Below are positions 1 through 64,000 of a stretch of DNA of 64,000 bases, one piece after another. Position numbers and translations under genes: made by a program. Every line of letters begins with the position of its first letter. Position 1 is the stretch's first letter. The notes beneath the pieces were generated by a model. The model made no database searches and had not been told where the DNA came from. It worked only from the letters and a program-made list of their open reading frames with translations. Where the stretch lies: positions 18,501,103 through 18,565,102 of the forward strand of contig OU744452.1 in NCBI GenBank assembly GCA_916610825.1, written 5' to 3'. The stretch is from Haliclystus octoradiatus. Lineage: Eukaryota > Cnidaria > Staurozoa > Stauromedusae > Haliclystidae.

Positions 1-318
1 CATTATACATGAAAGTATTCAATAATAAATTATTGGGTGTTCCTATAGCAATACATTCTAGATTCTACCAGAGCCTTGCCTTGTGTGCCGCTCTCAGCTC
101 CAATTGGACAGATGCAATTCACGTGATTATATTGATTTCATTCCGTCAAACGCATGCTTGCGAAATTTGAACAAGTTCAAAAGCAAAACCTCGTTTTCAA
201 TGGCATTAGAATGGCGATTTTTGAGCCCAAAAATTTGCGTCTCCCAACTCTTATAAATAGATGGATCTGGTTTCTACACATTGACCAATAAATGTTTTTA
301 TTTCAAATCTCTACATAG
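1..318. other. Unassigned 5' flank/intron of the protease gene
   Basis: No exon could be recognised. The protease reading frame at position 319 begins directly after a TAG splice acceptor, so this stretch is most simply intron. The missing 5' exons (signal peptide, activation site) should lie upstream of the window. Confidence 0.4.
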
Positions 319-2494
319 GTTGTTGCAATACTATCAGAAATTGGAAACCAGAGATCATTAGTTCGATGCGGTGGTACTATCATATCAGATCGCTGGATAA
401 TTACCGCAGCCCACTGTGTTGAGTTTAATTGGCCAGCATTACATTACCAAATAAGATTACCAACATATTCTACTAATTCTATTGGTGGCGATATGGTCGA
501 AGTGGAATCATTAGTTATTCATCCTAAATATACTGGTGGCTTGTATCATGATATCGCATTGATTAAAACAAAGCGAGCGATTGATTTCGACTATTATCAG
601 GTCAGTATGTTATATCTATATTCATTTCATTCATTCATTTTTTCTTTGTATAAAGTAAACCATAAGATGTAGTTTTTCACAGGTAAGCAAAGGGAAATTA
701 TATATTAATTTAATTTACACTGATTGGCAGAATTTACATTCAACAAAAAATATCTTATAGACAATTAGAGAGGTTGAAATGACAACGCTAGCATTTTGAA
801 TCAATCAAAGGCTAGGGCACATTTGCCGTGTCTGTATACATATTTATGCAAGGAAGAATGTCGGAAGAAACAAGTGTAGTGCGGAAAGCACGAACCTCCT
901 ACGCGAGTGCTTTCAACGATTTACTAATGTCTTCCAACTTTACTGAATGTAGTGAATATGAAAACAAACATTTGCGAACGTATGACAACAACCCTTTTAT
1001 TAAGTAAGACAAATATCAGAATCGAAGATTGTTTAAATTGCTAAGCTCGTTCGAATTTTGAGTTAATGATTTCAAATTGAATTTCATTTCTATGTATCAA
1101 TAAACGTTTGTCAATATTATTTATTTATTGATACCTTTCCTATTCCTCTTCAGCTTTGAGATCTTTGAGTCACTGACAACATTTTATCATCAAATTTCAA
1201 GGGGAAATTTTGAGAAATGTTTATCCCAGAATTTCCAGACTCAGGAAAAAACCAATCAAATTGCATAATTGCATGCGAATATTACATCATATTTTTGTAA
1301 TGCTTTTGTTGTTATCGTGGAATGAACTAAGCTATAACATACAAAGGGCTCATGTATGCTCATGATGGATTCTGCATTTGAAATATGGCTCCATATTTCA
1401 AACAATTTTTCAAGCATTAATGCTGGTCATTGTAGACTCATTAACGAAACTTATTGCGTTGATGACTGCATTAGACGGTGGTTGATAGCAAGTGCAACTT
1501 AATCTTATATTTGTCATTTATCTTATCTATCTTATATCCTATATTATACAGTGTCATCTGTTTAGCTTATGCAAGTCAAAATTGTCAATGATTTCCAACA
1601 GGATTTTCATTATTATCCAAATTGGCATTTTTCCAGATTTTTTTAACAAACACTTTATAGCTTATAGGGTTTCAATAAGCGGAATGTGTCAATAGTAATA
1701 CAGAGGTAGTGATATTAACGTTTAGGGACATTTCGTCCAGAGTCAAGTACTGTTTTAATCGTATACAGCATAGATAATGTGATATAGAATCGCTTCTATT
1801 GTATATGTAATACTTGAGAACTTTTATGAAATTCTTGATTCAATTGTTAAGTTATTAATCAAAGTAAAATTGTCGATATGTTTGAACATTGAAAAGAAAA
1901 TGAAATTTACTTATCCGAATTGCGCTTAAGTTCCTTACTCTGTATAACCCTGGACTGTAACACAAAATGTAATGCTAGTATTATATATATCATTGAACCA
2001 TCAATGAACTTAATATTCTTGTATTTCAGATTTTATCGGATCAAAATAATCCTGAATTTTGCGTTTCACATATTTTTCTGTAGGTTGTACCAGTTTGTTT
2101 GCCAGGACGAGACGCCCCAATGAAAATCAAATCAGGACACGGCTGCTACATTACAGGCTGGGGACGGACTCAAACAAACGGCATAGCTTCATTAAAACCA
2201 CTCACAGCGAAAGTAACTTATCATGGACATTGTACTCTTACTGAGGGATTCATCTGCGCAGGCGCTGATGATAATTCTAAAGGTGCATGCGAAGGAGATT
2301 CTGGTGGTCCTTTGTTATGTGAGATTAATGAGGGACGATACTTTTTAGGGGGTGTATTATCACATGGTCCATCCCGATGTGGACACGGAGATGACTTATA
2401 TATTGATACTAATTATTACCAGAAATGGATTCATGATAATATAATCCAACAGTCTAATAATGTAGATAATGAATCAGATAGAGGAAATTATTGA
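319..2494 (+). CDS. Trypsin-fold (S1) serine protease, 3' two exons, 5'-partial
   Basis: Exon 319-600 (94 codons) ends before a GTCAGT donor. Exon 2084-2494 starts after a TAG acceptor, and the phase-0 join gives FDYYQ|VVPVCLP, the usual chymotrypsin-family arrangement. The first exon carries the catalytic His in ITAAHCV (codon 32) and the Asp in HDIALIK. The second carries CYITGWG, CAG and the catalytic Ser in EGDSGGP (codon 73), then a C-terminal helix ending in a short hydrophilic tail and TGA. The activation site and propeptide lie outside the window. The residue six before Ser195 (189) is Gly, 190 is Ala and the 226 position aligns to Asp. This is not a trypsin pocket; the G189/D226 pairing recalls neutrophil elastase. 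The loop between the Cys168 and Cys182 equivalents is several residues shorter than usual. The 1.48-kb intron holds no recognised feature. The role (digestive, coagulation or immune) cannot be told from a bare protease domain. Confidence 0.85.
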
Positions 2495-3110
2495 TTACGA
2501 ATATCACTGTAATATAATTTATATTTAATCACATATAGTTTAGTTGGGAAAAGAATATTTAACTTTGTGTGTTTATCTGAGTTAGATGATAAGCATCAAG
2601 ATTTTGTACTATTTTAGAGTTGTATTGTGTCTCCTGTATAACTAGGTCTATGGTTGAAGGTGATTGCAAAACTGATTGCAAAACAATCTTCATACGTTTT
2701 CGTTCAGACTTCTTGAGATGTGTTCCAAAAATATGCTGATAGAATAACGTCGTATCAACTAATGTTCGCTCATACAATAAAATTCAAACTAACTCCTTCT
2801 TTGCTTTCCGAATTCTCCAACTATCGTATTCCACCAAAACAAGATCTCACGCCCACAATGACATATACATCAAGTCGAGCCATCGCTATTCATTTCAAGA
2901 TGATGATGCACACAAATGGAACGATGTTACCGTCTACAACGAAGGAAATCCAAAGCACGCCTACTTTTAAATGTCTCCCTGAGAAGCACTCAGGTTCCTG
3001 AGACATTTTATACTTGCTAATCACTATGTTATTGAACCCTACATTACTAACTGATGTCTGTTTCCTGCAATCGTAGCTATGTATGCAACATGTATCAATC
3101 CCTTGAAAAA
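2495..3110 (+). repeat. Protease 3' flank, duplicated at 24.64-25.17 kb
   Basis: From just before the protease stop codon this stretch is clearly homologous to about 24640-25170 (shared stretches such as GGGAAAAGAATATTTAAC). Each copy contains a short open frame of about 93 codons (2720-3001 and 24800-25081) sharing words like LTPTMT and SSRAIA. The conservation looks like noncoding DNA rather than a constrained protein, because the frames differ after about 60 codons. A candidate AATAAA poly(A) signal lies near 2778. Confidence 0.6.
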
Positions 3111-3157
3111 AAAATTAAGTATGAGGACGATGATTCATAGGAATTACAATCCCAATA

Positions 3158-4752
3158 GAGAGGTTTAGATTCGGAACGAATTCAAAGATGAAGTCGAAGT
3201 TGAACTCTTTTGAAGACTGAGACGGGCTTGTCTTCGTTGCCTGCCGAAAGGGTGTTTAGATTGATAACGAAGTCACGAAGACAAAACAATTGACGAATTT
3301 TTTACACAATGGTGGATTGGTGACTAAATGTGTTACTTGGATAGTATTTGCAGTGAAATGTATGTTAATATTTTGTTAGATGAAGCTGGCTTGAAGGGTC
3401 AAACCTGACCAGCAGCCTTTGTATTCAACTTTTTCAAAATGGAGTCTCGCAGCTTTTTTATTACTTTTTATCAATGTCATAGCATTCCTCATAATGTCAT
3501 TTGAGCCGTAACAAACTTTTTAATTTTGTATGAATATTTGAAAAACAACAAGAAAACAGGAGAAAAACAATGCGAATTGAATAAGGATAATGAAAACTAT
3601 GGTAATTATGTACGACCGTGAAGCATTAACATCAATCCATGCGAAAAAGTCTGAAATTTTTATCAAAACATACACAAACCAAAGAGAGAAATACACGAAG
3701 GAATGGCAAAACTGATCAATAATAAAATACTATTTTAATTAATTTTGCTGTAGAAATTCATATACTTCACGTGTCCAGACACTACATATGATGTTTATTT
3801 CATCTCGATCGAAGTTCCATAGTGTGATTGAAATAGAAATACAAAATAAGCTGTTGATTTGAGGTTGTGAAAATGGAGTTTCGTTTGTTTCGTTTTCTTC
3901 TTTGAAGGAATCTCGCATTGATAGTTTTGTGAACAGGAAAACAGTATCAAATATTCACTCGGATGTTCCTTTAGACAAAATTCCTTATACCATATAGTAT
4001 ACAAAAATGTTGTAGCGGTCTTTGCAAATCACGAAATTTAGGAAAAACTTTGTTATGGTTATCGCCACAGCATTTGAACAGATATCCTGATGTACAAGTG
4101 AAAGATCTTGAGTTATCGGTGGCCTTGTACCTGCTCCTACCCATTTACCACCATGTTCTGGCTCTTCAGGAAACTTGGCGTTCGTGTTATTAAAATTATC
4201 GAAAATTAGAAATAAAGTATACGCTCGTAAGTAAAGTTCTTGTCCAAGAATGGTTCAAAAATATTTTACTACAAACACATTCTAGACGAGGCAAAGCCAT
4301 GTTTGGAAACGAGTGTTTGAATTTTACGTGCACTATTCAAAGTGTGCGCGTGCAAGGTTTCCCGGTCTGTTTTGACCCTTTAATGGAAGTTTTGAAAGAA
4401 TTGGAAGATGATTCCCCAGCCAGTGTTCCCTTGTTCGTCTTTGAAATTAATGCAATGTCTTTGTTTTGGAATTTGGGTCTTGTTTACAAGTTATTTACAA
4501 GTTTGAAAGACATTATTGAAAAGACTCTTTTCCGTCATAAATTGCTATGGAAACTGCCAAAACCGGGTTTACAAAGCGCGGGAAAATAAACTTCATTCGT
4601 TCTAAGCAGTACGAAGATTTCGAAAAACTTTGTTGTGAACGAAGCTGTTAGTTCAAAGTTTTTTGGGGTGATTCCCTAGAAATGCGCAATGTGGATGAGC
4701 ATCAGGACATTTCGACTTCGTCTTTGACTTCGTTCCGAATCTAAACCTCCCT
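3158..4752. mobile_element. Putative DNA transposon with ~45-bp terminal inverted repeats and TA flanks
   Basis: The left end (GRGAGGTTTAGATTCGGAAC...) at 3158 is the inverted complement of the sequence ending at 4752, over about 45 bp with few mismatches. Both ends are bordered by TA (3156-3157 and 4753-4754 region), as in Tc1/mariner-type insertions. A second, direct, partial copy of the end lies near 3249. No transposase was recognised; a lone 96-codon frame at 4299-4589 matches nothing I know. One complication is that 3386-3512 is homologous to 25168-25290 beside the other protease relic, so the interior mixes host flank and element. The boundaries therefore need testing. Confidence 0.45.
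3635..4095. repeat. Dispersed repeat shared with lectin gene C intron 1
   Basis: This segment is homologous to about 33660-34140 (shared words CACATATGATGTTTATTT, GAAAACAGTATCAAAT). The family is unknown and no coding capacity is evident in either copy. Confidence 0.5.
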
Positions 4753-4859
4753 ACTTAATATCTCTGAGGAAGAAGGATTACGGTCCTTTTAGGAGGAGGG
4801 TCCGCATGTTTCATATTTCATTTTTTCATATTAAATATCTCATTCAAAAAATCAACAAA

Positions 4860-5649
4860 TATTAATTATTCATGATCTTTTTAATATTTTCAAGTTTCAA
4901 AACATTCAAGATTAGTAATACTATCATGTTTCATCATAAAAATCTTCAAATGTGTATTATTCTCTGGACCAACATTTCATGTTCGATGCAATCCTATAGG
5001 GGTCCTAATCTCTGGTATGCAAAGTCGAATTTGTGGCTTTCTATCAGAGGAATAACTTTGGCACGGATTTAACGCCGAAACAGAAAGGCAGCTGTCTCCT
5101 ACAATATTGCTTCAATCAGTAGCTAATTGATTCAATTCGGCAGTAAATTGATTATTTTCTTCATTAGGAATCCTCGGTTATATTTAGCAACAAATGTTGA
5201 AATAAAGCAATGAAATATTCTGTCGCTAATCAAAATAACTTGTGCATGATTTAACAATTTTGCCGGTTTTAAACTGAATCGCTGTTTCCTAATCATTAAC
5301 TTGCGGCATTGATTTAATCTCATTAATTCTACGTCAATAAACGATTACCCATAAAATAGCTTCAACGGGAGCTTGAACCTCATTCACTCTCTCCGCTCCA
5401 ACTCTACACAACGAAAACTTTTATTACAACATGATCTCACAATTAGGTCAACATTTTTAAGAGGTTCTCTAATCAACTCGGAATGCTGATGATCACCATA
5501 TATATATATATATATATTGTGTATGTCATTTTATTCCTTTTTCATAATTATGTAATTGTTAATCCTGTCCATATAGATTAAATTTGAAACATTGACATAT
5601 AACTTATGACGTTATATGAGCAAATGATTATGATGACGATGTTTGTCTA
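4860..5649 (+). repeat. 5' flank of lectin copy A (homologous to flanks of B and C)
   Basis: The sequence aligns with 11500-12190 upstream of lectin exon 1 B and 32020-32530 upstream of exon 1 C. Shared landmarks include CTAATCTCTGATATGCAAAG-type words and GTGGCTTTCTATCAGAG. In copy A the block is interrupted at 5650 by a transposon and resumes at 8146. The shared flank marks the three lectin first exons as segmental duplicates and may contain their promoter. A short (TA)n run lies near 5500-5516. Confidence 0.7.
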
Positions 5650-5811
5650 GGCTCACTCCATAACGGCCCTCAACTCCATGAATACGCTCCGATGAGGGCC
5701 TAATAAAATTCGGCTAGCTAAGTGATGCGTTCAGAATGGCTCAGGCTGAAAACATCTACATGGCCAATCACAGAGCAGAACGTTTTGTGGTAGGCATAAA
5801 CTCAATGATGA

Positions 5812-7385
5812 TTGGCTCTTGTACTTCAAGAAAACAAAGGAAATTTCTTTGCATTCATTGTTTCCAACCAAAGAGAAAACAGTATTGGATACCCATTGGC
5901 AGTCAATATGAACAATCTGGCAGATATGTTTGCTGACTTTTTTCTTTCTAAAATAGATAGCTTTCGAAATAATCTAGCAGAGAAAAGCATTGGAAGAGCA
6001 AATCCATATCCAGATGAGAACCTACAACATTGTGCAGACGAGTTTCGTGATTTCACTAATGTTTTCTGTAAAGATGTACAAGAAATAGTAAAAGGAATAA
6101 TGAAGAAATCATGTGAAATGGACCATATACCCGCATCTATGAAAAAATCTGTGGAAAAAATATCTCAACAAAACGATCATTTAAATATGGCGTTCCACGA
6201 GGGAGCGTCCTAGGACCCCTTCTATTCCTTTCATATATTTCACCACCACGAGACATCATCAGTAGTCATGGCATTCAATATCATTTATATGAAGACGATA
6301 TTCAGCTATGCGCCAGCTTCAAAACAACATCAACAACTGAGGTGGACATTTCGAAATCACGCATTGAGCAATGTGTGCGTGATATCGATGCATGGATGAC
6401 ACATAACGACATGAAACTTAATACACAGAAAACGGAACTGATAGTTATTAGTGGAAAACAGCGCGTGAAATCGAAATTATCAAATCTAACGATTGGCCAA
6501 GAAATCATCAGCACATAGCAAATTGTAAAAAGCATTGGAATTACTCTTAACTCTGAAATATCAATGGAACATCAAGTTAACAAAGTGTGCAAGACATGCT
6601 ATTGCCATCTACGCAAAATATCCAAAATCAGAAGATACCTCACAAGAGAAGCTGCAGAGTCTATCATACATGCTCTCATTACATCAAGATGAGATTTCTG
6701 CAATTCTTTGTTATACAACATTCCAACTAAACAAATCAGAAAATTACAACGAATTCAGAACACAGCAGCAAGGATTGTAACAATCGGACGAAAGTTTGAT
6801 CATGTTACACCTGCTCTGGTCGATCTGCACTGGCTGCCAGTGGAACATAGAATAACTTTAAAAATACCCTTAATCACCTACAAGGCACCGAACAACCTCG
6901 CACCTAGATACTTATCTTCAATAATTTCATATGAAAAACTGCAAAGAACACTGAGATCAACAAACAAGAGTGAACTGTCCATTCCAAAATACAAACGTGA
7001 TAGATATGGACTTCGAGCCTTCAGACATTCTGCTCCTGTTCTATGGAATATGTATAGTAACGTCATCAAATCTACCATGTCATTGGAAGATTTTAAACAA
7101 ACTAAAAAAACATTACTTTGTAAACAAGCATTCAATTGTTAATTTTAACAACGTTAATTTTAACTCAATTTTAAATGACAAAATGACAGAACAGTTTTAA
7201 CAAAACTTATCACTTTTCAACACGTATATATTTTATCCTATCATACTTTATATATATAAAAAAGGTAATTAAAAAAATGTAACGAGTTATTACCTAAAGC
7301 TATCTTAAATTTATAGATTGTAAAGCGCAATTTTTAAAATAGCGCTATAGAAATAAATCAACTTATTATTAAACTTATTACTTCA
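5812..7385 (+). pseudogene. CR1/L2-like LINE remnant (reverse transcriptase C-terminal half)
   Basis: Broken frames read, in order: the linker FADFFLSKIDS and KSC.MDHIP words typical of this clade; a deletion of the RT fingers; GVPRGSVLGP; the catalytic box as YEDD (normally YADD); then LRKLQRIQNTAARIV and DLHWLPVEHRI near the C-terminus (6708-7142). Several stops and shifts are present. The 3' end carries the typical CR1/L2 tail with a small hairpin (GTAAAGCGC...GCGCTATA, 7319-7349) and TTA-rich terminal repeats. It lies inside the TIR element at 5651-8144, so it was either nested into it or captured by it. It is not functional. Confidence 0.85.
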
Positions 7386-8143
7386 AAATTTATGTTTTGC
7401 ATATAAATAACAAACTTTGATATGGGAAAATTATTAATTTAATCTAACCTCAGTCTTCCAGCATACACGAGGGAAAAACAGAAGAATATCTTGGATTTAA
7501 TTCCACACACACAATATTGAGTTAATTTCTGAGTAGTACATTTACGAGGAATTTCTATTTTAATATGGCAAATCATTGGTAAATCTTAACTGTTTAACGA
7601 TGCGAGATGTGAGGAGTCTTCGATAGTAACCTTTTGTGGCTGCCGCGGTCAAAATCGAAAAACGTTTGTATACTTTATTTTATTCCAAAATAAAGTCATT
7701 ATCGATTACGGACTTTACGGGCTGATGGAATGTATATAAACTTTGATACTTGTGGCTGTCGTGACCAAAATCGCACAGTGTTTGTACATTTTCAAATAGA
7801 TATCAAAAAACCACAATATTAACGCACAAGCAGCATTAATAAAAAATCTCATCACTGAGATGGTGAATTTGAATTATTTCGATATAATGTGCTTGTGGAT
7901 GTTGTAGTCAAATTTGTTCAACGTGCGTATCTTTTCACGAGAAAGAAAAATCATATTCATGATATTGTAAATAGAAATTTGAAACAAGACGATCAAACCC
8001 CACGTGATAAAATACCATTTGTGATTGGCAAAGTAGATTTTATCTACTTGGAAGCCATCATGAACGCATCAGTTTGCAAGCTGAATTTTATCACACCCTC
8101 ATCGGAGCGTCTGGGTGGAGTTGAGGGCCGTTATGGAATGAGG
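7386..8143. other. Right-hand interior of the TIR element, no gene recognised
   Basis: A+T-rich sequence between the LINE tail and the right inverted repeat. A 94-codon open frame at 7889-8173 runs through the repeat and has no recognisable motif, so I treat it as chance. Confidence 0.4.
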
Positions 8144-8350
8144 CTAATTTATGTCTATATGTTAAATAATTAATAATCAACTATACAGATTTAAATAGAA
8201 AGCTATCTATTCTTTGTGTTGTCCATCGTTCCCAAACGCAAAACTTTTGTTTGAATATGAAATATTTGTGCGTTTTTTTTCTCAATCTAAAATTTGATGA
8301 GACATTTCTAAATCAAACATCTCACCTTTGAACGAGATACAATTAACACA

Positions 8351-8662
8351 ATGAATAAAGGATTCGAAGAAAATCTAATGAAAGTGTTTGCTATTGGATG
8401 TTTAATTGCATTTGTTGATGCTCAATCAAAATACACACTTGTTGCTGAACCAAAGATTGAAGGTGAAGAACTAAAATCATCGAACGTGATCAATGTTTTT
8501 GAATGCGCAAGACTTTGTGATGATGAGATATGCTGCAACAGTTTTTCAATTGAAGACGCAATTTTACCATATCAGATGCTCATATGCATCTTATTTCATC
8601 TATGGTTCATGTCTACTAATGTTCATTCAGAAGGCAGTGGATATTCTCGCTTTTACAAACAA
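8351..8662 (+). CDS. Lectin copy A: isolated first exon (signal peptide + PAN/apple-like half-domain)
   Basis: This exon is nearly identical to exon 1 of lectin genes B (12398) and C (32728). It starts MNKGFEENL; a second Met ten codons in begins a good signal peptide (MKVFAIGCLIAFVDA), so either may be the start. The following segment FECARLCDDEICC resembles the first half of a PAN/apple domain. The exon ends at a GTAAGT donor (8663). Homology to intron 1 of gene B continues to about 9530 and then breaks off into transposon sequence. No exons 2-4 follow before gene B. It is therefore a truncated duplicate, or possibly an alternative first exon splicing to the exons of B; sequence alone cannot decide. 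Confidence 0.6.
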
Positions 8663-9530
8663 GTAAGTAACATTGTTACCTAAAGTTTTAGCCTTGATAT
8701 ATACCTAGATGATGATCCCACTTGTTTCGTCCTCAGTCCTGTTTCGATAGTTGAAGGGAACTATCGGATAACAATTATATTAATCGGCAATTATCAATAT
8801 GTATGCTCCGGTTTAACAATCAAGTGGATGGCAGATATCAAACTAATTAACAGGCATTACGTTACACGCCTATGCATGGATTTCACTACACTGTTTGAAT
8901 AACTAGTGGATTCTATCATCCTGATTAAAAATGTTTATGCAAGATGTATGGATCAACTGCTAAATACACAAACTGTGTAGATAATCTCAATATTCTAAAT
9001 GTATTGAGTCATATACCGAATTTGTCAAAAATGTTTACTTTTGAGTATTACTTTGAAACTGAAATAAAATAAAAAAGAAATAAATATGAAATTCAATCAA
9101 TCAAATATATAAATTACACAAATAAATTACAAATGTACAATTGAAATACATTAAAAATATAATAATAACACACATTATACTGTACTATAATCAGGCGCAG
9201 ATTCAGGAATTATTTTATTGAGTTCAAAATTATTTACTCCATTTGCCACGCCTATTTGTACACCAAAGAAAAATTGAGCAAGAAGAAACAGGTCAGTAAA
9301 AAAATCTCATAACGCTAAACATACAATGACAATAAATGTTAAATTGTAATGACTATTTAACTTATGTTAAGCATAAATATAAATAATTATATTGGATTTC
9401 ATTTCATCAAGAACTAGTCTTCAATCTCTAATTTACAATTCAGCTACAATCTGCAATATTAAAAAATTACAATCCACAATTGAAAAAATTTATATGAATT
9501 ATAAATATTCACTCTAAAAAGGGTATAGTA
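8663..9530 (+). repeat. Copy A intron-1 segment, homologous to 12710-13613
   Basis: The segment is close to identical to the start of gene B intron 1, with scattered substitutions. The homology stops at GGGTATAGTA: copy A continues into the transposase tail and copy B into unrelated intron. This marks a duplication or recombination breakpoint. Confidence 0.75.
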
Positions 9531-12390
9531 AATTTCTACTGAAAAATGGGTTTAACTATGACCTTAGGGAAAGATTCATGCAAGACGTACTTGAGGAATA
9601 TTTTGGATACCAATGCAGTAATGGATATATGATGATTTATTTAATTAAATTTTGGAGATTACGTTTGAAAATGCTTAAAGTGATGAATGAGGATTCTAAA
9701 AACCACCTCTATCGAGGTAATCACTCTTTTCGGTATGCTTCTCTAAGGGTCTTTGAAAAAGGTTCTCTATATCGTTCAGCCAAGGTCTACAACGACCTGT
9801 TTCAGACATTGCCCTTTTAAATAATTTTGAAAGAACAGTTCCAGTAACAAAAGCCATAGGCCCGTGAATTTGATAACTCCGTAATATCTGGATCGTCCTG
9901 CTGTTTGACAAAAGCCACCGACTCTGGTGCAAGTCTCATCGAAAAATAAGTTCACGGCAGCAATATTATCGTCTGGGTAGAACAATGAACGCTTTGAAAT
10001 GACTGATTTGGGAAATTTTGAACAAAAGCTTTCCACGTTCCTCCGTTTACGAAACGTGGACACAAGATTGTTAAATTGCACATGAATTTCTGAACAAATA
10101 GGACGAGGGACTTTGTCCAACACAAATAACCTGAAATTGTCTTTTCATTGACAATCTTGCAAATATTGCTAGCGTCTTTTTCTGAAAACGAAGTAAATGT
10201 ACAGTTAACATTATTGTCAATATTAATTTTTCCCATGTGCATACTCAAGCCAGCTTTTGATATGCACACTTTAAGCACATTTCGCAAAAGAATTTCATAA
10301 TATCAATCATTTCATCAAGGTCTTCATTAGAAGCAAAAATAAACATCGAGACATAACTCCTCATTTATCATAATAATCTCAAGTAATTCAAGAGATTCCG
10401 AGACCAAAATCTCGGTGGAAATAACGTTATAATTGTTGCTATTAGCCATTGCAAACTCGAGGAAATGAAATGGCATTTTGATTTAAGGCTTCAAAAAATG
10501 ATGCTAAGTGAATGTCACATGACCACATTATGAACATCACACAATGGCGCTTTTGCTCCCCGCAAAAGCTTTCCTAACCAGTCTAGTCGATAAACTATGT
10601 GATAACTTAAGTGTGGTAGACACAAAAGCTGTCTACCCTTTCCTTCATGCACCAGTCGTCAAACAGTCAAACGCAAATGACAAAAACTCAATAGAACACA
10701 CATCAGTTCAGTATGTTGCCAAATTGGTTTTACTATAACAAATAATAATCAATACAAATATTACGAATCTAATTAATACTAAACATAAAATACAAGGTGC
10801 GAAACAGTGTTGTGAATGCAAATACCTTAGATCTTCGCTCACGGTACGAAAGGATAACAATATGAGTGATTTCTCAATCGACTTATCTCTTCAAACTCTC
10901 AAACACAACTACTACTGATCGCGTAATTTACAAGAAAAGTTTACAAACTCTATTACTTAAGGTGTGCCTAAATTCTACCAATAAAATAAGTCCGAAGTCA
11001 TGAATCATCTATATATATTTATATTCACGTAAAACCATCATTTAACGCGGAACTTTAATACAGTATTATACAATGAATCATGGCATGTCAATCGAACATA
11101 AAACGAACACTAAATATATATAACGTCATTCTATTAAATCAATTAAAATTCGAGTTAAATGAAATACAGTTTAGAAACATAAGTCAAAATAAAGCTAACT
11201 TAAAATATCAAAGTACAAACGAAATTGAAATAATATAAAATATAAGTGAGCAATATTGACGTTAGCATTAAGTCATTTGCAAAAAAGTTATGTATAACTT
11301 GGAAGCTTCATAAAAATGATGATGATAATGATAATTATGCCAAGCTCACTTATGTCAATAGTATGTATGGAAAAGAAAGTTCTCACTTAATTCATTATGC
11401 CCAGCATTCGTCTTTGTAGTCGAGAAAGTTAGAGAATTGGAGTTATCTACTAATATCACATGCCCCATGCCAAAAATTGAAAAATATTAATGATAGCGAT
11501 CCATTTTTATATTTCCAAATTTCAAAACAATTCAACAATGATTATACTTTGGCAAATTCCATTATGAAAATCTTCAACTATTTCTTTTTTTCTTGACCAA
11601 TATTTCGTGTTCAATACAATCATATTACCATTTTAGTCCTAATCTCTGATATGCAAAGTCAAATGTGTGGCTTTCTATCAGAGATATAACTTTGGCATGG
11701 ATTTATCGCTGAGACAAAAGGGCAACTTCCCCTACACTTTTGCTTTATTCAGTAGCTAATTGATTCAACTCGGCAGTAAATTAATAATTTTCTTCTCAAG
11801 GAATCCTTGGTTTTAATAACTGATGCAAAAACTGTTGAAATAAAGCAATGAAATATGTTTGATCGCTGCTTCTTGATCATTAAGTTGCGGCTTTAGTTTT
11901 ATCTCAATAAATTCAACCTTATTTATCCTCTGCTACTTTACACAGCAAAAATTATGGTTAGGACTTGATATCACAGTTACGTGAACAGTTTTGTTTCTCT
12001 GTAATCAAGATGTTCTCCAATCAATTCGGAATGCTGATGATCACCTTTAAATTATTATACTATATATATTGTGAATATCATTTTATCTTTTCATAATTTT
12101 GTAATTGTTTAATTGTTAATCCTGTGCAATAGATTAAATTTGATCCATTTACATATAACGGTTGACGTCATCTTAGCATATGATGATGATGACGATTTAT
12201 GTCTATGTTAAATAATTAATAGTCAAAGATACAGATTTCAATAGAAAGCTTTCTTTTCTTTGTTTTGTCCATCGTTGCTATTAACAAAATTTGTGTTTGA
12301 ATATCAAATATTTGTGCGTGTTTTTTCATAATCTAAAATTTGATGAGACATTTCTAAATCAAACATCTAAGCTTCGAAGGAGATACAATT
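9531..12390 (+). repeat. Segmental duplication unit upstream of lectin B (copy of ~29855-32720)
   Basis: About 2.9 kb here is collinear with about 2.9 kb upstream of lectin C. It begins with the tail of a P-type transposase (frame words LRE.FMQDVLEEYFGYQCSNG, 9540-9635) and runs through an unknown minus-strand ORF region, a shared 64-codon plus-strand frame (10544-10738 against 31043-31237) and the lectin 5' flank. Relative to the other copy about 176 bp is deleted after 9622. Exon 1 of B follows directly, so transposon tail and lectin promoter duplicated as one piece. Confidence 0.8.
9696..10287 (-). other. Unknown minus-strand ORF region, copy 1
   Basis: Two overlapping open frames (9776-10123 and 9952-10287) occur here and again, slightly changed, at 30218-30622 and 30451-30786. 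Shared words are ESFCSKFPKSVISKR and FTSFSEKDASNICKIV. Further up the same strand is another short frame starting MANSNNYNVIS near 10450. The pieces look like parts of one frameshifted coding sequence of a mobile element, but I do not recognise the family and assign no function. Confidence 0.3.
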
Positions 12391-12397
12391 TATCACA
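10739..12397 (+). other. Noncoding stretch with lectin B 5' flank
   Basis: A+T-rich DNA without recognisable exons. From about 11500 it is the lectin 5' flank shared with copies A and C. No clear TATA box was singled out. Confidence 0.4.
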
Positions 12398-22970
<10,573 letters not shown>

Positions 22971-23530
22971 TTCAACATCACTTTCCATTTTTTACAACTC
23001 TGTTGATAAGAAGGAACTGGAAATTCAGGATAATTAAATTAAAGTTTTGTAAATTGTTTGTTAATGGTATTTTAAATACAAGAAGGATATACCAAGTAGT
23101 TGTTTTATTTAATGTTTATTTAATGTTAAATTTATTTCTCCTTGTAAATATTTAGTATTCCTAGGATATATAGAGTTTTAGAGTTTCATCGAAAGTTAGG
23201 CATTGCCAATTATCTCCTAACTGTAAAAGCACAAAAATAAAGTGCATTCATAATCATTTACTGAATGCTCATATGATATCATGGCATTGATAATTTATTA
23301 CTGATCGTATCTTCTATTTATTGTGATATGAAGCCGTGACAAACTATATATCGTAATAAATGTAATTTAAACAATGAAGTATGTCTATATAATCCACGTA
23401 TTTCAGCACTTTTGAATGAAAACTATAATCTCTCTGTTTACTTATTGTCATCTCTATATTAATGGTATTGTCTTCTTGTTAATAAGATATTTGCATATTT
23501 GTGGTCTGTCCGCGATTTATGTATTTCTCA
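22971..23530 (+). repeat. 3' flank of lectin B, homologous to 36644-37145 behind lectin C
   Basis: The 3' flanks of B and C remain alignable for about 500 bp (shared words AAGTATGTCTATA, TATTGTCTTCTTGTTAA-like). This shows that the whole lectin gene, not only its promoter, was duplicated. Possible poly(A) signals: AATAAA near 23236 (B) and 36708 (C). Confidence 0.6.
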
Positions 23531-24569
23531 CTGACGAAATAATTCAAATCGCAAATTGATTCGCATTAAATTCGCAATTAAAAGAAATTGATTAATGGAT
23601 TCTTAATTCGTTTTTTATGATATTTGTCCTAAAAAGGTGCTAAATAGCATCTCCCAATACTGTAAGTTGCTGTAAATAAACTTTTTACACGTTGCAAAAG
23701 AACTGAATAGCTGATACCAAATTTCTGAGGTAAATGAACTTTTAGCAGTGGACATAAATATTTCTGATAATTTGCTTACATGCTATCTATTAGAATACGC
23801 TTATTTCTTACATGTTCGTTAGAGTAGTCCAATCAAACCCAAATTGAAATTATGGATGGGATCATCGATGTTATTGTTACTGTTAGTAGTTTAATCATAA
23901 TTTCCAAAAAAAAGCTTCGAGAAGTTATTGGGAAGGGGACGCGCATTGCCCCTTTTAATTAATAAGCAAACTTCATACAGAAAACCCTGGAAAACTTTGA
24001 GAACAATTATATTCAATTTTTCATATTTAATTCTTGATTTTTTTCGATAACAACAAAGCTATTGATCTCAAAAGTTCAATAAAACTGCTTAAAATTTAGA
24101 AATGTCTTCAATCGGCACGGGAAGTGGGAACAAATGGCAAATGAATGTTGTGGTGTCCATTTTCTAACAGTAGAAATAAGACAGCTCTTTTAGTTCTTGG
24201 CCATTTATTAATGTCCAAACAAATCATATACTGTTTATAGAGAAAATTATCTTCAACTTTTGGTGTTTGATCAGGACAGACAAACGATGGGATCTCTTAA
24301 AAACACGGCCCGAAATGATCCTTTTATCGCTACGCTTGGCAAATATTTCGATGATCACTTTAGATCAATATACAATATTGGTAATATAAATAGACACTCT
24401 TGCCGGGTTTGCATATACCTTCTAATACACGAGGAATGTTGAAAGACACGAGTGAAGGATTGAAAACTCGAGCCAGATGCGATTTTATTCTAAACATGTA
24501 CATACGTATGGTAATCTTTTTTTGAATAAAATGAATGTCGATTAATGATTTAAAATTCATTTTCAATTC
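23531..24569. other. Intergenic, no supported gene
   Basis: A+T-rich. One stretch at about 24248-24370 reads openly (LVFDQDRQTMGSLKNTARND...) after a CAG that could be an acceptor and has a protein-like composition. There is no partner exon and no recognised family, so it is left unassigned. Confidence 0.3.
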
Positions 24570-24665
24570 AATGTTTTCGTATCACTGGGGGTACTTATAT
24601 ATCGGCGCAAAAATGAACTCATGACAATGTAATCGAACAGTTTAATAGTATAGATAATGAGTAGA
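24570..24665 (+). pseudogene. Broken copy of the protease last exon
   Basis: The frame reads QK*THDNVIEQFNSIDNE*, aligning with QKWIHDNIIQQSNNVDNE at the end of the protease gene at 2494. The conserved Trp codon TGG has become TGA. Upstream only traces of the SHGP...LYI strand remain. The downstream 600 bp matches the protease 3' flank, so this is the relic of a second protease gene whose catalytic exons are lost. Confidence 0.7.
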
Positions 24666-25290
24666 GAAAAATATTGATTACGAATATCACTGTAGTATAT
24701 TTTATATTTAATCAAATTTAGTTTAGTTGGGAAAAGAATATTTAACTTTGTGTGTTTATCTGAATTAAATAAACATCAATATATTGTACTATATAACTGT
24801 TGTATTGTGTCACCTGTCTGTATAACTATAATAGAATAACGTCGCATCAACTAATGTTCATTCATAAAGTTAAATTCAAACTATCTCCTCCTTTTCATTC
24901 CAAATTTTCCAACTGCCGTTTTCCACTACAAGAACATCTCACACCAACAATGACATTTTTATCAAGTCGAGCCATCGCCAGTCATTTCAAGATGGAACAA
25001 TCGCCAGTCGCACAAGTGGAAAGACCTACCGTCTGCAATGGAGAAAGTCCAAAGCAGGCTTACTTACAAATGTCGCTTTGAGAAGCACTTACGTACCTAT
25101 GGTATTTTATACTTACTAAACATTATGCTATTGAGATCCTTATTACTTAATGTCTGTTTCCTATTAAAGGATCAAACCGGACCGGCAGCCTTTGCATTCA
25201 ACTTTTTCAAAATAGAGCCTCGCAGCTTTTTATCCACGTTAATCAACGTCATAACATTCCTCATAACGTCAATTGAGCCGTGACAACTTT
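24640..25290 (+). repeat. Duplicated protease 3' flank (copy of ~2450-3110 plus 3386-3512)
   Basis: Collinear with the protease downstream region. In the copy near the intact gene, about 300 bp including the left TIR of the putative transposon is inserted between the two homologous parts. This helps date that insertion after the duplication. Confidence 0.65.
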
Positions 25291-25958
25291 TTATCAATCC
25301 TTACTTTGGATGAAACAGACAAACATTATTGAGCAGAATACAATAAAGTGGCATATATTCAAAAAAACCTTTTTATCAAAATACCATCCAAAATACTGCA
25401 GATCCCCAACCGGCTAAAAGTAAAACCCCATTATCTGCATGCGGGATGTTGAAGCTAGTTGCCACTGTCAAAGCATAGTCACTAGAATAAGATAGTCTGG
25501 AAGCGAACAATAGGCTTTTGTTAAAGGTTATTATACCATCTAACACTCGTCACCAAGCTCCCCGGACTGCATGCAATTGACGCAGTACAGTTAAAAACGT
25601 AAACAAATCATCATTTTAACATATTAAAATTTACCTATGCTTTAGATTAATTATGGTTTAAGAATTATGGCATAGCTTGGATCAATAATGAACACAATAA
25701 ATTACAAATTACATGTTGTTGTTTTTTGTGTGTCTTTACGGGGTCTTTACTGCTGTCTCTGATCGTTTATGTTGTCTGTGACATTATCGTATTACGACAT
25801 AATGTTGTTCGTTTCTATAATTGCCGGTACAATATTGTGTCTTTTAGAATAATTGCACTGCATTGCGAAATATATTTGATCTAACAGGGCACTTCATAAT
25901 AGAGGCACACTGTATGTTAATAGCAGCCATTCAAGGCTTGACCAACCTACAGTGAGTT
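25291..25958. other. Intergenic upstream of P-type transposase gene
   Basis: No exon recognised. The left terminal inverted repeat of the transposon should lie here, but without an intact right end I could not define it. Confidence 0.35.
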
Positions 25959-28900
25959 ATGCCTGGTGGAAATTGCGCTATTCCAAACTGCGGTACTTGC
26001 TACATTGATAAGTACCGACACATAGCCCTGTTCAAAATACCTAATAAAAAGATCGAACGATTGAGAGAATGGAGAGAACAAGTTATTGGTGTACTTACGA
26101 GGGGTCGAACAGTTGATAAAACATTAAGAAAACGCATTGACGATGGCCGTGTTTGGATCTGCGAGAGGCACTATCATCCAAGTGAATACGATACATGTAA
26201 GTTGATATAAATGCTCTCACATTAGTCATATATTATGATGAAAACGTACAGGTACACATAATTTTGATGTCTTTATTTAAGCTTATAAACATGTTATATT
26301 TATTGATGATGCTTTGGATAGAACAATAATTTCAATTATATACCCATACCTCCCACTAGAGCTGATTTGAGGGTAAGGGTGTTTGATCTTTTCTAGATAA
26401 TCTGGATCCGAAAAATATGGATTGAAATCATTGTCCAGGCCATAAAAACAATAAAAAGATCTGAAATGGATCCGAAATAAATCAAACCCCACCACAGCAT
26501 GCCAAATAATTTAGGAGACAGACATATTATCAAAATAGTTAACTCATCAAAAATGTATTTTGGATCCTGTTCCTATCCAGCTCCACAGTGACCAATGACC
26601 CATAACTGTCCAAAAATGAAAATCTGGCTGGATCAGGGTTCATTTCACCTCCAATGTAAATACCATTTAGAACAGATGAATTATTGAAATATTTTTAATT
26701 TTAGATGGAACTCGTAAACTTCTACGTGAAGGATCAATACCATCACTCAACTTACCCGCAAAGAGCATTCAAACAGCTGTACCTCCTGAGCGTCCCTCTA
26801 CTTACATTGAGAAAATAGAATTATTCAATGATTGCAGTGGTACAAGTAGTCAAAATAAGCAGAGCTATCGTGACTTTGATGAGCTGGTGAAACGAACAAA
26901 ACATCTTAGCCAAAATTTCCTGTTTCATGTGACTGAAAATGTGGCCTTTATAACTATTGAATGTGACACATTTCATGTACCACAATTTGAGATATGCATC
27001 GATGACCTTCTTGACTTCAAAGTAAGAGTGTATGGTTGGCTCCTACCTTCAGGAAATAGTTTAATCAAAGAAACTAATTCGTCATTAAAAAGCTGTACTG
27101 TATCAAAATTGATTGGGGTATTAAAATGCGGTACGTTATGCAAAGGTACAGGAACAATTTATGAACATCAAAATCATGTTTTACCTTACAAGATACCTGC
27201 AATCAAGCAGAAAATTACTAATGAAAAATGCAAACAGTTAGAATTCAACAGAGATGAAAAATGTGAAGTTTTACTTACTGACGGAGAAGACATATGCGCC
27301 CAGTGCAAACGGCACCAAAAAACACAAGAGAAGGCATTAAATCAAAAAAGAAAACATCAACAAACACCTGCAAGCAAAACTGCTCCAGTGTCTGCAACAT
27401 CAAGTGCAAGGTTAAAATTAACGCTACAAGCTCAGAGACTTGAATGTCATCAACTTAAAGAGCAAATAGCTGAGATACAAATTGAGCTGAAAACTATGAG
27501 TAAATCTGTTAGTAACGACACAGCATCTGATTTGCAAAACATTTATTCAAACGCTAAAAATGTCCCACCTTTCATGAAAATATTTTGGGAAGAACAACAA
27601 AAATATATACATGAAAATAAATCACAAATTAGGTATCATCCTCAAATAATTAAATTCTGCTTAGCAGTAGCGGCAAAGTCACCAGCTGCCTATAAAGAGT
27701 TACGTTACAATGAAAAAGATGGCACAGGCATTTTGATCTTACCGAGTCAACGGACGTTGCGGAGTTATAGAAATGTGATCAAACCCATGAGAGGTTTCAA
27801 TCCAATGGTTGTAGATGACCTTAAGCTCAAGACGGAGCACTTTGCAGACTGTGAGCGTTTTATAATTATTGCATTTGATGAAATGAAAGTACAAGAAGAT
27901 CTCGTGTGGGATAAACATTCAGGAGAGCTGATAGGATTTGTTGATCTTGGTGATGCTGACGTGACTGATAACCTTGTGAAAGCAAACGACCAACTTGCGA
28001 CCCATATACTAGTCTTCTTGGTAAAAAGTATTGTCAATCCTTTGTCTTACAGTTTCGCTACATTTGCTACTGCTGGTGTTACTGGAATTCAGCTATTTTC
28101 ATTGTTCTGGAAAGGAGTAGGAATTTTAGAAATGTCGTGTGCATTGAGAGTTGTAGCAGCTGTTGGTGATGGAGCCTCTTCAAATCGTAATTTCTTCAAC
28201 CTTCATGGTTATATGGAAGGCTCCAGCACAAACAATGTTGTCCGCAAAGCCCAAAATATTTTCTCTCCAAATTCATTCATCTATTTCTTCTCTGATGCAC
28301 CACATTTGATAAAGACATCGCGTAATTGTTTGTACCAGTCTGGCACAGCATCAAGATTAATGTGGAATGATGGCAAATATCTTCTGTGGTACCATATTAG
28401 CAGTATTTATAATGAAGACTTGGAATGTGGACTCAAGCTATTGCCAAAACTCACACATCAGCACATTTTCCTTACTAAATACTCCAAACTGAATGTTAGG
28501 CTAGCTGTCCAGGTTTTAAGTACAAGTGTTGCAGAGTTATTGACGTCATTTGGGTCAGATGAATCTCTTGGAACAGCAACCTATGTCCGAATGATGGACA
28601 GCTTCTTTGATGCCTTAAATGTGAGGAATAAACAAGAGTATGTTATGAAAAGAAAGCCTCAACTAGCACCTTACTCGTCACCCACTGATCCAAGATTCAC
28701 TTGGTTGCTAACAGAGTTTCTAGAATATTTCAAGAAATGGAAACAATCAATCTATGACAGGAAGGGAAATTTTCAAGAAGCTGACAGGAAAAAAATGTTT
28801 ATTTCTACTCAGACACATCATGGCTTACAGATCACAGTGTATTCATTGACCCAGTTAATACCCTATCTTTTAAACAACGGGGTAAAATACGTATTGAGTG

Positions 28901-29064
28901 AGAAATTTTGCCAAGATGACCTAGAAAGGTATTTTGGAAAGCAGCGAGCGATAGGAAGAAGCCAAGACAACCCAACTGTTTTCAAATCAGGATATCATGA
29001 TAGTTTTTGTACCAGTTTAAAATCCTACTACTATGAAAGGTTCAACTGGTGGCACATCATTTAA
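25959..29064 (+). CDS. P-element-type THAP-domain transposase (P1), 2 exons, C-terminus chimeric
   Basis: Exon 25959-26196 joins exon 26705-29064 through a GT-AG intron (split Tyr codon), giving 865 residues without a stop. Residues 1-75 form a THAP zinc finger of C2CH type (C-x4-C at the start, ICERH at the end), the DNA-binding module of P transposases. A basic, coiled-coil-like stretch follows (around residues 240-290). The RNase-H-like catalytic core shows AFDEMK (Asp 471), VGDGASSN (Asp 568), SDAPHLIKTSRNC and QDDLERYFG (Glu 820). These are the expected acidic residues, so the core looks chemically intact. The frame leaves the family pattern after NPTVFKSGYHD, where it runs into the interior of a second transposase out of frame. 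The last ~24 residues are therefore junk. P transposases cut and paste DNA in the nucleus; this copy lacks its normal C-terminus and a visible 3' end. Confidence 0.85.
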
Positions 29065-30070
29065 GCTATGGCCATTATTCTGGCAGGTCTTATTTACGTT
29101 GGAGCTGGAAATCAGCTTAAAAGTGGTTTTTTGGTCTGTCATGGTGCACCACAAAACAGGGAATTCTTTAAATTGCATCAGCATCTGCAAGTATATGCCT
29201 CCACCGATGAACATGTCGAGAGCACTCACCCAATCTATTTTACTGTGAACCTGGCAGATGAAAGCCGAAAAATGTTTTCATAGCAAACGTACCCGATATG
29301 ATAAAAACAACCAGGAACTGCATTCTGTCATCTGGGATCTCTGATAAGTTAACCAGGCTGATGTGGAAAATAATAAGTTAATCATGTGGAGCCACATTGT
29401 TAAAGCCTACTACTGATACAGCAAAAAATGGTTTACATCGATTAAATAAAATTGGACCTGACCACATACGTGTGTCCTCATTCGTAAAAATTCGGGTCTC
29501 ATTTGCCATACAAGTCCTTAGCAAAATTATTGGCCCCATGTCATCATCTGCCAGGTGATGCAGATGAAACAGCTGATTTGTGTTCCCTAGTGAACGATTT
29601 TCTAAATATGTGCAATGTGAAGTCTATAACGGAACACAAAAGAACAAGAAATTCCAATTTGGCACCATACACATCTGTTGATGAGCCTAGACTGGAATGG
29701 ATGAAAAATGATGTTTTGGCCTATTTCATTAATAGGAAAAAATAGATATTAACCGGACTAGGGGAATATTCAAAGGATTAAGTGGGTATAATGTTTATTT
29801 CGCAGCAAAAATTTCGAAGGATATCAAATCACTGTAAATTCTACTGTTGAATTGGCTAAATTTCTACTGAAAAATGGGTTTAACTATGACCTTAGGGAAA
29901 GCTTCATGCAAGACGTACTTGAGGAATATTTTGGATACCAATGCAGTAATGGAAGAAGATCCGACAACCCTATTGCAAACGAATTTGGTTACAATGGTGA
30001 AAGGGGAAAGCATAAATCTAAATGGGCAACTACATCGGATGCCTCATTGCCAAAAAAGAAATCAAAATAA
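28996..30070 (+). pseudogene. Second P-type transposase fragment (P3), degenerate
   Basis: From about 28996 another frame aligns with the middle of P1: STGGTSFKLWPLFWQ, FLVCHGAPQNREFFKLH (the catalytic Asp of VxDGA is His here), PDMIKTTRNC, IRVSSFVKI, NLAPYTSVDEPRLEWM, ISQQKF, and at the end LRESFMQDVLEEYFGYQCSNGRRSDNP. Stops and at least three frameshifts are present and the N-terminal half is absent. It belongs to a different, diverged subfamily from P1. Its last ~110 bp recurs at 9531-9640. Confidence 0.8.
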
Positions 30071-30217
30071 AACAAGAACCTGTATGAGCTAGCATTATTA
30101 TATATAATTATCACTTAATAGATATATGATGATTTATTTAATTAAATTTTGGAGATTACGTTTGAAAATGCTTAAAGTGATGAATGAGGATTCCAAAAAC
30201 CAACTCTTTCGAGGTAA

Positions 30218-30786
30218 TCACTCTTTTCGGTATGCTTCTCTAAGGGTCTTTGAAAAAAGGTTCTCTATATCGTTCAGCCAAGGTCTACAACGACCTGTTT
30301 CAGACATTGCCCTTTTAAAAAAATTTTGAAAGAACAGTTCCAGTAACAAAAGCCATAGGCCCGTGAATTTGATAACTCCGTCATATCTGGATCGTCCTGC
30401 TGTTTGACAAAAGCCACCGACTCTGGTGCAAGTCTCATCGAAAAATAAGTTCACGGCAGCAATATTATCGTCTGGGTAGAACAAGGAACGCTTTGAAATG
30501 ACTGATTTGGGAAATTTTGAACAAAAGCTTTCCACGTTTTTCCGTTTACGAAACATGGACACAAGATTGTTAAATTGCACATGAATTTCTGAACAAATAG
30601 GAAGAGGGACTTTGTCCAACACAAATAACCTAAAATTGTCTTTTCATTGACAATCTTGCAAATATTGCTAGCGTCTTTTTCTGAAAACGAAGTAAATGTA
30701 CAGTTGACATTATTGTCAATATTCATTTTTCCCTTGTGCATACTCAAGCCAGCTTTTGATATGCACACTTTAAGCAAATATCGCAA
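30218..30786 (-). other. Unknown minus-strand ORF region, copy 2
   Basis: Counterpart of 9696-10287. The open frames (30218-30622 and 30451-30786) are retained with scattered amino-acid changes. They may be recent relics of a mobile-element gene; the family is not recognised. Confidence 0.3.
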
Positions 30787-32103
30787 GAGAATTTCATAAT
30801 ATCAATCATTACATCAAGGTCTTCATTAGAAGCAAAAATAAACATCGAAACATAACTCCTCATTTCTCATAATAATCTCAAGTAATTCAAGAGATTCCGA
30901 GACAAAAATCTCGGTGAAAATAACGTTATAATTGTTGCTATTAGCCATTGCAAACTCGAGGAAATGAAATGGCATTTTGATTTAAGGCTTCAAAAAATGA
31001 TGCTAAGTGAACGTCACATGACCACATTATGAACATCACACAATGGCGCTTTTGCTCCCCGCAAAAGCTTTCCTAACCAGTCTAATCGATAAACTATGTG
31101 TTAACTTAAGTGTGGTAGACACAAAAGCTGTCTACCCTTTCCTTCACGCACCAGTCGTCAAACAGTCAAACGCAAATGACAACAACTCAATAGAACACAC
31201 ATCAGTTCAATATGTTGCCAAATTGGTTTTACTATAACAAATAATAATCAATACAAATATTACGAATCTAATTAATACTAAACATAAAATACAAGGTGCG
31301 AAACAGTGTTGTGAATGCAAATACCTTAGATCTTCGCTCACGGTACGAAAGGATAACAATATGAGTGATTCTTCAATCGACTTATCTCTTCAAACTCTCA
31401 AACACAACTACTACTGATCGCGTAATTTACAAGAAAAGTTTACAAATTCTATTACTTAAGGTGTGCCTAAATTCTACCAATAAAATAATTCCGAAGTCAT
31501 GAATCATCTATATTTATTTATATTCACGTAAAACCATAATTTAACGCGGAACTTTAATACGGTATTATACGATGAATCATGGCATGTCAATCGAACATAA
31601 AACTAACACTAAATTTATACTACGTCATTCTATTAAATCAATTTAAATTCGAGTTAAATGAAATACTGTTAAGAAACATAAGTAAAAATAAAGCTAACTT
31701 AAAATATCAAAGTACAAACGAAATTAAAATAATATAAAATATAAGTGAGCAATATTGACGTTAACATTAAGTCCTTTGCAAAAAAGTTATGTATAACTTG
31801 GAAGCTTCAGAAAAATGCCGATGATGATAATGATAATTATGCCAAGCTCACTTATGTCAATAGTATGTATGGAAAAGAAAGTTCTCACTTCATACATTAT
31901 GCCTAGCATTCGTCTTTGTAGTCGAGAAAGTTAGAGAATTGGAGTTATCTACTAATATCACATGCCCCATGCCAAAAATCGACAAATATTAATGATAGCG
32001 ATCTTTTTTTATATTTTCAAATTTCAAAACAATTTAACAATGATTATACTTTGGCAAATTTCATTATGAAAATCTACAACCATTTCTTTTTTTCTTGACC
32101 AAT

Positions 32104-32173
32104 GTTATAAACGAGCATTTGCTCATTTTGGTTACGAATCGAAATAAAATTATACACACACACACACACCAAT
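32104..32173. mobile_element. Short retroposon-like insertion with (AC)n tail
   Basis: Compared with copy B, 70 bp are inserted and flanked by a duplicated ACCAAT. The insert contains GCTCATTTTGGTTACGAATC and ends in an (AC)n run (about 32152-32169). A reverse-complement relative lies at about 39537-39582. The duplicated target and simple-repeat tail suggest a LINE- or SINE-type 3' end fragment. Confidence 0.5.
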
Positions 32174-32727
32174 ATTTCGTGTTCAATACAATCATATTCC
32201 TATTTTAGTCCTAATCTCTGATATGCAAAGTCAAATGTGTGGCTTTCTATCAGAGATATAATTTTGGCCAGCAAACATTATGATTAGGACTTGATATCAC
32301 AGTTACGTGAATAGTTTTATTTCTCTGTAATCAAGATGTTCTCTAATCAACTCGGAATGCTGATGATCACCTTTAAATTCTTATACTATATATATTGTGA
32401 ATATCATTTTATCTTTTCATAATTTTGTAATTGTTTAACTGTTAATTCTGTGCAAATAGATTAAATTTGATCCATTTACATATAACGTTTGACGTCATCT
32501 TAGCATATGATGATGATGACGATTTATGTCTATGTTAAATAATTAATAGTCAAAGATACAGATTTCAATAGAAAACTTTCTTTTCTTTGTTTTGTCCATC
32601 GTTGCTATTAACAAAATTTAGTGTGTTTGAATATTAAATATTTGTGCGTGTTTTTTCATAATCTAAAATTTGATGAGACATTTCTAAATCAAACATCTTA
32701 GCTTCGAAGGAGATACAATTTATCACA

Positions 32728-35700
32728 ATGAATAAAGGATTCGAAGAAAATCTAATGAAAGTGTTTGCTATTGGATGTTTAATTGCATTTGTTGATGCTC
32801 AATCAAAATACGCACTTGTTGCTGAACCAAAGATTGAAGGTGAAGAACTAAAATCATCGAACGTGATCAATGTTTTTGAATGCGCAAGACTTTGTGATGA
32901 TGAGAATTGCTGCAACAGTTTTTCAATTGAGGACGCAATTTTACCATCTCAGATGCTCAAATGCATCAATGCATCTTATTTCATCTATGGTTCATGTCTA
33001 CTAATGTTCATTCAGAAGGCAGTGGATATTCTCACTTTTTCCAAAAAGTAAGTAAGGAAATTATTTGCATTAAATTTAGTTACTATTATCATAATTCTAA
33101 TAATATTAATTGATTAGGATGATCAGTCACATGTTTCAGGTTCCTAAATGATTAATCATTACTATTGAGCCTCAAATTTAAGCCTGGTTTCAATATAGAG
33201 TCGTGTGATATCGGTGAAAATCGCCGCTACTCACCCGAATTTGAAAAATGTTTGATTTACTCGATTCATTTCCAGCGTAAGTTTGATTTTCATCAGCATT
33301 TGCACTTAGTGTCTCCTGATTGTAAATAGAAACCAAGCTTCAGCCAAGATCATTATCATTGGCAAATCAAAAGTTATTTCCACGTGTTCGCCAAAATGGT
33401 AAAAGTATAAACATTTTGTTTAGCTTATCAGAACAACAGTACGGTTGTGCATCCCCTGATTGATATAACACATAAAACTTTCAACACTCTCCTTTGCAAC
33501 ACTTTGCACAGTGAGTTGATGATATTTGAGCCGTGAATTCTGAAACGCAACTTCTTTTATTGTAACATTTTTTGAAATACACAATAAATTATCAATACGA
33601 GTTGAATATAAAAATGATGACAATCAGGGTTTCAAATACGAGATATATATGTCCTTAGAATCATCAATCCATGCGAACAAGTCTTAAATTTTATCATAAT
33701 ATTTCTTACCAAAAACATTGCGGTTGGAAACACAGACAAAAGAACTACTGGGCAACGGTCAGTAGTTAAATTTAGTTGGAATCAATTTATAGCAAACCAT
33801 AATATCCAAACACCCAAAAATCACATATGATGTTTATTTTGTTTCGATTGAGGTTCAGTAATGTCGGTGTAATAGAAATACAGAAATTTAAGACGTTGAT
33901 GGTCTTTGATGTTGTCAAAATGAAGCTAGATTCGATATGTTTCTTCTCTGCAAGAAATATCACATTCATAGATTTGTAAACAAGAAAACAGTATCAAATG
34001 TGCACAGTTATCTACATTATGCTTTCTTTCAACAAAATTCTTTATTCTATATTACATCTTTGGTAGCGTTCTGAGCAAATCACAAAACACTTCTTTATAG
34101 TTTAATTACTGCCATCGAAACACTTTTCGAGATATCTTCCTGTTACCAGATTTCATCGCTATGAAAAACTCAAAACCGGATTGGTGATGTCACAACTGGT
34201 GTTTGAAAATGAAGTTTTGAAAAAATGTATTTTTTTTAAAACAATTATCGCTGGTCAATGATGCCCCTTTAAAATCTTATGAAATGTTGAAATCTAAATA
34301 GTTCGTATCAAATTTTGAGCATCGTCTTGGTATTTTTAATGCATCATCTAGGGAACAAAATTCCCTTCCACTGTTCCCATCTTGAATAGAAGACAAGGAA
34401 ATACAACAACAATTAAGATTGTGCTAGGGTTATGCTGAAGGATTTTATAATTGATTTATAGTTTTTAAAAGTTTCAGAAAGTTTCATACGGTTTTGATGG
34501 TATATAGCGCATAATCGAGAAAGCTTCTTGTTTAATTACTGCTATGGCATTTATTTTTCAACCTTGCTGTTTAGTTACTTGGAATTTGATTATTGGATAA
34601 TTATTATGATATCGATATATCATTGTTATGTAATTAGCATTGTTATGTTATTATGAAATTATGTTGCGTGTTGATAAGTTGAAGATCTAAAAGTATTTGT
34701 AATGCCTGGATTGGTTTAAGTGTATTTATCTGCAAAAAATAATTTTATTACATCCTTTTTAGGTTATTAGATCAAGAAGTAACCTCCCTGAGCATGGTAA
34801 ATGTTGTATTTTTTTTCATGATTTTGATGTTTGATGTAATATTTGTTTCATGGCTTTTCCTATACATGATGTCTGAAGTAGCGTTATAGTTTTCGTAGCA
34901 TCATAGCCGATCTCAATAAATATCAGATAAATATCACAATGCAATTGAAATCCTCCTGTTCCAAATTCAATTGTAATTGAGATTGTTCAGTAATATCATT
35001 AATTAAAAATATAAAAAATAAAAAGGCATTGTTCCCCTTTTCTTGTAGAAATAAATTTGATTGACCTCCCGTGTGATCAGATATCAGCTTACAGCATAAG
35101 GTATTGCAATATCGCCATTGACAACAACAACAATGGAAATTGTAGACAGAATCAATGCATTGATACAGGTCATACTAGCATTGATCCCTGGTGGCAAGTG
35201 GATTTAAAAAGGAAAAGAACTATTACTAAAGTGATAATTTATAGAAGAACTGATAATCACGATGAACGTTTTACAAGCGTCACAATCCAAGTGCAAAATC
35301 AACCAATGCCGGACAAGGATTGTGCACAAATGTAAGCAGTATTGATATGTAACTGATATAATTCTTTCTATGAATTTTAATGATATTCTATGCAATCTAA
35401 CCCATCTTTGCAATGATGTTCGTCAAATGTTAAATATTTGGAATATGGATAAACTTCTTTTTATATGAGGCTACAGTCGAACTTGCTTAATATTCCCTCT
35501 CTGGTACAGTGGAAAATAGGGACATTGAAGGAGGTAGGATTATGAGAGTTTGTATGGAGAATGAAAAATAGAAATCAGTTTTATATTAAGCAAGGGGGTA
35601 TTAAGCAAGGTAGGATATTAAAAGAGAAGATATTAACCGAGTTCGACTGTATTGTAATATGTTGTGACATATACGGTTAGGTCATAAGAGTTAATTAAAA

Positions 35701-36643
35701 AAATCTATGGAATTAAATAATAGCCACGCGATGATAGCAACAGATTTTTATTAATTTGCCAATCTGTATCGAGAAGAATTTCGATTGACGGTATATATTA
35801 TGCAAGCATTATGTTTTTCGTAATACTTTTACTTTAAGTTTTCATTCCAATTTTCTTTTAATAAAACATCCCTATATATCACAGCTCACTGCATTCGTCT
35901 CGTTTTTCTTATGTGTAGTTTGTTAAAGCATTATCAATTAACGTCAAAGGTTTCAAACCTAGATCAGCCATATAGCTTATTATGTACTTACGTTTTTAAG
36001 CGATTAAGATTATCGACTACAGTGTGCATGGAACCACACAACAATTAAATACTAACGATATAAAGAAATATTCACACATGGGCACTTTTGTTTGCTAAGA
36101 TATGCCATCGACTATTCGACTTTGGTTATAAAACTTTCTCCAAATCCTGTGAATTGTAAACTGGATGTTGTGAAGTGTGATCAAGTGTTTATATCATGAA
36201 GAAAATATAACGTATGGAGTTCTGCTATATAAATCAAAGGTTTCCTTCGTTTCATGTCTTACTTCTGATCGCCATTTTGTTCAGATAGCTTGCGTGTTAA
36301 GCTTTGGCTGCACAACCAGAGCACAATGACAGGTTTTGATATGTTACCGCATATGCGCACACAGATAACTCTTTCTGATCATCGAATCGATTCTGGACTG
36401 GGCCGTCTCATATAAACACCAACTTAACCGCATTCATCACAACTAATATGCTATTGCGTTGTGTTGAACTTTAACTTTAAGTGATGTACTTTTATCTATA
36501 GGTGTGTCAGAGAACAAATGAGATCATCTAAAATCGATCGCACTTATGTTTGCGAGCAACCTGTCACTGGCCGTTATCTTGTGATTTGGATTGCTGGTGA
36601 GGGTGCCCTCCTCCTTGCAGAAGTCAGGGCATTCGGTTATTAA
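32728..36643 (+). CDS. Lectin gene C: PAN/apple-like + F-type lectin, 4 exons, exon 1 frameshifted
   Basis: Exons corresponding to gene B are 32728-33047, 34763-34796, 35049-35331 and 36502-36643, all with GT-AG borders. Exon 1 carries 8 extra bases (a repeat of ATGCATC at about 32968), so the frame from the ATG runs into a TAA at the donor and no longer fits exon 2. The total, 779 nt, is not a multiple of three. Exons 2-4 are open and well conserved. The lectin domain keeps GHTSIDPWWQVDL and YRRTDNHDERF, that is the His and the Arg-x-Asp...Glu-Arg residues that bind fucose in F-type lectins, without the adjacent cysteine pair. It ends GRYLVIW...LAEVRAFGY. Either the gene is a recent pseudogene, or a different first exon or start is used. 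Intron 3 holds a pogo-like MITE and a foldback-arm relic. Confidence 0.7.
33048..34762 (+). other. Intron 1 of lectin C
   Basis: Contains the dispersed repeat 33660-34140 shared with the protease downstream region (3635-4095). Otherwise no gene is recognised. It differs from intron 1 of B immediately after exon 1. Confidence 0.5.
35474..35649. mobile_element. pogo/Tc1-like MITE, TA target
   Basis: 176 bp with inverted ends CAGTCGAACTTG...GAGTTCGACTG, flanked by TA at 35472-35473 and 35650-35651. The end sequence resembles the nested MITE at 51437-51611 (CAGTCAAACCTG). It is too short to code. Confidence 0.75.
35925..36360. repeat. Solo arm of the foldback element X, in lectin C intron 3
   Basis: About 430 bp aligns collinearly with 57200-57620, the right outer arm of the foldback element. 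Shared words are GATCGCCATTTTGTTCAGATA, CTTGCGTGTTA, TGATCAAGTGTT-like and GATATGTTAC. Divergence is clearly higher than between the two arms of X, so this is an older insertion. No partner arm is seen nearby. Confidence 0.7.
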
Positions 36644-37145
36644 TTCACATTATATACAAATTGGACTTTTATTAACTGTGTTATACTGTATATCGTATTC
36701 CACATGCAATAAATATACATCTCTGTTGATTTTATGTAATGTTTTTCAAATTTATTGTTCTTTGTAAATTTTGAACAGTCGTATGGCATTAAGTTTTAGA
36801 TATTAAGAAGACAACACTGCCATTAAGCATTTAACTATAAAAGAATAACGTAGAGCATCATTTAGTAATCATTTATTGAAAGCTCTTGTATGATAATCAT
36901 TGAATTTATAAGTTATTACTAATGGTATCACCTACATATATATTGGCATATCAAGACATAACAAACTATATAGTAATAAATTTTGAGTAAACAATTAAGT
37001 ATGTCTATACTATCCACATATTTGAAAACTTTTAAATGAAAACTATCTGCTTTACGCGATATTACATTATATCTATAATAATAGTATTGTCTGTTTGTTA
37101 AATAAATTATGTGCATATCAATTTGTTTTCTGTCCACGACCTATG
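36644..37145 (+). repeat. 3' flank of lectin C
   Basis: Homologous to 22971-23530 behind lectin B; see that entry. It contains CAATAAA near 36707 as a plausible poly(A) signal. Confidence 0.6.
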
Positions 37146-37734
37146 TACGTCTCACTGGTGAATAATACAAACAATTCGTTGTCAGGAAATTATGCAATCA
37201 TTTGTATCGAGATAACCTTTTACAGTAACAGATTTGCAGTATGAAAATTATGATATTCTGGCGTAGTTTAAAATATTTAATTTCCTTAGATACTATATCT
37301 CATATCATTGTATTAACAAATTCAGAGATTTTCATAATTTCATTCATAGGTTGATCGTTTCGCAAGTAGATAAAATCGAAGGGAATTTTAAATCTCCAGA
37401 AGAAAAATGCAATCTGAAAATATTGCGAAATATTAAGATTATGCTCTGAGAATCCGATCCAATCAGACAGAATCTGAATTGTATATGTGAAATATTTTGA
37501 ACTGGCTATTTATGTTATTAAGTTGTATACGGGCCTTAAAATATATTATATACTACTATTACAACTACTACTATAATATTCTACTCTCTTTATGAACATA
37601 ATTATATCATAAATAAATATTTGCAAAAGGTTCATCAAAATGCCGAATTAACTCAGCATATATTAACATCACGGATATTAAAAATCCATTCCGATCTGGT
37701 TGGAACCTTGGAAAGTCTGATATTATACTAGCAA

Positions 37735-38104
37735 GCGTTACAGACCGCGATTTATTCACAAAAGAATAGGGTCTGTGTAAATTGCTCGGTTTCTCTGTCC
37801 GGGCCTCGTATCAGAATAAGATTGATGTCACACAATTATACAAGATTAAGATGATTCTCACCGGGATTCTCACATTACTTTATTCATTTCAGTTGACATG
37901 ATTGCAATAAGTTCTATTTTAGGCTTCGTAGCTATGACAATTAATTGATCGAACGGAGGTGATGAATTTATTATCTAAGAACAATAGATTTACCAGGCAT
38001 CGATCAGAAACTTCCGCTCTACGTTTTCGTAGAGTGGATGGACAGAGAACTGTGCAAAACACACAGACCCTATTCTTTTGTGAAAGAATCGCGGTCTGTA
38101 AACG
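37735..38104. mobile_element. Short nonautonomous DNA element with ~45-bp TIRs
   Basis: The left end (GCGTTACAGACCGCGATT..., with AAAAGAATAGGGTCTGTG) is mirrored at the right end (CACAGACCCTATTCTTTTGTG ... GCGGTCTGTAAACGC). Length is about 370 bp with no coding frame. I found no clear target duplication, so the superfamily is open. Confidence 0.7.
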
Positions 38105-38221
38105 CAGACTAATCCTATAACCGATCGGAAAGTAAAAATTTCTATCAGAATCTGAAGTAAATCCGGTCGGATCGGACCATACTTGGAATTGGATCGGATT
38201 CGGACTGAATTGCTCTATTAA

Positions 38222-38329
38222 TGCCCCTGTGTATTATCCTTAGTTTATTAATACATTAGATTCTGTTTTGAAATCTCTACGAGATTGGTTGTTATTTTAT
38301 ATGCCTTCAATCATTGTACTGTCATAACA
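38222..38329 (+). repeat. Solo LTR fragment, relative of the LTR at 47.0-48.4 kb
   Basis: About 108 bp matches the 3' two thirds of the small LTR (CCCCTGTGTATT, TTTTGAAATCTCTACGAGA, ending CATAACA) in plus orientation, moderately diverged. No internal region follows. Confidence 0.6.
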
Positions 38330-40100
38330 GAATTTGCAAACTTCTTGGATTTGCTCCTATAGTTTATTGGAAGATATGTTGTATGTATAATATCTTGTAT
38401 CAGTAAATTTTTACAACAGACCATATGCTAATTTATGTAGTATATACGGTTGTTCGAGCAGTAAACCCCGAAATTCAGGATCTTAAAGGAAATTTTCTTT
38501 AGCATCTCCATCGCAATGTATGCCAATTTAAGAATGTTAAAATTTTTGTTAAAAGGGGACCAATAATAATCTGATCTCCTTCATGTTGCAAATAAAGCTA
38601 TATAGTATTAGCGCACATTAGTATTATCGTAATTGCATTGAGGTTGGCAACCTTCAAATCAAGATCAGGTGCAATTGATTTATCAAAGCATTGTAAATGC
38701 TAAATTTTCATTGCTTTTAAATTTGATACTAAATTATGTAGTTTAAACTTAGTAATATATGTTTTACGATTATATGTAAGTGAAGGCCAATACCTTCCTC
38801 TATCTGCAAGTTAGTACTGATCTTTGTTGACAAAAATATATCATATTATCATCATTGATATGCTTTCTTGCTGATGCATCTTGCATTGAGAGATAATACA
38901 CATTAAAATGCCTCGAATTGATGTTATTATAAATTCTTCTGAAATCGCACTTTTGTTTGTGATAAAGGCTCGTTATCTTGTTACATTGGAATGTTATCAA
39001 CTGGAACTTTCATTAAAAATTCTCGGTTTTAGTAGAAGGATGATTGCTCAAAAGCGATGTTGGTAGCTCAATAATCTGGAATGTCCTTGCTGAATTTATC
39101 GTGATTTACAAGTTTTTGACTCATGTGCAAATGGAATGATCCTAACAGCAAGCGAAAAGTTGGAGGTTAGATATTTCAATATCCTAACAGTGTATACCAA
39201 ATGACAATTCGTTGTAAAAAGTAATAATCAAGAATCAGCTACCAATAAATACGGGTAAACTTCATTGTCCCTTTTTAGAAATCTTGAAAATCTCATCGAA
39301 CAAATTTTTAATTATATTTTACTTTTCATATTTTTGTATTAATACTGTTCTCAGTTTGAACACACTTATAAGGCATTCTGGAAAAACGATGATAATGATG
39401 ATGATGATATCTGTTACTCTCATATACACCTTCACAAATAAGCAAAAACGGGAACAAATATGCGAAAACAACCATTTTCATAGCTTGGTAATCAATAAGT
39501 CATGAACAAGTATTTCATCATTGCCCAATCAGCATTGCGTGTATGTGTTTTATTTTTGATTCGTTACCAAAATGAGCATTTCCATCAATTTTAACATTAT
39601 TGATACGAGTATAAACTATAGTACAAATAACAACAACAATAATAACAATAATAATAATAACAAATTGTAATAATTGTATTAATAATAGTAAATTCAATGA
39701 TAATCGGAAAATAATAACAACTATGATAATATATTTACGATAAATAGAGAGTTGATTGAGTATTTATTGCAGCTATATGTACATTGCATTGAGTGGCTAC
39801 TGATTGATGTGAGATTGGATTTCTTTTTCCATTCCCAACGATTTTGTGTATTTGGAAAGAGATTTTTTGATGCTGATCATTGATTCTCTAGATAGATAGT
39901 AGCAACCGGGGGGCTTCTTCCTGTGTATATGATATAACCTAATTTGTCATTTTGACCGGTAAATAAAGAACACTTTACACTATATAGAAAGTGTTGTATA
40001 CATACAGCCTTAACTAAGATTACGAATTAATTTAAAAGGTTAATAATTAAGATATAATGATACTATGATTATAATGCTATGACCGGGGCTATGACTGATT
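38330..40100. other. Intergenic, no gene recognised
   Basis: A+T-rich, with an imperfect AAC/AAT-rich run near 39626-39665 and, at 39537-39582, a reverse copy of the short retroposon-like sequence seen at 32104. Chance frames only. Confidence 0.4.
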
Positions 40101-40109
40101 ATGTTTTCT

Positions 40110-40440
40110 ATATAAATATTTTACAGAATGTTGATAAATCAAATCACCTTAGTCTCTCTTTGAATTGAACAAAAGTATTTGATGTAACAATATCATTTGT
40201 CAGATTGTTACACCAGGGTGTTGTTGCAAAATTGATGCTTAATAGATTGTAACCGTGGTATTTTTGGAATAATAAGTTATGCAGAGATCAAAGAACACTC
40301 TTCTGTATTCTCAACTATCAAGCCCTAAGATATTCAGACGATTCTTGTGCTCTGCGTATGGACGATTGAGTAAATCAGAATAATCTCCTTGTAAAATATC
40401 GTTGGACCGATTCTAATTTTCTAATATCCTTTATGAGACA
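40110..40440 (-). pseudogene. LINE reverse-transcriptase C-terminal fragment
   Basis: Minus-strand frames read DIRKLESVQRYFTRRLF, then LNILGLDS*EYRRVFFDL, then INFATTPWCNNLTNDIVTSNTFVQFKERLR. This is the usual end of jockey/CR1-type reverse transcriptases, with stops. Part of it is duplicated at 46010-46170. Confidence 0.65.
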
Positions 40441-41108
40441 TGGATTCAAGATGCAAGACAAGTCTGTGCCACTTTGCCTTCCAGGTGAAAAGGCTTCAAG
40501 TTTGGACCATCTTGAAAATGATATCCAAAACCTTTATTAGCTTTAAAAGGATATTCAAATATTTGAAAAATACTAAAAACTATACCTCGCAATTTACTAA
40601 ATTTTTTAGGTATAGTTTTCAGTGTTTTTCAACTAGAACTTTTCTTTTTTTATAGATTTTACAGATAACATGGAAACATTTGTCCAATCTTGTATTTGAA
40701 ATGTACCCCGAACCTGTTTTAAAAGCCGAAAAAGGTTACCAACCCAAAGTGACACGTCCCTGTACATAAAAAAATATAAAATACATAAATATTATCATGG
40801 ATGCGCGGAGATATTGGATTAACCTTTCAAAACTATACCTACATACATATATAGATATAAGTCATGGCATTTTCTGGTTTCACAGCTGGAACCAAATTCA
40901 CAAATGATTCCGAAATTGAAAATTTGATACCTCAAAAAACTGGCCAGCATGATGCCAAAATAGTACAAATACTGTTACATCTCGTATACAGCACCTGTAT
41001 GGACGTACCTTTCCACCGTTTTGACGCTGATATTTTGAACTGCTGCCACTTCAAGTTATAAAGAAAAATATCAAAACATGACAACATGGAATTGTGGGAA
41101 TTTTTTAA
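40250..41108. repeat. Duplicated D block, copy 1 (partner 46020-46718 + 48656-48802)
   Basis: Alignable with the region left of and right of the LINE at 46719-48655. Shared words are GTATGGACGATTGAGTAAATC-like, GGACCATCTTGAAAATGATAT and GCTGATATTTTGAACTGCTG. It adjoins the cationic-peptide gene and belongs to the same tandem duplication. The 65-codon frame at 40864-41061 is not conserved in the partner. Confidence 0.75.
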
Positions 41109-41274
41109 TGCCATATTTCTTAATTAAAGAGAATAATTAATTACACATCCAAATGTAGAAACCATCCGGTTTTTTCTCACTATGAGACTTTATACCGTGG
41201 ACTACCTACTACATATCATTTAAAGCAAATCCATTATCTATAAATTGGCAATTTTTGAGAGTGTACAGATAGAT

Positions 41275-43694
41275 CTATTTTTTGCCGATAAGAGTTTTGG
41301 CTCCATGAGTGAGAGCTCCTCTGCAAAGTGGGTTCGATAAACATTTTCTGGTTCTGAATCTGATTCCCCATCGGCGGCGACGACGACGACGACGACCACC
41401 CCATGGTTTTGGGTCTTGATTTTCCCTCTCCATTGAATCGTGCATTTGTTCTTCCAATTCTGAAATTATAATTAGAGCATTATTATATTATGAACATAGT
41501 ACAAAATTAGGCACGCTGTTTCATTTGTAAGTTGCAACTATTGTTATTAACAATCAACAATCCATTACACATACGCTTGTTTTATGTTTTACATCATTTT
41601 TGACTAATTTTATTTAAATGCTATAACTTGTTTTCACAAATCATCTAAATGTATAATATTTCATTAATCACTTTATAAATTTACATGTATCCCAAATAAA
41701 CAAGTTTTGATTGATTCAGGGATTAATCTTACTGTGTATAACTTATTAACTTTCAAGTAAGTCGATTTGTTTATAAGTGCTTCACATGATTAAAAATAAA
41801 CATCTATCTATATGAGAAGAAGTAAGATTTTGCTCAAATTTGAGGCTTAATGTTCTGATAAAATATAGTCTAAGTTTAAGCTGTAGTTCATGATCTTGGA
41901 AAAAGATGATTTGCAATTGTATGCAGTCATTGATAGTGACTTTATGGAGCAATAAATTAATAATACAGTGTTATTTCTGATCCGGGAGCCGGAGAGCTTT
42001 CAGGTGCTTTTTGATATGTGTAATCAATAGCCTGCGTCACAGACCAAAACATTTGAAGATGTTAGAACTAACCCCCCCAAATGTTTTGACTTGTGGCTCA
42101 GGCTAGGTCATCATGCGATTTGTCAATTGGGAAAGTTCAAATCAAATTTCATTGTATCAAAGACAACGTAATTTCCAATAAAATGAATCTTAAAAAGTTG
42201 TATAGATATCTCTAATTGTATATTTGTAAAACGTTTTGTCCTACTGACTGAACATAGGGCTCAATGCAAAATATAGCAGAGCTTTAAATAATAAAAGTCA
42301 GAGAATCAGACAGTCACAATAGATATTGAATAGATTGCCTGTGATCGCCTCGGCGTGAAACTTCAAGTAGCAAACAGGACTGTCTGATTCTCTAGTTGTA
42401 TAAGTAAATCTAGTTAGGATGATGACAAACCATGTATAAAATGCACAAAATAGCTGATTAAATATTTACCTTTCATGGCTTCGTCTTCTGCTTCTACTAC
42501 ATCTACACAAACAAGCAAAAATAAAGAATTGAGCATTTCATATTTACAAATTATTCGGCATATCCTGAAAAAACACTGAGGAAATAAAATCAATGTATAA
42601 ATTCTTTACGGACTCAATTCTTGCCTCGTGCTGTGGAATTTTACCACCCTCCCCGAATTCTGAAAATGGTGCAACCGCCATAGCTTTTGATAAAACCATT
42701 CTCTATATAGAATTTTCACATCGGCCGTAATAATATGTTATAACAATAATGCATCCATGGTTCACGGTAGCCGCTGTCACTGTCTTTCTAAAATAAACAA
42801 TCAGAATTTATATATCTTCTCTTTAAATAATTCTCCCGAGATTCAATGGGAATCATGAGTGACTTCAAAAGCTCTATAGAATTGTATACTATTGAAAACC
42901 TTCAGATTGAACAATAAATACTACATGAACTATATTTAAGAACTTGATACAAACCATACATTTATTTTGATTTAAAAAATAAATAAAAATTCTTGTAACA
43001 TTAGCTACTCACCTTCGTCGTCCATTTCATCTTCTTCCCCTGAAAGCAGAAAATTTATTCAATATTTCATTTCAAACGCATATAAAACACACGATAATCT
43101 GCAACGGCTTCGATTTATCCTAAAATCATTGTAAGGCAATTAAAAGAAAGAGAGAACAGGTTTTACATCGTATTGAAAATTAAAAGTAATTTATATAATC
43201 TATTGAAATTTGGGGCTATATAAGACTATATCACACTAAACCAATGAATGAGACATTAATGACAGAAGAGATAGTCTACAGCGGTACTAATTACGGATAA
43301 TTTACCAAACAAATATGGAATAACAATCATTGTTATATGAAGAAAACAATGAAACAAAGCATTGGTAAAATGTTCTATCAGAATGATTACAGATATTATA
43401 ATTTTTATTGTCCTTCAGATGTTTATAATAAAAATATTGCCAATCAAGATAAAAAAAAAACAGGAACAGTCGTCTACATAAGACCCAATCCAGATAAATT
43501 CAACAATATATACATAAGTAGACCTATTTAGAATTGATCGATTTCAAATGACGGAAGACCACTTCGAAGAGGTGGTCATATTAACAGGGTGTATGCTTTT
43601 CTCTAGACGAAGTATACTATAGAAACTTACCTCTGACAAATACAGTAGCAAAACAAAATCCGAAAAGGCATAATAATAAAATAGATGACTTCAT
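41275..43694 (-). CDS. Secreted arginine-rich cationic peptide precursor, copy 1 (four coding exons)
   Basis: Reading the minus strand, coding exons are 43694-43631, 43039-43013, 42502-42470 and 41459-41275. All introns are GT-AG and phase 1; total 309 nt for 102 residues. Residues 1-21 are a hydrophobic signal peptide (MKSSILLLCLFGFCF...). Residues 22-50 are strongly acidic (EEDEMDDE, EAEDEAMKELEE). The tail is cationic: PKPWGG, eight arginines, WGIRFRTRK, a short cysteine loop CLSNPLC and a Lys-ending amphipathic stretch (GAKTLIGKK). Signal, acidic pro-piece and basic mature part is the plan of many antimicrobial-peptide precursors, including ascidian ones; the acidic part would neutralise the basic part until cleavage. 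I know no family with this exact tail, so the function is inferred from architecture only. An untranslated first exon and TATA box lie upstream. Confidence 0.75.
42300..42393. mobile_element. Half-deleted foldback MITE in intron of peptide gene 1
   Basis: The ends AGAGAATCAGACAGTC and GACTGTCTGATTCTCT are kept, but most of the left arm present in the other copy (59710-59861) is missing. Confidence 0.7.
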
Positions 43695-43733
43695 CGTTGA
43701 TAAATCGTTGATATGATATAAATGATTGTAAAT
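43695..43733 (-). other. 5'UTR part of coding exon, peptide gene 1
   Basis: A CTTCTAG acceptor just 5' of 43733 (minus strand) starts this exon 39 nt before the ATG. This supports a separate untranslated first exon. Confidence 0.6.
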
Positions 43734-44261
43734 CTAGAAGTAAAATATTGGAATAAAATATTAATGTTGAATGACGTTCTGAGTTTTTATTAATACGAAT
43801 TTCAAGAAAAGATAAATCAAGATTTGATAAAACCTTGGTAATCAACATTGCCCAGATGTATAAATACACAAATTATATTTCATACATATACAGATAACAA
43901 TTATTCATTAAATATAAAAAAAATATCATAATTCATAGTTAAGATAAAAGACCTCACAATGTGATTATTAATTCTGTTCGTCTTTAATGACTAGAAGTAT
44001 CTTTCACAAAAATTGAAATCATTGCATGAAGATCTAAATCTCGATGATGCTGACAAAGAAGTGTCTCTCTCTTGTTCCAATTAAGGTATAGAAACACATG
44101 ATATTTTATGTTTCACAAACGCAAATCATTCGAACTACAAATACTATCAGAAAGTTTTTGCACTATGTTATGTTGAGTTGACACAGTTTCTGCATTACAG
44201 TACCACCAAAAGAGATATATAGTATATAAGATAATAAACTAAGAAATAAATAATTTCTTAC

Positions 44262-44340
44262 CTCAAGTTAGATGTGAATTTTCTTTGATGCTGTAAAATT
44301 TATAATATCAAAAGAAGGCAAAAAATTGTGCTTATATAGG
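44262..44340 (-). promoter_or_regulatory. TATA box and untranslated first exon, peptide gene 1
   Basis: On the minus strand CTATATAAG (44331-44340) is followed about 28 bp later by the likely transcription start. A short untranslated exon then ends at a good donor (TAACTTGAG|GTAAGA; last exon base 44262). The same arrangement recurs in gene 2 at about 61720-61801 and, decayed, near 63210-63240 and 45690-45720. The start site itself is inferred. Confidence 0.55.
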
Positions 44341-45130
44341 TCTTCAGCAGGAAGTAGTTTGACTTTTAATCCCCATTTCGCAACTGTCACTCAACATTTA
44401 AAACCCTCCCAGAAAGTATACACAGGTTTGTTCCTTGTATAGTTGCTAATAGATGTCAAATTTAATTTGCAACAGGGAAGCAAATTGGTACACGTTGAAT
44501 AACACCTCCTTTTCAAAAGTGATTCTACCGCAACGGTGCGGGTCAGATAGGTTAATATCGTGATCTAGGGTTGCAAGAAAATATATACTTTATCAAATAC
44601 TATAATAAATGAACGCAACAAATCAGACATTCATAATATGAATCAAAGCAAATTTGAATGTTTGATTTTTGTGTTTATTTATCATTAAACAGCTCTGTGT
44701 TTATGACATCGAGCGCTATTACAACAGCAAACAACATAAGTACTGTAATAATATATTACATTAAATACATATCTTCTAGCGAGAACACATAGGAATGATA
44801 AAATAGTTAACAAAAATTACAAGATGATAATTCAATAATTAATGGTTGCCTACATGTCAGTTTTATCTTTCAACAAACTAATTTAATATGTCCACATAAA
44901 AATCATCTTCAATTTTTAAATCGTTTTTGTTAATCTTTTACAAAAAGAATACAATCTTGTCTACATTATTCTTTGTAAATTCGTATACAAGTATAAACCA
45001 ATACTTTTGTCAGACATTAAATTTAAATATAAAAAGAGTATATTGACTATTAAAGTATAAAATTATGTGAGTTTTTAATGATATTTGTCGTTAAATTTAA
45101 ATTTAAGCTAACAAGGAAGCAAATTGAGTT

Positions 45131-46019
45131 TCTATTTTTGAATGACATGACAATTGAGAAATTCCGATGGACAATTTTGTTCCGTATTTGCTGACGGTGT
45201 CGAATGTCTCATTTTCGAGGATCAAATGTTACAAGCCTTCAGCTGCTAAAAGACTTCCTTAAAAACATAAACGTTATACATATGCACCTTTTATTATTAT
45301 TTGCTCATTATTATTAGTCATTGTGATCAGGATCGAAGAACTAAACGTTTGTCCTTCTAGAATCCGACAACACCTCAATATTTTATCAAAATTATGCAAA
45401 GGGACTATTCGAGTTACAGCTCTATGACATTATGAATGCAGGTAAATTTGGAGTGAAAAAATTCACGTCTACATAGATTTGTGTGGTCCTCCGAGGAACC
45501 CGAGGGGAAATAAAACTCACTATTCCCGAGGCAGTCAACAGTAGGTGATTTAGCTGTTTATTCAATCATGGTTTTTAACTAGACAATAAAGACGCAGCAG
45601 CGATAGTAATAATTTAATTTATTTTAATTATTCATATTACAGTACAGCAGAACATAGCAATAACAATGAAAAGTCGTAATATCAAAAGAATGCAAAACTG
45701 TGCTTATGTCCCGGGTGGGGGAGATTCTGATACATTGGCTATACGGAGACGGGCCATTTTTGAGAGGTGCCTTGTTCCAAATTCTAGTGAAATTTAAAGG
45801 TGTCATGCGACAATAATCAAGCCATCGCATATTTGAGGGCGCTTCAAAACCACACAAATAACGGAAAAATACGAAAATTTTAAAGCAAAATAAGCTTTAT
45901 CAATCATCCCAACCCAGGCAATTCTGTATTGAATACTTAGTAAGTCATTAGTATCATATTTAAAATTTAAATTATGTATTGATAAATCTACAACGTCATG
46001 TATGATTATTTAAAAAAAA
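45131..46019. repeat. Relic upstream region of a further peptide-gene copy
   Basis: 45540-45730 aligns with 62960-63270 and contains the promoter-like phrase ATCAAAAGAATGCAAAACTGTGCTTAT, a relative of the region at the TATA box of genes 1 and 2. No signal-peptide exon remains here. The rest is A+T-rich without genes. Confidence 0.5.
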
Positions 46020-46718
46020 CAGTGTAGAGATCAAAGAACTCTCTTCTGTATTCTAAACTATCTAGCTCCAAGATATTCAGAAGACGATTGGATATGGACG
46101 ATTGAGTAAATCAGAATAATCTTATTGTAAATTATCGTTGGACTGATTCGAATTTTTTAATATCCCATGAGACATGGATTTAAGATGGAAGACAAGTCTG
46201 TGCCATTTTGTCTTCCAGGGCAAATGCTTCAAGTTTGGACCATCTTGAAAATGATATGAAGTTTTACTAATATTAAAAGGATATTCAAACATTTGAAAAA
46301 CACTAAAAACTATATTTTGTAATAAAAGTATGTGATCAAATAGACGTTGTTTAAGACCATTTTATCGCTTACTTTTATTACAAAATTAATCAGTAGAAAC
46401 TTACTGATACTAAAAAACAGTTTTCAGTATTTTTCAGCTAGAACTTTTCTTTTTTTACGGATAACAAAAACATTGTTCAATCTTGTATTTGAAATGTCCC
46501 CCAAACCTGTTTTAAAAGCCGAAAGAGGTTACCAACCCAAAGTGACACGTCCCCGTAGATAAAAATATATAGAAGACATAAATAAAATCATAGATTTGCG
46601 GAGATATTGGATTAACATACAGACAAGATAGGGCACTTTCTGGTTTCACAGCTGTTCCGAAATTAAATTTTGATACATCAAAAAAATTGCTATAGCATGG
46701 TGTCAAAATAGTACAAAT
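46020..46718. repeat. Duplicated D block, copy 2, left part
   Basis: Partner of 40250-40970. The block continues at 48656-48802 after an inserted LINE. It begins with a minus-strand LINE fragment (46010-46170) homologous to that at 40250-40440. Confidence 0.75.
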
Positions 46719-47025
46719 AATGTTGTTGTTGTTGTTGTTGGTTTATTTGCCAAAAAATATAATATTGACTGGAATATAAAGGAAAGCTTGACTTTCACTT
46801 ACATATATTCTTTAATTACAAATGGTATTAAAAGTAGAAAAAAGGTTGTTAATTAATTGAATATAGTTCATACATAATAATACTAATAGACTTTGCATAA
46901 AGCACTTAAATCTTGTTCATCCAATTTTGATTTAAAGGATCGTAATGTTTTACTTGTGACAGTATGTTCGGGTAAACCATTCCACCACGGAATTACTCGA
47001 TTAACGAATAGAAATTTGGTGACAT

Positions 47026-47183
47026 TGTTATGAGGGTAAAATGATTGAGAGCGATAAAATAACATCCACTCTCGTAGAGATTTCAAAATGGAGTCAAATG
47101 TCATTAATAAAATAAAGGGCAATACACAGGGGAAAGGGGAAGTCGATATTAGTCTAATTATGGTAATACGCATTAGCATAACA
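47026..47183 (-). repeat. LTR (3' LTR in element orientation)
   Basis: 158 bp with TG...CA ends and the 7-bp inverted terminus TGTTATG/CATAACA. It lies downstream of the polypurine tract on the minus strand. Confidence 0.88.
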
Positions 47184-47484
47184 TACCCCCACTGTTAAAA
47201 AAGCACCGCCCCGGTGTTTAACATCTACATTAATTTTATATGAAGGTAATATAACTGATGATTGTAAAATAGAAATAATAAAAATGACGTAGAATAAATG
47301 TAAAATAGGATGGTTAGATATTTAATAAAATTGTAAATTATAGATAATATATCAATCACAACCAATCAATGAAGCAGTTGCATGTAATTAATAGATAAAA
47401 ATTATGGTTCAAATATTATAGTTGGTCTTTTCTTCGTAGTCTTTGGTGTTACCGGTATGCCAATGTTTCTTTAAGTTACGAGAG

Positions 47485-48126
47485 TCACGTTATAGGTCGG
47501 GCGTACAAAAACGATTTTCTCTGAAGAATTATATTTAGGATATTTGAATGTTGAAGTTCTTTATTTTTAGGTTTATGTAATTGTGTGTTAATCAAATAAA
47601 TACTACTGGTTGTACTAAGCTCATAGCAACTTGAAGTTGTATTTTGTTGTAATCTTTTTTTGGTGAATGAAACAATCGTACCATCCGATTGCTTATTTGT
47701 TAATAATTTGTTCAAACATTTGTCTGAAATGGGACTAATTTCTAATTCGACATCACTTAAATCTTCATTACTTTTAATTGATAATACGTTATTTTTAATA
47801 TCATGGTTTTCATTAACGTTATTAATATCGTTGTCGACTGCTATAGCGGAAGGCGTAGTTTCCCTTCTCCACTGGAAACAGCAAGGTTTAGTGCAGCGAA
47901 TATATACACAATTGTATTCGCTTGCCATTTTACGTGCCAGTATTTTAATAGGGTAAGGCAAAGTTATTTCGAAATCTTTTACGTTCGAAGGTAATTCAGA
48001 CATAAATTGTCCTGTTTCAGCACGGGACTCGTTAACAGCTTCATTGTAAATTCTATTTTCAAATTGTTTATATTCCTTCTGTTTTCTCCGTATATAGTTT
48101 ACTAAGGAATCCATAATTGTCGACAT
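47485..48126 (-). CDS. Orphan ORF of the small LTR retrotransposon (213 aa)
   Basis: This is the only sizeable frame in the element, starting MSTIMDSLVNYIRRKQKEYK about 115 nt after the 5' LTR. The N-terminal third is helical and charged, with a segment FEITLPYPIKILARKM. A cysteine group (CVYIRCTKPCC) lies near residue 80, then an acidic Asn/Asp-rich middle and a basic C-terminus. The position corresponds to gag, and a gag-like structural role is the natural guess. However, there is no CCHC knuckle and I do not recognise the family. The frame is intact, which fits recent activity supported by another element's enzymes. Confidence 0.6.
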   Translation of the reverse strand: MSTIMDSLVNYIRRKQKEYKQFENRIYNEAVNESRAETGQFMSELPSNVKDFEITLPYPIKILARKMASEYNCVYIRCTKPCCFQWRRETTPSAIAVDNDINNVNENHDIKNNVLSIKSNEDLSDVELEISPISDKCLNKLLTNKQSDGTIVSFTKKRLQQNTTSSCYELSTTSSIYLINTQLHKPKNKELQHSNILNIILQRKSFLYARPIT

Positions 48127-48241
48127 TGTAGAAGATTGAATGGAATAAAAATTATAACCAATAATAAGCCATGAGAATATTAATTATATGATACAAACAA
48201 GATGTATAATAAAATAAAATTGATCCTTATCGGGCTCCAAA

Positions 48242-48399
48242 TGTTATGAGGGAAAAATGATTGAGAGCGATAAAATAACATCCACTCTCGTAGAGATTTC
48301 AAAACGGAGTCAAATGTCATTAATAAAATAAAGGGCAATACACAGGGGAAAGGGGAAGTCGATATTAGTCTAATTATGGTAATACGCTTTAGCATAACA
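48242..48399 (-). repeat. LTR (5' LTR in element orientation)
   Basis: 158 bp, about three mismatches to its partner, followed on the minus strand by the putative primer-binding site. Confidence 0.88.
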
Positions 48400-48655
48400 A
48401 CATTTAGCTTACAGGATAGCGTGTTTGTTGGCTGTAGCTTTAAGGAATTACCTCGCATTGAGTATTTATTCTTAGAAAAATTACAGAATTCTGTTACATT
48501 TAAATCTACGAGGTTGTTTATAATTTTGAACATCATAATAAGATCTTGTTTTATTCGTCTTAATTCTAAAGAACTAATGCCAAGATAAACTAGACGATCT
48601 TGATAAGCCTGTCCGTAAACATGATTGACGTGGCATATATGCCTAGTGAAGGTTT

Positions 48656-48802
48656 GTTAATGTTACATCTCGTATACAGCACGTATATGGAAGTACCTTC
48701 GCACCGATTTGAGGCTGATATTTTGAACTGCTGCCACATTAAGTTATAATGAAAAATATCAAAACATGACAACATGGAATTGTGCGAATTTTTAATGCCA
48801 CT
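48656..48802. repeat. Duplicated D block, copy 2, right part
   Basis: Matches 40970-41115. Homology stops at AATGCCA, and the sequence that should follow is found at 58527, so about 9.7 kb is inserted between. Confidence 0.8.
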
Positions 48803-49034
48803 AGATTTCGAGTTGCATGCAAATACATGCTTATATTGAGTTGTGAATCATCTGACTTAACTGGTTCAAATAAATGCATGAAGAAATCTATGTAGAAAAG
48901 ATGATTGAAGCCGAAATTTAGTTCAGAAATTATTCTATTTTATTATTTGCTGCTCAGAGAAGCAAAAAGTTGAGAAGTGAAAAGTGGAAGTTAAACAGCC
49001 ATACACCCCCCCAAAAAAAAAAAAACATCTTGAG

Positions 49035-49451
49035 GGTGGTCAAATGACTTTTTCCTTTCGCCAACATTCATCGGATTTTGTTGAGTTCATTTTCATCAAC
49101 AGCGGATGGTATTTTGAGGCTTGGAAGCTAGTCAATTGAGCCCACCAATCCTGAGACAGGCTACGTCATTGTTGACCAATCAGAGGAAGGTTCATATTTT
49201 CAACAAAACTCAACAACCTTGAGGAAATAAAAAGTCATTTGGCCACTTCGCCAACATCGGTAGAGAACAATAGAACTAAACAAAATCCGATGAATGTTGA
49301 GGAAATTTTTGAATGTATTCAAAATCGAAATTCAACATCAGCCAACAAAATCCGAAAGGGTGAGGGTGGCCAAATGACTTTTTATTTTCTCAACATTCAT
49401 CGGATTTTGTTGAATTCAACAATGTTGGCGAAATAAAAAGTCATTTGGCCA
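49035..49451. mobile_element. Nested inverted-repeat MITE cluster
   Basis: The motif GGYCAAATGACTTTTT occurs at 49038 and 49367 and its complement AAAAAGTCATTTGGCCA at about 49230 and 49437. CATTCATCGGATTTTGTTGA words sit just inside. This reads as two related MITE units or one with internal duplication. It abuts the left end of the foldback element X. Confidence 0.65.
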
Positions 49452-50891
49452 GGGCACGATTTGACAAACAGATGGAAGTTGTGACCACCTGCGCGCGCAT
49501 GTGCCGTAACATATCCCAAGCGGTCAATATGCTCTGATTGTGCGGGCAAAGTCTAACACGCAAGTTATCTGAACAAAATGGCGATCAAAATTCCATCTTC
49601 ATGAAAAATGGAACACTTGATTACACTTCACAATAACAAATTTACGATTAACGGGATTTGGAAAAACTTTTATTATCAAGTCAAATAGTCGACGGCATAA
49701 ATCTTAATTTCTGAATGTCATTATTATTTGATTATTCTATGGTTCTAGACACACTGTATTCGAGAATTTATATCGCTAAAAAGGTAAGCACATAATGAAC
49801 TATGACTTATCTAAGTTTGAAACTGTTGACGTCATTTGATAATGCTTCAACAAACAGCAGCTCAATATTTATTTCGCAAAAACACGACAGTCGAGTTCAA
49901 CGAAGTCTAGAATACCTTCTATAGCCTATGTAATGTTGGCAATAAAAACTGTCTGGTTCCTTTAAAAGCGCACACTAATTTATCTAAAAATGGTTGCACA
50001 TTTAAAATAAATAATATACTAATATGATTCTAAATTTGACTATAATTTCTTGACTCGTTTATATCAAAGTTATTTAGTTTGCAAAATATGAAATATGCTA
50101 TACTCTTTCCGCTTTGTTGACAAAGTCTCAAAGCCATTTTTTACTTTTTGAACTATTAGGTCTCTCAAATCAAAACAAGGTATCGACGTAAATTGATAAA
50201 ATTTCATGAAAAAGTATCAAGTTTAATATGCTTAGATATAACCATCCAACTTGACAAAGGTTTTCTTGGGGGAGGAAATGCCGGTCTTGGACTCTCCAAA
50301 TAAATTGAGACATGCAGATAACTAGATATCCCTAGATGTTAATGTTAGACATGTATCGAAGTAAATCCAAAAAATTTTGTGAAAATATATTGAGTAAATA
50401 TTCAGATGAAGCCATTTGAGTTGACAAAGGGGGCATTTGGGGTTTTTCAAAATGCCGGGTTTTCACTTTCTTCAACTTCCAGGTCTTTCAAAATAAATTG
50501 ACACAAGCAGATGACTAGATCTCCCTAGACAGTACTTATTTATATTTATATTAAAAATATCTAGTTTATATTTAGATAGAGCCATCTAAGTTGACAAAGG
50601 GGGCATTTCGGGTTTTTCAAAAAGCTGGGTTTACACTTACTCCAACTTCTAGGTCCCTCAAATTAAATCGAGGGATGCCGATAACTAGATATCATTAGAG
50701 ATTACTGCTAGATTACTTACTTTATTAAAAGATTCATGAAATGTAACGGTTTTTAGTTGTTGGATCTTCTTTTTCTGTCAAAAATGTGCAATAATCCGCA
50801 GCGGCCTACAGTTTGGACTGTGCACCCGCTTTTTTAAGTACATATCACCTCAATTTGTGACAGTTGTTTGTCAGGTGTTTTGGCCTTCTAC

Positions 50892-51668
50892 TAGGGATGC
50901 GAATCGACAGTCAAAACGGTAATCGAATATTCGACAATGCACTATTCGATTCGAATCAAATAATAATCAAAATCTCTTGTTCTATTGTTGCCATTTAAGT
51001 AGACAATGAAAACACAAACAAACCTATTCCACGACTGCAAGAAATATGTTGAAAACATCAAATTTAACTAAAACTATCTTTACATAGATTTTTAAAGATT
51101 TTGAACACATTAGTACAACAGTTTGTTCGTTCAGTTCACTTCGACATTAGTTTACAGAATTCATGTTATTCCACGCTTCATGTTTCAGCACGTCTGTTCG
51201 ATCAATTAAATGCAACAGAGTCTGAAATAGAACTAATGGCACGTAACTTGAGATTTTCTTTGTTAATTAGGTAAATAGGGGGGAGTTCCATAGACCATCA
51301 AAACACGTAAAAGGCGTCGCTTTGAATAATTTTGAGGAAAATTTATCCAAGAAAAGTTGCTTTATATTTGGAAACAAGCATATTTAGAATTAATTTAAAT
51401 AATCGAATATTCATTTTACTATTCGAATAATCGATACAGTCAAACCTGTTATAACGGTCACCTCTATACAGCGGCACCTGTCTATGGTGGTCACTCTTCC
51501 AATGTCTAAATAGCATTTTCTATTGAATCATCCCTGTATATAAAGGCCACCTGTCTATAGTGGTCAATTTATCTACCTCTCGTAGCTTGCCGTTATATTC
51601 AGGTTTCACTGTATTTCATTGAGATTCAATAATTCATGATTTTAATCTATATTCAATTCGCATCCCTA
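50892..51668. mobile_element. hAT-type MITE, 777 bp, with 8-bp target duplication
   Basis: The ends TAGGGATGCGAAT...ATTCGCATCCCTA are bordered by perfect CCTTCTAC duplications (50884-50891 and 51669-51676). It is noncoding and sits in the loop region of foldback X. Confidence 0.88.
51437..51611. mobile_element. pogo-like MITE nested in hAT MITE
   Basis: 175 bp, inverted ends CAGTCAAACCTGTTATAACGG / CCGTTATATTCAGGTTTCACTG-like, flanked by TA on both sides. Confidence 0.75.
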
Positions 51669-52556
51669 CCTTCTACGACAACGGAATTATCAATTTGAAA
51701 TTGTTCATTTTAATAGCAAAGATATTCATGTGTTTAGTGTTATGTTGTTTCAATGTTCTAACAATCCCATTTGTTCGTCAAATTTGTTAGTTGAATTTAC
51801 TTCGATACTTGTCAAACAGCAATCTCTAATGATATCTAATCATCGACACCCCTCGTTTTAAGTTGGGGAACCTACAAATTGGAGAAGCAGTCAACCCAGC
51901 TTTTTCACAACCCCAAATGCCCCCTTTGTCAACTTAAATGACTCAATCTAAATATAAACTAGATATTTTGTCAAGAAATGTTGTGAATTTACTTCGATAC
52001 ATGTCAAAGAGTAATCTATAATGATATCTAATCATCGGCACCCTTTGTCTTAATCTGAAGGACCTAGAAGTTGGAGAAAGCGTAAATCCTGGCTTTTTGA
52101 ATAACCCCAAATGCCCCCTTTGTTAACTTAAATGGTTCTATTCAGAGCCGGATTAACTTTTTAGTTGCCCTAAGCACTGTATTTGAAATATGCACTTCAC
52201 GCCTGGTGTGAGGCCCGTAGGGCCAAACCTCCCAGCTAGAGGGTTTGGGAAGCGTTGTAAGCTCCTTCAACGGGGTCTTTAATGGAGCCGCCATTAAAAA
52301 ATCATATAAATATTACGGTTTAGACCATATCTATCCAGCCGCTTAAATGAATTTGAAATCTAAAAACAAAATAGATCAGCAGGTAGACATAATTATTCAA
52401 ATGGAAATTTCCACTTAAAATGCAAAATCTTTATTTATTTTACGCAAACACGCATAATTTTTTCCATTTTATTATTATTTTTATCTTATTATTTTCTAAA
52501 AGGGCCCTAAATACCAAGGGCCCTAAGCCAGTGCTTATTGTGCTTACGGGTTAATC

Positions 52557-55500
52557 CAGAGCTATCTATTAAGAAGAGTTAGGACAACTATTGTTCTCGC
52601 AGCTGCGGTCGGTGATTGGCCGAATCGTCTCACGTGATAATTTTCGGCCATTTTTGATCCAAAAAATTGCGCGAAAGTTTAACAAGGTTAATCCTCGTGG
52701 TGATCTTTCTGTCTTTTGACGTTAGCTGTTCATTTGTTTTAATTTTATTGTCACATAGAATAGAATTATAATATAACTATTTTGAATTTTCAATGACTGG
52801 GTGTTGTGCTGTTGGATGCTCAAATCGTGATGACAATGGAAATCATACAATGTGCAGTGTTCCTAATGGAAAGAAGGACAAGGAAAGACGTGCTGTTTGG
52901 ATGGCAGCAATCAAAAGGGAACATTTCAACAGCAGATCATCAAGACTTTGCGAGGCAAATATTAAATATGTATTTCTGTAATTGTTATAATATTAAACTA
53001 TTTGAACATATCGAAAACGACTGATATCTGACTTATAGCCTTCTTACTTAATTAAAGGTACATTTTGAAAGTAATCAATTTGAAAGCAGAATTCCTGGTA
53101 AGCTCAAACCAAATGCCATACCTACAATTTTTTGTCATAAAAAAACAGTAAACAAGAGAAAGAGTCCAACAAAAAGAACATCTTTAGGTAATCTTTGTGT
53201 AAATTTTTTGATGATAAATGAATTTGTTTTGAATTCAGTAAAAATTGACTGATTAAAATATTAAAATTTACTACCTTCAGATCCATCTGCTAAAAAACAG
53301 AGAAAGACCTCGTCTCATGCAAATGACATATCGGTAGTATCAGGATATGATGTAAATGATGACAATGAAGAATCCTCTATTTGTACAGTTACAAATGAAA
53401 ATGAATTCGGAAAATGGCCTGTTGACACTTTTAATATCAATCAAGTACTAAACTAAAGAGACAATTAAAGAAGGCAGACGAAAAATACAACAACCTGTCA
53501 AATAACATTTCTGGCATCTTCAACGATGATCAGATAGATTTTTTAACAAAAAAACCTGGTTCATGTCGTGGTACGCTAAATATAGATATCATATATCAAC
53601 ACTGAATTTGTCATTCAAAAGTAGAATTAATAATTTATATATAATATATTACTTTATTTATATAGTATTATGGTCAAACAAAACAGTTGAGAATGCCCTC
53701 AAAATACGATATGCTTGTGGAGCAACTGGGTACACCTTATTACTCCAACAAAGTTATCCATTACCCTCCATTCGAACATTAAACAGACGAATGCAGCACA
53801 TTCAATTTTTGTCAGGCCTGATCAAAGAAGTTTTCCTAGCTCTTGAACAGGTAAGGTAAGGCTGGTGTGATCTTAAAATTGCTACTGTAGTGAAACCTTG
53901 TAATCTTGTAATAGTGCAGCAACGTGTCTATACTGGTAAGGTCACAATATGAACAATTTATATCCACATTGAATCCAACATCTCCACAAGGGTCAGCTCT
54001 TTACAGTGGTAAATCTTGAAGCTGGCTGTAAGTTGTGCACAGGTTTTATTGTATGCATAACACTTAACTCTAGACTATAGTATCCTCATACTTTTTACTT
54101 TCGAGGTACAAACAATGACAGAACAAGAGAAGTGCTGTGTACTTTTATTGGATGAAATGGCAATCAAACCAGTATTTGATTTTGATCGTCGAACAGAGTC
54201 CATAATTGGACAATGTACTCTGAAAGGTAGTAAGGAAAAAGTGATGGATGGTGAAGCCGCAAACCATGCTCTTGTATTTATGCTATGTGGTTTAACAACG
54301 AGATGGAAACAGGTGGTGGCATATTATTTCACTGGCTCGTCATTTGACAGTTTAGAAGTGCACGATGTCATCATTAAAATTATTTCAAGGGCATGTGAGA
54401 TTGGTCTTTCCACTTTGAATGTTACCATGGATATGGGTGGTGGTAATATTGCGGTCTTGAACGATTTTAAAGTGTCCTGTAAGAGAAAAAAGAAAAAAGC
54501 AACTCTTGAAATTCCAAACCCAGCACCTGAAACCCACCTGAAATCATTATAAAAAATTCATGTGAACACCCAGTTCTAGAAAAGCAGGAATTGACCTTTA
54601 TGCCTGATGTCCCACATTTAATAAAAAATTTGAGAAATCATCTATCTCGAAGGCAAGTTATATACCTTCCCGAAATAATTGTCAAATCGAATAACCCTTC
54701 CCGAAATGAAAGTTAATTTGGCAAAAAATTTACTCTCAAGAAGAACTGGGGCTGCAGTAAGATTGTTGGTGCAAGAAAAATTTCTACATAGATCAGCTTT
54801 ATCAACTGCCTGGTTTTGTGAGCAAATTGGTCTGTGGTTTGATTTAATGACTTCAAGATCACCGTCAATGAGCCTCAGCCTTTTTGATAAGGAAAAGCAT
54901 GAAGAGGTTGTAAAATTTTTAAATTCCATTATTGACCTTTTTAAATGCCTAAATATTGGAGACATTGATGCACCATGGAAACCAGTGCAGTCAGGCTTTA
55001 TTTTGGCAACAACAAGTGCTCTGCAATTGCAGAATTGTTTGTTAATGGAGAAACAGTACAAATTCTTAATGATAAGCCGCTTCACACAGGACGCTTTGGA
55101 AAATTTATTTTCATCTGTTAGATATAAAAATCCGGTCCCAACTGCTATTGAGTTTGTCAATGCATTGCGTATAATTGCCATTTCACAGTGTATTTCAAGC
55201 AAAAACACTGGTTCATACGAGAAAGACGAGGATCAACCATGCTGCAGTATTCTGGACATGGAATTCCAATTATCACCTGATGATAAAAAGCTTGATCAAG
55301 CAGATGAGATTGAGAATGGGGACCTTACAAAGTTGGAAGATTTCAGCTTAGAAAACTTAGGCGGCTATGCTGTCCACCAGTTTTTAAATCTCAATAAGCA
55401 TTGCGCAGAGTGCAAGAATATGCTTGTGGTTCCTGCACCTGCACTAGCCCAACCATTGGATGTCAGTCATGATTATGGATGTACACCAAAATCTCTAGTG

Positions 55501-56354
55501 GAACTAGCAGACTATACTAAAAAGGCGCTGACATATATTTCACAAGATGCTAAGGAAGTATTTATGTTAGCAGAAAATATATTCCGCAAAAACGAGGATA
55601 AATTGTTTTCCCACAGCAACATTATGCAGAAACTTGTGGATGCATCTACAATTGCAAATAAAACTAATAAAATACCAGACTGTCACAAGGCCAAAACGAT
55701 GATAACTAAAACGTTCTTCAGAGTTAAAATCAAAACAGTGCTGGAAAAAAGAACAAAACAAGCAAATGCTGTGAAAGCAACCTCAAAGGGGTCAAGATCC
55801 ATAGCGATGAGGGATGCCATAAAATAGGATCGGTTAATGATTATAAGACCAACATACTATGATGTTACTATATTGTAAAATAAATAACGAATAATAAAAA
55901 CCTCACATACCACATCTCCTTTATTCTTCAATCCAAATTGATTTAAGCTGTTGTTATGGCAGAGCTGTCTATGGTTATACGGCATATAATCTGCAATTTA
56001 TCGACAGCTGCTTATTAGTTTGCAGTGAGTGCACAATACCGCACACTATCGGTAAGCTGTTTAGCTGACAAATCCACAACAACGCTCTAAACACGCTTCC
56101 AGCAAGCTTACATACCACTATTTCATTACTAAAGGCTTCCAGTTAATTGATTGAAGTCTTCTTCAAACTTCTTAAGATTCTTTTTATGATTTATTGTTAT
56201 ATTTCAGGTATAATTATTATATAAAACTCCATAATAAACGCGTGCAACCTTCGTTTCTCAAATTAAACAAGTTTGGATCAACAATAGCCGCTGGCCGCGC
56301 TAAAAACTTGGTCCCAGACTACCGTGTCCTAACTCTTCTAAATAGATAGCTCTG
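52557..56354 (+). mobile_element. P-type transposon (P2), 3.8 kb, perfect 8-bp target duplication
   Basis: Inverted termini start CAGAGCTATCTATT at each end and match over about 30 bp with one mismatch (to AGTTAGGACA). GGTTAATC borders the element at 52549-52556 and 56355-56362. 8-bp duplications are the rule for P elements. It contains a split, frameshifted THAP transposase gene. Both ends are complete, so it would be mobilisable if transposase were supplied. Confidence 0.9.
52793..55827 (+). pseudogene. THAP-domain P-type transposase of P2, frameshifted
   Basis: Inferred exons are 52793-52954, 53058-53187, 53281-53570, 53666-53850 and 54109 onward. The THAP finger starts MTGCCAVGC and closes across the first intron (RLCE|VHFESNQFE). 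The donor there is GAG|GCAAAT, so this is a GC-AG intron. Then come KLKPNAIPTIF, a basic linker, a coiled-coil LKRQLKKADEKYNN (reached by a frameshift near 53450) and SIRTLNRRMQHIQFLSG. The core has LLLDEM (first Asp), VTMDMGGGN (second Asp), FMPDVPHLIKNLRN and TQDALENLFSS (Glu). Further shifts lie near 54530 and 54670. The final 382-codon frame (54679-55827) is open. Catalytic residues are preserved although the gene is broken, suggesting recent inactivation (or sequencing indels). It is of a different subfamily from P1. Confidence 0.82.
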
Positions 56355-57633
56355 GGTTAATCTGGCCTTGGTTCTATTTGAATATAAACTTGATATTTTG
56401 TCAAGAAATATTTTGAATTTACTTCCATATATGTCTAAGCGTACTATCTAGGGAGATCTAGTCATCTGCTTGTGTCAATTTGTTTTGAAAGACCTGGAAG
56501 TTGAAGAAAGTGAAAACCCGGCATTTTGATAAACCCCAAATGCCCCCTTTGTCAACTCAAATGGCTTCATCTGAATATTTACTCAATATATTTTCGCTTA
56601 ACTTTTTGGATTTACTTCGAAACATGTCTAAGATTAACATCTAGTGATATATGTAGTCATCTGCATGTCTCAATTTATTTGGAAAGACCTACAAGTTAAA
56701 GTAAGTGAAAGACAAGCATTTTGACTCCTCCTCCCCAAAGTAAACCTTTGTCAACTTGGATGGTTATATCTAAACATATTAAACTTGATACTTTTTCATG
56801 AAATTTTATCAATTTACGTCGATACATCTATGCATGTAATAGATGTTGAGTGATATGTAGTCATCAGCATACCTTGTTTTGATTTGAGAGACCTTATAGT
56901 TCAAAAAGTAAAAAATGGCTTTGAGACTTTGTCAACAAAGCGGAAAGAGTATAGTATATTTCGTATTTTGCAAACTAAATAACTTTGATATAAACGAGTC
57001 AAGAAATTATAGTCAAATTTAGAATCATATTAGTTTATTATTTATTTTAAATGTGCAACCATTTTTAGATAAATTAGTGTGCGCTTTTAAAAGAACCAGA
57101 CAGTTTTGATTGCCAACATTACATAGGCTACAGAAGGTATTCTAGACTTCGTTGAACTCGACTGTCGTGTTTTTGCGAAATAAATATTGAGCTGCTGTTT
57201 GTTGAAGCATTATCAAATGACGTCAACAGTTTCAAACTTAGATAAGTCATAGTTCATTATGTGCTTACCTTTTTAGCGATATAAATTCTCGACTACTGTG
57301 TGTCTAGAACCATAGAATAATCAAATAATAATGACATTCAGAAATTAAGATTTATGCCGTCGACTATTTGAATTGATAATAAAAGTTTTTCCAAATCCCG
57401 TTAATCGTAAATTTGTTATTGTGAAGTGTAATCAAGTGTTCCATTTTTCATGAAGAAATTTAAGGGGTAATATAAATATAAGTCACAGGTTTCCTTCGTT
57501 TTACGTCTGCTTCTGATCGCCATTTTGTTCAGATAACTTGCGTGTTAGACTTTGCCCGGCACAATCAAAGCATGGATATGTTACGGCACATGCGCGCGCA
57601 GGTGGTCACAACTACTATCTGTTTGTCAAATCG

Positions 57634-58526
57634 CGGCCGGGGTTTAAAGCTGCGAGGTAACAATTTTTGGGGGTTTGTCTAAATTTTATTATGCTCCACC
57701 TAACAACACTGTCACATCCCGAAAACATTTGATTGATTATTTTTTATCTATAACGTGGTTATGCAACATTTGATTCAAGTGACTTCTGAAAAAGTATAGA
57801 ATGAGAAACTATTTATCATCTTTACATCTTATTTCATTAATTACTGTCAATGCACATTCTTTTATTATATTTTAATTTATTTGTTGTCACTGATGAAGTG
57901 GAAGTTGGCATTGCAATTGCTTCTATATTTTAATTAACTTTCTTTGAAGTACTGTACAATTTAACACTGGCTGTAATAATCAGGAAATATTTTTAGTTTA
58001 TATCTTCGTAATTTAATTTCCATAACGCAGGTTTGTTTACAAATTTCATAACCTTATATTCAAGTCATTTTCAAATAATAATTTATGATCAATCATTAAA
58101 TAATTTCCAACTGTTCTTATTTGTTTCACTTTCATATAAATATACGTGTTGTTTTGTTTGTTTACGTTTGAATTTCATTCTGATAATTACTACGATGAAA
58201 ATACATAAATTATATGTCACGTCGCAACAAAGGATTGTGCTGTTTTGTATTTGCGAGACAATAGAAATTCATTCGAGTGTGAAACTGCTTAGTTAGCGCT
58301 TCAGTTTGAGAAAGCATTGTTGTTGAAAATGGAAACAGTTTTCATTGGTTATTATCAACTTCGATGTATTTATTTAAGAAATGAAGCCAGCCATGTACGC
58401 CTCTGGTTAATAACGAATCCATTGATATGTGTTTCAAGTCAATTGCATCAAATATGGCATCGTGAATCCCCGCCTTACAAACGGACATACAAATGGAAAT
58501 AGCGTAAATTTAAAAGTAGATATTTC
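57634..58526. other. Spacer between foldback X and peptide-gene duplicate, no gene recognised
   Basis: A+T-rich. Two open frames (58033-58296, 58317-58502) have low-complexity composition and no motif. The right border at 58527 is where homology to 41120 resumes. Confidence 0.4.
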
Positions 58527-58681
58527 TTAATTACAGAGAATAATTAATTACACATCCAAATGTAGAAACCATCTGGTTTTTCCTCACTATGAGATTTTAT
58601 ACCGTGGACTACCTACTACATATCATTTAAAGCAAATCAATTATTTATAAATTGGCAATTTTTGAGAGTCTACAGATAGAT

Positions 58682-61156
58682 CTATTTTTTGCCGATAAGT
58701 TTTTTGGCTCCATGAGTGACAGCTCCTCTGCAGAGTGGGTTCGATAAACATCTTCTTATTCCCCATCGGCGGCGTCGGCGACGACGACGACCACCCCATG
58801 GTTTTGGGTCTTGATTTTCCCTCTCCATTGAATCGTGCATTTGTTCTTCCAATTCTGAAATCATAATTAGAGCATTATTATATTATGAACATAGTACAAA
58901 ATTAGGCACGCTGTTTCATTTGTAAGTTGTAACTATTGTTATTAACAATCAACAATCCATTACACATACGATTGTGTTATGTTTTATTGCATTGTTGACT
59001 AATTTTATTTATATGCTATAACTTGTTTTCACAAATATTCTAAATATAATATTTCATTAATCACTTTATAAATTTACATGTATCCCAAATAAACATGCAT
59101 TGCTTGCTTCAGGGATTAACCTTATTGTGTATAACTTACTAACTTTCAAGTAAGTCGATTTGTTTATAAGTGCTTCACATGATTAAAAATAAACATCTAT
59201 ATATATGAGAAGAAGTAAGATTTTTCTCAAATTTGAGGCTGAGTGTTCTGATAAAATATAGTCTGACAAAAAAATGCATCTGGCTCAATTATATTTAAGC
59301 TGTAGTTCATGATCTTGGAAAAAGATGATTTGCAATTGTATGCAGTCATTGATAGTGACTTTATGGAGCAATAAATTAATAATACAGTATTATTACTGAT
59401 CCGGGAGCCGGAGAGTTTTCAAGTACTTTTTGATATGGATAATTCTTAGCCTGCGTCACAGACCAAAAAATTTGAAGATGTTAGAACTAACCTTTTAAAA
59501 TGTTTTGGCTTGTGGCTCAGGCAAGGTCATAAAGCGATTGGGAAAGTTCCAATCAATTTTTCATTGTATCAAAGACAACATAATTTCCCATAAAAGGAAT
59601 CTTAAAAAGTTGTATAGATATCTGTAGTTGTATATTTGTAAAACGTTGTCTTACTGATTGAACATAGGGCTCAATGCAAAATATAGCAGAGCTTTAAATA
59701 ATAAAAGTCAGAGAATCAGACAGTCATGTTTGCTACTTGAAGTTTCACGCCGAGGCGATCATCAGGCAACCTATTCAATCTATTGAATAGATATTGAATA
59801 GATTGCCTGTGATCTCCTCGGCGTGAAATTTCAAGTAGCAAACAGGACTGTCTGATTCTCTAGTTGTATATATATATGGTTAGGATGATGACAAACCGTG
59901 TATAAAACAAACAAAATAGCTGATTAAACATTTACCCTTCATGGCTTCGTCTTCTGCTTCTACTACATCTACACAAACAAGCAAAATAAAGAATTGAGCA
60001 TTTCATATTTACAAATTATTCGGCATATCCTGAAAAAAAAACTGAGGAAATAAAATCAAGGTATAAATTCTTTACGGACTCAATTCGTGCCTTGTGCTGT
60101 GGAATTTTACCACCCCGAATTCTGAAAATGGTGCAACCGCCATAGCTTTTGATAAAACCTTTCTCTATATAGAATTTTCACATCGGCCGTGATAATATGT
60201 TATAACAATAATGCATCCATGGTTCACGGTAGCCGCTGTCACTGTCTTTCTAAAATAAACAATCAGAGTTTATATATCTTCTCTTTAAATAATTCTCCAG
60301 AGATTTAATGGGAATCATGAGTGACTTCAAAAGCTCTATAGGACTGTATACTATTGAAAACCTTCAGATTGAACAATAAATACTACATGAACTATATTTA
60401 AGGGTTTACTACAAACCATACATTTATTTTGATTTAAAAAATAAATAAAAATTCTTGTAACATTAGCTACTCACCCTCGTCGTCCATTTCATCTTCTTCC
60501 CCTGAAAGCAGAAAATGTATTCAATATTTCATTTCAAACGCATATAAAACACACGATAATCTGCAACGGCTTCGATTTATCCTAAAATCATTGTCAGGCA
60601 ATTAAAAGAAAGAGAGAACAGGTTTTACATCGTATTGAAAGTTAAAATGTAATTTATATAATCTATTGAAATTTGGGGCTATATAAGACTATATCACACT
60701 AAACCAATGAATGAGACATTAATGACAGAAGAGATAGTCTACAGCGGTACTAATTACGGATAATTTACCAAACAAATATGGAATAACAATCATTGTTATA
60801 TGAAGAAAACAATGAAACAAAGCATTGGTAAAATGTTCTATCAGAATGATTACAGATATTATAATTTTTATTGTCCTTCAGATGTTTATAATAAAAATAT
60901 TGCCAATCAAGATAAAAAAAAACAGGAACAGTCGTCTACATAAGACCCAATCCAGATAAATTCAACAATATATACATAAGTAGACCTATTTAGAATTGAT
61001 CGATTTCAAATGACGGAAGACCACTTCGAAGAGGTGGTCATATTAACAGGGTGTATGCTTTTCTCTAGACGAAGTATACTATAGAAACTTACCTCTGACA
61101 AATACAGTAGCAAAACAAAATCCGAAAAGGCATAATAATAAAATAGATGACTTCAT
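58682..61156 (-). CDS. Secreted arginine-rich cationic peptide precursor, copy 2 (four coding exons)
   Basis: Coding exons on the minus strand are 61156-61093, 60501-60475, 59968-59936 and 58854-58682, same phases as copy 1, 297 nt for 98 residues, with all splice sites kept. The signal peptide and acidic pro-region are identical in protein to copy 1. The tail keeps eight arginines and CLSNPLC, but four residues (FRTR/K) are deleted after WGIR, giving WGIRRCLSNPLC. ALTHGAKT becomes AVTHGAKK, one charge more. Differences thus concentrate in the putative mature peptide while the leader is unchanged, a pattern common in host-defence peptide families. The exons are too short for gene finders without transcript data. 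Confidence 0.75.
59710..59861. mobile_element. Complete foldback MITE in intron of peptide gene 2
   Basis: About 152 bp, almost entirely two ~64-bp inverted arms (GAGAATCAGACAGTC...TTTGCTACTTGAA...CACGCCGAGG) round a short centre. Copy 1 of the gene has lost most of one arm. Confidence 0.8.
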
Positions 61157-61717
61157 CGTTGATAAATCGTTGATATGATATAAATGATTGTAAATCTAGA
61201 AGTAAAATATTGGAATAAAATATTAATATGTTGAATGACGTTCTGAGTTTTTATCAATACGAATTTCAAGAAAAGATAAATCAAGATTTGATATAACCTT
61301 GGTAATCAACATTGCCCAGATGTATAAATACACAAATTATATTTCATACATATACAGATAACAATTATTCATTAAATATAAAAAATATCATAATTCATAG
61401 TTACGATAAAAGACCTCACAATGTGATTATTAATTCTGTTCGTCTTTAATGACTAGAAGTATCGTTCACAAAAATTGAAATCATTGCATGAAGATCTAAA
61501 TCTCGATGATGCTGACAAAGAAGTGCCTCTCTCTTGTTCCAATTAAGGTATAGAACACATGATATTTTATGGTTCGCAAACGCAAATCATTCGAACTACA
61601 AATACTATCAGAAAGTTTTTGCACTATGTTATGTTGAGTTGACACAGTTTCTGCATTACAGTATTACCAAAAGAGATATATAGCATATAAGATAATAAAC
61701 TAAGAAATAAATAATTT

Positions 61718-61802
61718 CTTACCTCAAGTTAGATGTGAATTTTCTTTGATGCTGTAAAATTTATAATATCAAAAGAAGGCAAAAAATTGTGCTTATATAG
61801 GT
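61718..61802 (-). promoter_or_regulatory. TATA box and untranslated first exon, peptide gene 2
   Basis: Identical arrangement to gene 1: CTATATAAG on the minus strand about 28 bp before a short untranslated exon ending at TAACTTGAG|GTAAGA. Confidence 0.55.
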
Positions 61803-62959
61803 CTTCAGCAGGAAGTAGTTTGACTTTTAATCCCCATTTCGCAACTGTCACTCAACATTCAAAACCTCCCAGAAAGTATACACAGGTTTGTTCCTTGTAT
61901 AGTTGCTAATAGATGTCAAATTTAATTTGCAACAGGGAAGCAAATTGGTACACGTTGAATAACACCTCCTTTTCAAAAGTGATTCTACCGCAACGATGCG
62001 GGTCAGATAGGTTAATATCGTGATCTAGGGTTGCAAGAAAATATATACTTTATCAAATACTATAATAAATAAACGCAAAAATCAGACATTCATAATATGA
62101 ATCAAAGTAAATTTGAATGTTTGATTTTTGTGTTTATTTATCATTAAACAGCTCTGTGTTTATGACATCGAGCGCTATTACAACAGCAAACAACATAAGT
62201 ACTGTAATAATATATTACATTAAATACATATCTTCTAGCGAGAACACATAGGAATGATAAAATAGTTAACTAACATTACAAGGTGATAATTGAATAATTA
62301 ATGGTTGCCTTCATGTCAATTTTATTGTTCAACAAACTAATTTAATATGTCCACATAAGATTCATCTTCAATTTTTAAATCGTTTTTGTTAATCTTTTAC
62401 AAAAAGAATACAATCTTGTCTACATTATTCTTTGTAAATTCGTATACAAGTATAAACCAATACTTTTGTCAGACATTAAATTTAAATATAAAAAGAGTAT
62501 ATTGACTATTAAAGTATAAAATTATTTGAGATTTTAATTATATTTGTCGTTAAATTTGAATTTAAGCTAACAAGGAAGCAAATTGAGTTTCTATTTATGA
62601 ATGACATGACAATTGAGAAATTCCGATGGACAATTTTGTTCCGTATTTGCTGACGGTGTCGAATGTCTCATTTTCGAGGATCAAATGTTACAAGCCTTCA
62701 GCTGCTAAAAGACTTCCTTAAATACATAAACGTTTATTATTATTTGCGCATTATTATTAGCCACCGTGATCAGGAGCTAAGAATTAAACGTTTGTCCTTC
62801 TAGAATCCGACAACACCTCAATACTTCTTCGAAGGGACTATTCGGGTTACAGCTCTATGACAGTATGAATGCATGTAAATTTGTAGTGAAAAATTCGCGT
62901 CTACATAGATTAGTTGTGATCCTCCGAGCAACGCGAAGGGAAATATAACTAGCACTATT

Positions 62960-63270
62960 TCCCGAGACAGTCGTACATTGGTGTATTCATGTTTTTTAAC
63001 TAACAGGCATAATAATAAAAGAGCTGACTTCATCATTGATAACTCGTGGATAAACAAATGATTGTAAATCTATTAAAAAAATAGTAGTTCGTCATCGTCA
63101 ATCGTCAACTAGACAATAGAGACGTAGCCGCAGTAGTAATAATTTAATTTAATTTAATTATTCATATTACAGTACAGCAGAACGTAGCAATAAAAAATCG
63201 TAAGATCAAAAGAAGGCAAAATTGTGCTTATATCCCGGATGGGGGAGCTTCTGAAACATTGGCAGTACGG
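62960..63270 (-). pseudogene. Relic of a third cationic peptide gene (signal exon + promoter)
   Basis: Minus-strand 63040-63003 reads ATGATGAAGTCAGCTCTT... = MMKSALLLLCLL, matching the start of MKSSILLLCLF and then losing the frame, with no donor. About 200 bp upstream the phrase AAGAAGGCAAAATTGTGCTTATAT (on the plus strand) matches the TATA region of genes 1 and 2, with the box altered. No pro-region or mature-peptide exons follow. Confidence 0.6.
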
Positions 63271-64000
63271 GGACGTGCCATTTTTATTGGGTGCCTTTTT
63301 CCAAATTCTTGTGAAATTTTACGGTGTCAATTTAGAGATTTTTGAAATTTTTAGAAACTTTCCTTTGTTTTACTCGTAAAAACATGAAATTTTAGGGTCT
63401 CCATCTCACTTGCTGTGACATTTTACAGTTGTCTTCGATTTCTGAAAATGGCATACCCCCTCCGTCAAAAGTGATCGAAATATTGACCTCCGGGGGCTAT
63501 GTAGGTCTTAACGAGGAAGCAGTTTGACTCTTGACTTTATTTTAGAAAGTGCTTCTATTGCAAAGCTGTAATAGGACACATAGTTTATTATGGTGATCTG
63601 GGGTTGCGAGAAAATATGTATTTCAAATGCAATGCTATACAATAAATCATTAAATACATAGAGAACTTAGAGAGAATATGTCATAATGATAATTCAAGGT
63701 GATAACTCATTATTTAATGTTTCTTGGATGCGCAAATGTGACATGTCAATCTGAAAGTTAAACAAATAAATTATGTCATCATAATTAACCGTTTAGATTT
63801 TCATAATAGTAATAGTCATTGTTATTTGACGTTGTTACTGCATACACAAGCATGAAATCCTCATCTTGATGTCAGACATGAATTTTATAAAATAATTTGA
63901 TTAGCCAATGCCTTTAAAATCATGTGGGTTTTAAATTATATTTGTCATTAAATCCAAATTTGATATAACAAGGAAACAAATTTATTAGTCGGTTATATGA
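63271..64000. repeat. Diverged upstream flank of the third peptide-gene copy
   Basis: 63490-64000 is collinear with 44340-45120 and 61800-62580 (GATCTGGGGTTGCGAGAAAATAT, AACAAGGAA.CAAAT words) but clearly more diverged. The duplication array probably continues beyond the window edge. Confidence 0.6.

Follow-up and report, generated by a model that had tools for sequence, protein, structure and literature searches.

The stauromedusan Haliclystus octoradiatus carries a family of at least 14 loci, on four chromosomes, that have a basic, arginine-rich last exon behind a D-P dipeptide (six-frame genome searches). The family was not found in the protein collection searched. Judging by their precursors, its members are probably distant relatives of the Hydra arminins in a new polyarginine form, with host defence as the most likely role. 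One member, copy 1, lies in the window (the whole stretch of 64,000 nucleotides that was analysed, C8:18501103-18565102 of the 262-Mb genome). A sequence-only reading of this DNA had presented copy 1 as a single gene; the gene is real, but it does not stand alone.

Gene structure and conservation

On the minus strand, positions 43694-43631, 43039-43013, 42502-42470 and 41459-41275 join into an open frame of 102 residues that ends in a stop codon. All three coding junctions are GT-AG and in phase 1, and one non-coding exon is followed by four that contribute 64, 27, 33 and 185 nt to the coding sequence (Table 1). The sequence-only reading had drawn the same gene (102 residues, four coding exons, phase 1, GT-AG borders, five exons in all), and joining the exons reproduced it to the base. 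The TATA box and the untranslated exon that it had placed upstream were also recovered, with a TTCTAG acceptor just before 43733. The copy 1 precursor (minus strand, 43694-41275) reads MKSSILLLCLFGFCFATVFVRG-EEDEMDDE-DVVEAEDEAMK-ELEEQMHDSMERENQDPKPWGGRRRRRRRRWGIRFRTRKCLSNPLCRGALTHGAKTLIGKK. The possible polyadenylation signal of copy 1 lies about 166 nt past the stop codon. Copy 3 has a like site at a like distance, and the sole poly(A)-type site found for copy 2 lies about 300 nt past its stop.

Table 1. Features of the arginine-rich peptide genes in the window (window positions)
Feature	Position	Strand	Basis or remark
TATA box TATATAAG, copy 1	44331..44338	-	sequence; identical in copies 2 and 3
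5' non-coding exon, copy 1	44262..44308	-	start inferred from TATA distance; last base directly precedes GTAAGA; copy 3 retains this donor
Exon 2, copy 1	43631..43733	-	untranslated 43733-43695 (39 nt), then coding 43694-43631 (64 nt) with leader MKSSILLLCLFGFCFATVFVRG; copies 2 and 3 retain acceptor and donor
Exon 3, copy 1, 27 nt, acidic pro-region part 1	43013..43039	-	frame, paralogue alignment
Exon 4, copy 1, 33 nt, acidic pro-region part 2	42470..42502	-	frame, paralogue alignment
Exon 5, copy 1: pro-region end, DPKPWGG, eight arginines, CLSNPLC, GKK, stop	41275..41459	-	91% identical in copy 3
Possible polyadenylation signal ATTAAA, copy 1	41104..41109	-	consensus match only
Copy 2 leader exon, coding part	61093..61156	-	six-frame search, gene model
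Copy 2 27-nt acidic exon	60475..60501	-	gene model
Copy 2 33-nt acidic exon	59936..59968	-	gene model
Copy 2 last exon, eight arginines kept, tail four codons shorter	58682..58854	-	gene model
Copy 2 TATA box	61792..61799	-	sequence
Truncated further copy (relic) with promoter and beginning of the leader exon, cut off inside the leader	63002..63329	-	sequence comparison
Further relic of this promoter, upstream of copy 1	45577..45805	-	sequence comparison

Copy 2 spans 58682-61156 of the window. The copy 3 gene is found on the same chromosome at C8:18588190-18590761, on the opposite strand (aligned stretch C8:18587180-18591050). In it the frame and the TATA box are preserved, as are the 5' donor and acceptor and the splice sites at all three coding introns. 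In copy 4 (C8:18565331) the last exon is intact; convincing upstream exons were looked for and none were found.

Between copies 1 and 3 the four coding exons are 85.9, 77.8, 84.8 and 91.4% identical, and introns 1-3 are 56.8, 58.2 and 60.2% identical. The 5'UTR intron is 81% identical over 466 columns, plus 313 gap columns, so that the exon/intron contrast is absent there and conservation is not exon-specific. Copies 1 and 3 have a dN/dS ratio of 0.26 (from rounded counts, Fisher p 1.4e-4), with regional values, each based on few changes, of 0.08 for the leader, 0.26 for the pro-region and 0.45 for the peptide. Six codons change synonymously and three change the amino acid between copies 1 and 2, and copy 2 lacks four codons; the protein changes are confined to the tail. 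The arginine octad stays at eight between them despite two codon differences, and copy 3 likewise holds eight arginines while the codons change. These comparisons indicate that the family is under purifying selection and that the gene is real, and the copy 1 model is right to the base, beyond chance. Truncated relics are present in the window, as would be expected if the whole set were unexpressed relics or a chance reading. That account is extremely improbable, given that diverged copies retain the reading frames, the splice sites and the promoter and that dN/dS is low.

Family members across the genome

A six-frame genome search with the copy 1 precursor led to copies 2, 3 and 4 and to genes B (C8 5.51 Mb) and C (C8 6.29 Mb), both of which have small acidic exons like those of copy 1. 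Weak matches at C8 20.07 Mb turned out to be two genes, D+ and D-, whose first exon is acidic and whose last exons read DADESVEEDPSPFFWRRRRRRFYYRRRRRSYRRRRRRWG and DADESEEEDPKALWYRRRRRTWRRRCGRRRRRRFVRRRG. With D+ as query, contigs C4, C10 and C1 yielded further loci, as did C8 at 20.08-20.09 Mb, and a second C10 copy came from another search. The 14 loci comprise copies 1-4, B, C, D+, D-, D3 and D4 (the last four at C8 20.07-20.09 Mb), one locus on C4, two on C10 and one on C1; since the search scores the best candidates only, this number is a lower bound. The four loci on C4, C10 and C1 are tied to the family by their plan, without significant whole-precursor similarity. Paralogues are clustered at C8 18.54-18.59 Mb and at about 20.07-20.09 Mb.

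The gene models differ in completeness. First and last exons of D3 and D4 were paired by nearness, and the leader exons assigned to the C4 locus, the first C10 copy and the C1 locus are unaligned candidates from a simple script. No arminin-like leader could be settled for the second C10 copy. A third acidic exon of gene C was sought and not found, and its model consequently has three coding exons. The leader is about 22 residues long and hydrophobic (by eye); it occupies its own exon in copies 1-3, B and C, and in D+ and D- it appears by eye to share one exon with acidic residues. The cationic tails vary among paralogues. Two cysteines five residues apart are kept in copies 1-4 and B; C, D+ and D- are devoid of this loop tail, and in D+ and D- the arginines reach the end. 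Both C10 exons contain two arginine-rich stretches apiece.

Other genome matches were left out of the count. Three of them (L014, L015 and L056) were dropped after scanning revealed no arginine-rich frame. At C7:23883650 (L013) RRRRR follows D-P-L-W, with a cysteine tail, and this match was not included, nor was that at C1:13382335 (L060, E 0.014). Two matches to exon 1 only were also not counted: no arginine exon was found in 3.1 kb scanned at C8:20028347, or in 3.1 kb and 2 kb more at C7:20326256.

Charge, putative release site and amidation signal

In the eight modelled precursors a front region with a net charge of -12 to -21 precedes a cationic part of +15 to +25. With Gly-Lys tails counted, pro-region and peptide carry -17/+17 in copy 1, -17/+16 in copy 2, -18/+18 in copy 3, -21/+25 in B, -12/+16 in C, -17/+17 in D+, -18/+18 in D- and -16/+15 in D4. 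The same count gives -13/+12 for Hydra arminin 1a and -13/+11 for arminin 1c. The charges of pro-region and peptide nearly cancel. The longest arginine run is 6-9 residues, with up to 19 arginines per peptide, and the copy 1 peptide, which is short and arginine-rich, is probably unfolded alone.

Eleven of the 14 last exons were aligned (alignment A2, from which copy 2, one of the two identical D3/D4 exons and the second C10 copy were omitted). D-P-x-[P/A] stands ahead of the arginines in 11/11 of them, and the same number end in G, GK or GKK; the three exons outside the alignment show both features by eye. A search of the genome for Cu2_monooxygen gave 25 exon matches, 22 of them over the cut-off. 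This is a domain of the amidating enzyme, and also of related other enzymes.

A very high arginine content and balanced charges could also fit a secreted structural or packaging protein, such as a counter-ion to a polyanion in nematocysts or an egg coat. The short precursors, the changing tails and the amidation signal would suit host-defence peptides better, and we regard a structural or packaging protein as very unlikely.

Database matches and comparison with Hydra arminins

The sequence-only reading had proposed a protein search with the 102-residue precursor. In the protein collection searched, a plain search returned one candidate and no scored match, and a profile search gave a single match at E 0.93, an unnamed 72-residue JGI metagenome protein (P0001). 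In this protein an acidic stretch leads into K-D-P-K-P-W-G and five arginines, a likeness to the Haliclystus gene; its cysteine-rich tail differs. Its best match in the Haliclystus genome is copy 3 (E 0.0245); the second match, L067, contains T-A-K-P-W-L-W without an arginine run and was not counted. The HIV Rev arginine-rich motif (PF00424) reached 16.5 bits in Pfam, below the cut-off of 22, and E 0.2 in PDB, and was set aside as a match of composition. Rev is a nuclear RNA-binding protein without a signal peptide. Other Pfam matches of the precursor were below cut-off.

The full precursors of arminin 1a (ARM1A_HYDVU, P0002) and arminin 1c (ARM1C_HYDVU, P0003) served as comparison targets. 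They were retrieved by database search with the arminin 1a peptide, which is printed in PMC12011183. Since arminin was chosen for its peptide ends, the comparison is post hoc. Copy 1 and the arminins have a short precursor with a leader, a strongly acidic pro-region, a K-P-W start, a final G-K-K and balanced charges, and copy 1 matches the arminins in order along L-E-E..D-S..R-E..D-x-K-P-W..R-R plus G-K-K. The resemblance thus runs from the leader through the acidic pro-region to D-[A/P]-K-P-W and takes in the final G-K-K. The mid-tail is unlike, but the statement in the sequence-only reading that the tail matches no family known to it is not supported. Clustered paralogues with a conserved acidic front and a variable cationic tail, as seen here, are reported for arminins in parts of PMC10945409 and PMC4820302. 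The Haliclystus family differs in having D-P where arminins have D-A, a longest arginine run of 6-9 in the modelled precursors against 2 in arminins 1a and 1c, two cysteines in the tails of copies 1-4 and B, and tiny acidic exons. It also belongs to a different cnidarian class, and the arminins were compared as proteins, not as genes.

BLASTP aligned copy 1 with arminin 1a at 33% identity over 63 residues, from the leader to K-P-W (E 3e-5, single comparison). Profile-profile probabilities against the arminins were 96.4% and 95.7%, values that are generous because of the few sequences and their biased composition. In the best control, leader, pro-region and peptide were each shuffled within themselves, and the number of 5000 shuffles that reached the score against arminin 1a/1c was 0/0 for copy 1, 2/11 for copy 3, 69/15 for B and 51/78 for C. 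For the D+ precursor it was 2783 and 564, which is no resemblance beyond shuffles. With only leader and pro-region shuffled, the corresponding numbers were 88/25 for copy 1, 197/516 for copy 3, 556/310 for B and 237/199 for C. When the peptide alone was shuffled, the arminin 1a score was reached in none of 2000 shuffles for copies 1-3, in 18 for B, 17 for D3, 27 for C10, 309 for the C4 locus, 384 for gene C, 1222 for the C1 locus, 1525 for D- and 1608 for D+. The peptides of D+, D- and C1 are therefore at shuffle level against arminin 1a, and those of gene C and the C4 locus are weak. Holding three residues fixed at each end raised the counts to 22 for copy 1, 16 for copy 2, 96 for copy 3 and 1185 for B, again of 2000, so that the K-P-W and G-K-K ends supply much of the peptide score. 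A six-frame genome search with arminin 1a gave one match, the copy 1 last exon (E 1.24), and the same search with arminin 1c gave nothing at E<=10.

The homology signal is strong for copy 1, moderate for copy 3, B and C, and absent for D+. Secreted, amidated antimicrobial peptides of separate origin might have converged on the arminin plan with the same function. Composition alone yields part of the likeness, several members and the arminin 1c search lend the comparison no support, and placozoan precursors are called arminin-like on plan in PMC12013895. The placozoan precursors, described there as about 150-250 residues long, share a signal peptide, an acidic N-terminal and a basic C-terminal region and a final Gly, a likeness of plan that was compared by description. 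Convergence would leave the ordered match of copy 1 and its score, beyond the reach of every region-preserving shuffle, to be accounted for, and we hold it to be doubtful, if a serious alternative. Shared ancestry with the Hydra arminins appears the likelier of these two readings, at somewhat better than even chances; with some members and one of two genome searches unsupportive, homology is probable rather than proven.

Proposed function

We favour, with fair confidence, a secreted arminin-type antimicrobial peptide that acts in host defence, is charge-neutralised by its acidic pro-region, processed at Asp, amidated and membrane-disrupting. The plan of a host-defence peptide (secreted, with an acidic pro-region and a cationic peptide) had been recognised in the sequence-only reading, and the putative leader, pro-region and basic tail are all present. 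The mention of haemocytes in that reading does not fit a stauromedusan, as haemocytes imply a bilaterian; cnidarians are not known to have them.

According to this proposal the gene would be transcribed and the leader would direct the precursor into the secretory route, where the acidic pro-region (-17) would neutralise the cationic peptide (+17) until release. Cleavage may then occur at the invariant Asp before P-K-P-W, an acidic residue as in other cnidarian precursors, perhaps followed by dipeptide trimming; the peptide may start at P, K or W of PKPW. In cnidarian precursors, processing sites on the N side are often acidic residues and an X-P peptide N-terminus is common, and Hydra-RFamide-4 has been proposed to lose a K-P dipeptide, probably through the action of a dipeptidyl aminopeptidase (PMC6402141 and PMC8638164). 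At the C-terminus, Lys-Lys would be removed and Gly converted to an amide. The freed arginine-octad peptide, with a putative small disulphide loop, would bind and disrupt bacterial membranes at an epithelium.

The arginine run could instead be a processing signal, with the Cys-loop amide behind it (W..KCLSNPLC..TLI-amide) acting as a hormone or neuropeptide. Arginine pairs are convertase sites, the cysteine pair is kept in copies 1-4 and B, and cnidarian neuropeptides typically have basic sites and amides at the C-terminus (PMC6402141 and PMC8638164). However, the same sources place the basic sites on the C side of cnidarian peptides and often acidic residues on the N side. Cnidarian neuropeptide preprohormones are also described as holding their peptides in many copies, with Gly and a basic site behind each, whereas copies 1-3, B, C, D+, D- and D4 have one arginine peptide per precursor. 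The loop tail is also missing from C, D+ and D-, with arginines extending to the end in the last two, and eight arginines held in copies 1-3 despite codon change exceed what a cleavage site needs. A hormone or neuropeptide is thus unlikely, and we retain the antimicrobial peptide as the favoured product.

Evolutionary implications

PMC10945409 describes arminins as strictly limited to Hydra, with an age of at most about 200 million years, and PMC11051070 and PMC6369191 call them exclusive to Hydra; shared ancestry would therefore make the family far older. From Staurozoa, PMC11820242 gives three predicted antibacterial peptides obtained by in-silico proteolysis. No arminin-like genes in Staurozoa were found in the literature covered, outside which lay most subscription papers and the Ensembl annotation of the genome (PMC9975415, in part), and none of that literature was found to couple arminin with Haliclystus.

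The balance of the evidence tilts slightly towards an arminin superfamily that was present in the common ancestor of Staurozoa and Hydrozoa, with a charge-balanced precursor, an amidated end and release at D-[P/A]-x-[P/A]. In stauromedusae it would have turned into natural polyarginine peptides encoded on several chromosomes. Such a superfamily would have escaped notice because its coding exons are 27-185 nt long and its tail changes fast. Hydra arminins serve as a standard example of young genes, restricted to one genus, that take part in shaping a microbiome. If the relationship is real, they would be no Hydra invention, the 'orphan' would become 'missed', and the age of the family would move to the class-level split of Staurozoa and Hydrozoa, which is much older and whose date is taken here in outline only. 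Further members could be sought with the motif of an acidic pro-region, D-[P/A]-x-[P/A], arginines and G(K)n. Polyarginine peptides are better known as synthetic cell-penetrating peptides; the genes described here would provide natural secreted, amidated ones with a built-in means of sparing their maker.

Mitochondrial contig

Contig C33 of the assembly (18,316 bp) is the mitochondrial genome. Two tRNAs only pass the Rfam cut-off on it. Codes 4, 5, 9 and 13 cannot be told apart by frame length alone; by reading, the ND1 and ND4 frames are sensible if AGR stands for Arg (code 4) and not if it stands for Gly, as in the ascidian code 13. The contig thus speaks against a tunicate origin and for a stauromedusan cnidarian. 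A cox1-like frame shares its strand with the large rRNA; the opposite strand carries several ND frames together with the small rRNA.

Loci with two arginine-rich stretches

At two loci of the arginine-rich peptide family on contig C10 (L050 and L055), two arginine-rich stretches were found in a single exon, with an acidic spacer between them. The exon reads VEDPLFGFG and arginines, and then QEDPSPLFGRFRRRIRFRRRFRVFRGKK. This exon is a predicted two-peptide precursor, built on the same plan as the arginine-rich peptide family. On contig C7, the acidic repeat frame of match region L013 carries DPLWSGRRRRR followed by a tail with a cysteine, and L013 is possibly a more distant member of the family.

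Repeats and other frames in the window

The two inverted repeats in intron 3 of copy 1 of the arginine-rich peptide gene have related sequences elsewhere in the cluster region and are probably small mobile elements. One P-element type transposase frame is uninterrupted over 794 codons, and the other is in two pieces. Long TTA repeats follow the reverse transcriptase fragment. Three closely alike, secreted-looking PAN-domain-like frames sit inside segmental duplications of ~1-2 kb; one copy, tested against PF00024, scored 19.9, under the cut-off of 21.4. Two frames of exon size belong to a trypsin-family serine protease.

Positions of the features described (window coordinates unless a contig is named)
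Feature	Position	Strand	Basis
L050, locus of a two-stretch arginine-rich exon	C10:13268252-13271392		
L013, match region	C7:23882150-23885290		acidic repeat frame with DPLWSGRRRRR
Inverted repeats (n = 2), intron 3 of copy 1	42028-42105, 42300-42393		
Transposase frames, P-element type	26680-29064, 54061-55827	+	TNP-like RNase H and GTP-binding-insertion domains
Reverse transcriptase fragment	18934-19467	+	PF00078
TTA repeats	19592-19786, 20290-20619		
PAN-domain-like frame copies	8312-8683, 12371-12730, 32677-33051	+	PF00024, one copy at 19.9 (cut-off 21.4)
Trypsin-family serine protease frames (n = 2)	319-2494	+	Pfam PF00089 match
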